Source: Rhodocyclaceae bacterium
GTDB taxonomy: Bacteria > Pseudomonadota > Gammaproteobacteria > Burkholderiales > Rhodocyclaceae
Length of the DNA: 55,077 nt
Assembly: GCA_028687645.1 (NCBI GenBank)
Contig: JAQTZQ010000007.1
Location: 1-55,077, forward strand
Direction: 5' to 3'
In this document: piece by piece, positions 1 through 55,077 of the stretch
Numbering within the stretch: the first letter of the stretch is position 1
Layout of the letters: each line of letters begins with the position of its first letter
The notes under the pieces: model-generated
Database searches by the model: none
Told to the model about the DNA's origin: nothing
Seen by the model: only the letters and a program-made list of their open reading frames with translations
Made by a program: the position numbers and the translations under genes

Positions 1-316
1 TATAGCCGAACTGCAGTGAGGTCATCGTACGCTGACCGTTAAGTACCAGGTTGCTCAAGATATTTGAGGCATAAGAGGTCTCGCGTTCGACCAAGGTCAC
101 GGCGACGCCCGTGCCACCCCAGAGGCGGAGGTATTTGGCGACGGTAGCACCGGCCATGCCGCCGCCGATAACGACAACGCGGCCTTTAATCCCGGTGTTG
201 GTGGGAACAGTTCCTAGCTGGGCAGGTGTTGCCGCACGCACCAGGCCGGACAAACCGGCAGCAGAAACCCCGGCACCCGCCAAGCTGGCTAAACGGAAAA
301 AGTCACGACGATTCAT
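1..316 (-). CDS. fccB: Flavocytochrome c sulfide dehydrogenase, FAD subunit (partial, 3' end outside window)
   Basis: The reverse strand from 316 encodes a protein starting MNRRDFFRLASLAGAG, a twin-arginine (Tat) signal, followed by VVVIGGGMAGATVAKYL, a GxGxxG FAD-binding Rossmann motif. About 105 residues lie inside the window; the rest is beyond base 1. A Tat-exported flavoprotein directly downstream of a small cytochrome c is the layout of FccB/SoxF, the sulfide-oxidising FAD subunit of periplasmic flavocytochrome c. The ATG (314-316) overlaps the TGA of the upstream cytochrome gene (313-315) as ATGA, so the two are probably translationally coupled. The family assignment is firm. The substrate (sulfide rather than another sulfur species) is inferred from the family. 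Confidence 0.85.
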   Translation of the reverse strand, partial: MNRRDFFRLASLAGAGVSAAGLSGLVRAATPAQLGTVPTNTGIKGRVVVIGGGMAGATVAKYLRLWGGTGVAVTLVERETSYASNILSNLVLNGQRTMTSLQFGY

Positions 317-726
317 GATTCATCCTCCTTGGATTTTTTGGACTTTTTAATCTTGGTTGATTCATGCGTTGGGCTGCTCGTCGATGTCTTCGTCGACTTG
401 CTGGTGGTTGTCTTTTGTGCTGACAGGTAATTGGCGAGCAGTCGGAGCTGTGTATCGGTATAGCCTCGCGCATGCATATCCATGATGTCTGGCTTGGACT
501 TGGTGCGCATTTCGCGCAACTCGTTGTAGATCTCATTCGATGACTCGCCAGAGAGGCGCTCAAAGCCGATACTCGACTTGCCGTCATAACCGTGGCACTG
601 GAAGCAATTGGAAGCCAGTAGGCGACCGGCGGGCGGGGCGGTGGTGGTTTGCGCAGCAACATAGCTGCTGGCCAGGGCGATTGGGAGCCAAAGCAGGGCC
701 CGCAAGCGCGTTATTTTTCGATTCAT
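313..726 (-). CDS. fccA: Cytochrome c subunit of flavocytochrome c sulfide dehydrogenase
   Basis: A 137-residue protein with a Sec signal peptide (about residues 1-25, MNRKITRLRALLWLPIALAS) and one c-type heme motif CFQCH (41-45). Residues 46-102 resemble class I cytochromes of the FccA/SoxE group, with candidate axial methionines in the PDIMDM stretch. It should pass electrons from the FAD subunit to the respiratory chain in the periplasm. The last ~35 residues are an unusual tail of Thr/Ser/Lys ending in KKSKKSKEDES, which the usual monoheme family lacks. It is first in an operon with fccB (ATGA overlap) and diverges from the kinase gene at 882. Confidence 0.8.
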   Translation of the reverse strand: MNRKITRLRALLWLPIALASSYVAAQTTTAPPAGRLLASNCFQCHGYDGKSSIGFERLSGESSNEIYNELREMRTKSKPDIMDMHARGYTDTQLRLLANYLSAQKTTTSKSTKTSTSSPTHESTKIKKSKKSKEDES

Positions 727-881
727 GATGAACCTCCGGAGTGGGATCTAAAGATTGGATTAACTTTTTGCGGCTCCTGGCCGAACCCGCAGGGCGGATA
801 TTCGTCGTTTGGCCGCAAAAACTCGCCTGTCGTCCCCCCCCGACACTTTTGCTGGCGGCAGGTCTGGCTTACGATGCGACC

Positions 882-2318
882 ATGAAACGCTATCCCCGCT
901 CGTTCTTGCAGTTGATTACGCTCGGCCACATCCTCTTTGCGATGCCCTTGCTGGTCGCGGCTGGCTATGTTTTCTTCACGCTGCAAGCGCTCAATGGCCA
1001 CTATCGTGCCGCGATTGAAGATGCCTCGATTTCTGCTCGTTTAAGCGGTGAGTTGGAAGAAGATCTTCTGCACATGGAGCGCAACCTGCGGCGCCATGCG
1101 CTCCTGAAAAACACCGACTCACTCAACGATTACAACGATGTTCGGGTTGAGTGGCGGGGTCACATTGCCGCGTTCTCCGAACTGGCACCGCTGCCGCAGC
1201 AAATCGTCAATGAGTTGCAAGACCAGATCGTCCGTGAAGGGCGGGCCCATGCCGTCATGCTGGAAAGTAGTAATACCGTGATGCTGCAAACAGCAATCGA
1301 TGACATCAAGCAGCGCTTGAGCACGACACTGGATTCTGCGCGCCAAGTGCTTGAAGGAGAGCAAGACAAATTTCTCAAAGAATCAGAAGCCTTGAGCCGG
1401 CGCCTTATCGTGGCAGCTTTCGTGGCGCTGGTGGCTGCGCTGTGTTGTCTATGGGCGGTCAGAACCTTATTGGCGCGTTTGATCGCGCGCTTTGAGCGGG
1501 CTTTGCTGCGTCTGGGTAAAGGTGATTTGCAACAGCCTATCGAGCTCGACGGACCAGGCGATTTACGCTGGCTGGGGCGCTGGCTGGAGTGGTTGCGCCG
1601 CCGCCTGCTCTCGCTGGAGGAGGGGCGCGCCCAAGTGCTGCGTCACGTTTCCCATGAACTGAAAACGCCGCTCGCAGCGATGCAGGAAGGGACGTCTTTG
1701 TTATCTGAGGAGGTGCCGGGTCCGCTCACACCCGAGCAACGCAGGATCATCAATATTCTGCAAAATAACTCCCGACGGCTGCAAGATCTGATTGAGGGCC
1801 TGCTGCGCTTGCAACAGGCTGGGCATGCGGCTGAGCGGATCGGTTTTGAAGCAGTGCGTTTTGATCAGCTTATTGAGCAAGTGCTGGAGACCTGCCGCCT
1901 GATTGCCGGTGAGCGCGGAATTAATTTTCAGTGCGAACTCGGCGAAACCGAGATTGTTGCCGGGCGCGAGGCACTCATCACCATCGTTCATAATTTACTT
2001 TCCAATGCCATCAAGTTTTCGCCTGACGGTGGGTTTATTCGAATCACGCTAACGCATGATGAGGAGCAGGCCGTGCTGGATGTGATGGATGATGGTTCGG
2101 GCGTAGCGGAGCAGGATGGCCAGCAGATATTTGAGCCGTTTTATCGCAGCGAGGCCTCGCGCCAGATCGCGGGCATTGGGCTTGGCTTAGCGATAGCCCG
2201 AGAATTTGTGTTGGCGCATCGGGGCGAAATTTCAGTTGTACCGGCAAGCAATGGCGGACATTTTCGGGTTTTACTCCCCTTGAATGCCCCTTATTTGAGG
2301 AGGCAAGCAGATGTTTGA
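882..2318 (+). CDS. glrK: Sensor histidine kinase, GlrK/QseE-like
   Basis: About 478 residues from the ATG at 882. The frame is open further upstream to 741, but the extra N-terminus is not membrane-like and 882 gives a standard start (MKRYPRSFLQ). Transmembrane helix 1 is at about 10-32, then a periplasmic helical region, TM2 at about 175-195, a HAMP-like linker, HisKA with RHVSHELKTPLAAMQEG (phospho-accepting His near residue 257) and HATPase_c with NLLSNAIKFSPDGG and GIGLGLAIA. The order kinase, small lipoprotein, GlrR-like regulator matches glrK-qseG-glrR (qseE-qseG-qseF) of enterobacteria. The stop overlaps the start of the lipoprotein gene (2311). The signal sensed is unknown. Confidence 0.8.
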   Translation: MKRYPRSFLQLITLGHILFAMPLLVAAGYVFFTLQALNGHYRAAIEDASISARLSGELEEDLLHMERNLRRHALLKNTDSLNDYNDVRVEWRGHIAAFSELAPLPQQIVNELQDQIVREGRAHAVMLESSNTVMLQTAIDDIKQRLSTTLDSARQVLEGEQDKFLKESEALSRRLIVAAFVALVAALCCLWAVRTLLARLIARFERALLRLGKGDLQQPIELDGPGDLRWLGRWLEWLRRRLLSLEEGRAQVLRHVSHELKTPLAAMQEGTSLLSEEVPGPLTPEQRRIINILQNNSRRLQDLIEGLLRLQQAGHAAERIGFEAVRFDQLIEQVLETCRLIAGERGINFQCELGETEIVAGREALITIVHNLLSNAIKFSPDGGFIRITLTHDEEQAVLDVMDDGSGVAEQDGQQIFEPFYRSEASRQIAGIGLGLAIAREFVLAHRGEISVVPASNGGHFRVLLPLNAPYLRRQADV

Positions 2319-2631
2319 GCGGGCTCTAAGCGTTTTGATACTCGCCGCCCTGAGCGGCTGCGCCACTCAGGGCGAGCTGCAAGCTGTTCCGGAAACACCG
2401 GTAGAAATACCGGTCGAGCCCACGCCTATAGGCAGAGCGCCGGCTGATATTCAAAAAATCAATGCGCTGGAGCGGCAGTTGGCTGAAAAACAACGCCATT
2501 GTCTGGTCGATAAGCGACGACTGGAGGCCGCACTCAAAGACAACCAGAAGCAGGCTGATGAATTGCAGAAAAAACTCGATGCCTTGCTGGCTATCGACCG
2601 CGAACTGCGCAGTTCCAAAAAGAACCGCTGA
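2311..2631 (+). CDS. qseG: Small outer-membrane lipoprotein, QseG-like
   Basis: A 106-residue protein with a lipoprotein signal: MFERALSVLILAALSGC, lipobox LSGC, with Cys17 as the predicted lipidated residue. After a Pro-rich linker, residues 47-106 are charged and likely coiled coil (ALERQLAEKQRHCLVDKRR). It overlaps the upstream kinase by 8 bases, and its TGA (2629-2631) overlaps the ATG of the response regulator at 2631. In enterobacteria QseG binds the periplasmic part of the kinase GlrK/QseE and connects envelope signals to it; the same role is inferred here from position and architecture, since sequence conservation in this family is low. Confidence 0.7.
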   Translation: MFERALSVLILAALSGCATQGELQAVPETPVEIPVEPTPIGRAPADIQKINALERQLAEKQRHCLVDKRRLEAALKDNQKQADELQKKLDALLAIDRELRSSKKNR

Positions 2632-3968
2632 TGGCTGTGGGTGCAAGGATCCTGGTCGTTGATGACGATCTCGACATGTTGCACCTGATCGGCCTGCGCC
2701 TCTCGGCAGCCGGCTATCAGGTTAGCGAAGCCAGTTCGGGTGAAGCCGCATTGCTCAGCTTTTACAGCAATCGCCCGCAAATGGTTTTGACCGACTTGCG
2801 TATGGGCAAGATGGATGGACTGGCGCTTTTTGAACATTTACGGCTTGAGGCGCCGACCATGCCAGTGATTATCCTGACCGCGCATGGCACCATACCGGAT
2901 GCGGTTGTGGCGACGCAAAAAGGCGTTTTCAGTTTTCTGACCAAGCCATTTAACGGCCAGGAACTCCTGCGCCGGGTGGCGGATGCTATTCGTCTGTCGC
3001 CCTCGCTCAATCCCGAAAGTCTCGCAGCGCATTGGCGCAATGAGCTGATTACCAGCAGTGTTCGTATGGAAGAACTGTTGCGCCAAGCCTTGCGGGTCAG
3101 CGAAGAGTCTCAGACCGCGCTGCTGGTTGGGCCAAGTGGCTCCGGCAAGGAGAGTCTGGTGCAGGCGATCCGCAAGGCTGGGCGGCGTGCTGAGCAGCCT
3201 TTCGTTGGGGTCTCATGTACTGACTATCCAGCGCCAGCGCTTGAGGAGATGCTGTCTCCGGGGAGTCCGGGCAACGTTTATGCTCAGGCATCTGGCGGTA
3301 TCTTGTTTCTAAAGGATATCTCGGCCTTGTCACTGATTGCTCAGGCGCGACTTTTCGCGGTGCTCTTCGCGCAAATGCAAGCCAGCGATCCGTTGCAGCG
3401 ACTCAATTCGGCAAAACAGCAACGCACAGCGATCGATGTACAGGTGATCGCTGCCAGTCCGCGGCCACTGGATGCCGAATTGGCCGAAGGGCGTTTTCGC
3501 AGTGACCTGTTTTACTTGTTGAGCCGGATGACCTTGATTCTTCCATCCTTGAACGAGCGCAGCGAAGACATTCCACTGCTGGCCAACCATTTCCTTGGGC
3601 GAATTCGCCCGGAAAAATCCCTGACGCTTTCCCCTGAATCGCTCATGACCCTGCAGGAAGGGCGTTGGCCGGGAAATGTCCGACAACTCAAAAACGTGCT
3701 GGAACAGGTTGCAGAATTAAGTTTGACGCCGGTGATTCCCGAGAGCGCCATTCGCCGTGTCATGCGGGAGTTAGAAGAAGACAGCCTGGCAGCCTTTGAC
3801 GATGCGCGCCGTGAGTTTGAGCGCGACTATCTGGTTCGCCTGCTTCAAGCTACGGCCGGCAATGTCTCACAGGCAGCTCGGGTCGCGCAGCGTAACCGGA
3901 CAGAGTTCTACAAACTGCTGGCCCGGCACGGTTTGGACCCGATTAATTTCAAACAGAAATTCCGCTGA
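2631..3968 (+). CDS. glrR: GlrR/QseF-like response regulator with degenerate sigma-54 AAA+ domain
   Basis: 445 residues: receiver domain (about 5-120; VVDDD, phospho-acceptor in VLTDLRMG, switch Lys in LTKPF), AAA+ domain (about 145-370) and a Fis-type helix-turn-helix (about 390-445). The C-terminus, QAARVAQRNRTEFYKLLARH, is very close to GlrR. The AAA+ domain is abnormal. Walker A is present (VGPSGSGKES), but the sigma-54-contacting GAFTGA loop is absent (SPGSPGN in its place), the Walker B acidic pair is changed (LFLKDI instead of LFLDEI), and the usual FREDLYYRL segment reads FRSDLFYLL. WPGNVRQL is kept. DNA binding and phosphorylation look intact; sigma-54 activation does not. No frameshift is seen. 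Confidence 0.8.
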   Translation: MAVGARILVVDDDLDMLHLIGLRLSAAGYQVSEASSGEAALLSFYSNRPQMVLTDLRMGKMDGLALFEHLRLEAPTMPVIILTAHGTIPDAVVATQKGVFSFLTKPFNGQELLRRVADAIRLSPSLNPESLAAHWRNELITSSVRMEELLRQALRVSEESQTALLVGPSGSGKESLVQAIRKAGRRAEQPFVGVSCTDYPAPALEEMLSPGSPGNVYAQASGGILFLKDISALSLIAQARLFAVLFAQMQASDPLQRLNSAKQQRTAIDVQVIAASPRPLDAELAEGRFRSDLFYLLSRMTLILPSLNERSEDIPLLANHFLGRIRPEKSLTLSPESLMTLQEGRWPGNVRQLKNVLEQVAELSLTPVIPESAIRRVMRELEEDSLAAFDDARREFERDYLVRLLQATAGNVSQAARVAQRNRTEFYKLLARHGLDPINFKQKFR

Positions 3969-4047
3969 ATGGGCTGCGTTTCTCTGTTTTAAGCTAGCCT
4001 TAATCTCCCCCCTCTAAACTGGCCGGAATCTTTTAAGGATTCTGCCC

Positions 4048-5130
4048 ATGCTGCGCCGCCCCTCAATTTTTGCCGCCTTTCTGCTGTCGACCGTAACACT
4101 TTCAGTTTTTGCAGCCGATCCCGCGATTTCACTGCAAGCAAGCCAACTCAAGTCGCTCGGCATTGAAACCATGCTGGTTGGCGAGAGCGCAACAGCCCGT
4201 GCCGGCAATTATCCGGCACAGATTCGCGTGCCCAATGAGCAGATGCGCGTGCTTGCCGCGCCAGTCGGCGGGATGGTTGAAATGCTGGCGGTGGCGCCGG
4301 GTTCGACGGTCAAGCGCGGTCAGGTGTTGGCCCACCTGGCCAGCCCGCAGGCGCTGGAGTTGCAGCGCGATGCTTTGCAGTCAAGCAGCCAGTCGGCCTT
4401 GTTACAACAGAATTTGAAGCGCGATGAACAGCTTTTTGCCGAAGGCCTGATCGCCGAATCACGCCTGCAAGCCACCCGTTCAGCAGCGCAGCAAGCCTCG
4501 GCGCAGGCGGGTGAGCGCCAGCAGGGTTTGGCACTGGCCGGGGTGCAGCCGGGAAAATTGGGTGGGCCGCTGGTGTTGACAGCAGCCATTGATGGCGTGG
4601 TGCTGGAGCAGGGTGTGCAACTCGGCCAGCGCGTTGAGGCAGCGACGTTGATTTACCGCATCGCCAAGCTGGCACCGTTGTGGCTGGAAATTCAGGTGCC
4701 GGTTGAACTCGCCGCCAGCTTGCGCGAAGGCATGCCGGTCAAAATTGCCAACAGCGAGGTGATTGGCAAATTGATTGCGATTGGCGGGGCTGTCGACGCG
4801 GCAAGTCAGACGGTTTTGTTGCGTGCCGTGGTTAGCGCGGGTGCTGAAAAGCTACGGCCCGGGCAGGTTGTTGAAGTCGAGTTAGCGAGCAGCACAGGCA
4901 ACATGCAACGCCTGCCGGCGGCAGCACTGGTGCGCAATCAGGGATCAACCATCGCCTTCGTGCAAAGCGCCAGCAACGACAAGGAGACGACTTTTATAGC
5001 CCGCCCGCTGCGCGTCGTTAGCCAAGGCGGCGATGGCGTCGTGGTTGATGGCCTGAAAGCTGGCGAGCGCGTTGCCGTAAAGGGCGTTTCCAGTCTGAAA
5101 GCAATGCTTACCGGCGTTGGTAAAGAATAA
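4048..5130 (+). CDS. RND efflux periplasmic adaptor subunit (CzcB/CusB family)
   Basis: 360 residues with a signal peptide (LLSTVTLSVFAADP, cleavage near residue 22). A lipoyl/barrel-sandwich half (APVGGMVEMLAVAPGSTVKRGQVLAHL, about 70-97) precedes a helical hairpin rich in Gln/Ala (about 105-165); the second lipoyl half and beta-barrel follow. It is a membrane-fusion protein joining the inner-membrane pump to the outer-membrane channel. AAGGATT upstream of the ATG is a plausible ribosome-binding site and lies in a small inverted repeat (GAATC...GATTC). The stop TAA overlaps the ATG of the pump gene at 5130, so this is the first gene of the operon. There is no His-rich or Met-rich N-terminus that would identify the metal. 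Confidence 0.85.
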   Translation: MLRRPSIFAAFLLSTVTLSVFAADPAISLQASQLKSLGIETMLVGESATARAGNYPAQIRVPNEQMRVLAAPVGGMVEMLAVAPGSTVKRGQVLAHLASPQALELQRDALQSSSQSALLQQNLKRDEQLFAEGLIAESRLQATRSAAQQASAQAGERQQGLALAGVQPGKLGGPLVLTAAIDGVVLEQGVQLGQRVEAATLIYRIAKLAPLWLEIQVPVELAASLREGMPVKIANSEVIGKLIAIGGAVDAASQTVLLRAVVSAGAEKLRPGQVVEVELASSTGNMQRLPAAALVRNQGSTIAFVQSASNDKETTFIARPLRVVSQGGDGVVVDGLKAGERVAVKGVSSLKAMLTGVGKE

Positions 5131-8100
5131 TGTTGGCCAACCTGATCCGCTTCTCGCTCACCCAGCGTTTGTTAATGCTGGTGCTTACCGTCATGCTGAT
5201 CGGCGCTGGCGTGCAGGCTTTTCTCGGCTTGCCGATTGACGCCTTCCCCGATGTGTCGACAACGCAGGTCAAGATCATCCTGAAGGCACCGGGGATGACG
5301 CCGGAAGAGGTGGAAACCCGCCTCGCCGTGCCGGTCGAGCAGGAGTTGCTCGGCATTCCGCACCAACGTCTACTGCGTTCGACCTCGAAATATTCACTGA
5401 CCGACATCACCCTCGATTTTGAGGATGGCACCGACATTTACTGGGCGCGCCAGCAGGTCGGAGAACGCCTGGCTTCGGCGATGGGCAACCTGCCGCCCGG
5501 TGTGACCGGCGGCATGGCGCCGATCACGACGCCGCTCGGCGAAATGTTCATGTTCACCATCGAAGGCGATCTGTCGCTGGCCGACAAGCGCGCCCTGCTC
5601 GACTGGGTGATCCGCCCGCAACTGCGCACCATCCCCGGTGTCGCTGACGTCAACAGCCTGGGCGGCGAAGTGCGGACGTTTGAAGTGCAGCCCAACCCGC
5701 AATTACTGGCAGCGCGTGGCCTCGCCTTGAAGGATTTGCAGGCGGTGCTCGAAACCAACAACCGCAACGACGGCGCCGGGCGCTTGAACGACGGCGAGGA
5801 ATCGCTGCTGGTTCGCGCCGAAGGGGCAATTGTTACGGTCGACGACGTAAAAGCCATTGTTTTACAGGCCAAAGACGGCATGGTGACCAAGGTCAGCGAT
5901 GTTGCCGAGGTGCGTTTCGGTGCGCTGACCCGTTATGGCGTGGTGACCAAGAGCGGCCAGGGCGAAGCGGTGCAGGGCTTGGTCCTCGGCCTACGCGGTG
6001 CCAATGCGCAAAGCGTCGTCGCCGGGGTCAAGGCCAAGCTGGCCGAAATCGCCCCCAGCCTGCCGCCGGGCGTGACGATTGAAGCCTTTTACGACCGCAG
6101 CAATCTGGTTGAACGGGCAGTCGGTACGGTCGCCAAAGCGTTGCTTGAAGCCATTGTGCTGGTCGTTATCCTGCTCCTCGCCTTCCTCGGCAACTTGCGC
6201 TCGGCGCTGGTGGTTGCGCTGATGCTACCGCTCTCGGCGCTCGCCACCTTCATTTTGATGCGGATGTTCGGGCTTTCCGCCAACCTGATGAGCCTTGGCG
6301 GTCTGGCCATCGCCATCGGCATGCTGGTCGATGCCGCTGTCGTCGTCGTCGAAAACGTCGAAAGCGAACTGGCCGAGGCGCCGGACAATCTGCCCACGCT
6401 GCACCTGATCTACCGCGCTGCGCGCGAAGTGGCTTCACCAGTGACTTCCGGCATCGTCATCATCATCATCGTCTTTCTGCCGCTACTCACCTTGCAGGGG
6501 CTGGAGGGCAAGATGTTCGGGCCGGTCGCGCTGACCATTGTCTTTGCGCTCTCCGCCTCGCTGCTGCTCTCGCTGACCGTGGTGCCGGTGCTCGCCTCCT
6601 ACTTGATCAAGCGCGGCGTGCATCACGAACCCTGGCTGGTCAAAAAGCTCGCGGCAGCCTACACGCGCATCCTGAGTTCGGCGCTCACTCATAGCCGCAC
6701 CTACATTATCGGCGCGCTGATCGCTCTGGCTGCTGCGACGGGTGCCTTCATGCTGCTCGGCAAAAGCTTCATGCCAACCATGGATGAAGGCGACCTGATC
6801 ATGCAGCTCGAAAAACTGCCCTCAATCAGCCTCGATCAAACCATCGCCATCGATAGCGCCGTGCAGCAGGCGATTCTGGCCAAGGTGCCGGAAGTGAAGG
6901 CGATCGTCGCCCGCGCCGGCTCTGACGAACTCGGCCTCGACCCGATGGGCCTCAACCAGACCGATACCTTCATGGTGCTCCAGCCCTGTGCCACCTGGCG
7001 CAACCCAGACCCGGCCTGGCTGGCCGACCAGTTGCGCGCGGTGATGGCCGATTTTCCCGGTGTCGGCTTTTCCTTTACCCAGCCGATCGATATGCGCGTT
7101 TCGGAAATGCTGACTGGCGTGCGTGGCGATCTGGCGATCAAGGTTTTTGGCCCTGATCTCGCCACGCTCAACAAGCTTGCGGTCGACATCGAAAACACGG
7201 TGAAAAAAGTGCCGGGCGCCGAAGACACTTTCACCCTCAAAAACGATGGCGTGCAGTACCTGAAAGTGGCGGTCAACCGCCTCGCTGCTGGCCGTTTCGG
7301 CCTCAACGTCGACGCCATCCAGAACGACCTCAAGGCGCTGCTCGAAGGGCGCACGGTCGGCACCGTGATTGAGCAAGGGCGGCGCACGCCGATTGTGCTG
7401 CGCGGCCCGAACAGCCTGCGCGATTCGCCCGCCGATTTCGCCGCCTTGCGCCTCAGTTTGCCGGATGGCGGCAGCGTGCCGCTGGCGTCCGTCGCCAAGA
7501 TCGAGCGCATCGATGGCCCGGTCAAGGTCGACCGCGAGAATGCCCAGCGTTACGTCGTCGTGCAGTCCAACGTGCGCGACCGCGATCTGGTCGGCTTTGT
7601 TGAAGACGCCAAAGCCAGCGTCACCCGCGACGTCAAGCTGCCGCCCGGCTACCGTCTGGCCTGGGGCGGCCAGTTCGAGAACCAGCAACGCGCGGCGGCG
7701 CGCCTGATGATCGTCGTCCCGGTCGCCCTGCTCCTGATCTTCTTCCTGCTCTTCTCGACCTTCGGCTCGGTGCGCCAGGCCCTGCTGGTTCTCTCCAACA
7801 TCCCGTTTGCGATGATCGGCGGCATCTTCGGCCTGCTGCTGGCCGGTGAATACCTGTCGGTGCCGGCCTCGGTCGGTTTCATCGCGCTACTCGGCATTGC
7901 GGTGCTGAACGGCGTGGTGATGGTGACCTACTTCAACCAGTTGCTGGCCCGTGGCCTGCCGGTCGCCGAAGTCGTCGTCGAAGGTGCCAAACGCCGCCTG
8001 CGGCCAGTGTTGATGACCGCCAGCATCGCCGCCTTCGGTCTGCTACCGATGCTCTTCGCCAGCGGTCCCGGTTCGGAAGTGCAGCGCCCGCTGGCGATTG

Positions 8101-8216
8101 TGGTTATCGGCGGGTTATTGACGTCGACCGCACTAACCCTGGTGCTGCTGCCCATCCTGTTCCGCCGCTTTGGCGTCAAACGTACCGTCAATTTTTCGGA
8201 GGGAAATCATGGCTGA
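5130..8216 (+). CDS. Heavy-metal RND efflux pump (CusA/CzcA family)
   Basis: A 1028-residue inner-membrane proton antiporter with the expected RND plan: TM1, a large periplasmic loop, six TM helices (about 330-530), a second loop and the C-terminal TM block. The TM4 signature reads AIAIGMLVDAAVVVVENVE (about 390-410), with the acidic relay residue of heavy-metal RND pumps. It is closer to the CusA-type AIG...DAA...VEN form than to the CzcA-type DFG...DGA form. Periplasmic Met residues occur in DPMGLNQTDTFM and QPIDMRVSEMLTG. CusA coordinates Cu(I)/Ag(I) through Met residues, but the equivalents cannot be assigned safely here, so the metal is left open. It overlaps the following gene by 8 bases. 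Confidence 0.88.
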   Translation: MLANLIRFSLTQRLLMLVLTVMLIGAGVQAFLGLPIDAFPDVSTTQVKIILKAPGMTPEEVETRLAVPVEQELLGIPHQRLLRSTSKYSLTDITLDFEDGTDIYWARQQVGERLASAMGNLPPGVTGGMAPITTPLGEMFMFTIEGDLSLADKRALLDWVIRPQLRTIPGVADVNSLGGEVRTFEVQPNPQLLAARGLALKDLQAVLETNNRNDGAGRLNDGEESLLVRAEGAIVTVDDVKAIVLQAKDGMVTKVSDVAEVRFGALTRYGVVTKSGQGEAVQGLVLGLRGANAQSVVAGVKAKLAEIAPSLPPGVTIEAFYDRSNLVERAVGTVAKALLEAIVLVVILLLAFLGNLRSALVVALMLPLSALATFILMRMFGLSANLMSLGGLAIAIGMLVDAAVVVVENVESELAEAPDNLPTLHLIYRAAREVASPVTSGIVIIIIVFLPLLTLQGLEGKMFGPVALTIVFALSASLLLSLTVVPVLASYLIKRGVHHEPWLVKKLAAAYTRILSSALTHSRTYIIGALIALAAATGAFMLLGKSFMPTMDEGDLIMQLEKLPSISLDQTIAIDSAVQQAILAKVPEVKAIVARAGSDELGLDPMGLNQTDTFMVLQPCATWRNPDPAWLADQLRAVMADFPGVGFSFTQPIDMRVSEMLTGVRGDLAIKVFGPDLATLNKLAVDIENTVKKVPGAEDTFTLKNDGVQYLKVAVNRLAAGRFGLNVDAIQNDLKALLEGRTVGTVIEQGRRTPIVLRGPNSLRDSPADFAALRLSLPDGGSVPLASVAKIERIDGPVKVDRENAQRYVVVQSNVRDRDLVGFVEDAKASVTRDVKLPPGYRLAWGGQFENQQRAAARLMIVVPVALLLIFFLLFSTFGSVRQALLVLSNIPFAMIGGIFGLLLAGEYLSVPASVGFIALLGIAVLNGVVMVTYFNQLLARGLPVAEVVVEGAKRRLRPVLMTASIAAFGLLPMLFASGPGSEVQRPLAIVVIGGLLTSTALTLVLLPILFRRFGVKRTVNFSEGNHG

Positions 8217-8511
8217 TGTCCTGCTCTCGCTAACCTTGCCCAACGACGTTGCCCAACACGTTGAAGACTTGTTGCTCTCGCGGCCCGATCTCGTGCGCGG
8301 CTTCACCGCCAGCCATGCCGAAGGCCACGGCAGCGTCATTACGCTGGTCGAGCCCAGCGAACTGGTCAGCGGTCATTCGCCACGCACCCAGATCCGAACT
8401 GTTGGGCCTGAAGAGCAAATGCGCGCCGTCCTGGCTTTGGTCAAAGGCAGTCTGCCGCACGCCAATATTTTCTATTGGCTGGTTCCGGTCATCGAAATGG
8501 GGCGCCTGTGA
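8209..8511 (+). CDS. DUF3240 family protein within metal efflux operon
   Basis: 100 residues from the ATG at 8209 (MADVLLSLTLPNDVAQHVED), preceded by a good ribosome-binding site (GGAGGG) inside the end of the pump gene. No signal peptide or membrane segment, so probably cytoplasmic. Its features (LLSLTLPNDVAQHVEDLLL, GFTASHAEGHG, EQMRAVLALV) match DUF3240, a PII/GlnB-like small protein repeatedly found beside CzcA-type pumps and of unknown function. It overlaps the pump stop by 8 bases, and its TGA overlaps the GTG start of the outer-membrane channel (GTGA at 8508-8511). A regulatory or metal-sensing role in the efflux complex is inference only. Confidence 0.75.
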   Translation: MADVLLSLTLPNDVAQHVEDLLLSRPDLVRGFTASHAEGHGSVITLVEPSELVSGHSPRTQIRTVGPEEQMRAVLALVKGSLPHANIFYWLVPVIEMGRL

Positions 8512-9770
8512 AAACTCTCACCCTCATCGTTCTTGCCAGCATCGTCGGCACCAGCTTTGCCGCCGAAGTGATGCCCGAATTTACGTCCGAACCCACGCCC
8601 AACCTGCCGCCCGCCGAGATCGTATTACGCGTGCTGCGCGCCAATCCAGCAGTGCAAGCCGCCGGCAGCCAGTTACAGGCTGAAGAAGCCAATCGTCGCC
8701 GCCTCGAAGCCGGGCTCTACGAATGGAACGTTCGCCTCGGTGGCCAGCAGCGCAAAACCAACCCGGCAAGCAGCCCAAATGAAAGTTTCAGCGAATGGAA
8801 CGCCGCGCTCGAACGCCCGCTGCGCCTGCCCGGCAAAGCTTCAGTCGATGCCGAACTGGGTGCTGCCGGGGTCAATCTGGCAACCACCGCACAGGGTGAT
8901 GCGCTGCATGAAACCAGTCGCAACCTGCTCAAATCGTGGTTCGTCTGGCTGCGGGAAAATGCCGCCGCCAAACAGTGGGCCGAACAAGTCGCCCTGCTGG
9001 GGCAGCAAACGCGAGCCGTGCAGCGCCGCCAGCAATTGGGCGACGCCGCAAAACTGGAAGCCATCCAGGGTGAAGCCGCCTTGGCGCAGGCCCAAGCCCA
9101 GCACAGCCAGGCCCAGTTGCGCGAGCGCACCGCCAGCGAAGATTTGCGCCGGCGCTTTCCTGGCTTACCGCTCGAAGCACCCGCCCGGATTGCCGAGCCA
9201 AGCGTGATCGAGGGCGACGAAGCGACATGGCTGGCAGAAATTCTTGAACACAGTCATGAACTCGGTATCGCACGTGGTGAAACACAAAAGGCGCAAATGC
9301 TGGCCGACCGTTCGCGTCGCGATCGTCTGCCCGACCCGACGCTTGGCGTCCATGTTTCCAGCGAGCGCGGTGGCGAGGAGCACGTCATGGGCGCTTATAT
9401 CAGCATCCCGCTACCCGGCGGCGCTCGCCGTTCAGGAGCAGATGCGGCATTTGCCCAAGCTAACGCCGCCAGTTTCCGCGAAGCCGACAGCGTCCAAAAT
9501 GTTACTGCCGCAGCGGGCGCGCTGTATCACTCGGCCAAGGCCGCGCGCGCCAGTTGGCAAGCGAGCCAGGGTGCGGCAGAAAAGCTGACGCGGGCCGCCG
9601 AAATGACGGCGCGCGCCTATCAGTTGGGCGAAGGAAGCCTCAGCGATCTGCTAAGCAATCGTCGTCTGGCCAATGAAGCGCAATTGGCTGCGCGTCTGGC
9701 ACAACTTGATGCGCTGGAATTACGCTATCGCCTGCTGCTCGATACGCATCGCTTATGGGATGTCGATTAA
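8508..9770 (+). CDS. TolC-family outer-membrane efflux channel (CusC/CzcC-like)
   Basis: About 420 residues from a GTG at 8508 (reads MKTLTLIVLASIVGTSFAAEV, a clear signal peptide). The frame extends upstream to 8475 but without a signal sequence. The body has two repeats of long amphipathic helices rich in Ala/Gln/Arg (about 50-210 and 240-415) typical of outer-membrane efflux proteins, with the RLPGKASVDAELG and SIPLPGGARRSG stretches of this family. It completes the tripartite pump with the adaptor and RND genes. There is no N-terminal lipobox, unlike E. coli CusC. Last gene of the operon; the 135 bases after it hold no obvious strong terminator. Confidence 0.82.
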   Translation: MKTLTLIVLASIVGTSFAAEVMPEFTSEPTPNLPPAEIVLRVLRANPAVQAAGSQLQAEEANRRRLEAGLYEWNVRLGGQQRKTNPASSPNESFSEWNAALERPLRLPGKASVDAELGAAGVNLATTAQGDALHETSRNLLKSWFVWLRENAAAKQWAEQVALLGQQTRAVQRRQQLGDAAKLEAIQGEAALAQAQAQHSQAQLRERTASEDLRRRFPGLPLEAPARIAEPSVIEGDEATWLAEILEHSHELGIARGETQKAQMLADRSRRDRLPDPTLGVHVSSERGGEEHVMGAYISIPLPGGARRSGADAAFAQANAASFREADSVQNVTAAAGALYHSAKAARASWQASQGAAEKLTRAAEMTARAYQLGEGSLSDLLSNRRLANEAQLAARLAQLDALELRYRLLLDTHRLWDVD

Positions 9771-9905
9771 GCAGCGGATAAGAAGCTGGCTTCCGGATTG
9801 AATAAGTTTGGCCGTTTGCCCCGAGAATAGAGCGCCCTTTTTTCATGGCCGGGTGTAGAGAATGGTAAATTTGCAGGTTCACAAAAATACATCTGGGAGA
9901 TTGCA

Positions 9906-10670
9906 GTGAAAATTGAAAATAACGCATTCGTCGTGACTGGTGGTGCTTCCGGCCTGGGGGCGGCAACTGCCCGCATGATTATTGCCGCCGGGGGCAAGGT
10001 GGTATTGGCTGATGTTAATCAGGAAGCCGGTGCCGCCATGGAGACCGAGTTGGGCGCCAACGCCCGTTTCGTCAAAACCGATGTCAGCAACGATGAAAGT
10101 GCGCGTCAGGCTTTTGCCGTGGCAAGCGGCATGGGTGTGCTGCGCGGACTGGTCAATTGTGCCGGTGTGGCGCCCGCCGAAAAGGTGGTTGGCCGCGACG
10201 GGGCACACAAGCTGGAATCTTTTGCCCGCACCATTAGTATCAACCTGATGGGTAGTTTCAACATGATCCGTCTGGCAGCAGAAATTATGAGCGCCAGCGA
10301 ACCGGATGCGACGGGTGAGCGCGGGGTGATCGTCAGTACCTCCTCGGTCGCGGCGTTTGACGGCCAGCTTGGTCAAGCGGCTTATGCGGCTTCCAAAGGT
10401 GGCGTTGTCGCCATGACTTTGCCGATTGCGCGTGAGCTGGCACGTTCGGGAATCCGCGTCATGACCATCGCCCCAGGCATTATGGAAACCCCGATGTTGA
10501 TGGGCATGCCAGCAGAAGTTCAGGAGGCACTTGGCAAGATGGTGCCGTTCCCGTCACGCATGGGCAAAGCGGCAGAATACGCAGCCTTGGTTGAGCATAT
10601 TTTTGCCAACCAGTATTTGAATGGCGAGGTGATTCGTCTCGACGGTTCGATCCGCATGGCGGCCAAGTAA
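9906..10670 (+). CDS. Short-chain dehydrogenase, 3-hydroxyacyl-CoA dehydrogenase type II-like
   Basis: 254 residues, classical SDR: TGGASGLG NAD-binding motif (12-19), aspartate after beta-2 (LADVN) favouring NAD, NCAGVAP (NNAG variant), catalytic Ser (STSSVA), and YAASK with catalytic Tyr and Lys. The long loop between beta-4 and the active site and the C-terminal YLNGEVIRLDGSIRMA resemble HSD17B10-type 3-hydroxyacyl-CoA / 2-methyl-3-hydroxybutyryl-CoA dehydrogenases. GGGAG lies about 10 bases upstream of the ATG. It is 20 bases upstream of an enoyl-CoA hydratase gene, which supports a role in beta-oxidation or branched-chain acyl-CoA breakdown. Exact substrate not determined. Confidence 0.82.
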   Translation: MKIENNAFVVTGGASGLGAATARMIIAAGGKVVLADVNQEAGAAMETELGANARFVKTDVSNDESARQAFAVASGMGVLRGLVNCAGVAPAEKVVGRDGAHKLESFARTISINLMGSFNMIRLAAEIMSASEPDATGERGVIVSTSSVAAFDGQLGQAAYAASKGGVVAMTLPIARELARSGIRVMTIAPGIMETPMLMGMPAEVQEALGKMVPFPSRMGKAAEYAALVEHIFANQYLNGEVIRLDGSIRMAAK

Positions 10671-10690
10671 GCGCAAAAAGGAGATAAATC

Positions 10691-11470
10691 ATGCGTGATT
10701 TTGAATGTATTCTGGTTGAAACCCGCGACCGGGTGGGCATCATTACCCTCAATCGTCCCAAGCAACTTAATGCCCTCAATGATCAGTTGATGGATGAGTT
10801 GACTGAGGCGCTGGACGCTTTTGAGCGTGATGAAGCCATCGGCTGTATGGTGATTACCGGTTCGGAGAAGGCTTTTGCAGCCGGCGCCGACATTGCCATG
10901 ATGGCCAAATTTAGCCACATGGATGCTTATCTCGGTGATTACATCTCGCGTAACTGGGAGCGCGTAAAAACCTGCCGCAAGCCGGTGATCGCAGCGGTGG
11001 CGGGTTTTGCGCTGGGCGGTGGCTGCGAGTTGGCGATGCAGTGCGACATGATTTTTGCTGCCGACAGCGCCAAATTTGGCCAGCCGGAAATCAAGCTCGG
11101 GGTCATCCCCGGGGCTGGCGGCACACAGCGTTTGCCGCGCGCCATCGGCAAGGCCAAGGCGATGGATCTGTGCCTGACGGCACGCATGATGGATGCCACC
11201 GAGGCCGAGCAGGCCGGTTTGGTGGCGCGCGTTATTCCTGCCGCCCAGTTGATGGCCGAGACGCTGGAGGCGGCGGCCAGAATTGCCAGCTTCTCGTTGC
11301 CGGTGGTGATGATGACTAAGGAGTGCATCAACCGCGCTGGCGAAGGTACGTTGAATGAAGGCATGTTGTTCGAGCGTCGTTCCTTCCATGCGGCTTTTGG
11401 CCTGGAGGATCAAAAGGAAGGGATGGCCGCCTTCCTCGAAAAGCGTCCAGCGGTTTTCAAAAACCGTTAA
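10691..11470 (+). CDS. Enoyl-CoA hydratase (crotonase family)
   Basis: 259 residues, the normal crotonase length. The oxyanion-hole segment [11 protein letters not shown] (about 63-73) and the second segment [14 protein letters not shown] are present. The two catalytic Glu positions of hydratases fall in GGGCELAMQ and in [15 protein letters not shown]. It should hydrate 2-enoyl-CoA to 3-hydroxyacyl-CoA, the substrate type of the dehydrogenase encoded just upstream, so both probably act in one beta-oxidation step pair. AAGGAG about 8 bases before the ATG is a strong ribosome-binding site. A 32-base perfect palindrome follows at 11491. Confidence 0.88.
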
Positions 11471-11490
11471 TTGATTGCCTGTGGCGCCGG

Positions 11491-11522
11491 GGCGGTAATT
11501 TTGCAAATGCAAAATTACCGCC
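11491..11522. terminator. Perfect palindrome after enoyl-CoA hydratase gene, terminator-like
   Basis: Arms GGCGGTAATTTTGCA and its exact complement are separated by two bases. It starts 20 bases after the hydratase stop. No long T-run follows, so intrinsic termination is not certain; a protein-binding palindrome is the alternative. A copy of the dispersed GGCGGTTGACCGTAAC motif abuts it. Confidence 0.5.
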
Positions 11523-11545
11523 ATTTTGGCGGTTGACCGTAACAA
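11519..11545 (+). repeat. Dispersed intergenic motif, copy A
   Basis: CGCCATTTTGGCGGTTGACC followed by GTAACAA. Best copy of a short motif found at five intergenic sites in this window; its first half can fold as CCGCCA-TTT-TGGCGG. It lies downstream of the enoyl-CoA hydratase gene in the direction of its transcription. Confidence 0.5.
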
Positions 11546-11633
11546 TCTGGGTCAAAATGAGCACTGAAGTTGATTGGACGGGTCTACAATCAAAATCAAT
11601 CTGTGCCTAATTGCCAAAGGACGCCAAGGCGCC

Positions 11634-14425
11634 ATGCCGTTTTCAGCCAACGAAAAATCAGTGCCGAGGATTCATCTGATCGGCACCTTGACACTGGTTT
11701 TGCTCTTGACCTTGGGGCTGGCGGCTTTTTTTACCTGGCAAAATCTGGCCGAGCGGCGCGAATCCTTTGAGCGTATCGAAAAAGGGGTGACTGAACAGGT
11801 CAAGGCGCGAGTCAGCGCCGAAATGGATCGCTCACTCGACTACATTGACTTTACCCGCTCGCGCAGTGAGTTGATGTTGCGTCAAAGTCTGACCCAACAA
11901 GTTGATATCGCGCATCAGATTGCCCAGTCGATTTACGACAAGGAATCCAGCCAGCGCCCAGCCGCCGAGGTCAAGCGCCTGATTGTCGAAGCCTTGCGTG
12001 AAGTGCGCTTTTACGAGGGCCGGGGCTACTACTTTATTGACGACATGAACGGCCAGTTCATCCTGCTGCCCACCGCGCCGCAGTTGGAGGGCAAGACCAT
12101 GCTGGACAACAAGGATGACACCGGCCATTTCATCATGCGCGGCTTGATTGATGCGGCGGGCAAAGCGGATGGCGAGGGCTTCTCGCGTTATCGCTGGTAC
12201 ACGCCGGATGACCCGAAAAAAATGGCAGACAAGCTCGCCTACGTCCGTCGCTTTGTCCCCTATGACTGGTTAATTGGTACCGGCGACTACACCTACAAAT
12301 GGGATCAGTTACAGCAGCAGGAGGCCATGGTACGGCTACGCTCGGTGCGTTTTGGCGCGACCGGTTATATCGCCTTGCTGGATCGTGATGGCCGCGCCCT
12401 GATCTCGCCGGTGAACAAGGCCGTTGAAGGCAAATTGGCCAGCGAGATGCCGCCCGTTGAGCGTGCCGCATTGGAAGAGATGACGAGCAGCGCCAAGCGC
12501 GGGGGCGGCTTCATCAATTATCAATGGCCGAACCCGGCAACTGGCCAGTTGGAGACCAAAACTGCCCTGGTGCGGATGGTCGAGCCCTGGGGCTGGATCG
12601 TCATTGCTACCATGTTCAATTCCGAGCTGCAGAGCGCGCTCGATGCTGAAATCAAGATTTACGAACAAGGTGCCGATCAGCGCTCGCTGAACACGATATT
12701 GGTGATATTGGGCGCGCTGGCCATCGCCTTGCTGGGGTCGCTGTTGTTTTCGCACTGGTCAAAGCGGCTGTTTCAAAACTACCACGAGCAGAATCTCGCC
12801 CAGCAGGCAGCCTTGCTGGCCAGCGAACAAAAGCTGGCGGCTATTCTTGATAGTGTCGAGGCTTTTATCTACATCAAGGGTACTGATTACCGCTATCTCT
12901 ATGCCAATCAGCAGGTGCAGACCTTATTTGGCAAGCCGATGCACGACATTGTTGGCCATGGTGATGAGGTTTTTTCGATCAGCCAACCTCGGAGAACATT
13001 CGAAAAAATGATCGTCGTGTGCTTGAGCAGGGCGAGCGGGTGGCGGAGGAAGAAGTCAATACCAGCCTGGACGGCCAGGTCACCAGCGCCTACGTTTCGG
13101 TCAAACTGCCGCTGCGTGATACCGCCGGAAATATTTACGCGCTGTGCGGCATTTCAACCGACATCACCGCCCGTAAGCAAAATGAGGCCGAGTTAGCGAA
13201 GTATCGCGAGCATCTGGAAACCCTGGTGACTTCGCGCACTGCCGAGCTGGCTGAGGCCAAGGAGGATGCCGAAGCTGCCAGCCGGGCCAAGAGCACCTTC
13301 CTGGCAAACATGAGCCACGAAATTCGCACGCCGATGAATGCTGTTCTCGGCCTGGCGCATTTGCTGCTCAAGGATGCCAGGGAGCCCAAGGCGCAGGAGC
13401 AACTCGGAAAATTGCTCGATTCTGGCAAGCATTTGCTCAATATCATCAACAATATTCTCGATATCTCAAAAATTGAGGCGGGCAAACTGACGCTTGAGGC
13501 GGTTGAGTTCTCCCCGGCCCAGATCGTTGACCGTGCTTTCAGCATGCTGAGCGAACGCGCTGCAAGCAAAGGTCTGCAACTGGTTAAAGAGATTGATCCC
13601 GCTTTGCCCGGCTGGCTGTCAGGCGATGCGCTGCGCCTGGAACAGAGTCTGTTGAATTACATCGGCAACGCCATCAAGTTTTCAGAGCACGGACGCATCA
13701 CCGTTCGCGCCTCAGCCAGCGAGGACGACGGCCAGACGGTGCTCTTGCGTTTTGAAGTGGCGGATCAGGGGATCGGTATCGCGCCCGAGGAATGTGCCAA
13801 ACTGTTCCATGCCTTTAGTCAGGCCGACGACAGCACCACGCGGCGCTTTGGTGGCAGCGGGCTGGGGCTGGTCATCAGCCGCCAACTGGCGCAACTGATG
13901 GGTGGTGCTGTGGGGGTGCACAGCGAACCGGGCGTCGGTAGCACCTTCTGGTTTACCGTCCGTTTGCCCAAAGTCACCAAGCCGGTTTTGAGTCAGGCAC
14001 GGCCCGAGGGCGCCCAAAGCATGCCGGAAGATGTGATCGCCCAACGCTTTGGCGGTAGCCGCGTGCTGTTGGTTGAAGATGACCCGATTAGCCGCGAAGT
14101 CGCGGAGGAATTGCTCAGTCTGGCCGGATTGTCGGTCGATACCGCCGCAGATGGCCAAGCGGCGGTGGCTCTGGTGCGCGACAACGATTACGCGCTGGTG
14201 CTGATGGATATGCAGATGCCAGTGATGGGCGGCCTCGACGCCACCCGGGCCATTCGTCGGTTACCCGGCAAATTTGCGCTGCCGATTCTGGCGATGACGG
14301 CCAATGCCTTTGAAGAAGATCGCAATGCCTGCCTCGCCGCAGGCATGAACGACCATATCGGCAAGCCAGTCGACCCGGACGTACTTTTTGCAACCTTGTT
14401 CAAGTGGCTGGAACGGGGCGCCTGA
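11634..14425 (+). CDS. Hybrid sensor histidine kinase (Cache-PAS-HisKA-HATPase-receiver), frameshifted
   Basis: Two overlapping frames encode one protein of about 930 residues. Frame 1 starts at ATG 11634 ([10 protein letters not shown]; a TTG at 11574 is an alternative) and encodes TM1, a periplasmic double-Cache domain ([32 protein letters not shown]), TM2 (about 355-375) and the start of a PAS domain. After the T-run at 12970-12975 the reading moves to another frame, which supplies the rest of PAS, HisKA ([17 protein letters not shown]), HATPase_c ([19 protein letters not shown]) and a receiver domain ([18 protein letters not shown]). One more T in the run would restore a continuous frame. 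No HPt domain or cognate regulator is adjacent. Function in vivo depends on whether the shift is real. Confidence 0.8.
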
Positions 14426-14453
14426 TTCAACGCATCAAGCGCACCGGGCGTTT

Positions 14454-14711
14454 TCAGCCCTTTTCTGGCAGCACGATATTGACTTCCAGCACCTCGTAAT
14501 TGCCCTGCTTTTCCAGCGAAACGCGGATGTCGTCGGTGTTGACCTTGACGTACTTGGAGATCACGGCGATCAATTCGCGCTGCAAATCAGGCAGGAAATT
14601 GGCGCTACTGCCGCCGCCATCGCGTTCGTGGGCGATGATCAGTTGCAGGCGTTCCTTGGCCACTTGGGCCGTTTTGGGCTGGTTGCCGAACAGTTTTTGA
14701 AGCCAGGACAT
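14454..14711 (-). CDS. minE: Cell division topological specificity factor MinE
   Basis: 85 residues from the ATG at 14711 ([23 protein letters not shown]); the frame is open further upstream but only inside minD. It contains the amphipathic membrane-targeting N-terminus, the MinD-activating stretch [15 protein letters not shown] and the C-terminal dimerisation domain ([21 protein letters not shown]). It stimulates MinD ATPase and drives MinCD oscillation so that the Z-ring forms at mid-cell. It begins one base after the minD stop codon and is last in minC-minD-minE. Confidence 0.97.
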
Positions 14712-14712
14712 C

Positions 14713-15528
14713 TTATTTGCCTCCAAACAGACGCTTGAGCAGGCCGGGTTTGACGTAATCGACAAAACGTAGCGGCTTATCTTCACCGAGGAAGCGACCA
14801 ACGACATCCTGATAAGCCAGCGAGGCGTCGGATTCCTTTTGATGAATCACCGGCGCGCCCTGATTGGAGGCTTGCAACACATCTTCTGATTCCGGAATGA
14901 CGCCGATGATTGGCACTCGCAGGATTTCCTGAATGTCCTTGTAGGAGAGCATTTCGCCGGCTTCGACGCGGGTCGGGTTGTAGCGCGTGATGAGCAGGTG
15001 TTCCTTGACCGGGTCGCGGCCTTCTATGGCGCGCCGTGACTTGGCTTGCAGAATGCCGAGAATGCGGTCGGAGTCGCGCACCGAAGAGACTTCCGGATTG
15101 GTGACGACCACGGCCTCGTCGGCAAAGGTCAGGGCCATGACGGCACCCGATTCGATACCGGCGGGCGAGTCGCAAATGATGTATTCAAAGCCCTGATGCT
15201 CCAGCTCCTTGATGACCTTTTCAACGCCTTCTTCCGACAGCGCATCCTTGTCGCGCGTTTGCGAAGCGGGCAGCACGTAGAGGTTGTCGCAGTGCTTGTC
15301 CTTGATCAGCGCCTGGGTTAGCGTCGCTTCGCCGTTGATGACGTTGATCAGGTCATACACAACGCGGCGCTCGCAGCCCATGATCAGGTCGAGGTTGCGC
15401 AGGCCGACGTCGAAGTCGATGACCGCCGTTTTGAAGCCGCGCATGGCAAGGCCGGTGGAAAAACTGGCGCTGGTGGTGGTTTTGCCGACGCCACCTTTGC
15501 CGGAAGTTACGACGATGATTCTGGTCAC
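14713..15528 (-). CDS. minD: Septum site-determining ATPase MinD
   Basis: 271 residues, the usual length. Deviant Walker [13 protein letters not shown] (10-21), switch regions including [14 protein letters not shown] and [11 protein letters not shown], and a C-terminal amphipathic membrane-targeting helix ([11 protein letters not shown]). It binds membrane in the ATP form, recruits MinC and is released by MinE. It lies 45 bases downstream of minC and one base upstream of minE. Nothing unusual. Confidence 0.97.
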
Positions 15529-15573
15529 GATGAGTTCTCTTTGGGTAAGTTAGGGGAAAGGGGTTTGCAAGGC

Positions 15574-16332
15574 TTATCTGAGCGCCAGTGGGGCGACGTT
15601 CAGGCGGAGTTCGCTGCCTTCTTCGACAAGACTGACGGTCGCCGGCTGGCGAACCAGTTCTGCGGCGACGCCAGCCTCGAATGTGCGGTAAATACCGGCG
15701 ACGGAGACCAGTTCGGCCTCCATGCAGGTGGTGAAAATACGGGCGCTCTGGTCGCCGCTGGCGCCAGCCAAAGCGCGGCCACGCAGCGGGGCGTAAATGT
15801 GAATATGGCCATCGGCAATCACTTCAGCGCCGGCGCTGATCATCGCGGTGACAATCAAATCGCTGCCGCGCGCATAAAAGCGCTGACCGGAGCGCAAGGG
15901 TTTGTCGAGGGTCACGGTGCGCGGTGCTGGCTCAGGTGCGACCACTGCGGCTGGCTGTGGTGGCTCAACGATAGTTGGCGCGGGCTCCGGTGCTTTTGCG
16001 CGTGGCACACGGCTCATTGCATCGCTGCCGACGGGCGGTAAGCCGGCGGCAGTTGCTGCTCGGGTGAGTGCTTCAGGCAGTCCGCGCGTGGCAACAACGG
16101 TGAGGCCGGAGCTACGGAACAGCTTGCTTATCTGCGCCCAATCGACGGATTCCGGGAGATCTTCGGCGTTGCTGAAGTCGAGAACCGCCAGTTCGTCCTC
16201 GAAAAAATCAGGGCTATTGCCGGTAAGTTCGGCCAGCGCGGTGTGCAGCTTGGCAGGATCGGTGGTACGCAGTAGCGTCTGGATGATATTGAGCGAGGTG
16301 CCCTTGAACTGAATCAATGAATCTTTTGTCAT
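15574..16332 (-). CDS. minC: Septum site-determining protein MinC
   Basis: 252 residues. The N-terminal FtsZ-inhibiting domain (about 5-105; [26 protein letters not shown]) is joined by a Pro/Ala-rich linker (about 125-150) to the C-terminal beta-helix domain (about 155-245) with [15 protein letters not shown] and [10 protein letters not shown], which dimerises and binds MinD. It is the first gene of minCDE; the 64 bases upstream separate it from the ClpX-like gene on the same strand. Confidence 0.95.
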
Positions 16333-16396
16333 GCCTGCTGCGGTGTTGCTGAAAGGGGGGCAATTATCCCACAGGCGCTTGCTAACTCGATGAATT

Positions 16397-17416
16397 TTAG
16401 CTGATTTCAGTACCGGGAGTGGGGTGGCTGATCAGTGCCGCTTCTTCAAACAGTGAAGTAATCCGCACCTCGCTGAGACCGGGGGTGTCGGGAATGGCGT
16501 AAAGCACAGCGGTCATCATTTCCTCGAAAATGCCGCGCAGGCTGCGCGCACCCGCTTTGTATTCCATCGCCAGTTCGGCGATCTGCTCGAACACGTTGCG
16601 GCTGATGCTGAGTTTGATGCCATCCTCGCGCAGGATTTCGGCAAATTGGCGGAAGATGGCGCTGCGCGGCTCGATCATGATGCGCACCAGCATCTCGCGG
16701 CTGAGGTCTTGCAGACGGGCGATGATCGGCAGGCGACCGGCGAATTCCGGGATCAGGCCAAATTCGCGCAGGTCAGTCGGCTTTACCCGGCTGTTGAGGC
16801 GCTCGATAATTTTTTCGTTTTGCTCGTCAGAGGTGCTGATGAAACCGAAGGTGTGGGTTTTTTCGAGAATCTTGTCGAGGCCGACAAAGGCACCGCCGCA
16901 GATGAAAAGCACATGCGTGGTGTCAATATGCGGCCCACTCTTGAGGCGCACCGGCGCGCCTTCCATGATCTTGAGTAGCGCATGCTGCACGCTCTCGCCG
17001 GAGGCGGCACGGGCCTGGCCGCTGATGCTGCGCAGCTTGTCGATTTCGTCGATAAAAATGATGCCCTGTTGCGCCCGCGCCATGTCACCGCCGGCGCGGT
17101 CGAGCAGGCGCTGAAGGATGGCTTCGATTTCTTCGCTAACGTATTCAGTCTGCGCCAGCGAGGTGGCATCCGCCGTAACAAAGGGCACGTCGAGAATCCG
17201 CGCCAGCGTTTCGCAGAGCAGGGTTTTGCCGGTGCCGGTCGGGCCGATCAATAAAATATTGCTTTTTGTGACGTCGACCGTAGCATTCGCCGCCCAGGCC
17301 ATTTTGCGAAAGTGGGTGTAGATGGCAACCGCCAAGGTGCGCTTGGCGTCGTTCTGGCCGATCACATGCTGGTCTAGCTGGCGGACGATTTCGCTGGGTT
17401 TGAGCGGGGAAGACAT
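16397..17416 (-). CDS. ClpX-like AAA+ ATPase lacking the zinc-binding domain
   Basis: 339 residues, about 80 shorter than housekeeping ClpX because the N-terminal Cys4 zinc-binding domain is missing: the protein begins at the helix before the AAA+ core ([20 protein letters not shown]). Walker A (GPTGTGKT), Walker B ([10 protein letters not shown]), sensor motifs and the Clp small domain ([11 protein letters not shown]) are intact, so ATP hydrolysis is likely. The substrate-handling parts differ from ClpX: pore-1 GYVG reads EYVS, the RKH loop is absent ([11 protein letters not shown]), and the ClpP-docking IGF loop reads HTFGF. Probably a specialised unfoldase or remodeller rather than ClpX itself. 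It is 36 bases downstream of the heme oxygenase gene and may share the phytochrome operon. Confidence 0.75.
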
Positions 17417-17452
17417 ACGGGGAGCATCCTGCGGGTGGGTGATGCAGCGATG

Positions 17453-18097
17453 CTATCCCGCTTCCGGTTCAGCGCAAAGGCCGGGTTGCTCGGCGGCGCG
17501 GTCAAGGGCTTGCTGAAACTGCTTGAAGGTAGCGACGGCGCGTTGGGCGGCCAGCGCCTGTTGAGCTGGATAGGCTGCGATGGTTTCGATGAAGACACAA
17601 AACCCCTGCCAGCGGGTTTGGGTATCGACGCCATAAGCATTGAAAAAGGCACCGCCCCGGTTAGCATCAATGCCCAGATGCTGGGTGATCAAACGGGCAA
17701 TCAACCCGCCGCCCAAGGTTGAACCTTCGATGACATAAAGCACCCCGATCAGCTCGGCCAGGTTGCTAATCGGTGCCATCGCGGCGGGTGTTGGCGCTGG
17801 GTGATGGCCAAAAAATGCAAGATCGCTCACCAGCCAGTGCAGTTTACGGCGTGGGCGGTAATCAAAAACGGCTGGATAGGCGCTGAGGTATTGCTCGATG
17901 GCGGCTTCCAGCCCGGCGTAGAGCGGCAGATAAGCGGCGAGCAGTGCTTGGTAACGGAGAAGCGGGTAGCCAGGGTGGGTGATGCCGCTCAGCATCGGAT
18001 GATGGTTGAGGGCGACGTGGGCGGCGTGCGTGTGCTGGCGCAAGAACTGGCGAACCGGGCCGGCGGCTTCAGTCGGCGGCTGGACGGGTGAGCTCAT
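17453..18097 (-). CDS. bphO: Biliverdin-producing heme oxygenase (BphO-type)
   Basis: About 214 residues from the ATG at 18097 (MSSPVQPPTEAAGP); the frame is open to 18157 but only within the upstream gene. The heme-oxygenase fold is shown by LRQHTHAAHVALNHHPML (proximal His) and GVLYVIEGSTLGGGLIARL (distal helix, glycine-rich). It opens heme to biliverdin, the bilin of bacterial phytochromes. Its ATG overlaps the TGA of the phytochrome photosensory gene (ATGA, 18094-18097), so chromophore supply and apoprotein are translated together. Confidence 0.88.
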   Translation of the reverse strand: MSSPVQPPTEAAGPVRQFLRQHTHAAHVALNHHPMLSGITHPGYPLLRYQALLAAYLPLYAGLEAAIEQYLSAYPAVFDYRPRRKLHWLVSDLAFFGHHPAPTPAAMAPISNLAELIGVLYVIEGSTLGGGLIARLITQHLGIDANRGGAFFNAYGVDTQTRWQGFCVFIETIAAYPAQQALAAQRAVATFKQFQQALDRAAEQPGLCAEPEAG

Positions 18098-19590
18098 AGG
18101 CAGCGTAGCAAGGCATTGCGAAAACGCGCGCAATACATGCGGTCTTCGTTGGTCCATGGCCGGCTGACGCCGCGCTTGACCTCGATCCAGCGCTCAAATG
18201 AGCGGCGCGGCGCGAGGCTGGGGATGGCGGTGTTTTCAGCCATTGGCTTGTCCGGATTGCCGGCCCAGTGTACTTCGAGCGGTTCTGCGCGCCGGAACCA
18301 GTAAATTCTGACCCACTGGCCCGATGTTTTTGGGTGCCGGCTAATGGTTTTGACCGCCATCAGGCCAGCTAGCGGGCTGATCGCCGTGGCGACCGAGGTA
18401 GCCATGCTGGCCAGGGTGTCGGACATGATGGCTGGCTCCGGCTCGGTGAGGAACCAGGCGTCGAGTTCGGATAGGCCAGTATTGTCCGGGCAATGGCCGT
18501 GTGAAACAAAATCGTCACCAATAGCCATGACCAAGCCGTCAGCATTCATCATCTCAAGCAATGGCTGCGGTTGGGTGGCAATCGCCTCGATGGCGGATTC
18601 GTAGGCGGTAAAAATGTTGAGAATTCCTTCGACGCGACGATTCAGCGCATCAATACTCTGCATGCGGCTTTGTGCCAGGTAGCTGCCGAGGCCGAGCGAA
18701 TGCGCCTGCGCCAGCCCGGAGGCCACCTGACAGGCTTCCGGGTCGGGCGTTAGCGGGCTCAGGTGATGGCAGGCAACCAGCCCCCAGAGCTTGCCACCAA
18801 CCTTGATCGGCAAAGAAAATGAGGCGCGCACGCCCATGTGCTCAAGGTATTTGAGATGAACCGGAGAAACACTGCGCAGCAGCGCATTGGTTAAATCGGG
18901 TACGTCGTTGCCCAGTACGGCGGAAACGGGCATGTGAATATCAGGAATGCTGCGCCACGGATTGACCAGGTAAATCCGTCGGGCGATGGCTGGTATGTCG
19001 CTGGCCGGGAAGCGTAAACCCATATAGCTGCCCAAGCCTTCACGAACTTCCTCGGCGACGACCTCACCACTGAAGTCGTCATGGAAGTGATAAAGCATGA
19101 CCCGGTCAAAGCCCGTCACCTCACGTACGCCGAGTAACAGCGCGTGATGGTGGGCAGCCAGTTCGGCGGCATCGCCGGGGGCTTTGAGCAGCGGTAATTG
19201 CAGGCGATGGGCGGCCAGCGATGGTGCGTTGCGCGAGGGCAGCATTTCGACCAGTAAATGCCCACCGGAGATCGTCAGCCAGGCATCCAGCCAGCCAGCA
19301 CAACCTTCGGTGATATGCGAGCAGAGCTGGTTGGCGCCCGGTTTTTGCCGCCCCAGCGCAAACACCAGAGCGGCATGCAGCCAGGGTAGGCTTACGCTAA
19401 CCGGGGTGTTCAGAAGCTCGCCAGCGGGTACGCCGATGTGCGCTTCAAGATTGGCGCTGGCGTGAGTAATCGTTTTGCCGTCCGGCGTCAGCGCGAGCAA
19501 TGCGCCGTAGCTTTGGATGGCACCGGAGCGATGCAGTTGTTCAGATTCGCAACCGGCTGTCAGGGTCGCGAGATCGTAGGTTTGAGTCAT
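18094..19590 (-). CDS. Bacteriophytochrome photosensory core module (PAS-GAF-PHY) without output domain
   Basis: 498 residues from the ATG at 19590 (MTQTYDLATLTAGCESEQL). PAS about 1-120 with Cys14 placed as the biliverdin-attaching Cys of bacteriophytochromes (CESEQLHRSGAIQSYG). GAF about 135-310 with PASDIP, the NPWRS arginine region and the conserved ACHHLSP histidines. PHY about 320-498 with the tongue motif PRRSFERW. All key chromophore-pocket motifs are present, but the protein ends at the end of PHY, with no kinase, GGDEF or other output domain. Its ATG overlaps the TGA of the CheB-CheR-GGDEF-EAL gene, and its TGA overlaps the bphO start. It presumably signals by contact with another protein; the upstream gene product is the obvious partner. 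Confidence 0.9.
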   Translation of the reverse strand: MTQTYDLATLTAGCESEQLHRSGAIQSYGALLALTPDGKTITHASANLEAHIGVPAGELLNTPVSVSLPWLHAALVFALGRQKPGANQLCSHITEGCAGWLDAWLTISGGHLLVEMLPSRNAPSLAAHRLQLPLLKAPGDAAELAAHHHALLLGVREVTGFDRVMLYHFHDDFSGEVVAEEVREGLGSYMGLRFPASDIPAIARRIYLVNPWRSIPDIHMPVSAVLGNDVPDLTNALLRSVSPVHLKYLEHMGVRASFSLPIKVGGKLWGLVACHHLSPLTPDPEACQVASGLAQAHSLGLGSYLAQSRMQSIDALNRRVEGILNIFTAYESAIEAIATQPQPLLEMMNADGLVMAIGDDFVSHGHCPDNTGLSELDAWFLTEPEPAIMSDTLASMATSVATAISPLAGLMAVKTISRHPKTSGQWVRIYWFRRAEPLEVHWAGNPDKPMAENTAIPSLAPRRSFERWIEVKRGVSRPWTNEDRMYCARFRNALLRCL

Positions 19591-22500
19591 GCCAGCGGTG
19601 GGCCTTTGTGTTTGAGCAGCGCGGCGAAGTCGTCGGGCAGGAGTGGGCGGTAGAAATAAAACCCCTGGGCGTATTCGCAACCCAGCGCCATGAGTGCCGT
19701 GACGTGGCTTTCGCGCTCGACACCTTCGGCCACCACCTTGAGATTGAGCGAGTGGGCGAGGCTGATGATAGCAGTGGTGATCGCCATGTCGTCGGCGTTG
19801 GTATCAAGGTCATCGACAAAACTTTTATCCACTTTCAATTCCGCCAGCGGCAGGCGCTTGAGGTAGGCGAGGGAAGAATAGCCGGTGCCGAAGTCATCAA
19901 TGCTCACGGACATCCCGGCAGCGCTCAGGTGTTCAAGAATTTTGCGTGAAAATTCAATGTCCTGCATCAGGCTGCTTTCAGTGACTTCAATGCACAACTG
20001 CGTTGGTGGCACGGCAAATTCATGAACCAGGGTTTCGAGGCGCTGAGAAAATTCGGCATTGCGTAGTTGATGGCTGGAGACATTGACCGAAATCGGCAGC
20101 ACTGCCAGCCCGGCATCCTGCCAGTCACGCATGTGCTGCAATACCAGTTTGAGCGCCCGCTCACCCACCGCATCGATCAAGCCGCAGCGCTCGGCGACTG
20201 GAATGAACTGGCTGGGCGGTACCGCGCCGAGGTGCTCGTCCTTCCAGCGCAGCAAGGCTTCGGCACCAACAACTTGCCCTGTTTTTAGCTCGATCTTGGG
20301 CTGGAAGGCAATAGAGAACTGGTGGTTGTCGAGCGCCATGCGCAGCCCGCTTTCCAGCGTCAGGCGCTGGAGGGCAATGATCTTCATTTCATCGGCAAAA
20401 AACTGGTATTGGTTCTTGCCCCTTTCCTTGGCGCGATACATCGCCGTGTCGGCACTCTTGAGCAGGGTGCTGCTATCGTTGCCATCGTCCGGGTAAATGG
20501 CGATGCCGATACTGGCCGAGCCAAACAGGCTGCGTTCCTGAATCTCAAACGAGGCCGAGAGAAAATCGACAATGCGCGCGGCGATGGCGCGAATCTGGTC
20601 GAGGTCGACATCCACCAGCAGGGCGACAAACTCATCTCCGCCAAGGCGCGCCAGGGTGTCGGCGCCACGGACGCAGGATTGCAGGCGGCGCGCCGCCTCC
20701 TTGAGTAATTCATCGCCGACATCGTGCCCGAGACTGTCGTTAATATTTTTGAAGTTGTCGAGGTCAATGAACAGCACCGCCAGCTTCTGGCGCAAGCGTG
20801 CACCTTGGGCAATGCTGTGCTTGAGCCGGTCGACCAACAGGTTACGGTTTGGCAGGCGGGTCAGTTCGTCATGCGTCGCCATGTACTCGATGCGCCGCTG
20901 GCTGAGCTTGATGGCGCTGATGTCGCTGAAAATATAAACGTAATGTTGTACCGCGCCATCGTTGCCATAAACGGCATTGATGGTCAGCCACTCGGGAAAT
21001 ATCTCACCATTTTTGCGCTGGTTGAACATCTCGCCCTGCCAGAAACCCTGTGCCAAAACTGTCAACTTGATGGCGTCGTAAAAAGCTTTTTCGTGACGCC
21101 CGGAGCGCAGTATGTGAGGACGTTTGCCAATCACTTCATCCGGGGCGTAGCCCGTTATTGTGTTAAATGCGGCGTTGACCGTAATGATTTGGTCACGCTC
21201 ATTGGTCACACAAATGGCTTCGCCGGCACGGTCAAAGACCTTGGCAGCAAGGCGCAATTGTTCCTCGGCCTTGTGTTTGTGCGTCACATCAATGGCTTGT
21301 GTGCAGATAAAGCGCACGCTGCCGTCGTCGGCAAAGATCGGGAAGCTGCTGGCGTCAAGCTGGCGTTTGCCGGCGCTCAGCAGTAGTTCCAGCTGCACCT
21401 CGCAAGCCTGCAAGCTGCCCATCACGGCCAGGTCGCGTTCACGTAACTGCTGGGCTATGTTGGCGGGCAAAAGCTGCATGTCGGTTTTGCCGATGATCTC
21501 TTCGCTGCTCAGCTCAGCCAAACCCAGCACCTGCTTCCAGCGCGGGTTGGCAAAGTGGTAACGGCCAGCGGTGTCTTTCAGGCAGACCAGCGACGGCGAC
21601 TGATTCATGATCGCCAGCAGTTCTTCGCGGCTTTGGCGCAGGCGCAACTCGGCGCGCGCCAGGTCACTTTGGTCGATGACAACCAGCACGATACTTTGCG
21701 TTACGCCGGCAGCGTTGATCGATGGCGTGATAAAGACTTGCCAGGTCAGCTCGCCCTCGCTTACCGCGTAGCTTTCCTTGCGCTGCTCGGTGAGCATTTG
21801 CCCCATGCGTTGCGGCAGGTCGGCCAGGTATTTGGGCAGGCGCAGCACCGCCAGATGCTGACCGGCGACCCCGGCTGGCAAGTCAAAGCGGCGGCTGGCG
21901 TTACTGTTCACGCGTTTGACGAAAAGCTCGGCATCGAAGACCAGCACCGGGAAATCGAGCGTGTTGTACACGCTTTCAAAGTCGGCATTGACGGCGGCCA
22001 GTTCAGCAGATTTGACGAGACTTTCCTCGTTGACCGCAACCAGCTCCTCATTCGAGGCCTGTAACTCCTCATTTGCGGCTTCAAGCTCCTCGTTGGCGGC
22101 TTGCAACTCTTCATTGGCGGCCTGAACCTCCTCATTCAGCGCCTGCATCTCCTCGTTGGCCGAGGCCATTTCTTCGAGCAGAATTTGCAGGTGTTCGCGC
22201 GTGGCAGCCAGTTCGTCGTTGTCGGCAGGTTCGGGTGCGGCCTCATCCTTGGTTTGGTGTGCCTCAAAAACAATGAGGAAGTTTTCATTGCCAGCCTCGC
22301 CGGAGGCCACCGGATAAACCGCCATTTTCCAGGAGTTGGCTGGCGACCGGAGGATGCGCCGGTTGCGGCTTCTCGCCAGTTGTTGCTTGCGCCGGGCGCG
22401 ATTGACCGTGGTCGCCAGCTCGCCCTGCAACTCGGGGACGATGATTTGCGCCAGATTCATCTGTGGCGTGCCCTGGGGCAGGTCGATGAAGTGCGCAATA

Positions 22501-24125
22501 TCGCCACGCGAGTAAAGAATATTGAAGCCCTGATCAATCAGCACAGCGCGCGTCGCAAAATTTTGATCGACCGCATCCATAAAGCGCTGCTCAAGCACCG
22601 GTCTGGTTTTGGCCGTGCTGCGCGGCGGCGCGCTGGAAATCGTGCCGCGTATCACCTGCGCCACATCGGCCCGGCGTGTGCCGCTGCTGCGGCGAAACAA
22701 GCGGTTGCGGCGATCCAGCGGGGTGAACAGATCATCGGGATGATTGGCGTTTTCCGAGCGGCCAAGAAAGGCAATGCCGTCGTCACGCAGCGCAAAATGG
22801 ATTTTTGACAGCGCCTTGATCTGTAGTTCGGCGTTGAAATAAATCAGCACATTGCGGCAGGTGGCCAGATCCAGCCGTAAAAATGGTGGGTCGGAAATCA
22901 GGTTCTGGCGGGCGAAAGTGACGCATTCGCGCAATTGCCGCGAAACCTGCATGCCACCGTCGACTGGTAGAAAATATTTGTTGATGAAATCCACCGGCAA
23001 TTCACTCAGGGCAGCCGACGGGTAAATCCCCCGGCGAGCGACCAGCAAGGCGTCTTCATCAATGTCGGTGGCAAAAATTTGCAGGACGCGTTTTGAAAGC
23101 CGTTCACCAATCGCCTCGGCAAACAGCATGGCGATTGAGTAAACCTCTTCACCCGTGGCGCAGCCGATGACCCAGACCCGACTTTCTTCAAGCATGGATT
23201 TACGGGCGACGATTTCCTTGATACGCAGCGTCAGCGAGCGGAAGGCGTCGCGGTCACGGAAAAATTCGGTGACTGAAATCAGGGTCTCGCGCGCCAGTGC
23301 GTCGAGTTCTTCCTTGTGCTCATGGCAGTGGGTGAGATACGCGCCGAGGTCGGCGCTGTTGGTGGCGGCCAGCCGGCGCTGCAGGCGGCGCATGACGGTC
23401 GCCATCTTGTAGCCGGAAAAATCGATTTCGGTGCGCTGGGTGACCAGGTCAAAAATCTGCGCCAGCTCACTGCCGCGCTCTTCCCAGTGTTCCGCCTTGG
23501 GCAGCACCCCTTCGCAGCGGATCAGGCGTTCGATCTCGGCGCCGATATCGGCGGGGTCAAGAATACGATCAACCACCCCGGCCTCGATGGCCGAGAGCGG
23601 CATGCTCTCGTATTTGGCCGTGCTTGGTGTTTGTGCCATGGAGATGCCGCCGGCCGCCTTGATCGCCTGCAAGCCACGCGTGCCGTCGCCGCCGGTGCCG
23701 GAAAGCACGACACCAATGACGCGTTCGCCGTAATTCTCGGCCAGCGATTGAAAAAACTGGTTGATCGAAGGTTTGGGGGAGATTTCAGGGGAGGTGATGA
23801 CCAACTGAAAGCGGTCGTCTTTCAGGCTGAGATTGAAGCCGGGGGGAATGATGTAAATGTGATTGGGTAACGGTCGGGCGTCGGCAATGGCATCACTGAC
23901 CGGCAGGCTGCTCTCGCGCCCGAGAATTTCGGCCATCAGGCTGCGATGGCTGGGCGACATGTGCTGGGCGACGATATAAATACAGCCGCTATCGATGCGC
24001 AAGTTGGCGACGCAGTGCGTGAGTGCCTCAAGCCCGCCAGCCGAGGCGCCTAAACCGACCCAATAGGTCGGTACTTCTGAGGAAGTGCTGTGTTCCACAA
24101 TGCCATCCTGAATGTGAATGCTCAA
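19587..24125 (-). CDS. CheB-CheR-PAS-GGDEF-EAL multidomain signalling protein
   Basis: 1512 residues, no signal peptide or transmembrane helix seen. CheB methylesterase (about 20-210; GASAGGLEAL, QHMSPSHRSL, SGTGGDGTRG: the Ser, His, Asp triad is kept). CheR methyltransferase (about 225-490; VIGCATGEEVYSIAM SAM site, CRNVLIYF). Degraded PAS-like region, then a long coiled coil of NEEL repeats (about 645-725), three PAS domains (about 735-1105), GGDEF (about 1115-1280; RLGGDEF with RGAD I-site) and EAL (about 1285-1512; GAEALLRW, DDFGTGYSS). Both c-di-GMP domains look catalytically complete. The CheB receiver domain is absent. First gene of the operon with the phytochrome module (ATGA overlap at 19587-19590). 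Adaptation-type methylation combined with c-di-GMP turnover is inferred; the target is unknown. Confidence 0.9.
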   Translation of the reverse strand: MSIHIQDGIVEHSTSSEVPTYWVGLGASAGGLEALTHCVANLRIDSGCIYIVAQHMSPSHRSLMAEILGRESSLPVSDAIADARPLPNHIYIIPPGFNLSLKDDRFQLVITSPEISPKPSINQFFQSLAENYGERVIGVVLSGTGGDGTRGLQAIKAAGGISMAQTPSTAKYESMPLSAIEAGVVDRILDPADIGAEIERLIRCEGVLPKAEHWEERGSELAQIFDLVTQRTEIDFSGYKMATVMRRLQRRLAATNSADLGAYLTHCHEHKEELDALARETLISVTEFFRDRDAFRSLTLRIKEIVARKSMLEESRVWVIGCATGEEVYSIAMLFAEAIGERLSKRVLQIFATDIDEDALLVARRGIYPSAALSELPVDFINKYFLPVDGGMQVSRQLRECVTFARQNLISDPPFLRLDLATCRNVLIYFNAELQIKALSKIHFALRDDGIAFLGRSENANHPDDLFTPLDRRNRLFRRSSGTRRADVAQVIRGTISSAPPRSTAKTRPVLEQRFMDAVDQNFATRAVLIDQGFNILYSRGDIAHFIDLPQGTPQMNLAQIIVPELQGELATTVNRARRKQQLARSRNRRILRSPANSWKMAVYPVASGEAGNENFLIVFEAHQTKDEAAPEPADNDELAATREHLQILLEEMASANEEMQALNEEVQAANEELQAANEELEAANEELQASNEELVAVNEESLVKSAELAAVNADFESVYNTLDFPVLVFDAELFVKRVNSNASRRFDLPAGVAGQHLAVLRLPKYLADLPQRMGQMLTEQRKESYAVSEGELTWQVFITPSINAAGVTQSIVLVVIDQSDLARAELRLRQSREELLAIMNQSPSLVCLKDTAGRYHFANPRWKQVLGLAELSSEEIIGKTDMQLLPANIAQQLRERDLAVMGSLQACEVQLELLLSAGKRQLDASSFPIFADDGSVRFICTQAIDVTHKHKAEEQLRLAAKVFDRAGEAICVTNERDQIITVNAAFNTITGYAPDEVIGKRPHILRSGRHEKAFYDAIKLTVLAQGFWQGEMFNQRKNGEIFPEWLTINAVYGNDGAVQHYVYIFSDISAIKLSQRRIEYMATHDELTRLPNRNLLVDRLKHSIAQGARLRQKLAVLFIDLDNFKNINDSLGHDVGDELLKEAARRLQSCVRGADTLARLGGDEFVALLVDVDLDQIRAIAARIVDFLSASFEIQERSLFGSASIGIAIYPDDGNDSSTLLKSADTAMYRAKERGKNQYQFFADEMKIIALQRLTLESGLRMALDNHQFSIAFQPKIELKTGQVVGAEALLRWKDEHLGAVPPSQFIPVAERCGLIDAVGERALKLVLQHMRDWQDAGLAVLPISVNVSSHQLRNAEFSQRLETLVHEFAVPPTQLCIEVTESSLMQDIEFSRKILEHLSAAGMSVSIDDFGTGYSSLAYLKRLPLAELKVDKSFVDDLDTNADDMAITTAIISLAHSLNLKVVAEGVERESHVTALMALGCEYAQGFYFYRPLLPDDFAALLKHKGPPLA

Positions 24126-24194
24126 GCTTGAAGGCGTGGATTTTTAATCCGCCATCTCAGAGAAGCAATAGGCTTGATTGACTGACAGTCAGGC

Positions 24195-24224
24195 AAAAAA
24201 ATCCCCGACCTGATCAGGCCGGGG
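24195..24224 (-). terminator. Rho-independent terminator of phasin gene
   Basis: On the minus strand a stem CCCCGGCCTG / CAGGTCGGGG (one mismatch pair) with a tight loop is followed by a run of seven T. It starts 10 bases after the phasin stop codon. Confidence 0.85.
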
Positions 24225-24234
24225 TTGATTTGTC

Positions 24235-24804
24235 TCAGGCGGCGATGCGGGCCGGAGTACGGCGCTTTTGAGCAGCGTTGCTGCGTGATGCCTGGGCGCT
24301 CAGGGCGGCGAGTAATTTGCTGCCGCTTTCGCCGGTGACTTCAATGTGCTTTTGCCATTCCTTGGCTTGTTCAAAACCCTTTTGCGTCGCGCCCGTCCAT
24401 GAGCGGACGGTGAGATCAATGATCTCCTGACCCACTGGCGCGGGCTTGATATCGGCGACCGATTTGCTCAGTGATTCACCGAATTGCTTGGCCTGTGCCT
24501 GCAGCAGCGCGTTGATCTGGTTTTGCATGGTGCTGATCAGGGCTTTGCTGCCGAGCAGGTAATCACTGCAAGCCTGGTTGGCGTCTTGCGCCAGTTCGGT
24601 GAACCAAACCGGATTTTGCGCCAGTTGCTGATTGCTAATCAGCGCCTTGCTGTGCTTGGCGATCAGGTTGACGCTGCGCTTGGCCATGGTGGCGTTGAAT
24701 TCCAGCATTTCCTGATTGCCTTCAAAGCTGACGCGCAACAAGTTGAGCAGCATTTCGGCTTGATCAGCAGCAGATAGTTGAACATTTTGAATTGTGTTTT
24801 TCAT
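24235..24804 (-). CDS. phaP: Phasin family protein (polyhydroxyalkanoate granule-associated)
   Basis: 189 residues from the ATG at 24804 (MKNTIQNVQLSAADQAEML), preceded by AAGGAG at good spacing; the frame continues upstream to 24903 without support. All-helical, with the phasin pattern across about 10-160 (FNATMAKRSVNLIAKHSKAL, QNPVWFTELAQDANQACSDYLLGSK). It coats PHA granules and affects their number and size. The C-terminus is basic and Ala-rich (RSNAAQKRRTPARIAA), resembling PHA/DNA-binding tails of some phasins. Single gene with its own terminator; no PHA synthase is in the window. Confidence 0.85.
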   Translation of the reverse strand: MKNTIQNVQLSAADQAEMLLNLLRVSFEGNQEMLEFNATMAKRSVNLIAKHSKALISNQQLAQNPVWFTELAQDANQACSDYLLGSKALISTMQNQINALLQAQAKQFGESLSKSVADIKPAPVGQEIIDLTVRSWTGATQKGFEQAKEWQKHIEVTGESGSKLLAALSAQASRSNAAQKRRTPARIAA

Positions 24805-24920
24805 GATTGGCTCCTTGGTGTGTGCGGGCGCATTTTCTGCCCTTGGTGAGCCAGCGTAAATTGGGTCGATTCCGGCGCGTATTAGGGGTAAACCCCGCGT
24901 CATGCGCGTTTTTAACGAAT

Positions 24921-24954
24921 GATTACGGTCGACCGCGAAAAACAGCCTGTTTTT
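24921..24954 (-). repeat. Dispersed intergenic motif, copy D, with palindrome
   Basis: On the minus strand AAAAACAG-G-CTGTTTTT (24938-24954) is followed by CGCGGTCGACCGTAATC. The palindrome plus T-run, 10 bases after the stop of the DsrC-like gene, could terminate its transcription; the second half matches the window's recurring GGTTGACCGTAAC motif with changes. Confidence 0.45.
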
Positions 24955-24964
24955 ACTGCAGTCA

Positions 24965-25291
24965 TTAACCCGTGCTCCAGCCGCGCGGCCGTTTCATCCC
25001 GGCAATTTTGCAGGCCTGAGCGACATAGCCATAAGGAAACATCTCGAACAGGCGCTTGTGCCCTTCGCCCGGATAGCATTTGTCCAGATGCTTGATGACA
25101 TGCCGGGCGTCCGCGCAGATTTGGTGCTCCTCAAAATACTCACGCATGAAGCGAATCACGTACCAGTGATCGTCATTCAAGGCAATGTCGAGGCCGCGTG
25201 CCAGTTCTTCGGCGACACCCTCATTCCATTCTGACGGCTCGATCAGGTAGCCCTCAGCATCAAGTGTCGGTAAGGCGTTTGTCGGGTCCAT
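24965..25291 (-). CDS. DsrC/TusE-family sulfur-relay-like protein lacking the terminal cysteine
   Basis: 108 residues, typical DsrC/TusE length and fold signature (DAEGYLIEPSEWNEGVAEELA, HWYVIRFMREYFEEH, RLFEMFPYG). In DsrC the C-terminal arm carries CysB and the penultimate CysA; TusE keeps CysA. Here the arm reads QACKIAGMKRPRGWSTG: the CysB position is present, CysA is replaced by Trp, and three residues follow. It therefore cannot form the DsrC intramolecular disulfide or trisulfide, or act like TusE through CysA, so a regulatory or accessory role is more likely than tRNA thiolation. It is divergent from nirS, with a 242-base shared upstream region. Family certain, function not. Confidence 0.8.
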   Translation of the reverse strand: MDPTNALPTLDAEGYLIEPSEWNEGVAEELARGLDIALNDDHWYVIRFMREYFEEHQICADARHVIKHLDKCYPGEGHKRLFEMFPYGYVAQACKIAGMKRPRGWSTG

Positions 25292-25392
25292 ACGCTGCTC
25301 CTCGTGGATTTAATTGCGGCAATATTACATCACCGCTAGATACTTATGGATGACATCGCCACACGATCAATTTCATTGATTTGCCATGTGAA

Positions 25393-25406
25393 TTGATAGC
25401 TATCAA
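25393..25406. promoter_or_regulatory. FNR/DNR-type box, distal site upstream of nirS
   Basis: TTGATAGCTATCAA, a perfect match to TTGAT-N4-ATCAA bound by FNR/ANR/DNR regulators. Its centre is 61 bases upstream of the second box and about 135 bases before the nirS ATG. Confidence 0.75.
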
Positions 25407-25434
25407 GTCCGGATTCGCGCCGAAGCCGCCTTGA

Positions 25435-27264
<1,830 letters not shown>

Positions 27265-27273
27265 GACTAAAGA

Positions 27274-27319
27274 GGGGGGCTATCCATCCGAGAGGTGGAT
27301 TATGCCCCCCTTGCTTTTT
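27274..27319 (+). terminator. Rho-independent terminator of nirS
   Basis: Stem GGGGGGC...GCCCCCC with an inner TCCA/TGGA pairing, followed by TTGCTTTTTG. It starts 9 bases after the nirS stop and separates nirS from the Crp/Fnr-like gene. Confidence 0.85.
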
Positions 27320-27362
27320 GCTTACTATGGTGCTGGAGATAATTTGAGAAATTCCAGCCCAA

Positions 27363-28850
27363 TTGAACAGCCGCTTTAACGATCCGTTTCGCGCCCAGCG
27401 CAAATTGCTTTCCGGGAGCCAGTGCTTTGCTGGTTTGCCAACGGCAGTGCTCGAAGAATTGATCTCCGCCAGCCGCGTGCTTGAGTTGTCAGCGCATCAG
27501 ACCCTGTACGAAGCTGGCAAGCCGATCCGCGAAGCGCATTTGTTGTTTAGCGGCAGCGTCAAGCGTAGCGCAAGCCTCCCGGGTGGTGCGAGCAAAGTCA
27601 TCGAGCTTGTGCAAACCGAGCAATTGCTCAGTTTGGGAGAAATATTCGGTGCGACACACTATGCCTCTTCTTGCACCGGGATCACGCCGACCTTGTTGGT
27701 CGCCATCGATATCGGCAAATTGCGCGAGGCGGCCCAAAATCACCTGGCGCTGAGTTGCCGGATATTAACTGCCTTGGCGCGTCGGCAATTTGCGACAGAA
27801 TTCGATGTCACCAGCCACCACTATGGCCTGACGGGTGCACAACGCCTGCTCGACTATCTCCTCGAAATGGCCGGCGAGCCTCCCGGGCTGGCAGGTGAGA
27901 CTACCGTTGTTCTGAAGGCCAGCAAAAAAGTCATTGCTGCGCGCATTGGTATGACACCCGAATCCTTGTCGCGTAATCTGCGTGAGTTGAGTGACAGCGG
28001 CGTACTTGTTGTGGATGGACGGAAAATCCATATTCAGAACGCTGCGGTGCTTGATACGGTGAGCGGCAATGCCCAGCAAAGACTCAATTTTTGCCGGAAG
28101 CGCAAAGTCAATGCACTGGATGTCAGGCCAGCCTTGTCGGCGGGCGCATTGATCAATATGTGCGGTCGTCTGCGCCTGCTTTCGCAGCGCATGGTCATTG
28201 CCTGGGGGATGATTGCATTTGCCATTGCGCCGCCTCAGGCCCGCGTCAAATTGAAGCAACTGGAGAAAGAGTTTGAGCGCAACCTGGCCCGTCTCAGCCA
28301 GCTTGAGGCGACAGTTGGGCTCGCCGACAAGTTGATGGCCAGCAAAACGGCCTGGTTACGTTACCAAGCCCTGGTGTGTTGTGATGAACCGGCGATAGAA
28401 CTGGCGGGCGAGGTTTTCGGGCTAAGTGAGGCACTGCTTGAAGCCACTGATTCATTAACCGGACTGGCGGCTACGCTGGCGGGCCTGCCCGAGGCGCATT
28501 ACGTCAATATCGCTGGCCGCAACCGGATGTTGTCACAACGGATCAGCAAGTTTTTTATATTCCGCGAGTGGACTCTTTTGGGGGATGGCATCGACGCCCT
28601 TGTGACGTTGTCCTGCGTCGAGTTTGAAAGCAATCTGCGAGCGCTAGGCAAGACCGGAAATCCCCCGGCAGAACTCGCTGCCCAACTGCAGGTGGTGGCT
28701 GCTCAATGGCAAAAATTCCTTCGCGCCATGTCACCGGATCTGTCGCACGGGGCGAAAATTCAGCATACCCGAATGGTGCTGGCTGAAGGCGAGCGATTGC
28801 TGCGCAGTGTCGATACGACGGTCAAACTGTTCGAACGACTCACCGGCTAA
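27363..28850 (+). CDS. Crp/Fnr-family regulator fused to a PilJ/NarX-like sensor domain
   Basis: 495 residues, about twice the normal Crp/Fnr length. The start is a TTG (27363); no ATG is available before the conserved fold. Residues about 15-150 form the cyclic-nucleotide-binding-like barrel (SRVLELSAHQTLYEAGKPI, LLSLGEIFGATHYAS). About 165-230 form a winged helix (KKVIAARIGMTPESLSRNLREL, recognition helix). There is no FNR-type cysteine cluster, so it is closer to DNR. Residues about 255-495 contain two motifs, NMCGRLRLLSQRMVIAW (near 262) and NIAGRNRMLSQRISKFF (near 381), that match the PilJ-type/NarX P-box helix which binds nitrate or nitrite in NarX. No transmembrane segment, so the domain is cytosolic. 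Next to nirS, which carries DNR-type boxes. A nitrate/nitrite- or NO-responsive regulator is inferred. Confidence 0.8.
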   Translation: MNSRFNDPFRAQRKLLSGSQCFAGLPTAVLEELISASRVLELSAHQTLYEAGKPIREAHLLFSGSVKRSASLPGGASKVIELVQTEQLLSLGEIFGATHYASSCTGITPTLLVAIDIGKLREAAQNHLALSCRILTALARRQFATEFDVTSHHYGLTGAQRLLDYLLEMAGEPPGLAGETTVVLKASKKVIAARIGMTPESLSRNLRELSDSGVLVVDGRKIHIQNAAVLDTVSGNAQQRLNFCRKRKVNALDVRPALSAGALINMCGRLRLLSQRMVIAWGMIAFAIAPPQARVKLKQLEKEFERNLARLSQLEATVGLADKLMASKTAWLRYQALVCCDEPAIELAGEVFGLSEALLEATDSLTGLAATLAGLPEAHYVNIAGRNRMLSQRISKFFIFREWTLLGDGIDALVTLSCVEFESNLRALGKTGNPPAELAAQLQVVAAQWQKFLRAMSPDLSHGAKIQHTRMVLAEGERLLRSVDTTVKLFERLTG

Positions 28851-28906
28851 GTATCTGGTGGCGCGCTGTCAGGCGCTGATCAACGGGCGCTTGCTGGTGG
28901 CCTGGG

Positions 28907-29521
28907 TCATTTCGCAGCGCCAAGCAGGATGAAAAGGTCAGCCAAACTGCGGGCGCCAAGTTTGTGCATGGCGTTGCCCCGGTGTTGTTCCACCGTTTTG
29001 ATGCTGATATTTAATTGTGTGGCAATGCGCTTGTTGGGCAGGCCGCTGAGTATGGCGTCAACCACATCGCGCTCACGTGGCGTCAGGCCGGCCAGGCGCG
29101 AATCAAAGACCTGTTGCCGGCGCTCGGCGGCAAGTCGCTCGCGGCACAGGGCGATGGCTTTTTGCACGCGGTCGAGCAGAAGCTGTTCATTGAACGGCTT
29201 TTGCATGAAGTCGACAGCGCCTTTGCGCATCGCCTCGACGGCCAGCGGAATGTCGCCGTGGCCGGAAATGAAAATGATCGGCAGATAGGCGGCGCGCTCG
29301 CTCAGGATGTCTTGCAGCACCGTGCCGCTGATACCGGGCATGCGGACGTCAAGAATCAGGCATTCGCATTGCGTCATCTCGCTGGCGTCGAGAAAAGTTC
29401 GGCAATCGGGAAAAGTGACGCAGGCCAGCCCGAGTGTTTCGAGCAGCATGCAGAGCGATTGGCGCACCATGGCATCGTCGTCGACGACACAAACCAGGCC
29501 ACTTTCAGGGATGTTCGGCAT
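28907..29521 (-). CDS. FixJ/NarL-type response regulator
   Basis: 204 residues from the ATG at 29521 (MPNIPESGLVCVVDDDAMV). Receiver domain about 8-125 (VVDDD, LILDVRMPG phospho-acceptor, MQKPF), LuxR-type HTH about 140-200 (GLTPRERDVVDAILSGLPNKRIA, SIKTVEQHRGNAMHKL). The FixJ-like linker indicates a DNA-binding activator. Its start overlaps the end of the PAS kinase gene by 17 bases, so the two form a cognate pair. The target genes are not known. Confidence 0.88.
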   Translation of the reverse strand: MPNIPESGLVCVVDDDAMVRQSLCMLLETLGLACVTFPDCRTFLDASEMTQCECLILDVRMPGISGTVLQDILSERAAYLPIIFISGHGDIPLAVEAMRKGAVDFMQKPFNEQLLLDRVQKAIALCRERLAAERRQQVFDSRLAGLTPRERDVVDAILSGLPNKRIATQLNISIKTVEQHRGNAMHKLGARSLADLFILLGAAK

Positions 29522-31385
29522 GGGCTTCCTCTTGTGCGCAGGCCAGCGTAAAGCAAAATTTGGCGCCACCATCCGGTGCCGGCTCGGCCCACAGGTGGCC
29601 GCTATGATTTTCGATAATCGAGCGGCAAATCGAGAGCCCCATGCCGAGTCCGTCTTCCTTGTCCGAATAAAAGGGCTCCCAGTGCCCGTTGATCATCGCG
29701 GCGCTGAGGCCGGGTCCGTGGTCAATGACTTCCACCCGCACCCGTGCGTCGGCTTCCGACCGGGCGCGTAACGTGAGTTGGCGCGGTGCTGCGCTTTGCT
29801 TCATGGCCTCAAAGCCATTACGAATCAGGTTAAGCAGTAATTGTTCGATCTGCACCTGGTCGGCTTGCACTTCCGGGAGTTCGGGATCTATCGCGATATC
29901 GAGATTGGCCTCAAAGGCTTTGGCCTGCATGCTGGCGAGCGGCAGGATGCCGGCGATGAGTTGTTGTAGCGACAAGGGGCGCAGCGAGGTTTTGCCCTTT
30001 TTGACAAAACTGCGAATCTGGTGCGTGATGTTGCCGGCGCGCATGGCTTGTTCGGCGATGGTTTGCATCAAGCTGGTCAGTTCGTTTTGCGGGGCGCCGG
30101 CTTTGAGTTTGTGCAGCGCCACGGCTGAAAAGTTGCAGATCGCAGTCAGTGGCTGATTGACCTCGTGGGCCAGCGCCGAGGCAATTTCGCCGACGCTGAC
30201 CAGACGTGCGGTGTGCAGCATTTGCTCTTGCCGGCTTTGTTCGATTTCTGCTTTGCGGCGTTCTTCCTCAATATCGCGAATGCTGCCAACAATCCGCAAG
30301 GCGCGCCCTTGCAGCGACCACTCCATGACCTTGCCGCGCATTTCCAGCCAGTGATAATCGCCGTCACGACAGCGTACCCGCAACTGATGCTCAAGCAGCG
30401 GGGTGGTACCGCGCAGCAGCGCGCTGAAGGCTTGCTGCAGTGGCTTGGCTTCGTCCGGGCTGATACGTTCCAGCCAGGCGGCGAGGTTTTCCTGCCCGGA
30501 GCCAGGCGGCATGCCGATAGCTTCGCGAAAATCATCGGAGACGCTAAGCTCGTTGCTGGCGAGATTCCAGTCCCAGAGACCGTCACCCTGGCCCTCAAGG
30601 GCGAAACGCCAGCGTTCTTCGCTGGCTTTGAGGCGATCAATGAGGGCGCGCTCTTCGGTGATGTCGCGCACGGCAACCAGCGTTGTCTGGCCATTGCTGT
30701 CTTGCTGGCGAGTCAGCAGAATATCGGCGAGGAATAATTCGCCATCGCGCCGGCGATGCCATTCGCCACTCAGCACACTTTGTCGCGACAGGTAATAGCG
30801 GGCAGCCTGTTGGGCATCGCCCAAAAATGTCGAGACATGCTGATCCAGCATTTCGGCCATTTCGCAGCGGTAACGCTCCAGTGCTGCAGTATTGACCTCG
30901 ATAATGATGCCGCGACTGTTGAGCAAATACAGTGGATAGGGGGCGGCACGAAACAGCGCCTGATAGCGCTGGCCTTCATCCTTGTCCTGACGCTCGCGGC
31001 GAAAGTGCTCGGAGACGTCGCGCACGGCAATGAAAGTGTATTCCTCGTCGCCGCTGCCGGCCCAGCGCAGATTCATCTCGACCGGAAAGTGCAGGCCGTC
31101 GGCGCGGCGATGGTAGCGCAGCGGCACATGCTCGCGGCGCTCGTTGAATATGGTCACGACGCTTTTGGTTTCAGTCGCCAAGTCGGGGTAGCGCATCTGT
31201 TGCAGGGTGCTGCGCGGGAAACCGTAAAGCTTGCAGGCAGCCGTATTGACCGCAAGCAAACGACCGCTGGTGCGATGCACCACAATGACTGCTTCGGCGC
31301 TGACTTCGAGCAGGTGATTGAAATTTTCAGCATTCGGGGCCAGTAGCCCAAGCGCCGAGGTGGCGGCGAAATCAGATGTCTTCAT
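29505..31385 (-). CDS. Soluble PAS sensor histidine kinase (FixL-type)
   Basis: 626 residues with no transmembrane helix. Three PAS/PAC units (about 20-130, 140-255 and 260-385; e.g. VHRTSGRLLAVNTAACKLYG, DGLWDWNLASNELSVSDDF), a HisKA of the FixL/NtrB class (SVGEIASALAHEVNQPLTAI, His near 415) and HATPase_c (NLIRNGFEAMKQ, DGLGMGLSI). No heme-binding His was identified with confidence. It overlaps the CheB-CheR gene upstream by 14 bases and the FixJ-type regulator downstream by 17 bases, so all three are one translational unit. Confidence 0.88.
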   Translation of the reverse strand: MKTSDFAATSALGLLAPNAENFNHLLEVSAEAVIVVHRTSGRLLAVNTAACKLYGFPRSTLQQMRYPDLATETKSVVTIFNERREHVPLRYHRRADGLHFPVEMNLRWAGSGDEEYTFIAVRDVSEHFRRERQDKDEGQRYQALFRAAPYPLYLLNSRGIIIEVNTAALERYRCEMAEMLDQHVSTFLGDAQQAARYYLSRQSVLSGEWHRRRDGELFLADILLTRQQDSNGQTTLVAVRDITEERALIDRLKASEERWRFALEGQGDGLWDWNLASNELSVSDDFREAIGMPPGSGQENLAAWLERISPDEAKPLQQAFSALLRGTTPLLEHQLRVRCRDGDYHWLEMRGKVMEWSLQGRALRIVGSIRDIEEERRKAEIEQSRQEQMLHTARLVSVGEIASALAHEVNQPLTAICNFSAVALHKLKAGAPQNELTSLMQTIAEQAMRAGNITHQIRSFVKKGKTSLRPLSLQQLIAGILPLASMQAKAFEANLDIAIDPELPEVQADQVQIEQLLLNLIRNGFEAMKQSAAPRQLTLRARSEADARVRVEVIDHGPGLSAAMINGHWEPFYSDKEDGLGMGLSICRSIIENHSGHLWAEPAPDGGAKFCFTLACAQEEAHAEHP

Positions 31386-34332
31386 CAGACAGCAAGAGGT
31401 GGTAGCCGGTGATGTCGGTCAGCAGGGTGCCGACCGAAAAAAGGGTGCCATGTTCGTCCATCAGCGGGAAATGCAGGGCCATGAAGTTGCGTCTCCCATC
31501 AGCAAGGGTCAGTTGATCACTCTCCTGAAAAGCGGTGTTCTTGCGCATCACCTCGATGTCGCGGGTGCGAAAGCGCTGGGCGATTTCAATCGGCAGAATT
31601 TGTGCATCCGTCCGGCCAATGATGTCTGCGGTGTTGCCGGATAATTGCGCCATCAATTGACTGAATTGCGCATTACAGAATTCATAACGTCCGGCGGTGT
31701 CCTTGATCGCCATGCTGATCGCCGCATTTTCCATAAAGGCGGTAAAGCGTGACTGGCTCTCGCGGAAATGGCGCTGCACTTCAAAGAGGGCAGTTTCGTC
31801 GCTGATGCTGACCACGCAACCTCGTGTTTCACCCGGCCTGATCTGCCGGGGCAGACCGCGCAGCACAAGATGATGACCGCCGTGCTCGATGGTTTGACGG
31901 GCGGGTTGATGGTTGCGGGTGACGCTGTCAACGACATCGAGTACCACACTGAGCGAATGGCCGGCAAACACATCGCGCACACTTTGGCCGACACGGCTGT
32001 AGTTGAGGTCGAGCAGGCGGGCGGCACTTTCGTTGAAACGGGCAACACGGTACTGGTCGGTGACCACCAGAATGGCGCTGTCCAGACTGTTCTGGATGCT
32101 TTCGAGATCGGCATTGGTTTCGCCCAGCTCGGCAGTTTTGACCTGTAATTCCTCGTTGACCGTGGTTAATTCTTCGTTGGTCGATTGCAGCTCTTCGTTA
32201 GAGGCCTGCAATTCCTCATTGGCTGCCTGCAACTCTTCGTTGGAGGCCTGCAACTCCTCGTTGAGCGCCTGGGTTTCTTCGTTGGCGGTTTCGAGCTCCT
32301 CGATCACGGTTTGCAGGTGCTCGCGGGTGGCGATCAGTTCCTCTTCAATTTCATGATTGGGGATGTTGCTGCTCCGGCTGGCCTCGGTGGATTCATCCGG
32401 CTTGTTGAGCTGAACTGTCTCGAAGCTGACCAGCGCCGCGAGTTCGCCGTAATCACCGGGAATCGGGTGGAGTGCGAGACGGATATTGGGTTGTTCCGGG
32501 TCGCCGGTATGAATGCGGCCCAGAACGCGGGCGCGTTTATGTTGCATCTGGTGAACCAGGGTTTGCAACTCGGTACGCCAGGGGCGGCCAACCATGCTGA
32601 GCAAATTGAAATCAACGCGCCCGGTGGGGATTTTTAGAAAGGGGCTGACATCGCCAAAAACATGCAGCACATCAAGCTGGGTATTGACCATGACGCTCGG
32701 TGGCACATAGGCGGCGAAGGCCGCTTCGCCAAAGCGTTCTTCCAGCGTGCGCTGGCGCCGGATGGGTGGGCGGCCAATGGCGCTGAAGTCGATACTGTGC
32801 GGAATGACCGGCGGTGTGCCGGCGGTCAGTTCCTTGCGACTGAACACCTTGTGTTCGCGGCTGACGACATCGAACAGCCCTTCGCGCTGGTAAATGCTTT
32901 CTGATTTGCCGAGAAACAGCAGACCACCGCGAGCCAGCGAATAATGGAAGGTATCCAGCACCTTTTCTTGCAGCGTGTTCTGGAAGTAGATCAGCAAATT
33001 GCGACAGCTGATCAAGTCAAGACGCAGGAAAGGCGGGTCTTGCAGCACGTTCTGGCGGGCAAAAACAACCACTTCGCGCAGCGGCTTGATAACTTCGTAG
33101 GCATCGCCCTGGGGGTGAAAGTAGCGGTTAAGCAGTTCTGGCGACAGGGTGCTGAGGCTGGATTCTGCATAAAGGCCACGTCGGGCGCTGGCCATGGCGG
33201 CGAGATCGAGATCAGTGGCAAAAATCTGGATTTTGGTGGTGTGGCGCCGCTCACCGAGAATTTCAAAAAGCGCGATAGCAATCGTATAGGCTTCTTCGCC
33301 AGTCGCGCAGCCGGGCACCCAGATACGGATTTCTTCACCGTCTGATTTTTGCCCAAGACGTTCAAGAAGCTGGTTTCTGAGTTCCTCAAATGACGCCGGA
33401 TCGCGGAAAAAAGCGGTCACCGAGATGAGGATTTCCTTGCATAGCTGGTTGTATTCCTCGGGATTCTTTTCCGCCAGATTGAGATAGTTGTCGAGATCAG
33501 TGACCCGGTTGGCCGCCATGCGGCGCAGTATCCGGCGCCAGACGGTGGCTTCCTTGTAGCCGGAAAAATCAACCTGGGTGTGACGTTGCACCTTGTAAAG
33601 CAGGGATTTGAGCGAATTGGGGCTGGCGGTGGGTTGTTCCACTTCCAGCACGGCACCCTGATTGCGCACGATCAAACTGATTTCCTGGGCGATTTCCGGC
33701 GGCGACAGTACCCAGTCGGCACAGCCGGTATCAATCGCCGATTGCGGCATGCCGGAGTACTTTGCTGATAGCGGATCCTGAGCAAAAACCAGGCCGCCAC
33801 CGGCCTTGATTGCCCGCACCCCGGAGGCGCCATCGCTACCGGTGCCGGAAAGGATGACGGCAATGGCATCTTCGCCCAGACCTTCGGCGAGGGAGTGAAG
33901 GAAGATGTTAACTGAGGGCTTGGGGAGAATTTCAGCACCCGGCTCCACCAGTTTGAAACAGCCATCGACCAAAGTCAGGTTGCGGTTGGGCGGGGTAATG
34001 TAGATGTGATTGGGCTGCGGTTTGGCACCGTCATCGACTTCTTCGACCTGCAGATCGGTGGCGCGGGCGAGCAGTTGCACCATCATGCTGCGGTAATTGG
34101 GTGACAGGTGCTGGAGGACGATGAATGGAATGTTAAGGTCGGCCGGCAGGTGCGAAACCAGCGCAGTGAGGGCTTCCAGCCCGCCCGCCGAGGCGCCGAT
34201 GGCGACGACGAATCGCCTTTCGGTGGGCGCTAGCGGGTCGTTGTCATTGGTTTCAATGGGCGCGGGTGGCGCTTCAGTCTCGGCGGCCACGGTCACGGAC
34301 TTTGGCGTGCGCTTCTTTTCTGTCTTCTTCAT
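31372..34332 (-). CDS. CheB-CheR-PAS fusion protein
   Basis: 986 residues. A charged N-terminal extension (KKTEKKRTPKSV), CheB methylesterase (about 40-235; GASAGGLEALTALV, QHLSPNYRSMMV, SGTGSDGASGV), CheR methyltransferase (about 245-515; VPGCATGEEAYTIAI, SCRNLLIYF), a PAS-like region, a coiled coil of NEEL repeats (about 674-744) and two PAS domains (about 750-985). No receiver, kinase or GGDEF domain. It resembles the first two thirds of the 1512-residue protein at 19587-24125, so the two are paralogous in that part. It heads an overlapping operon with a PAS kinase and FixJ-type regulator; it may modify or tune that kinase rather than a flagellar chemoreceptor, which is inference. Confidence 0.88.
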   Translation of the reverse strand: MKKTEKKRTPKSVTVAAETEAPPAPIETNDNDPLAPTERRFVVAIGASAGGLEALTALVSHLPADLNIPFIVLQHLSPNYRSMMVQLLARATDLQVEEVDDGAKPQPNHIYITPPNRNLTLVDGCFKLVEPGAEILPKPSVNIFLHSLAEGLGEDAIAVILSGTGSDGASGVRAIKAGGGLVFAQDPLSAKYSGMPQSAIDTGCADWVLSPPEIAQEISLIVRNQGAVLEVEQPTASPNSLKSLLYKVQRHTQVDFSGYKEATVWRRILRRMAANRVTDLDNYLNLAEKNPEEYNQLCKEILISVTAFFRDPASFEELRNQLLERLGQKSDGEEIRIWVPGCATGEEAYTIAIALFEILGERRHTTKIQIFATDLDLAAMASARRGLYAESSLSTLSPELLNRYFHPQGDAYEVIKPLREVVVFARQNVLQDPPFLRLDLISCRNLLIYFQNTLQEKVLDTFHYSLARGGLLFLGKSESIYQREGLFDVVSREHKVFSRKELTAGTPPVIPHSIDFSAIGRPPIRRQRTLEERFGEAAFAAYVPPSVMVNTQLDVLHVFGDVSPFLKIPTGRVDFNLLSMVGRPWRTELQTLVHQMQHKRARVLGRIHTGDPEQPNIRLALHPIPGDYGELAALVSFETVQLNKPDESTEASRSSNIPNHEIEEELIATREHLQTVIEELETANEETQALNEELQASNEELQAANEELQASNEELQSTNEELTTVNEELQVKTAELGETNADLESIQNSLDSAILVVTDQYRVARFNESAARLLDLNYSRVGQSVRDVFAGHSLSVVLDVVDSVTRNHQPARQTIEHGGHHLVLRGLPRQIRPGETRGCVVSISDETALFEVQRHFRESQSRFTAFMENAAISMAIKDTAGRYEFCNAQFSQLMAQLSGNTADIIGRTDAQILPIEIAQRFRTRDIEVMRKNTAFQESDQLTLADGRRNFMALHFPLMDEHGTLFSVGTLLTDITGYHLLLSDEDI

Positions 34333-34479
34333 CCCTCGTGTCCCCCAAAAAACAGCGAAGTACTATAGTTAAAACCGGTTGGTGTGGCTATCCGGTTAAA
34401 TACTGGGTAATTAATTGACTCCCGGCTTATGACCGGTTGAGTGCAGACTTGTTCCGCCGCTGTGATGCGGCAAATTTTT

Positions 34480-34506
34480 GGCCATTTTGGCGGTTGACCG
34501 CAAGCA
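34480..34506 (+). repeat. Dispersed intergenic motif, copy B
   Basis: GCCATTTTGGCGGTTGACCG followed by CAAGCA, nearly identical to copy A at 11519 over 20 bases. It sits between the CheB-CheR gene and the 3' end of the AraC-type gene; unlike the other copies it points opposite to the gene that ends next to it. Confidence 0.5.
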
Positions 34507-34514
34507 TGGCTGGC

Positions 34515-35675
34515 TTAGCCGTTGTGCTGGCTGCGCTGACGATAATGTAGCGGCGCCATGCCTGTCCATTCAACAAAAGCCCGATAAAAAGCCGAGGCGT
34601 CGGCGTAGCCGAGATCGGCGGCCACCTGGGCAACCGGGTCGCGGGTTTTGGTCAGGCGGGCCAGTGCCATGTCACGGCGCAGGGCATCCTTGATCGCGCG
34701 AAAACTTGAGCCTTCTTCTTCCAGACGGCGATGCACGGTGCGCGGCGAGAGATGAAGCTGGTCGGCTATTTGTTCCAGGCTTTGCGGATTGGGCAAAGCG
34801 GCGCGCAGCAAATCCCGAACGCGGATCACCATTTCCCGGTCGCGGCGGTAGAGCGTGGTGATCTTGCCGGGGGCGCCGTCGAGGAAGGCGACAAGTGCAG
34901 CTTCGTCGCGGCGGATCGGGAGGTCGAGGAGGTTGGGGTTGAAGGTGGCGATGAGCACGCCCAGCCCCCCTCTCCCAAAGGGGGCGAGAGGGGCCGTATT
35001 GCTCCCATGGGGCGAGGTGAGTTGATTTGCTCCCCTCGCCCCAGCGGGGAGAGGGGCTGGGGGAGAGGGGGAGGGGAGAAAACTCGAATGCTCGGTAAAA
35101 ATCAACGCATAGTCATCCGCATGTGCCGGTTGTGGATAGGGAAACGCCACGCTATCGAGCGCCAGCCCGCGCCCAGCCAGCCAACAGGCAAGGCTGTGCA
35201 GCAAGCGCAGCAGCCACTCGAACGCAAACACCCTGCCTGGATCGTCTAAATGCGCAGCCAGTGGTTGAACCTCACGAATGACCAGTTCAGCAATGTTTTT
35301 GTCACGGCGAATTTCGACCGCCAGATCGGGCAGCACAATGTGCAGAAAACGACTGGCGCGGTGCAGGGCGTCGGCCAGGGTGGCCGCGCTGATCGTACTG
35401 CGGCAGAGAAATTCAAAGCTGCCGGTGCGCATCGGCTGGGGCAGCAGGCCAAAGCTCTCATCGTCGAGTTTTTGGTTGATCAGGTTGTAGAGTGCAGCAT
35501 AGTTTTCAACCGGAATTCGCGTGGCGGCATCTGCAATGTCAATCTCGGCGGCAGCCAGCAGCGGCGCTGGGTCTATGCCCTTTTTGACCAGCCCGGCCAG
35601 CATTCCGCTGACAAAGCCCATGGCTACCGTGGCATGGCTTCTGTGGCTTGAAACGGGGGTGGTGCGATGCAGCAT
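34515..35675 (-). CDS. AraC-family transcriptional regulator with in-frame repeat insertion
   Basis: 386 residues. An N-terminal ligand-binding-like domain of the Arabinose_bd type (about 10-270; TRIPVENYAALYNLINQKLDDES, GSFEFLCRSTISAATLADAL) and a C-terminal AraC HTH (about 285-380; SLEQIADQLHLSPRTVHRRLEEEG, VAQVAADLGYADASAFYRAF). Residues about 198-242 are a Pro/Gly/Ala-rich stretch (SPSPPAPLPAGARGA) not expected in the family; it is encoded by a GC-rich palindromic repeat at 34961-35079. The frame is kept, so the protein may still function. Target genes unknown; it is divergent from icmF, which could be one. Confidence 0.82.
   Translation of the reverse strand: MLHRTTPVSSHRSHATVAMGFVSGMLAGLVKKGIDPAPLLAAAEIDIADAATRIPVENYAALYNLINQKLDDESFGLLPQPMRTGSFEFLCRSTISAATLADALHRASRFLHIVLPDLAVEIRRDKNIAELVIREVQPLAAHLDDPGRVFAFEWLLRLLHSLACWLAGRGLALDSVAFPYPQPAHADDYALIFTEHSSFLPSPSPPAPLPAGARGANQLTSPHGSNTAPLAPFGRGGLGVLIATFNPNLLDLPIRRDEAALVAFLDGAPGKITTLYRRDREMVIRVRDLLRAALPNPQSLEQIADQLHLSPRTVHRRLEEEGSSFRAIKDALRRDMALARLTKTRDPVAQVAADLGYADASAFYRAFVEWTGMAPLHYRQRSQHNG
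34961..35079. repeat. Palindromic GC-rich repeat inside the AraC-type gene
   Basis: Two C/G-rich hairpins: CCCCCCTCTCCC with GGGGGCGAGAGGGG, and CTCCCCTCGCCCC with GGGGAGAGGGGCTGGGG, joined by about 35 bases. The composition differs sharply from the flanking codons, and the type resembles dispersed REP-like elements of proteobacteria. It inserts about 40 codons into the gene without breaking the frame. Confidence 0.7.
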
Positions 35676-35815
35676 TTGGCGTGCCTGGTGAATTTGAACA
35701 AGACCAGCTTATCACCTTGGCGGAATTTGCACGATAAACGTCTATCCGGGCAATGGCCGTACTTGCGTCAGGGGCTTAATATGCGGCATCCCATTCTGAT
35801 CAGAAAGCAGGCGTC

Positions 35816-38800
35816 ATGACCGATCTTTCCGTTGCCAAGAAGCTGTCCCCGTACAAGCCCAAGAACAAGGTTCGTTTTGTCACCGCCGCGTCGCTGTTCG
35901 ATGGGCACGATGCCTCGATCAACATCATGCGTCGCATTCTGCAATCGACTGGCTCGGAGGTCATTCACCTCGGCCACAACCGTTCGGTGCAGGAAATCGT
36001 CAATGCCGCCTTGCAGGAAGATGCGCAGGGCATCTGCATTACCTCTTACCAGGGCGGTCACGTTGAGTTTTTCAAATACATGATCGATCTGCTCAAGGCC
36101 GGTGGTGGTGAAAACATCAAGGTCTTCGGCGGCGGTGGCGGCGTCATTGTGCCGTCCGAAATCAAGGAGTTGCACGCCTATGGCGTGACCCGCATCTACG
36201 CGCCGGAAGATGGCGTGCACATGGGGCTGCAGGGCATGATCAACGAAGTGGTGCAGAACGCCGATTACAGTCTGGATGGTGAGGATGCCAAGCCGGAAGA
36301 CGTGCTGGCCGCCCTGCAAGCCGGCGATCTGCGCAAACTGGCGCGGGTCATCACCCTGTTGGAAAACGGCGTCGCGCCGCAACTGAAAGCGCCGCTTTTG
36401 CAGGCTGCGGCTGCGTTGACCGTACCGGTTTTGGGCATTACCGGAACCGGCGGTGCCGGCAAGTCGTCGCTAACCGATGAAATTGTCCGTCGCTTCCGTC
36501 TTGACCAGGGCGACAGCGTCAAGATTGCGCTGGTTTCCATCGATCCGTCGCGCAAACGCACCGGCGGCGCGCTGCTCGGCGACCGCATCCGCATGAATGC
36601 CATCGAGCATCCGAATATTTATATGCGTTCGTTGGCGACGCGCGATACCGGTAGTGAAATTTCCGTGGCGTTGCCGGAAGTCATCGCTGCCTGCAAACTC
36701 TCCGGTTTCGATCTGGTGATCGTTGAAACGTCTGGTATCGGCCAGGGCAATGCGGCCATCGTGCCGTTTGTCGATCTGTCGCTGTACGTGATGACGCCGG
36801 AGTTTGGCGCTGCTTCGCAGCTTGAGAAAATCGACATGCTCGATTTTGCCGATTTCGTGGCGATTAACAAATTTGACCGCAAGGGTGCCGAAGATGCCCT
36901 GCGCGATGTGCGCAAACAGTATCAGCGCAACCGCGAAGCTTTCACCACGCCGACGGATGATATGCCCGTCTACGGCACCATGGCGGCACGTTTCAATGAT
37001 GATGGCGTAACGGCGCTGTATCAGGCGCTGGTGCCGCAACTGGTCGAAAAAGGCCTCAAGCTCAAGCCGGGCAAACTGCCGCTGGTAGCGGTCAAGCAAT
37101 CCTCCAGCCAGCGCGCCATTGTGCCGGCTCAGCGCGTGCGCTATCTGGCGGAAATCGCCGATGCGGTGCGTGGTTATCATGCGCATACCGAAACCCAAGT
37201 GAAAATCGCCCGCGAGCGTCAGGCTCTGCGTATTTCTGCTGGCATCTTCAAAACCTGCAATCAGTCAACCGCCGGCTTTGAAGAAATGATCGCCATGAAA
37301 GACGGCGAGATCGACCCGAAGGCCAAGAAGCTGCTCGATATGTGGCCGGATACGGTCAACGCCTATTCTGGCGACGAATATGTGGTCAAAATCCGCGACA
37401 AGGAAATCCGCACCAAGCTGGTTTCAGAGTCGCTGTCCGGCACCAAGATCAAGAAAGTCATCCTGCCCAAATTTGGCGATGATGGCGAAACCCTGCGTTT
37501 CCTGATGCGCGAGAACGTTCCCGGCTCCTTCCCCTACACCGCCGGCGTCTTCGCTTTCAAGCGCGAGGGTGAAGACCCGACCCGGATGTTCGCCGGCGAA
37601 GGTGACGCCTTCCGCACCAATCGCCGTTTCAAGCGCGTGTCCGAAGGCATGCCGGCGCACCGCCTGTCCACGGCCTTCGACTCGGTGACCCTGTACGGCT
37701 GCGACCCCGACGAGCGCCCGGATATCTACGGCAAGATCGGCAATTCCGGCGTCTCGATTGCCACCCTCGACGACCTCAAGGTGCTTTACGACGGCTTCGA
37801 CCTGCTTGCTCCGACCACGTCAGTGTCGATGACCATCAACGGCCCGGCGCCGATCATCCTGGCTTGCTTCTTCAATACCGCTATCGACCAGCAGATCGTC
37901 AAGTTCGAGAAGGACAATGGCCGTCAGCCGACTGAAGACGAAGCGCAAAAAATCCGCGAATGGGCGCTGTCGACCGTACGCGGTACGGTGCAGGCCGACA
38001 TCCTGAAAGAAGATCAGGGCCAGAACACCTGCATCTTCTCCACCGAATTCGCCTTGAAGATGATGGGCGACATTCAGGAATTCTTCGTCCATAACCAGAT
38101 CCAGAATTTTTACTCGGTCTCGATCTCCGGTTATCACATCGCCGAAGCCGGTGCCAACCCGATCAGCCAGCTTGCCTTCACCCTCTCCAACGGCTTCACC
38201 TACGTTGAATCGTATCTGGCGCGTGGCATGCAGATCGACGATTTCGCGCCCAACCTGAGCTTCTTCTTCAGCAACGGCATGGACCCGGAATATTCGGTGA
38301 TTGGCCGCGTTGCCCGCCGCATCTGGGCGCTGGCGATGAAGAACAAGTACGGCGCCAACGAGCGCAGCCAGAAGCTGAAGTACCACATCCAGACCTCCGG
38401 CCGCTCGCTGCACGCGCAGGAAATGGACTTTAACGACATCCGCACGACGCTGCAGGCGCTGATCGCCATCTACGACAACTGCAACTCGCTGCACACCAAC
38501 GCCTACGATGAAGCGATCACGACGCCGACTGAGGAATCCGTCCGTCGCGCCATGGCCATCCAGTTGGTGATCAACCGCGAATGGGGCGTCGCCAAGAACG
38601 AAAACCCGAACCAAGGTGCTTTCGTTATCGACGAATTGACTGATCTGGTTGAAGAAGCCGTGCTGAAAGAGTTCGAAGCCATCGCCTCGCGCGGCGGCGT
38701 GTTGGGTGCCATGGAAACCGGCTACCAGCGCGGCAAGATTCAGGAAGAGTCGATGTACTACGAGCACAAGAAGCACGACGGCTCCTACCCGATTATCGGC

Positions 38801-39076
38801 GTCAATACCTTCCTCAACCCGAAAGGCATGGCCCAGCAGGAAATCGAGCTGGCACGCTCGACCGATGAAGAAAAGCAGTCGCAGATCAAGCGCCTGCGTG
38901 ATTTCCAGGCAAAAAACGCGTCGACCGCACCCATCATGCTGGAAAAACTGAAACAAACCGTGATCGAAGACGGCAACGTCTTCGCGGTGCTGGTCGATGC
39001 CGTGAAATACTGCTCGCTGGGCCAGATCAGCACGGCGCTCTACGAGGTGGGGGGGCAGTACCGGCGCAGTATGTAA
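35816..39076 (+). CDS. icmF: Fused isobutyryl-CoA mutase (IcmF)
   Basis: 1086 residues, the normal IcmF length. B12-binding domain at 20-150 with the cobalt-ligand motif FDGHDAS (Asp29, His31); MeaB-like G-protein chaperone domain about 200-420 ([13 protein letters not shown]-loop, [24 protein letters not shown] guanine specificity); mutase large-subunit TIM barrel about 540-1080 ([28 protein letters not shown]). It interconverts isobutyryl-CoA and butyryl-CoA using adenosylcobalamin; the fused GTPase protects and reloads the cofactor. Single gene, divergent from the AraC-type regulator. It fits with the branched or short acyl-CoA genes at 9906-11470, though these are not adjacent. Confidence 0.95.
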
Positions 39077-39100
39077 CTCGGGTTCAGTGGGGTTTGGCTA

Positions 39101-39311
39101 GTGACGATATTCATCAATTTTCCATGGTGTTTTGAGGTGTTCACGGCAGCGGCTGAAGCGCTGGCGGATGTGATGGCCGAGGCGGTTAAAACGTCTGATC
39201 TAACAACAAAATGATCTTCACGATTTGGAGCTGCGGGTAACGAAATGGGTGATTGCCTTGGCTTTTGCCCAGATTGGTTTGTCGCTGGGGATTTTTATGA
39301 AGATGCCTTGA
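39101..39311 (+). pseudogene. Decayed small coiled-coil/membrane protein gene; rest of 39077-39478 empty
   Basis: The 402 bases between icmF and mscS hold no intact gene. A frame from GTG 39101 reads ...AAAEALADVMAEAVKTSDLTTK and stops at 39212; the next frame, from about 39210, continues with NDLHDLELRVTKWVIALAFA, a short charged helix plus one membrane helix ending at 39311. The join reads naturally if one A were added to the A-run at 39208-39211. The pattern (TSDLTTKNDLHDLE plus C-terminal TM) resembles small DUF1640-type proteins common in betaproteobacteria. The N-terminal part is poorly preserved, so this is probably a remnant. The reverse-strand frame at 39218-39478 has no recognisable feature. 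Confidence 0.4.
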
Positions 39312-39478
39312 TTGCTATGGTCATTGAAATGAAACCCGGGTTTCCCCGGCTTTTTTCTGCCTGTTTTTTGGCTAAGGCTATGGAAATTGGGGGGGCAGCG
39401 GTCGGTCGGTGACGTTTCTTGGATATCGCCATCCGTGACTTTGCTTTGGATTAGCTGATTGAACGTGCGGCTATTCAA

Positions 39479-40579
39479 TTAATCCCCGGTGGGCGAAGAC
39501 TCCGCTGGGGCGGCCATGTGCAGCGTCATTGTCGGGAAGGCAATTTCGGCGCCGTGATCGGCGATAATTTGGGCGATACGCAGCAGGATGTCTTCCTTGA
39601 TCTTGTGATAACGCACCCAGTCGGTTGTCCGGGTAAAGGTGTAGATGAAGAAATTGAGCGAGGACTCAGCAAATTCGTCGAAGTTGACAATCAGGGTTTG
39701 GTTGTTGTCAATCTCAGGATGGCTGCGCAGCATTTCGCGTACCGCATCGACGATGAGCTTGACTTGTGCCAAGTCAGCGTAGCGCACACCGATGGTTTTC
39801 TTGATCCGGCGGTGCGACATGCGCGAAGGGTTTTCGATGACAATCGTGGTGAAGATGGCGTTAGGCACATAGATAGGATTTTTATTGAAGGCGCGGATGC
39901 GGGTATGCCGCCAACTGATTGCTTCCACCGTACCTTCGATCTGTTTGTCCGGTGAGCGTATCCATTCACCGACACTGAATGGGCGATCAAGATAGATAGT
40001 AAGGCCGCCGAAAAAATTGGCCAGAATATCCTTGGCAGCGAAACCGATGGCGAGACCGCCGATGCCGCCAGCTGCCAGCACGCCGGAAACGCTAAAGCCG
40101 AATGTCTGCAGGCAGATCAGTGCGGCGGCAATGACAATGGTGAGGCGCCCCAACTTGGAGAGCGCATCAATAGTGGTCTGGTCTACTTCCTCTCCATTTC
40201 GCTTGCGTGATGTGACGTAGTTGTCGCCACTGAGACGAACCAGACGGAAGAGAAACCAGGCGATGCAAAGAACCACGCCGGCATCGCGCAGGGGAGGTAC
40301 CAGGCCGAATAGGGGGCTGTCGACATGCCCTCGTACGATGTCGGCAGCCAGCGCCAGGCCAACCACCCAGACGGCAGTTGGCAGAGGTTGTTGTGCGGCG
40401 TGAACCAGTGTGTCATCCCACAGCGAGGATGAGTTTGCCGCCCGCGCAGCGGTGCGTCGGAGGATGTGGGCGGCGATAAAGTTGATGAGCACGGTGGCCG
40501 TGATCGTCAACAGAACCTTGGGCACCCAAGGTTCTGTCAGTACTGCTAGCCCGAGGCTGTCGATGATGTTTTCTAGCAT
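39479..40579 (-). CDS. MscS-family mechanosensitive ion channel
   Basis: 366 residues. Four or five N-terminal transmembrane helices (about 20-190), the pore-lining TM3 and beta-domain entry GGIGGLAIGFAAKDILANFF (about 170-190), then the MscS beta-domain (GLTIYLDRPFSVGEWI, GTVEAISWRHTRIRAFN) and the cytoplasmic C-terminal domain. It opens on hypo-osmotic shock and releases solutes. It lies 21 bases downstream of the amylosucrase gene in the same direction, making it probably the last gene of the sucrose operon. Length is closer to YnaI/MSL-type than to the 286-residue E. coli MscS. Confidence 0.88.
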   Translation of the reverse strand: MLENIIDSLGLAVLTEPWVPKVLLTITATVLINFIAAHILRRTAARAANSSSLWDDTLVHAAQQPLPTAVWVVGLALAADIVRGHVDSPLFGLVPPLRDAGVVLCIAWFLFRLVRLSGDNYVTSRKRNGEEVDQTTIDALSKLGRLTIVIAAALICLQTFGFSVSGVLAAGGIGGLAIGFAAKDILANFFGGLTIYLDRPFSVGEWIRSPDKQIEGTVEAISWRHTRIRAFNKNPIYVPNAIFTTIVIENPSRMSHRRIKKTIGVRYADLAQVKLIVDAVREMLRSHPEIDNNQTLIVNFDEFAESSLNFFIYTFTRTTDWVRYHKIKEDILLRIAQIIADHGAEIAFPTMTLHMAAPAESSPTGD

Positions 40580-40600
40580 ATCGATCGTTTCCTTCGCCGA

Positions 40601-42556
40601 TCAGGCATCACGCAGCCAGAGAAAGCCGTGACCGGCGATGTTCAGGTAGTCGCCGTCGCAACGCAGGGTTTCTTCGCTGGAAACGTCACGGGCATTGCCG
40701 CTACGGAAAAATCCCTGTTGCCTGAGTGGCGCGAGTGGCAAGGCTTGGGCTTCGAGCGAGAAGTTGGCCGCCACTAAAATGCGCGGACTGCCATGGCGTG
40801 GGTCGAAGCGGGAAAAAACAAACAGCGCCGGGTTGTCCAGTGCGTGTAATTCACGGTTGTTGAGATCGGCAAAGGCGGGAATTTCTTTGCGCAGTGCAAT
40901 CAGCCGGCGCAAGGCAGTAAAGATACGGAACTCCGGCGTACCGGCCTGACGCCGGCGTGCGGCGCGCTCCCAGTCGAGGCGCGGGCGATGCATCCAGCGG
41001 TTGTCCATGCTCTTGTCGGCATCCTCAAGATAGGAACAGTCGTTCAGAGTGCCTAGTGCATCGCCATAAAACAACAAAGGAATGCCGCCGAAAGACAGGA
41101 TCATGGCATGGAGTAACTGGATGGTGCGGATTGCACTATCGATGGCGGCTGAATCATTCGCTTCGAGTGCCACCTCCAACCCGGCCAGCGAGGCGAGAGC
41201 GCCCGAGATGCGGGCATCACCCGTGCGCTTATTGAAGGCAAAGGCCTGACCACGGGCGTTCGATGCGGGAAAATGGCCAGTGTAATAATCAACGAGAAAG
41301 CTGCGATGTGCACGCGGATCATAGCCGGCTTGAATGATGTCTTCGTCAGCAAAGCCCCAGCCGATATCGTCGTGGCAACGTACGTAATTGAGCCAGGTCG
41401 CACGCTCAAGCTTGCTCGGAATGTTCCGGATGCCAGCATTGAGCAGTAGCGTTCGTTGTGTTGCTACGGCATCCCAGAGTAACGCCATAAGAGTGGCGTT
41501 GTAGGCGATCTCGCATTCCTTGGCGTTGATGGCGTCCTCACCAAAATATTTGACCACCTCCGTTGGCGCAACGATGGCCTCGGCGATGAACAGAACACCG
41601 GGGGCGACCACCTGGCAGCAGTCTTTGAACAATTGCAGGATCAGATGCGCTTCACGCTCATTTTGGCAGACACTGCCTGGTCGCTTCCACAGAAAGGCCA
41701 CCGCATCAAGGCGCAAGACGTCGGCTCCGCGATTGGCCCAGTAAAAAATAATGTCCAGCATTTCAATGAAAACCGCCGGGTTGCGATAGTTCAAGTCCCA
41801 CTGGTAGTTATTGAAAACGGTCATCACCCATTTGCCCATCTCTTCGTTCCAGGTGAAATTACCGGGCGAGGTATCGGGAAATACTTCGGGCATCGCCGCT
41901 TCGTACATGTCCGGCATTTCTCGGTTGGGGAACAGGTGGTAATAGTCCTGACAAATCGCATCACCTTGGCGGGCACGCTGTGCCCATTCATGCTGGTCTG
42001 AGGTGTGATTGACAACAACGTCGAGGGTCAGGAGCATGCCCTGCGCCCGCATTTGCGCTTCGAGTCGCGCGAGGTCGTCGAGTGTGCCTAGCCGGGGATC
42101 AATGTCGCGAAAATCACAGACCGCATAACCGCCATCGCTACTGCCCGGAGGGCACCTCATGATGGGCATTATATGTACCAGATTAATGCCAAGCTCATGA
42201 AGGTAGTCGAGGTGCTCGGCAACGCCCTGAAGGTTGCCGGCAAAACCGTCTGCATACAGCGCCATACCAACCCAGCGCTGGTCGAGAAACCAGCTGTGGT
42301 CACGTTCCCGCGCCAGATCAATCTCCTTGAGAGCATCTGCCCGGGCGATGTAGGCACGGGCCATGGTCTCGACCAGACGGTGCATCTGCTGCGCGAAGTC
42401 ATCGCGCTCGCCATAGAGCAGACGGAATAGGGAATGAATGGCGTAGAAGTTGGCACCAAGGCGAGTGTAAAAATGCTGCAGCTGGTGTTGGCGGATCTCC
42501 TCCTTGAGGTCAGAAAGTATGCTGTTCAATAGAGAATGGGCGATCTGTTCGTACAT
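40601..42556 (-). CDS. ams: Amylosucrase (GH13)
   Basis: 651 residues, as in Neisseria amylosucrase. All-helical N-terminal domain (about 1-90), (beta/alpha)8 barrel with SDGGYAVCDFRDIDPRLG, DVVVNHTSDQHEW, nucleophile in VLRLDAVAFLWK, acid/base in LFIAEAIV and transition-state Asp in VRCHDDIGWGF, the characteristic amylosucrase motifs, then the C-terminal beta domain. It uses sucrose to build alpha-1,4-glucan and releases fructose, which the fructokinase of the same operon can phosphorylate. It begins 10 bases after the sucrose-phosphate synthase stop. Confidence 0.93.
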   Translation of the reverse strand: MYEQIAHSLLNSILSDLKEEIRQHQLQHFYTRLGANFYAIHSLFRLLYGERDDFAQQMHRLVETMARAYIARADALKEIDLARERDHSWFLDQRWVGMALYADGFAGNLQGVAEHLDYLHELGINLVHIMPIMRCPPGSSDGGYAVCDFRDIDPRLGTLDDLARLEAQMRAQGMLLTLDVVVNHTSDQHEWAQRARQGDAICQDYYHLFPNREMPDMYEAAMPEVFPDTSPGNFTWNEEMGKWVMTVFNNYQWDLNYRNPAVFIEMLDIIFYWANRGADVLRLDAVAFLWKRPGSVCQNEREAHLILQLFKDCCQVVAPGVLFIAEAIVAPTEVVKYFGEDAINAKECEIAYNATLMALLWDAVATQRTLLLNAGIRNIPSKLERATWLNYVRCHDDIGWGFADEDIIQAGYDPRAHRSFLVDYYTGHFPASNARGQAFAFNKRTGDARISGALASLAGLEVALEANDSAAIDSAIRTIQLLHAMILSFGGIPLLFYGDALGTLNDCSYLEDADKSMDNRWMHRPRLDWERAARRRQAGTPEFRIFTALRRLIALRKEIPAFADLNNRELHALDNPALFVFSRFDPRHGSPRILVAANFSLEAQALPLAPLRQQGFFRSGNARDVSSEETLRCDGDYLNIAGHGFLWLRDA

Positions 42557-42566
42557 GTATCAGCCC

Positions 42567-44759
42567 TCAGGGCGTAATGAGTGAAGAAGCATTGGTTGGT
42601 GAGTTGGCCTCACCGAAACCATAAAAGGCAATGCCTTCGAGTATGCCTCGGGCGCAGCGCTGGCTGGCGAAAAAGACCTGCTCCCGACCGCGCAGCGGCG
42701 CCAGTTCCGCGCTGTGGTTGCCGACCACCACCCCCAACGTATCTCCGGTCAGCATTTCGCGATCATTGCCCGAATCGCCAGCAACCAGAAAGCGGTCTAG
42801 CGGCAAACCCCAACGATAGGCCAGATGGCGCACCGCATGCCCTTTTGAGGCGCGGGTCGGCAGGATATCGAGAAATTCACCATGGGAGTAAATGAACTGC
42901 GCCTGCAAACCCTGCCGGGTCAGCATCCGCCGTATTTCATCGATATTTCCAAGGCGTACAGGGTCAACGTTGTAACTGAGCTTAAATTCACGCTGATTTT
43001 CCTCTGCCTGCAATTTCAGACCAGGTACGCCGGTCAGCGCCAGGCGTAGCTCCTCGCGCCGCCAGCGATGGCGGATGTGTGCTGACCACCGGGTGTCCGG
43101 AACACAGGAGTGACCGTAATAGATTTCGCTCCCCACGGCCGTGATCATCACATCGGGAACCGGTACATGCCATTTTCGCAATATGGCCAGCGTGCTCTCC
43201 AGTGTGCGTCCGGTAGCTACGCCGAAACCAACCCGCTGGCGATTGCTGCGTAGCCAGGCGACCAGTTCGCGCAGGCCTTGCGGATCGCCTAGCAGCGTAT
43301 TGTCGATATCAGTGATGAGCAGGTTTCTTGCCAAAGGCAACGCGCCACCGCCGGCCACGGTGCCGAAAACCAGCTGTTGCCGCCGGTTGTCCTTGCGATT
43401 GCGATGCAGAGCGTTGCGCACCTCACGCAGGTAGCGGTCCACATGTGCCGGCCAACTGTAATGTCGCTGAACTCCGGTGATGCCATTGCTCGACCACTTG
43501 CTCCAGCGCTGCCGGTCATCCAGCGCTTCGTGCATGGCGGCTGCCATGGCGGGTGGAGAAAGGGTGTCGACGATCAGGCCGTTGCGGCAATTGGTGAGAA
43601 TATCGCGCGGACCGCCGTCATCTGGTGCGATGACCGGCAGGCCGCTGGCTGCAGCTTCGATCAGCGTCAGGCCAAAGGGTTCGGTCAGTGCGGAATTGAC
43701 GAAGACACCGCGCCGCCGTGTGGCCAGTCGGTAGAGATCGGGCACGTCGTCTTGTGTCACTTCTTTGGGCAGGGCCACACGTCCCCAGAGATCATGGAGA
43801 TCGATATCGAGCAGTATGTCCTGCAGTACTTTGCGCTGTGAATCTTCCATCTGGCGGACATCGGTGCGGCTACCAGCGACGATGACCAGATTGGCTTTGG
43901 CGCGCAACGCCACATCGCTGCCATAGGCGGCAATCAGGCCGCTCAGGTTTTTGCGCAGATCAGGGCGTGCGATAGTGAGAATTATCGGCTTTCCCGGTTC
44001 GGAGAGAAATCGGTCAATATTTTCAAGCAGGCGCTTCGATAGGCGGCGACGTCCTGGCGCAGAAAATCGTTCGGTGTTGGTGCCCGGTGGTATTACGACA
44101 AAGCGCTGCAACTCGCAGTTGCGATACAGGCCGTATTGTTCGTCAATCTCCTGTCGGGTGCTGGTGACGATACAAGTTGCATGCGCTAGCACGTCTTCTT
44201 CAGCGTCGATGCGTTGGATGAAATTGAAGCTGCGATCAATCGCCTCGGCCCGTCTGCCACTGGCCAGTAAACGCGCCCGCTTGGGCCGGCCCAGCGAGTG
44301 ACCGGTATGAAATTGTGGAATCCCTAGTAGTAGTGAGAGTTGGCGACCGACATAGCCGGCATCTGCGTAATGTGAGTGAATCAGGTCGGGTAGGCGACCG
44401 CGCCGGCGCAGTAAATGCAGGCAACGATCCACCATTTGGTCCAGATGCGGCCACAACTGTTCCTTGCGCAGGTAGCGTGTCGGGCCGCAAGGCAGGCGCA
44501 AGATAGCGACTTTTTCGTCTACTGGCTCCTCTGCCTGTGCGTAATCGGGCGAGAGATTGCTGTCCTCTATCAGGCGGGTTAGTAGCTCCACCCGCTCGAC
44601 GCGTGGATCACGGCCGAGCGCCCGCGCCAGATCAAGCACATAAGTGATCTGACCACCGGTATCGGCATCGCACCCCAGCTCGATGTCATGGCCGCGAATA
44701 AGGCCGTGAACGCTGATTAGCAGAATATTCAATCCGGTTTTTCCGTCGCTACTATTCAC
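42567..44759 (-). CDS. sps: Sucrose-phosphate synthase with fused sucrose-phosphatase-like HAD domain
   Basis: About 730 residues from a GTG at 44759, which has AGGAG 8 bases upstream and overlaps the fructokinase TGA (GTGA). The frame opens further to 44828 inside the upstream gene. GT-B glycosyltransferase about 1-470 (HGLIRGHDIELGCDADTGGQ, FHTGHSLGRPKR, EPFGLTLIEAAASGLPV). A HAD domain of the sucrose-6-phosphatase type follows (about 480-720) with DIDNTLLGD (DxDxT motif complete) and GDSGNDREML. The nucleophile and metal sites are kept, unlike plant SPS, where the domain is inactive, so the protein may make sucrose-6-phosphate and dephosphorylate it. No separate spp gene is present. Confidence 0.9.
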   Translation of the reverse strand: MNSSDGKTGLNILLISVHGLIRGHDIELGCDADTGGQITYVLDLARALGRDPRVERVELLTRLIEDSNLSPDYAQAEEPVDEKVAILRLPCGPTRYLRKEQLWPHLDQMVDRCLHLLRRRGRLPDLIHSHYADAGYVGRQLSLLLGIPQFHTGHSLGRPKRARLLASGRRAEAIDRSFNFIQRIDAEEDVLAHATCIVTSTRQEIDEQYGLYRNCELQRFVVIPPGTNTERFSAPGRRRLSKRLLENIDRFLSEPGKPIILTIARPDLRKNLSGLIAAYGSDVALRAKANLVIVAGSRTDVRQMEDSQRKVLQDILLDIDLHDLWGRVALPKEVTQDDVPDLYRLATRRRGVFVNSALTEPFGLTLIEAAASGLPVIAPDDGGPRDILTNCRNGLIVDTLSPPAMAAAMHEALDDRQRWSKWSSNGITGVQRHYSWPAHVDRYLREVRNALHRNRKDNRRQQLVFGTVAGGGALPLARNLLITDIDNTLLGDPQGLRELVAWLRSNRQRVGFGVATGRTLESTLAILRKWHVPVPDVMITAVGSEIYYGHSCVPDTRWSAHIRHRWRREELRLALTGVPGLKLQAEENQREFKLSYNVDPVRLGNIDEIRRMLTRQGLQAQFIYSHGEFLDILPTRASKGHAVRHLAYRWGLPLDRFLVAGDSGNDREMLTGDTLGVVVGNHSAELAPLRGREQVFFASQRCARGILEGIAFYGFGEANSPTNASSLITP

Positions 44760-45700
44760 GGCAACCACTCCTGTTGAAATTGTTGATGAAAGCCAGGCTG
44801 GCCAGGTACCGCTCCGGGTATCGAACAAATGGCTGCCGCAAATGTCGCGGCTCGCCTAAGTGTCTGTGGCAACGGCCAAGACAACAGATGGCCAAGAATG
44901 CAAATAGCAGCAAAGGCATCACCAGCACCAACGGTGTCACCGGCGGATCCACTAATAGTAACGGGCGCCACCTGAAGGATTTGTTGGTTAGCGATGCACC
45001 AGGCACCATGTGCGCCGCAGGTCACCACCAATTGTCGTACGTTATATTGTTGCTGCAGGCGTCGTGCCAATGCTTCCGGGGTATCGCCTGTGCGGGCAAG
45101 CTTGAGGCGGCTGCTCGTGATGAGCAGTTCCTCTTCACTAAGCTTGACGATATCTGCTGCCGCCAGTGACTGCTGAAGTATTGCCGAATCCACCCATGGT
45201 GGCCGCAGGTTGAGGTCGACAAAACGCAGCGCTCCGCTGTTGTTCAGTAGCGAGGAAAGGGCAGCCCGCGATACCGGATTGCGCTGGGCCAGCGTGCCAA
45301 AATAAATCAGCTCAGGTGGCGTCGGTAGATCGGAGAGTTGTCGGCTTAGCGGCAACATATCGATATGGTCGAAAGCTTGGTCGGGAGGAATCTCGAAACG
45401 GTGGCCGTTATTGGTGAAGACGACATCCACTTGGCCACTACCATGTCTGGAATCGACCTGCAGCAGGTGAGCGTCGACGCCATTGTGGGGCAGCGTGCTT
45501 CTCAGTTCGTCGCCCAGCGCATCTTGTCCAAGCCGGCTGACCAGCATCGCGCGCACGCCAAAGGCTGCCAGGTGACACGCGACGTTGAAAGGAGCCCCAC
45601 CAGGAACGCGACGACCAGGAAACACGTCTGCCAGATATTCACCGAACAGCAACACCGGGTGCCCGGTGGCTTCGGATGGCGCAGTCTGTAAGCTATCCAT
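44756..45700 (-). CDS. Fructokinase (PfkB/ribokinase family)
   Basis: 314 residues. PfkB signatures GGAPFNVACHLAAFG (about 34-48) and DTVGAGDAFAA (about 255-265, catalytic Asp). It phosphorylates fructose, here probably the fructose released from sucrose by amylosucrase, returning it as fructose-6-phosphate for sucrose-phosphate synthase. First gene of the operon fructokinase, SPS/SPP, amylosucrase, MscS; the same enzyme set makes the sucrose cluster of halotolerant methylotrophs. Its TGA overlaps the SPS start. Confidence 0.88.
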   Translation of the reverse strand: MDSLQTAPSEATGHPVLLFGEYLADVFPGRRVPGGAPFNVACHLAAFGVRAMLVSRLGQDALGDELRSTLPHNGVDAHLLQVDSRHGSGQVDVVFTNNGHRFEIPPDQAFDHIDMLPLSRQLSDLPTPPELIYFGTLAQRNPVSRAALSSLLNNSGALRFVDLNLRPPWVDSAILQQSLAAADIVKLSEEELLITSSRLKLARTGDTPEALARRLQQQYNVRQLVVTCGAHGAWCIANQQILQVAPVTISGSAGDTVGAGDAFAAICILGHLLSWPLPQTLRRAATFAAAICSIPGAVPGQPGFHQQFQQEWLP

Positions 45701-45925
45701 TGACCAATTGTAAGCCCTGAGTTTCGGATCGTCGCGATTGGCGATGAAAATTGTCAGTGCTGATGGGGTGGTTTAGCTGTTGCAGGCGCATCCTGCGCCC
45801 AGTTGTTTCCAGATTCCAGGTGGGTTAAAACTCGCATCCGACAAAAGACAATTGCAAAATCACGCCGCGTTTACGCTATCTTTAATGGGTAAGAAAATTT
45901 TTCATTGGCTTAGCGAAGGACTTCG

Positions 45926-47605
45926 ATGGCGACTATCAATGATGTTACCGACATTCCCCTGTCGGGCGAAAACACTGTAGATTCATTGCTGTCCGATGGG
46001 CCGTCATGGAACTATTTGACGTCTAATCCCGACAATGTCCTCTACTACACCTTTGCCTACGACGGCGTCTCGACCAGTGGCGTTTCGTCGGTGTCGACAT
46101 TCAACGCGACACAGCAGAGCGTGACGCGCGAAGTCATTGCTTATGTCGAGTCTGTTACCGGTATTGATTTTGTCGAGACCAACTCAGCTACGCTGGGGCA
46201 GTTTTCCTTTCTCTCGGCTAATATTGCAGGCGCTTCAGTTGCTGGCCTGACCAGTTGGAGGAGCAGTTATGCCTACACCACTGGCGATATCATTACCTCA
46301 TACGACGCCGACGCCACGATTTTTCTGGATGTTTTCGATTTCTCTAAAAACCTGAATCCCGTTGCCGGTACTTCTGGATATGAGGTTCTTTTGCATGAAT
46401 TCGGCCATGCCCTGGGCCTGAAGCATCCTTTCGAAGATAGCCCGCAACTGCCGACCTCGCTGGATGACACCAATCACACGCTGATGTCGTACACCGAAGC
46501 CGGTGACCCAAAATCGACATTTCAGGAATTCGATCTCGCGGCCCTGTCGTGGATTTATGGTGGCGACGGTTTGGGGGGTAGCTATGGCCTCAATTCGACT
46601 TTCGGGCCTTCGCTGACTCAGCCTGTATCCGATACGACGGCGCCGACCGTTAGCAGTTTTAATCCGCTTGATGGCGCCAGCGGTTTTGACGTCAGCCAGA
46701 ACCTTGTGTTTACTTTCAGCGAGGCCATCCAGCGCGGCACCGGAAATATTGTTCTCAAGACGACGGACGGCAGTGTGGTCGCTACCTACAACGCGGCGAC
46801 GAGCAGCAATATAGCGATTTCCGGCACCACCCTAACGCTTAACCCCAGCAGTAATCTTGCCTACGATACCGGCTACAGCGTCGAGTTTTCCGCTGGTACC
46901 GTCAAGGATCTGGCGGGCAACAGTTATGCGGGAACCAGCAGCTACAACTTTGCTACGGCGAGCGATCCGCTCAATCAAACCTTCATTGGCACCTTGGCCG
47001 ACGAGACTTTCACTGGCGGTATCGGGAATGACACGATAGATGGTCAGGGCGGGCTCGATGTCGCCACCTACTCGTTGCAGAAAAGTAATTATGCGATCAC
47101 CCAGACCGCCAGCGGCTTCACCGTCAAGGCCAATTTGGGTACAGAAGGAACGGATACGCTGAGCAATATCGAGCGCCTGTCGTTTGCCGACAAGCGGGTT
47201 GCCCTGGATCTGACGCCGGAAGGTAATGCGGGAAAGGCCATAGAATTCATCGGCATGCTGGCTTATTCGTTAATCACCAGTCCCTCGGCTATTGGCTCTG
47301 TGCTGTCGGTATTTGATCAAGGAAAAACCATGCTCGAAACCAGCCAGCTGGCGCTGGATATCGGTTTGATTCACGACCTGGCCGGTTCGAGCAGCAACCT
47401 GGATCTGGTCAATCTGGTTTACAGAAATGTGGTCGGGAGCGAAGCCAGTGCTGCTGATGCCAACATCTTGGCAGGATATATTCAGGGTAGCGGTGGTTCA
47501 ATGACACAAGCGGATTTTCTGGCTACCGTGGCTCAACTGGAATTGAATCAGAACCACGTTAACCTGGTGGGGCTACAAAGCACGGGCATTGAATACCTTG
47601 CCTAG
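45926..47605 (+). CDS. Secreted serralysin-type M10 metalloprotease
   Basis: 559 residues without a Sec signal, as expected for type I secretion. Zinc site HEFGHALGLKHP (HExxHxxGxxH, about 152-163) and Met-turn LMSYTEA (about 187). An Ig-like SwmB/Big_5 module (about 232-345; PTVSSFNPLDGASGFDVSQN), one RTX-type nonapeptide region (GGIGNDTIDGQGGLD) and a C-terminal DUF4214-like segment (LVNLVYRNVVGSEASAADAN) follow. The weak RTX block suggests few bound calcium ions. No HlyB/HlyD/TolC secretion genes are nearby, so export must rely on a transporter encoded elsewhere. An intrinsic terminator follows at 47612. Confidence 0.87.
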   Translation: MATINDVTDIPLSGENTVDSLLSDGPSWNYLTSNPDNVLYYTFAYDGVSTSGVSSVSTFNATQQSVTREVIAYVESVTGIDFVETNSATLGQFSFLSANIAGASVAGLTSWRSSYAYTTGDIITSYDADATIFLDVFDFSKNLNPVAGTSGYEVLLHEFGHALGLKHPFEDSPQLPTSLDDTNHTLMSYTEAGDPKSTFQEFDLAALSWIYGGDGLGGSYGLNSTFGPSLTQPVSDTTAPTVSSFNPLDGASGFDVSQNLVFTFSEAIQRGTGNIVLKTTDGSVVATYNAATSSNIAISGTTLTLNPSSNLAYDTGYSVEFSAGTVKDLAGNSYAGTSSYNFATASDPLNQTFIGTLADETFTGGIGNDTIDGQGGLDVATYSLQKSNYAITQTASGFTVKANLGTEGTDTLSNIERLSFADKRVALDLTPEGNAGKAIEFIGMLAYSLITSPSAIGSVLSVFDQGKTMLETSQLALDIGLIHDLAGSSSNLDLVNLVYRNVVGSEASAADANILAGYIQGSGGSMTQADFLATVAQLELNQNHVNLVGLQSTGIEYLA

Positions 47606-47611
47606 CTTCCG

Positions 47612-47637
47612 CAGGCGCTAAAAATCCGCCTGTTTTT
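47612..47637 (+). terminator. Rho-independent terminator of the M10 protease gene
   Basis: Stem CAGGCG / CGCCTG with a 9-base loop, directly followed by TTTTT, 7 bases after the stop codon. Its 3' arm is also the first part of dispersed motif copy C. Confidence 0.75.
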
Positions 47638-47654
47638 GCCGTTGACCGTAGCAA
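47626..47654 (+). repeat. Dispersed intergenic motif, copy C
   Basis: CCGCCTGTTTTTGCCGTTGA continuing CCGTAGCAAC. Overlaps the T-tract of the terminator; same orientation as the protease gene that ends here. Confidence 0.45.
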
Positions 47655-47699
47655 CTACGCGCTGTTACTGGCGGGGGCGTTTTTTGATTGTTTTGTTGC

Positions 47700-49208
47700 T
47701 CAAACTGCAGTGCGCTCGTTTTGCTCCGCCTGCCGGGCAATCGCCTTGGTCATGCCTTCAAACAAAATGACGTGCAGCGGCACCAGCGAGTACCAATAGA
47801 GCAAGCCCCAGACGCCCGCCGGGTGCCAGTAAGCAGTTGCGGTCAACCGGGTTTTTCCGTCAATTTTTTCAAGCTCAAACTCCAGCACACCAGCGCCGGG
47901 GGTTTTCATGTCGAAGCTCAGGGTCAGGCGTCGCTCGGGTTCAATCGCGATCACCGTCCAGAAATCAAGCTTGTCGCCCAGGTGCAATTGGGTCGGGTGC
48001 GGGCGGCGGCGACAAAGACCGGGGCCGGCGATTAGCCAATCAAGCGTGCCGCGTATTTGCCACAGGATGTCGAGGTAAAAATAGCCGCGCTCGCCACCCA
48101 TCAAGTTGAGCTGGCGCCAGACGCTGGCCGGCGAGGCGCTGGTTGTTGCGCTGCCAGCCGCTTTTTTGGCGTAAAACGCGTAGTCAGGCTTACTCAGACG
48201 AAAGCTTAGATCCCCCTCCACCCACGGGCCGCCGACACCGGCTCCACGCCGTTCGGCGTTGAGCGCTGCTTCGACGGATTCGCGAAAGCCAAGCAGGCGT
48301 TGCGGCACCAGTCGGGCGAGGGCGTCGCCCTTGGCCGGAATGTCGTATTCGAGCCCCTGAATCAGCGCCCGGGCAATATTGGTCGGCACGCTGGTCACCA
48401 GCCCCAGCCAGCGCGAAGACAGATTGGGCGTCAGCACCGGCACGCGAAGGATGAACGGACGCCGACCGACGCAGTCGGCGAATTGCCGCATCATTGCTTC
48501 GTAACTGAGGAAATCCGTGCCGCCCGCATCCAGTATCTGGCCCTCGGCCTCGGGCAAATCGGCAACGCGGACCAGATAAGTCAGCAGATTTTCCAGCGCA
48601 ATCGGCGCCGAGCGCGATTGCACCCATTTGGGCGTGACCATGATCGGCAGGTGATAAACCAGGTCGCGGATCACTTCGTAGGCAGCGGAACCTGCGCCGA
48701 CGATGACGGCGGCGCGAATTTCGATCACCGGCACCGGGCCGGCCCGCAAGCGCTCGCCGGTATCGCGCCGCGAGAGCAAATGCTCGGAGCGGGCGCCTTC
48801 AGGAATGATGCCGCCGAGATAAACGATACGTTTGACACCTGCCGCAGCCGCCGCAGCGGCAAAATTGCTGGCCGCCTCAAGATCCAATTGGCCGAAATGC
48901 CGGCCACTGGCCATCGAATGCACCAGGTAATAGGCGACGCTGACGCCGGCCAAAGCTTTGCTCAGCGTTTCCGGCTTGAGCGCATCGGCTTCGACAAGCT
49001 CGACGCCTTGCCAGCCGCGGGTTTCAAGCGCTGCGCGGCGTCGGGCAACGGCGCGTATGGAACGCCCTTCGGCCAGCAGACGCGGCACGAGGTGCGTGCC
49101 GATGTAGCCGCTGGCGCCGAAAACCAACGTTAGCGGCGTGCTTGTGGGGGTGTCGTTGTTGGTCTTGTTCACACTGCCGAGTCTGACACTGCTTGGGTTG
49201 GGTGGCAA
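47700..49208 (-). CDS. Atypical/extended SDR oxidoreductase with C-terminal DUF2867 domain
   Basis: 502 residues. N-terminal Rossmann domain (about 27-310) with FGASGYIGTHLVPRLL NAD(P)-binding motif, like the SDR_a/YbjT-YcjG NAD(P)H-binding group, joined to a DUF2867 domain (about 340-490; GERGYFYLDILWQIRGTLDW, PGAGVLEFELEKIDGKTRLT) of the START/polyketide-cyclase-like fold. A GTG at 49172 (VNKTNNDTPTS) is an alternative start. Substrate unknown; family members are annotated only as predicted nucleoside-diphosphate-sugar epimerases, which the missing classic active site does not support strongly. Stands alone, divergent from the DUF2058 gene. Confidence 0.78.
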   Translation of the reverse strand: MPPNPSSVRLGSVNKTNNDTPTSTPLTLVFGASGYIGTHLVPRLLAEGRSIRAVARRRAALETRGWQGVELVEADALKPETLSKALAGVSVAYYLVHSMASGRHFGQLDLEAASNFAAAAAAAGVKRIVYLGGIIPEGARSEHLLSRRDTGERLRAGPVPVIEIRAAVIVGAGSAAYEVIRDLVYHLPIMVTPKWVQSRSAPIALENLLTYLVRVADLPEAEGQILDAGGTDFLSYEAMMRQFADCVGRRPFILRVPVLTPNLSSRWLGLVTSVPTNIARALIQGLEYDIPAKGDALARLVPQRLLGFRESVEAALNAERRGAGVGGPWVEGDLSFRLSKPDYAFYAKKAAGSATTSASPASVWRQLNLMGGERGYFYLDILWQIRGTLDWLIAGPGLCRRRPHPTQLHLGDKLDFWTVIAIEPERRLTLSFDMKTPGAGVLEFELEKIDGKTRLTATAYWHPAGVWGLLYWYSLVPLHVILFEGMTKAIARQAEQNERTAV

Positions 49209-49364
49209 TTGATATCAGGGTGGCCGCAGGCGCAACAGGTTTGATCGAGCGCTTCACAAGGCCGCGAGGCTGGCCTTGATTTGACCAATTTTTGCTATCC
49301 TCTGCCCTTTCGGCTGGCTGGCATTCGTGCTGAGCCAAGCGATCCTATTTTTGGAGTGGCAGCG

Positions 49365-49901
49365 ATGGCTTCCTTGCAAGATCAGTTTTTAAAGGCCGGC
49401 TTAGTCAATAAAAAGAAGGTCAAACAGGCGATTCACGAAAAGAGTAATCAGAAAAAAGACGAGCGTCGAAGCGGTACGGAGAGCGTCGACGAAATTCGCC
49501 TGGCGGCGCTCGAAACGCAGCGCAAAAATGCCGATCGGGCGCGCGAACTGAATGCCCAGCGCGACGCTGCCGCCAAGCAAAAGGCAATCGTCGCGCAAAT
49601 TGTCCAGATGGTGCAGCAGAACCGCCAGAGCAAAGGCAATGGCGACATTGCCTACAACTTTACCCACGACAACAAGATCAAACGTATTTACGTTTCAGCA
49701 GCGGTTCATGCGCATTTGGTTGCCGGGCGCCTGATCATCGTCTGTCAGGGTGAAAGCACCGAGTTGGTGCCCCGAGTGATTGCCGACAAGATTGCCGAGC
49801 GCGATGCCTCGCTGGTTGTGCGGGTGAATAAAGTCAGCACCGAGCTTGATGCGGATGACCCCTATGCCGCATTCCAGATTCCGGATGATTTGATGTGGTA
49901 G
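49365..49901 (+). CDS. DUF2058 family nucleoid/ribosome-associated-like protein
   Basis: 178 residues from the ATG at 49365 (MASLQDQFLKAGLVNKKKVKQ), preceded by TTGGAG; the frame runs upstream to 49281 without support. A basic N-terminal segment (KKKVKQAIHEKSNQKKDERR), a charged helix, and a C-terminal half with AYNFTHDNKIKRIYVSAAVHAHL are the hallmarks of DUF2058 (E. coli YaiL). Cytoplasmic, function unknown; the name of the call is descriptive only because basic N-termini in this family suggest nucleic-acid contact. Followed 19 bases later by the spermidine-synthase-like gene, possibly co-transcribed. Confidence 0.8.
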   Translation: MASLQDQFLKAGLVNKKKVKQAIHEKSNQKKDERRSGTESVDEIRLAALETQRKNADRARELNAQRDAAAKQKAIVAQIVQMVQQNRQSKGNGDIAYNFTHDNKIKRIYVSAAVHAHLVAGRLIIVCQGESTELVPRVIADKIAERDASLVVRVNKVSTELDADDPYAAFQIPDDLMW

Positions 49902-49920
49902 GGCGCTTGATCGGAAGCCA

Positions 49921-50787
49921 GTGAGTTATTTCGAGATTTCCAGCCCGTTTGAGGTCGAAACCGGCACCATTTTGTTGCTTGAACCGGCTTGGGCGCGAGA
50001 AAACGAATTGCGTCAGCAATTGCTCGACGAAACTTACCCCAAGCCGTTTGTTGTTGATAACGGCGAGCGGCGGTACCTCTATTTCAACGTGCGCTTGATG
50101 CAGAGCGAGATGTTGAAGCGCACACCAAACTCGCTGGAGTTACGGTACACACAAAAAATGATGGCATTTTTGCTCTTTCAGCCGCGCCCGAAGCGGCTGG
50201 TGCTGATCGGGCTGGGGGGCGGATCGTTGATCAAGTTCTGCCATCAGCGCTTGCCCGGCGCGCAGCTGACAGCGGTCGAACTTGACCCGGATGTCATCGC
50301 CTGGCGCGAGGCTTTCATGCTGCCGCCGGATGGCTCGCGTCTTGAGGTTTTGCAGGCGGATGGGGCGGAATATCTGGAGAACGTCGAGAAGGGCATCGAT
50401 GCGCTGCTGGTCGATGCTTTCGACAAGACCGGCTTTGCGCCCAGTCTGGCCAACCGGGAATTTTTCGAGTCAGCCTACGCCAAGCTCTCCGGCAATGGTG
50501 TGCTGGTGATCAATCTGGCTGGCGACAAGGAAAGCTACGCCGGCTTGATCGGCGAGGCGATGCATGTGTTTGATGATCAGGTGATTGTCATTTCAGTGCC
50601 GGATGATGGCAACCATGTGCTGTTTGCCTTCAAGGAGCATTACTTTGAACCGCGCTGGCGCTGGCTGCACAGCTTTGCCAAGGAGCTGCGCGCCAATTAC
50701 GGGCTGGATTTTCCGGCCTTTGTGCAAAAAATGGAGCGTTCAAGCAAGCTTGGATTGGCGCGACGTGAAGCGTTTCGCCGGCGTTAG
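49921..50787 (+). CDS. Spermidine-synthase-like (polyamine aminopropyltransferase fold) protein
   Basis: 288 residues from a GTG at 49921 (MSYFEISSPFEVETGTILL). The Rossmann methyltransferase-like fold shows VLIGLGGGSLIKFCHQRLPG (nucleotide-binding loop), AVELDPDVIAWRE and DGAEYLENVEKGIDALLVDAFD. These are spermidine-synthase-family motifs, but the N-terminal substrate domain is short and diverged, so aminopropyl transfer is not assured; many betaproteobacteria carry such spermidine-synthase-like proteins in addition to SpeE. Convergent with the RTX-like gene on the other strand. Confidence 0.75.
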   Translation: MSYFEISSPFEVETGTILLLEPAWARENELRQQLLDETYPKPFVVDNGERRYLYFNVRLMQSEMLKRTPNSLELRYTQKMMAFLLFQPRPKRLVLIGLGGGSLIKFCHQRLPGAQLTAVELDPDVIAWREAFMLPPDGSRLEVLQADGAEYLENVEKGIDALLVDAFDKTGFAPSLANREFFESAYAKLSGNGVLVINLAGDKESYAGLIGEAMHVFDDQVIVISVPDDGNHVLFAFKEHYFEPRWRWLHSFAKELRANYGLDFPAFVQKMERSSKLGLARREAFRRR

Positions 50788-50792
50788 CGGTT

Positions 50793-50820
50793 GGTTACGG
50801 TCAACGCGGAAATCAGGCGA
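50793..50820 (-). repeat. Dispersed intergenic motif, copy E
   Basis: On the minus strand TCGCCTGATTTCCGCGTTGA continues CCGTAACCAA. It lies downstream of the RTX-like gene in its direction of transcription, after the hairpin at 50849-50874. Confidence 0.45.
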
Positions 50821-50848
50821 CTTTTTGGTACGCAATTCAACGCCAGTT

Positions 50849-50874
50849 GCCGGACGCGTAACTGTGCGTCCGGC
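50849..50874. terminator. Hairpin between convergent genes, probable bidirectional terminator
   Basis: GCCGGACGC and GCGTCCGGC form a perfect 9-base stem with an 8-base loop, between the stop codons at 50787 (plus) and 50886 (minus). No T-run follows directly on either strand. Confidence 0.55.
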
Positions 50875-50885
50875 GTAGAACGGGT

Positions 50886-51851
50886 TCAGCTCAGTACCGA
50901 GAAATCTGAAGCGGAGAGCGTTGATGGATTGGTGCCAATGAGCGTAATTGAAACAGATTCACCAAATTCAATGTCAATGTCGTTGCCGTTGTAGTTTACG
51001 CTAGTCACGTATTGCGCCAAGTGTTCTAGTGATTTGAAGCCCAGTCCGGTATCGATCACAATTTGATCGCCCTCGCTGGAATCGAAATCGCTAATTTCTA
51101 CGTGGCCCAGTTCCCTGAAAATAAATCGATCTGACCCCAAACCTCCCGTTGCACTGCCGTCAGTGCTCAGGCCAATTGCATCATCACCATCGCTCCCATA
51201 AAAAAGAAAACTTGAAATGTTTTCTGTTGCAGACGAGGGAGTAGGGGTGTTGCTGACAAAGTCTTCACTGATTTTGGCATAGAGCCCATCTTGGTCAATG
51301 TCGGAATAACGAACAATTTCCTGACCGTAGGACTTGGTTTCGATTTTCAGGACATTGTTGTTGGTGTCGACGATGTATTGTTCATTGGAGCTCAGGACTT
51401 TATCCTGCATGAAACCATGTTCAAGTTCTTGTACACGGGTTATCTGGTTATTCTCAACGGTGAAGGCGTATTTTTCGCGACCGCTGTTCTCAAAGGTCGA
51501 TAGGGAATGATCCGAGTCATGGGAGGCGCCCTCATAGCCAGTCTCAACATCATCATTTTCTATATCCTTCTGCCAGTTTGTTGATGGGTTGGCCGATGTT
51601 TCGCTCGTTGCAGGTGCGTAGGACTTGGAAATCTCGGCAAAGACACCATCGCCATCGGTGTCTGCATAAACTGTTATTTCCTGGTGGCCGTCGTCATATT
51701 CGGACTTGATCACTTGCTGGCCATCGATACGCCAAATTTCGTCGTTATCCATCTGCTTGAGTTTGGTCGTTCCATGCTCGACTTCATAAACCGCAGTTAT
51801 GCTGCCATTCTGGACGTTGAATTTATAACCTTTATTTGCATCATTGCTCAT
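50886..51851 (-). CDS. RTX-like calcium-binding protein with duplicated ~70-residue modules
   Basis: 321 residues from the ATG at 51851 (MSNDANKGYKFNVQNGSITAV), preceded by GGAGA. No Sec signal. Two homologous modules (about 8-78 and 125-197) each run from Y-x-F-x-V-x-N to an acidic loop, DTDGDGVFAEIS and DIDQDGLYAKIS, which look like EF-hand/dockerin-type calcium loops. The C-terminal part has an RTX-like turn (GSDGDDAIGLSTDGSATGGL) and the closing pattern of type I secreted proteins (ISDFDSSEGDQIVI, then LSASDFSVLS). Probably exported by a type I system. The acidic, lower-GC coding differs somewhat from its neighbours. Divergent from the two-component system at 52033. Function unknown. Confidence 0.7.
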   Translation of the reverse strand: MSNDANKGYKFNVQNGSITAVYEVEHGTTKLKQMDNDEIWRIDGQQVIKSEYDDGHQEITVYADTDGDGVFAEISKSYAPATSETSANPSTNWQKDIENDDVETGYEGASHDSDHSLSTFENSGREKYAFTVENNQITRVQELEHGFMQDKVLSSNEQYIVDTNNNVLKIETKSYGQEIVRYSDIDQDGLYAKISEDFVSNTPTPSSATENISSFLFYGSDGDDAIGLSTDGSATGGLGSDRFIFRELGHVEISDFDSSEGDQIVIDTGLGFKSLEHLAQYVTSVNYNGNDIDIEFGESVSITLIGTNPSTLSASDFSVLS

Positions 51852-52032
51852 GTTGATCTCCAAATGAAGTGGGTGTGACTGAACTTTACGCAAGTAAAGT
51901 GAACCGAACCTGAAGGCAGACTATTTTCTGATCAGCCGGATCAAAGCTTTCGGTTTCCCGTTGGCTTGAGCTCTTAAGCTTGTGTTCAGATTGTTCGTTT
52001 AGCATCAACTCGTTTTGTCTATGGGGTGATTG

Positions 52033-52698
52033 ATGCGTATTCTGCTGCTTGAGGACCAACCCGTTTTATCCGAGGCGATTGCCAGTCACTTGACGTCAAA
52101 AGGCTTTAGCGTCGACGTAGCTGGCAGTATCCGACAGGCGGATGCTGCGCTTTCCGTAGGTCAGTTTGATGCAGCATTCTTTGATTTATCGCTTCCGGAT
52201 GGTGATGGTGTTGCCTTGCTGACCCGTCTTCGGCAGCAGGACAACAAGTTGCCAGTCATCATCATGACAGCGCGGGATCGGATCAGTGACCGGATTCGTG
52301 GACTGGAGGCTGGGGCTGATGATTATGTCGTTAAGCCGTTCGACCTCAATGAGATGGTTGCTCGCTTACAAGCAGTTTTGCGGCGTTATTCAGGCAATCC
52401 GAACCCTGTTTTACGAATAGGCCGCTTTGAAATTGATCAGACGGGTTATCGGCTACTGATTGATGGAAAGGAGATCCAGCTGACAGCTAAGGAATGGGCG
52501 GTTTTGGCCAAACTTGTCGCCAAAGTCGGTGCCTTGGTGAGCAAAGAGCAGTTGGAAGAAGCGCTATATAACTTTAATGATGAGGTCGGTAGCAATACGC
52601 TGGAAGTGTACGTTAGTCGCCTGCGCAAGAAATTGGGAAAAGAAACTATCGAAACCGTTCGGGGTATGGGCTACCGCTGGGTTGCAGGAGAAATGTAA
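52033..52698 (+). CDS. OmpR/QseB-type response regulator
   Basis: 221 residues from the ATG at 52033 (MRILLLEDQPVLSEAI); a TTG just before it is an alternative. Receiver about 1-115 (LLEDQ, AFFDLSLPDGDG phospho-acceptor, VVKPF), winged-helix about 125-220 (LRIGRFEIDQTGYRLLIDGK, NTLEVYVSRLRKKLG, RGMGYRWV). A DNA-binding transcription factor paired with the kinase whose ATG overlaps its TAA at 52698. The divergent RTX-like gene is a possible target. Confidence 0.9.
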   Translation: MRILLLEDQPVLSEAIASHLTSKGFSVDVAGSIRQADAALSVGQFDAAFFDLSLPDGDGVALLTRLRQQDNKLPVIIMTARDRISDRIRGLEAGADDYVVKPFDLNEMVARLQAVLRRYSGNPNPVLRIGRFEIDQTGYRLLIDGKEIQLTAKEWAVLAKLVAKVGALVSKEQLEEALYNFNDEVGSNTLEVYVSRLRKKLGKETIETVRGMGYRWVAGEM

Positions 52699-54014
52699 TG
52701 CGCCCGAGTATTGCGAAAAAGCTGTACTACCGCCTCACAGCTTCGCTATTTGTTTTGTGGCTGGGGGTGGTGGCTTCTGTTGCCTGGGTTGTGCAACATG
52801 AGGCTGACGAGGTATTCGACAGCAATCTTCAAGAGACGGCACAGCGGATTCTGCCGTTGGCAGTGCATGAAGAGCATCTCAGAAAACTGGGCGGTGACTT
52901 CCAAAGATTTGAACCCGCCGATCATAAGGAATATCTGACCTATCAGATTTTTGATCGTAATGGCGTCATGTTGATGCGCTCTCATGTGGCGCCCCTGACG
53001 CCTTTCCCTGTCCCCTTGCAACTTGGATTGCATCGAACGGAGGATCAAAGTTTCTTCGTTGATGCCAGCAAGGACGGAAATTTCTGGATCAAGTTGGCGG
53101 AGCAGAAAAGTCACCGGAAAAGTACGCTAAACGACACTATCAAGCTTCTGCTTCTGCCATTGGGGGCTTTGCTGCCATTGGCAATTTTGTTGATCCATCT
53201 TTCTGTTCGCAGCGTACGAAAATCGCTGGGCAAGCTTGATCAGGAGCTTTCAACGCGAGGCAGCAGGGTGCTAGACCCAATTCCTACGACCGCATTGCCT
53301 ACTGAACTACTTGGTCTGGGTGAGTCCGTAAATTTGCTTTTGGCGCGCCTTAAAGGAGCGCTTGAAGCGGAGCGAAATTTTGCGGCCAACAGCGCGCATG
53401 AGTTACGCACGCCGATCGCGTCTGCCATGGCGCAACTTGATGTACTGCGAGAGGCGTTGTCTGACCCGCAAACCAAGGGCCGGGTTGCCGATGCTCGTGC
53501 CATGATCGAGCGCCTGGAGCAAATGACTGTAAAGTTGCTGCAACTGGCCAGAGTAGAGTCTGGAATGGCGTTCAATGTCAGTCAGGTTAATCTGACGTCG
53601 CTGTGCAAGATGTTGATCCGTGATCACTCTTTCCGCTCACGCCGTCAGGTAAATTTGACTATGCCAGAACTGCCGGTGATGGTTCAGGGTGATCTTGACG
53701 CCGTCGGCATTGTCATCCAGAACTTGCTGGAAAATGCTGATCGCTATGCCGCGGAAGGAAGTGCCGTTCAGGTCGAGTTATTTGCCGAGGGCTGCCTTCG
53801 CGTCACAAACGACTGCACGGCTATCTCCGAAGAGCTGCTACCTACGTTGGTCAACCGGTTTGTGCGAGCCGATCAATCTAAACCAGGTTCTGGTATTGGC
53901 TTGTCAATCGTACAAACCATTTTGGTCCAGTGTGGTGCCGTATTGAAATTGCGCTCGCCTTGCGATGTGAATGGTCGAGGTTTCGAGGCTGAGGTGTGCT
54001 TCAGCACTGACTAA
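52698..54014 (+). CDS. Sensor histidine kinase (QseC/TctE-like)
   Basis: 438 residues. TM1 about 10-35 (FVLWLGVVASVAWVV), periplasmic domain of about 110 residues, TM2 about 148-168 (LLLLPLGALLPLAILLIHL), a HAMP-like linker, HisKA with FAANSAHELRTPIASAMAQL (His near 235) and HATPase_c with VIQNLLENADRYAAEGS and SGIGLSIVQTI. Overlaps the regulator stop by one base, so both are one translational unit. The ligand is unknown; the short periplasmic domain resembles the 2CSK_N type. Confidence 0.88.
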   Translation: MRPSIAKKLYYRLTASLFVLWLGVVASVAWVVQHEADEVFDSNLQETAQRILPLAVHEEHLRKLGGDFQRFEPADHKEYLTYQIFDRNGVMLMRSHVAPLTPFPVPLQLGLHRTEDQSFFVDASKDGNFWIKLAEQKSHRKSTLNDTIKLLLLPLGALLPLAILLIHLSVRSVRKSLGKLDQELSTRGSRVLDPIPTTALPTELLGLGESVNLLLARLKGALEAERNFAANSAHELRTPIASAMAQLDVLREALSDPQTKGRVADARAMIERLEQMTVKLLQLARVESGMAFNVSQVNLTSLCKMLIRDHSFRSRRQVNLTMPELPVMVQGDLDAVGIVIQNLLENADRYAAEGSAVQVELFAEGCLRVTNDCTAISEELLPTLVNRFVRADQSKPGSGIGLSIVQTILVQCGAVLKLRSPCDVNGRGFEAEVCFSTD

Positions 54015-54150
54015 CAGTGAATTCGAGCGAGCTTGCTGCAAGGTAGTAATCGTGGGCCTGTGGCCTCAAGGCTTTGGGCTACGTTTCTTGGCACCGGGAA
54101 GCGATGTTTGAGTAATCCGATGTCTTGGCACAAAAGCAGGCGTCAGGGCT

Positions 54151-54180
54151 CTTGAAAAGCCAAGCAGCCATTCCTATATC
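54151..54180 (+). promoter_or_regulatory. Candidate heat-shock (sigma-32) promoter of the hsp20 pair
   Basis: CTTGAAA (54151-54157) matches the sigma-32 -35 element; after 15 bases CCTATATC (54173-54180) is a partial match to the -10 element. It lies about 50 bases before the first hsp20 ATG. Fits small heat-shock gene control, but the -10 is weak. Confidence 0.4.
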
Positions 54181-54231
54181 CGTCTTGGGCCATGCATTAC
54201 CAGCCCGGGTTAATTGACGAGGAGAAATGCC

Positions 54232-54672
54232 ATGCTTTACAGAACGATGTTTCCACGGGATTTTTTCGCTGAACTCGACCGCTTGCAGCGCGAGATGAAT
54301 CAGTCACCTGATCTGTCGCCCAGTATTCGCGGCGTGGCGCGCGGCGGCTATCCCGCCATGAATGTTGGGAATACCGCAAACACGGTGGAGATTTACGCCT
54401 TTGCCCCCGGCATTGAGCCGGCAAGCATCGATGTCCAGATCGAAAAAACTACCCTGACCATCGCCGGTGAGCGTAATCCAGCGCGGCCAAGCCCGGACGA
54501 AAAGACGATGCTTCATATCGATGAAAGATTTGCCGGTCGTTTTCGGCGCGTCGTTACCTTGCCCGACGATGTAGATCCAAACGCCGTTGATGCGCGATAT
54601 CGCGACGGCGTGCTACACATCAAGATTCAGCGACGGGCAGCGGTTCAGGCACGGCGTATTGTCGTTCAGTAA
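54232..54672 (+). CDS. Small heat-shock protein, Hsp20/alpha-crystallin family (first copy)
   Basis: 146 residues from the ATG at 54232 (MLYRTMFPRDFFAELDRLQRE), preceded by GAGGAG. The alpha-crystallin domain covers about 40-130 (YAFAPGIEPASIDVQIEKTT, LTIAGERNP, RFRRVVTLPDDVDPNAVDARYRDGVLHIKI). It is an ATP-independent holdase that binds unfolding proteins. The usual C-terminal I-x-I anchor reads RIVVQ. Followed after about 12 bases by a second hsp20 gene; such pairs often form mixed oligomers. Confidence 0.9.
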   Translation: MLYRTMFPRDFFAELDRLQREMNQSPDLSPSIRGVARGGYPAMNVGNTANTVEIYAFAPGIEPASIDVQIEKTTLTIAGERNPARPSPDEKTMLHIDERFAGRFRRVVTLPDDVDPNAVDARYRDGVLHIKIQRRAAVQARRIVVQ

Positions 54673-54684
54673 CGGGAGATGATC

Positions 54685-55074
54685 ATGAGTGAAAACAGCA
54701 CCGCAAGCACCAACGCAAAACAGGCCACGTCAGAGCGCAACGATGTCGTTCTGCTGCCGCCGGTGGATGTCATTGAGGACGCTGCCGGGATTACGCTGTA
54801 TGCCGATCTGCCGGGGGTGGCAAAAGACAACCTTCATCTTCAGGTAGAAAGCGACACGCTGACCATCGAAGGCGAGATGTCCCTGGATCTGCCGAACGGA
54901 CTTGAATCGACACACCTGGAGGTCAGCTCGCCCCGCTATCGTCGGGCATTCAGCCTGTCCAAAGAACTTGATCTGGATAAGGTGACGGCGGATTTTGACC
55001 AAGGGGTGCTAAAACTGCGGATACCCAAGGCGGCTCACGCCCAACCGAAAAAAATCGAGATACGGATCGAGTGA
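54685..55074 (+). CDS. Small heat-shock protein, Hsp20/alpha-crystallin family (second copy)
   Basis: 129 residues from the ATG at 54685 (MSENSTASTNAKQATSERND); an ATG at 54679 is two codons earlier, but GGGAG at 54674 suits 54685. Alpha-crystallin domain about 30-118 (LYADLPGVAKDNLHLQVESD, TLTIEGEMS, YRRAFSLSKELDLDKVTADFDQGVLKLRIPK). A C-terminal KKIEIRIE supplies the I-x-I anchor that the first copy keeps only weakly. Complete; the stop codon is three bases before the window end. Confidence 0.9.
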   Translation: MSENSTASTNAKQATSERNDVVLLPPVDVIEDAAGITLYADLPGVAKDNLHLQVESDTLTIEGEMSLDLPNGLESTHLEVSSPRYRRAFSLSKELDLDKVTADFDQGVLKLRIPKAAHAQPKKIEIRIE

Positions 55075-55077
55075 TCG

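Follow-up and report, generated by a model that had tools for sequence, protein, structure and literature searches.

Adjoining genes of a Rhodocyclaceae bacterium encode an output-less bacteriophytochrome (BphP) and a CheB-CheR hybrid with GGDEF and EAL domains (CheBR1), and we found that BphP belongs to a clade of phytochromes that end at a common point and mostly have a CheB-CheR gene beside them. On the strength of sequence comparisons, BphP and CheBR1 are very likely functionally paired. They would probably constitute a two-polypeptide red/far-red light system in which the photosensor acts in trans on a c-di-GMP enzyme, and it is equally probable that c-di-GMP is thereby under light control. 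Direct binding between the two proteins is slightly less secure but still favored, and self-methylation of CheBR1 appears doubtful.

The window, i.e., the whole 55,077-nucleotide stretch of DNA that was analyzed, carries three genes on its minus strand in the order CheBR1 (CheB-CheR-coil-PAS-GGDEF-EAL; 19587..24125), BphP (PAS-GAF-PHY; 18094..19590) and heme oxygenase (17453..18097). The first-pass annotation had placed all three genes correctly, as verified by inspection of the open reading frames and the sequence, and both junctions are ATGA overlaps, as it had claimed: the CheBR1 stop overlaps the BphP start at 19587..19590 (GCATGACT), and the BphP stop overlaps the heme oxygenase start at 18094..18097 (CTATGAGC). 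The heme oxygenase (214 aa; Pfam Heme_oxygenase, E 3e-14) is the expected biliverdin maker. Upstream of the trio lies a gene that we take to be phasin-like, and a terminator-like hairpin of 9 pairs followed by a T run adjoins it on its 3' side, between this gene and the trio (24224-24203, minus strand); this site is a consensus match only, and the region held 10 such sites compared to 10.7 in shuffles, i.e., no excess. As this site follows the upstream gene, transcription of the trio probably begins independently of that gene.

The BphP open reading frame runs from the ATG at 19590 to the TGA at 18094 and encodes 498 aa ending in RFRNALLRCL. It matched PAS_2 (residues 14 to 66), GAF (152 to 295) and PHY (327 to 496) and no further Pfam family at E <= 0.001, and hence has no output domain. 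In addition to this PAS-GAF-PHY order, BphP has the N-terminal Cys, the DIP motif, the conserved His residues and the PRxSF tongue of a bacteriophytochrome core: Cys14 (19549..19551), which is presumably the biliverdin-attachment Cys, DIP (198 to 200), His245, His275 and PRxSF (461 to 465; 18196..18210) were shared by 24 of 24 aligned BphPs, including that of the window. The initial reading of a phytochrome core that stops after PHY was thus borne out. The best solved-structure matches listed for BphP were phytochromes or proteins made from them. BphP reached 231.6 bits with the NCBIfam BphP equivalog NF041576, for which 1040 are needed, and aligned with it only over residues 13 to 481. Since its own genome (99.7% complete by the assembly's own figure) showed a single BphP match at E <= 0.001, a second, output-bearing BphP elsewhere in the genome was rejected as the true sensor.

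Alternatively, BphP could be the silent remnant of a phytochrome whose output was lost through degradation. The absence of an output domain is consistent with this, as most PHY proteins are longer than BphP (76 of 83 matches lay in frames of at least 678 aa), and a close relative (G003) has no BphP at the equivalent place. We nevertheless consider degradation very improbable, since the chromophore-site residues are invariant in the 24 sequences, the output-less BphPs of 30 loci vary by no more than about 8 aa in where they end, and a photocycle has been measured for a protein of the same kind (PMC4053972). A local truncation, frameshift or contig artifact, the first of which had been named as a possible refutation, was ruled out by the conserved clade and end point and by the overlap with the next gene. 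The photoactive protein in question, Cenrod_2641 of "Candidatus Symbiobacter mobilis," has a working photocycle, with biliverdin binding and red/far-red photoconversion, and resembles BphP in its PAS-GAF-PHY composition, in having no apparent output domain and in its apparent operon with a heme oxygenase (Cenrod_2641/2642; PMC4053972). Its C terminus, translated from the published reverse primer, is NLLRWL, as in many clade members. We liken the two from the published description and this primer; the main text of that report makes no mention of a CheB-CheR partner (PMC4053972). The arrangement of an output-less phytochrome beside a heme oxygenase is therefore already known, whereas in the literature searched we found no report of its pairing with a CheB-CheR protein.

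As suggested in the first-pass annotation, we searched genomes for PHY-ending phytochromes beside CheB-CheR genes. In the BphP tree (from which L093 was left out), the output-less BphPs formed one clade of 35 rows, including that of the window (SH-aLRT 97), with a Lysobacter sequence (L085) falling outside; this tree and that of the CheB-CheR proteins were quick searches without bootstrap and gave long-branch warnings. A CheB-CheR neighbor was labeled in 28 of the 35 rows, one of them (L029) by its GGDEF-EAL end, as its contig is cut off. A CheB-CheR gene lay within 5 kb of 26/36 output-less BphPs compared to 2/52 output-bearing ones (Fisher p = 4.7e-12), two short BphP pieces (L151 and the second L093 open reading frame) being left aside. 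This enrichment persisted (22/30 versus 2/52, p = 2.4e-11) after removal of near-copies (L028, L038, L039, L148), the broken gene L093 and the contig-cut L029, and also when the locus had to be flanked by 5 kb or more on its low side and 4 kb or more on its high side (16/22 versus 2/35, p = 1.5e-7). These counts differ from a census, because loci were ranked by similarity to the BphP of the window. In all 26 counted loci, the CheB-CheR gene was on the strand of the phytochrome, and in all save L030 and L044 it was upstream of it. By these counts, sensor and enzyme are encoded together, as in the separate pairs of H-NOX type. No CheB-CheR gene was found near seven clade members (five Chromatiaceae loci, one Magnetovibrio locus and L045), some of which have short downstream DNA. 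A phytochrome fused to CheB/CheR on one chain was seen in none of 145 open reading frames with a BphP match, duplicates and cut loci included.

CheBR1 comprises 1512 aa, the length first given for it, only if read from the mechanical TTG start. A GTG at 24098, nine codons downstream, is preceded by a better-looking Shine-Dalgarno sequence (AGGA, 7-nt spacing), so that a protein of 1503 aa is just as likely. Pfam matches to CheB, CheR_N, CheR, PAS families, GGDEF and EAL upheld the proposed domain composition. The CheB domain (residues 23 to 198; 23532..24059) contains Ser28, His55 and Asp147, presumably the catalytic motif residues, which are invariant in an alignment of 20 homologues, and the CheR_N and CheR region (220 to 470; 22716..23468) contains GCATGEE and CRNVLIYF, which we take to be functional motifs. 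These are followed by a coil of NEEL heptads (638 to 722; 21960..22214), judged to be a coiled coil from its heptads, and by three PAS domains (20916..21971), namely, a PAS_10-like match under the Pfam cutoff (719 to 818), PAS_4 (841 to 951) and PAS_9 (969 to 1070). The GGDEF domain (1083 to 1239; 20409..20879) has an RxxD I-site and an intact RLGGDEF, and the EAL domain (1261 to 1494; 19644..20345) has EALLR, N, E, DDFGTGYSS, K, E and Q. Over the 20 rows, of which L035 lacks GGDEF-EAL, the catalytic motifs of CheB, CheR, GGDEF and EAL were invariant or nearly so. The coil was the most conserved region, with GGDEF a close second. It contains the motif [AST]xxEExxA six times in tandem. The methylation consensus of methyl-accepting chemotaxis proteins (MCPs) spans 10 residues; this strict pattern was not found in CheBR1, and its 8-residue core is the motif repeated in the coil. 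Pfam revealed no MCPsignal domain (PF00015) in CheBR1, and the MCP search of its own genome gave no match at the locus either.

CheBR1 thus has CheB and CheR fused, then coil and PAS, which mostly come next in the scanned CheB-CheR hybrids. The fusion is shared with RC1_3878 of Rhodospirillum centenum, but the account of such hybrids in that source reports no phytochrome partner (PMC2890560). The trio also resembles BphG1 and PadC-EAL, which combine a biliverdin phytochrome core with GGDEF and EAL (PMC9587094), and by sequence CheBR1 has the competent GGDEF and EAL motifs of PadC and PadC-EAL. In those proteins, a coiled coil that is constrained in length connects sensor and effector within a single polypeptide (PMC9587094), whereas the system of the window has photosensor and enzyme in two open reading frames, with an output chain that also carries CheB, CheR and PAS. 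A sensor separate from the c-di-GMP enzyme is found in the H-NOX pairs Lpg1057, SwDGC and Dgc1, in which it controls a diguanylate cyclase (DGC) or DGC-PDE (PMC8846402); these sense NO through heme instead of light through a bilin, and that source does not describe their partners as CheB-CheR hybrids. Similarly, PixD of Synechocystis is a photoreceptor without an obvious signaling domain that acts with a partner protein, PixE, but it is a BLUF blue-light sensor with a response-regulator partner (PMC4053972).

The pairing of BphP and CheB-CheR proteins is old and mostly stable. Most partners grouped in a single separate clade (25 rows, SH-aLRT 98), in which 23 have a BphP beside them, one (L187) has a BphP cut by the contig end and one (L185) belongs to a lineage that has lost it; within the available flanks, no BphP was found beside any of the 13 rows of the sister clade. 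Distances between BphPs correlated with those between their partners (Mantel r = 0.83, p = 1e-4, n = 19, without L036 and L044), and r was 0.65 when these odd pairs were added (n = 21), near-copies L028, L038, L039 and L148 being omitted from both tests. The L185 locus is that of G003; it lacks BphP and heme oxygenase, with 62 bp between the neighbors, but retains CheBR1 (70% identity) in an unchanged gene order. Light input is thus not needed for retention of the partner, which so may be useful without light, or else the system may be dispensable. CheB-CheR hybrids are also far commoner than split BphPs: among 100 relatives, 35 carry one or more hybrids at E <= 1e-80, compared to only 6 with a full split BphP and a single fragment besides. 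No BphP lies near the paralogues that share this GGDEF-EAL end, one of which (L152) is in the genome of the window. A shared sensor gene beside such paralogues was sought and not found at eight loci (L152 and L188-L194), whose neighbors were compared only with the cluster genes of the window, none being strongly alike.

These partners without BphP, together with the seven output-less BphPs without a CheB-CheR gene, could indicate that the operon provides common regulation only and that BphP signals to another protein. We regard this as rather improbable in view of the co-diversification and matching partner clade, the enrichment in the reduced set, and the same-strand, upstream position of the partner outside L030 and L044.

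The partner itself varies in its output. L035 has an orthologous partner with HisKA-HATPase-REC (a hybrid histidine kinase) instead of GGDEF-EAL, and L044 has a CheB-CheR gene plus PAS-GGDEF-EAL on a separate gene. With L036, these loci exclude GGDEF-EAL as an invariant partner. The swap and the split leave CheB-CheR-coil as the constant partner, with GGDEF-EAL as the usual output, and point to CheB-CheR-coil as the likely docking part. Of the original proposal, a separate core encoded with a probable c-di-GMP output and a chromophore enzyme was supported, with these loci as a qualification. A few, conservative substitutions specific to the clade (10 of 19 in the PAS-coil-PAS region, p = 0.006, post hoc) may hint at that region. 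In a separate case, L143 (G187), CheR onward was present with no CheB match.

That CheB and CheR persist in L035 and L044, where GGDEF-EAL has been exchanged or separated, would also fit a role of BphP in steering methylation, with light acting through CheB-CheR on chemoreceptors elsewhere (phototaxis) and GGDEF-EAL as a secondary output. The genome encodes 22 MCP domains over the cutoff, and the four bacteriophytochromes of "Ca. S. mobilis," including Cenrod_2641, were proposed as phototaxis sensors (PMC4053972). We hold this to be unlikely, as two separate CheB genes, each with a CheR gene near it on MCP-bearing contigs, would serve the receptors, Pfam revealed no receiver domain in CheBR1, and its GGDEF and EAL are intact and conserved.

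To explain how the photosensor could control a c-di-GMP enzyme in trans, which is the reading we prefer, we propose that the heme oxygenase supplies biliverdin that is bound at Cys14 of BphP, which then photoconverts. Because the last PHY helix ends the protein, BphP would not signal through an in-line coiled coil, and so would bind the cotranslated CheBR1, probably at its CheR-PAS-coil-PAS part, tipping the balance between synthesis by GGDEF and breakdown by EAL. In the least certain step, CheR and CheB would methylate and demethylate glutamates of the NEEL coil of CheBR1 itself, resetting sensitivity as in chemoreceptors; such methylation-based adaptation is speculative. It is unlikely that the phytochrome is an exchangeable light subunit, in trans, of a self-methylating receptor-like enzyme, i.e., a single-protein adaptation machine with c-di-GMP output. 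If so, the cell would respond to changing light and not to its absolute level, with no involvement of MCPs, CheA or CheW.

Signaling from phytochromes to c-di-GMP enzymes has been attributed to a length-constrained coiled coil between the sensor and effector parts of a single polypeptide (PMC9587094). A clade ending before this linker, mostly with a separate partner, suggests that light signaling in trans occurs in nature too, so that passage of a light signal across an interface between proteins could be tested directly. The system also offers a handle on CheB-CheR hybrids, since light is the likely physical input of this subfamily and c-di-GMP its measurable output, and a role of methylation could be probed in it. 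For optogenetics, a light subunit that can be separated would be of use. The Cenrod_2641 locus was not found among 117, then 399 drawn genomes (in the 399, none at E <= 1e-118), its source genome possibly lying outside these sets. Four further split BphPs (L196-L199) were found.

The photosensory locus of the window consists of three minus-strand genes: CheBR1 (24125-19587), which encodes a protein with CheB, CheR, coil, PAS, GGDEF and EAL domains; the bacteriophytochrome BphP (PAS-GAF-PHY, 19590-18094), whose PHY match reaches residue 496 of 498, the end of the protein; and a heme oxygenase (18097-17453). The first-pass annotation had proposed three such genes with two overlaps and a phytochrome without an output domain, and sequence and domain matches bear this out, both gene junctions (CheBR1/BphP and BphP/heme oxygenase) reading ATGA. 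The first codon of CheBR1 in the mechanical ORF is TTG, and a GTG with a better-looking ribosome site lies nine codons later. A terminator-like hairpin (24224-24203) closes the gene upstream of the trio, and the window's own genome contains a single BphP match.

We then classed 88 BphP ORFs, from 80 loci of relatives ranked by similarity to the window and from eight loci of further genomes. The ORF ended at PHY in 36 and continued beyond it in 52. Leaving out four near-copies, one broken ORF (L093) and one on a cut contig (L029) gave 30 output-less BphPs, with end points, estimated from BLAST ends, between -1 and +8 residues from that of the window. A tree of 88 rows (the window and 87 classed ORFs, without L093; quick search, no bootstrap) placed every output-less row except Lysobacter L085 in one set of 35 rows (SH-aLRT 97), and required two label changes for the output-less state and five for the CheBR-neighbour state. 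The fixed end point and the supported clade rule out that the missing output domain is only a local truncation in the window, the outcome that the first-pass annotation had named as a refutation. Moreover, Cys14, DIP, His245, His275 and PRxSF were invariant across 24 aligned sequences, including the window.

A CheB-CheR gene was found within 5 kb of 26/36 output-less BphPs versus 2/52 others (p = 4.7e-12), the two exceptions being the second BphP of locus L035 and L089. The association held in the cleaned set (22/30 versus 2/52, p = 2.4e-11) and at loci with flank on both sides (16/22 versus 2/35, p = 1.5e-7), and BphP and neighbour shared a strand in 26/26 cases. The genome search suggested by the first-pass annotation, for PHY-ending proteins beside CheB-CheR-GGDEF-EAL genes, recovered such pairs: in 18 of the 22 cleaned neighbours, CheB or CheR and GGDEF-EAL matches lay within one ORF. 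The L032 partner is split into three overlapping ORFs, perhaps by sequencing errors; in L035, GGDEF-EAL is replaced by HisKA-HATPase-REC; the CheBR of L036, a distant one carrying HATPase, lies 1.8 kb from BphP on the far side of a hybrid kinase ORF; and in L044 PAS-GGDEF-EAL forms a gene of its own after CheBR-PAS. None of 145 BphP-match ORFs (duplicates and cut loci included) also contained a CheB or CheR match. A heme oxygenase lay within 300 bp of BphP in 12/22 cleaned CheBR-paired loci versus 15/52 BphPs with outputs; in L040 and L043 it sits upstream of the CheBR gene instead. In the alphaproteobacterial locus L089 (3193-10625), the BphP is extended at its C-terminus, and a heme oxygenase gene separates it from a neighbouring CheB-CheR-HisKA-HATPase hybrid. 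Three Chromatiaceae loci (L046, L049, L051) have output-less BphPs without a near CheB-CheR gene, and each contains a GGDEF gene (REC-GGDEF on the strand opposite to BphP in L049 and L051), which is perhaps another trans partner.

A tree built from 57 CheB-CheR hybrids grouped most of the partners in one clade of 25 rows (SH-aLRT 98), comprising 23 with an adjoining output-less BphP, L187, where the contig end cuts the BphP start, and L185 (genome G003), where BphP is absent. No adjoining BphP was found within the available flanks of the 13-row sister clade (for L165, one side only about 1.4 kb), which includes the C206 paralogue as well as the second hybrid encoded in the window. Since the L036 and L044 partners lie on long branches outside the partner clade, BphP seems to be paired with other hybrids as well. 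Pairwise distances of BphP and partner were correlated (r = 0.83, p = 1e-4, 19 pairs; r = 0.65 for 21 pairs with L036 and L044), which fits co-evolution and joint inheritance alike. The pairs do not simply follow species, since the window's genus holds two very different ones (BphP 38-39% and partner 46-47% identical).

A gene-order comparison, headed loss and INDEPENDENCE, starts from the order AAA gene, heme oxygenase, BphP, CheBR1 in the window. Within this shared order, G012 lacks heme oxygenase at this place, and in G003 heme oxygenase and BphP are both missing, only 62 bp separating the AAA gene from CheBR1. The G003 assembly is 76% complete, its CheBR1 locus is continuous, and it gave no BphP match at E <= 1e-10. 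This locus speaks against a strict light dependence of CheBR1. Hybrids are also far commoner than split BphPs: at least one was present at E <= 1e-80 in 35 of 100 relatives, whereas 6 of the same 100 had a whole split BphP and one more, G006, had a fragment.

A motif scan of CheBR1 identified CheB Ser28/His55/Asp147, the CheR SAM motif, RxxD, and the GGDEF and EAL residues; all of these are invariant or near-invariant across 20 homologues, L035 being without GGDEF-EAL. The most conserved region was the coil (638-722), with a mean majority share of 0.775 (GGDEF 0.73, CheB 0.715, CheR 0.68, CheR_N 0.63, EAL 0.62, PAS-like parts 0.51-0.65), a small lead over GGDEF once L035 is removed (0.77 versus 0.754; 0.80 versus 0.754 with gaps uncounted). 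The coil is a NEEL heptad run with six tandem [ASTG]xx[EQ][EQ]xx[ASTG] cores, versus 0.58 expected from composition shuffles, 0/20,000 of which reached six. Because the strict MCP pattern is absent, and any regular heptad coil of such composition would score, we treat the cores as a lead only. Coils shorter by 7 (L042) or 14 residues (L027, L028, L033) keep the heptad register. The window's second hybrid has a like coil, so the coil is a property of hybrids and not of the light system.

Compared with eight sister-clade proteins, the partner clade showed 19 specific substitutions. Ten of these fall within the PAS-coil-PAS stretch, although it accounts for just 24% of the alignment columns considered (post hoc p = 0.006). 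Combined with the swapped outputs, this weakly suggests that BphP is likely to make contact with the CheR-coil-PAS part. In known phytochrome-GGDEF proteins, as described in PMC9587094, the signal runs along a coiled-coil linker whose length is constrained, whereas the window's BphP stops short of such a linker; a signal to CheBR1 must therefore pass from one protein to another through an interface. The evidence best supports a model in which a putative BphP-CheBR1 complex would shift the net of c-di-GMP synthesis and breakdown.

Split BphPs are rare. Among 399 genomes drawn from the order, 42 had a BphP match at E <= 1e-60, and a split BphP was the best match in four, the window's genome counted. 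The other three all have an adjoining CheBR partner, whole in G164, cut by a contig end in G373 and without a CheB match in G187. The G187 hybrid (L143, 8411-12400) runs from CheR onward, by real loss or assembly error. At E <= 1e-118, split BphPs occurred in 5/117 genomes of one family, all five in one genus, and in 0/399 genomes drawn from another family, a cut-off that may miss divergent members. A phylum-wide draw of 398 genomes gave 83 PHY matches, 76 of which lay in open frames of at least 678 aa; the seven under 600 aa were the window's and six weak matches. An output-less PAS-GAF-PHY phytochrome with a measured photocycle, in an apparent operon with heme oxygenase, was already reported from 'Candidatus Symbiobacter mobilis' (Cenrod_2641/2642; PMC4053972). 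The main text of that paper contains no words beginning with CheB or CheR, and no description of a phytochrome/CheB-CheR pair was recognised in the literature searched, which lay mostly outside subscription journals.

The second CheB-CheR-coil-PAS hybrid of the window (986 aa, 31372-34332, minus strand) has no output domain and overlaps a PAS-HisKA-HATPase gene (29505-31385, minus), which in turn overlaps a LuxR-type response regulator gene (28907-29572, minus). The region 28907-34332 is a second instance of a CheB-CheR hybrid co-encoded with a probable partner on a separate chain. Next to the CheBR1 locus, hybrid, kinase and regulator are kept in G012 and hybrid and kinase in G003; G006 has a similar trio at another place. 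A Crp/Fnr-like regulator (cNMP-binding and HTH) fused to PilJ-type domains (27363-28850, plus strand) is encoded directly 3' of the gene at 25435-27264, which specifies a cytochrome cd1 nitrite reductase; the regulator is possibly linked to nitrate/nitrite or NO. At 11574-14425 (plus), a dCache-PAS ORF (11574-13196) overlaps a HisKA-HATPase-REC ORF (13019-14425) in a different frame, the result of a frameshift or else a further sensor kinase that is split. One protein (35816-39076, plus) combines B12-binding, MeaB GTPase and methylmalonyl-CoA mutase domains in an IcmF-type fusion. Finally, a glycosyltransferase and sucrose-phosphate phosphatase fusion (42567-44828, minus) adjoins an alpha-amylase-family gene.
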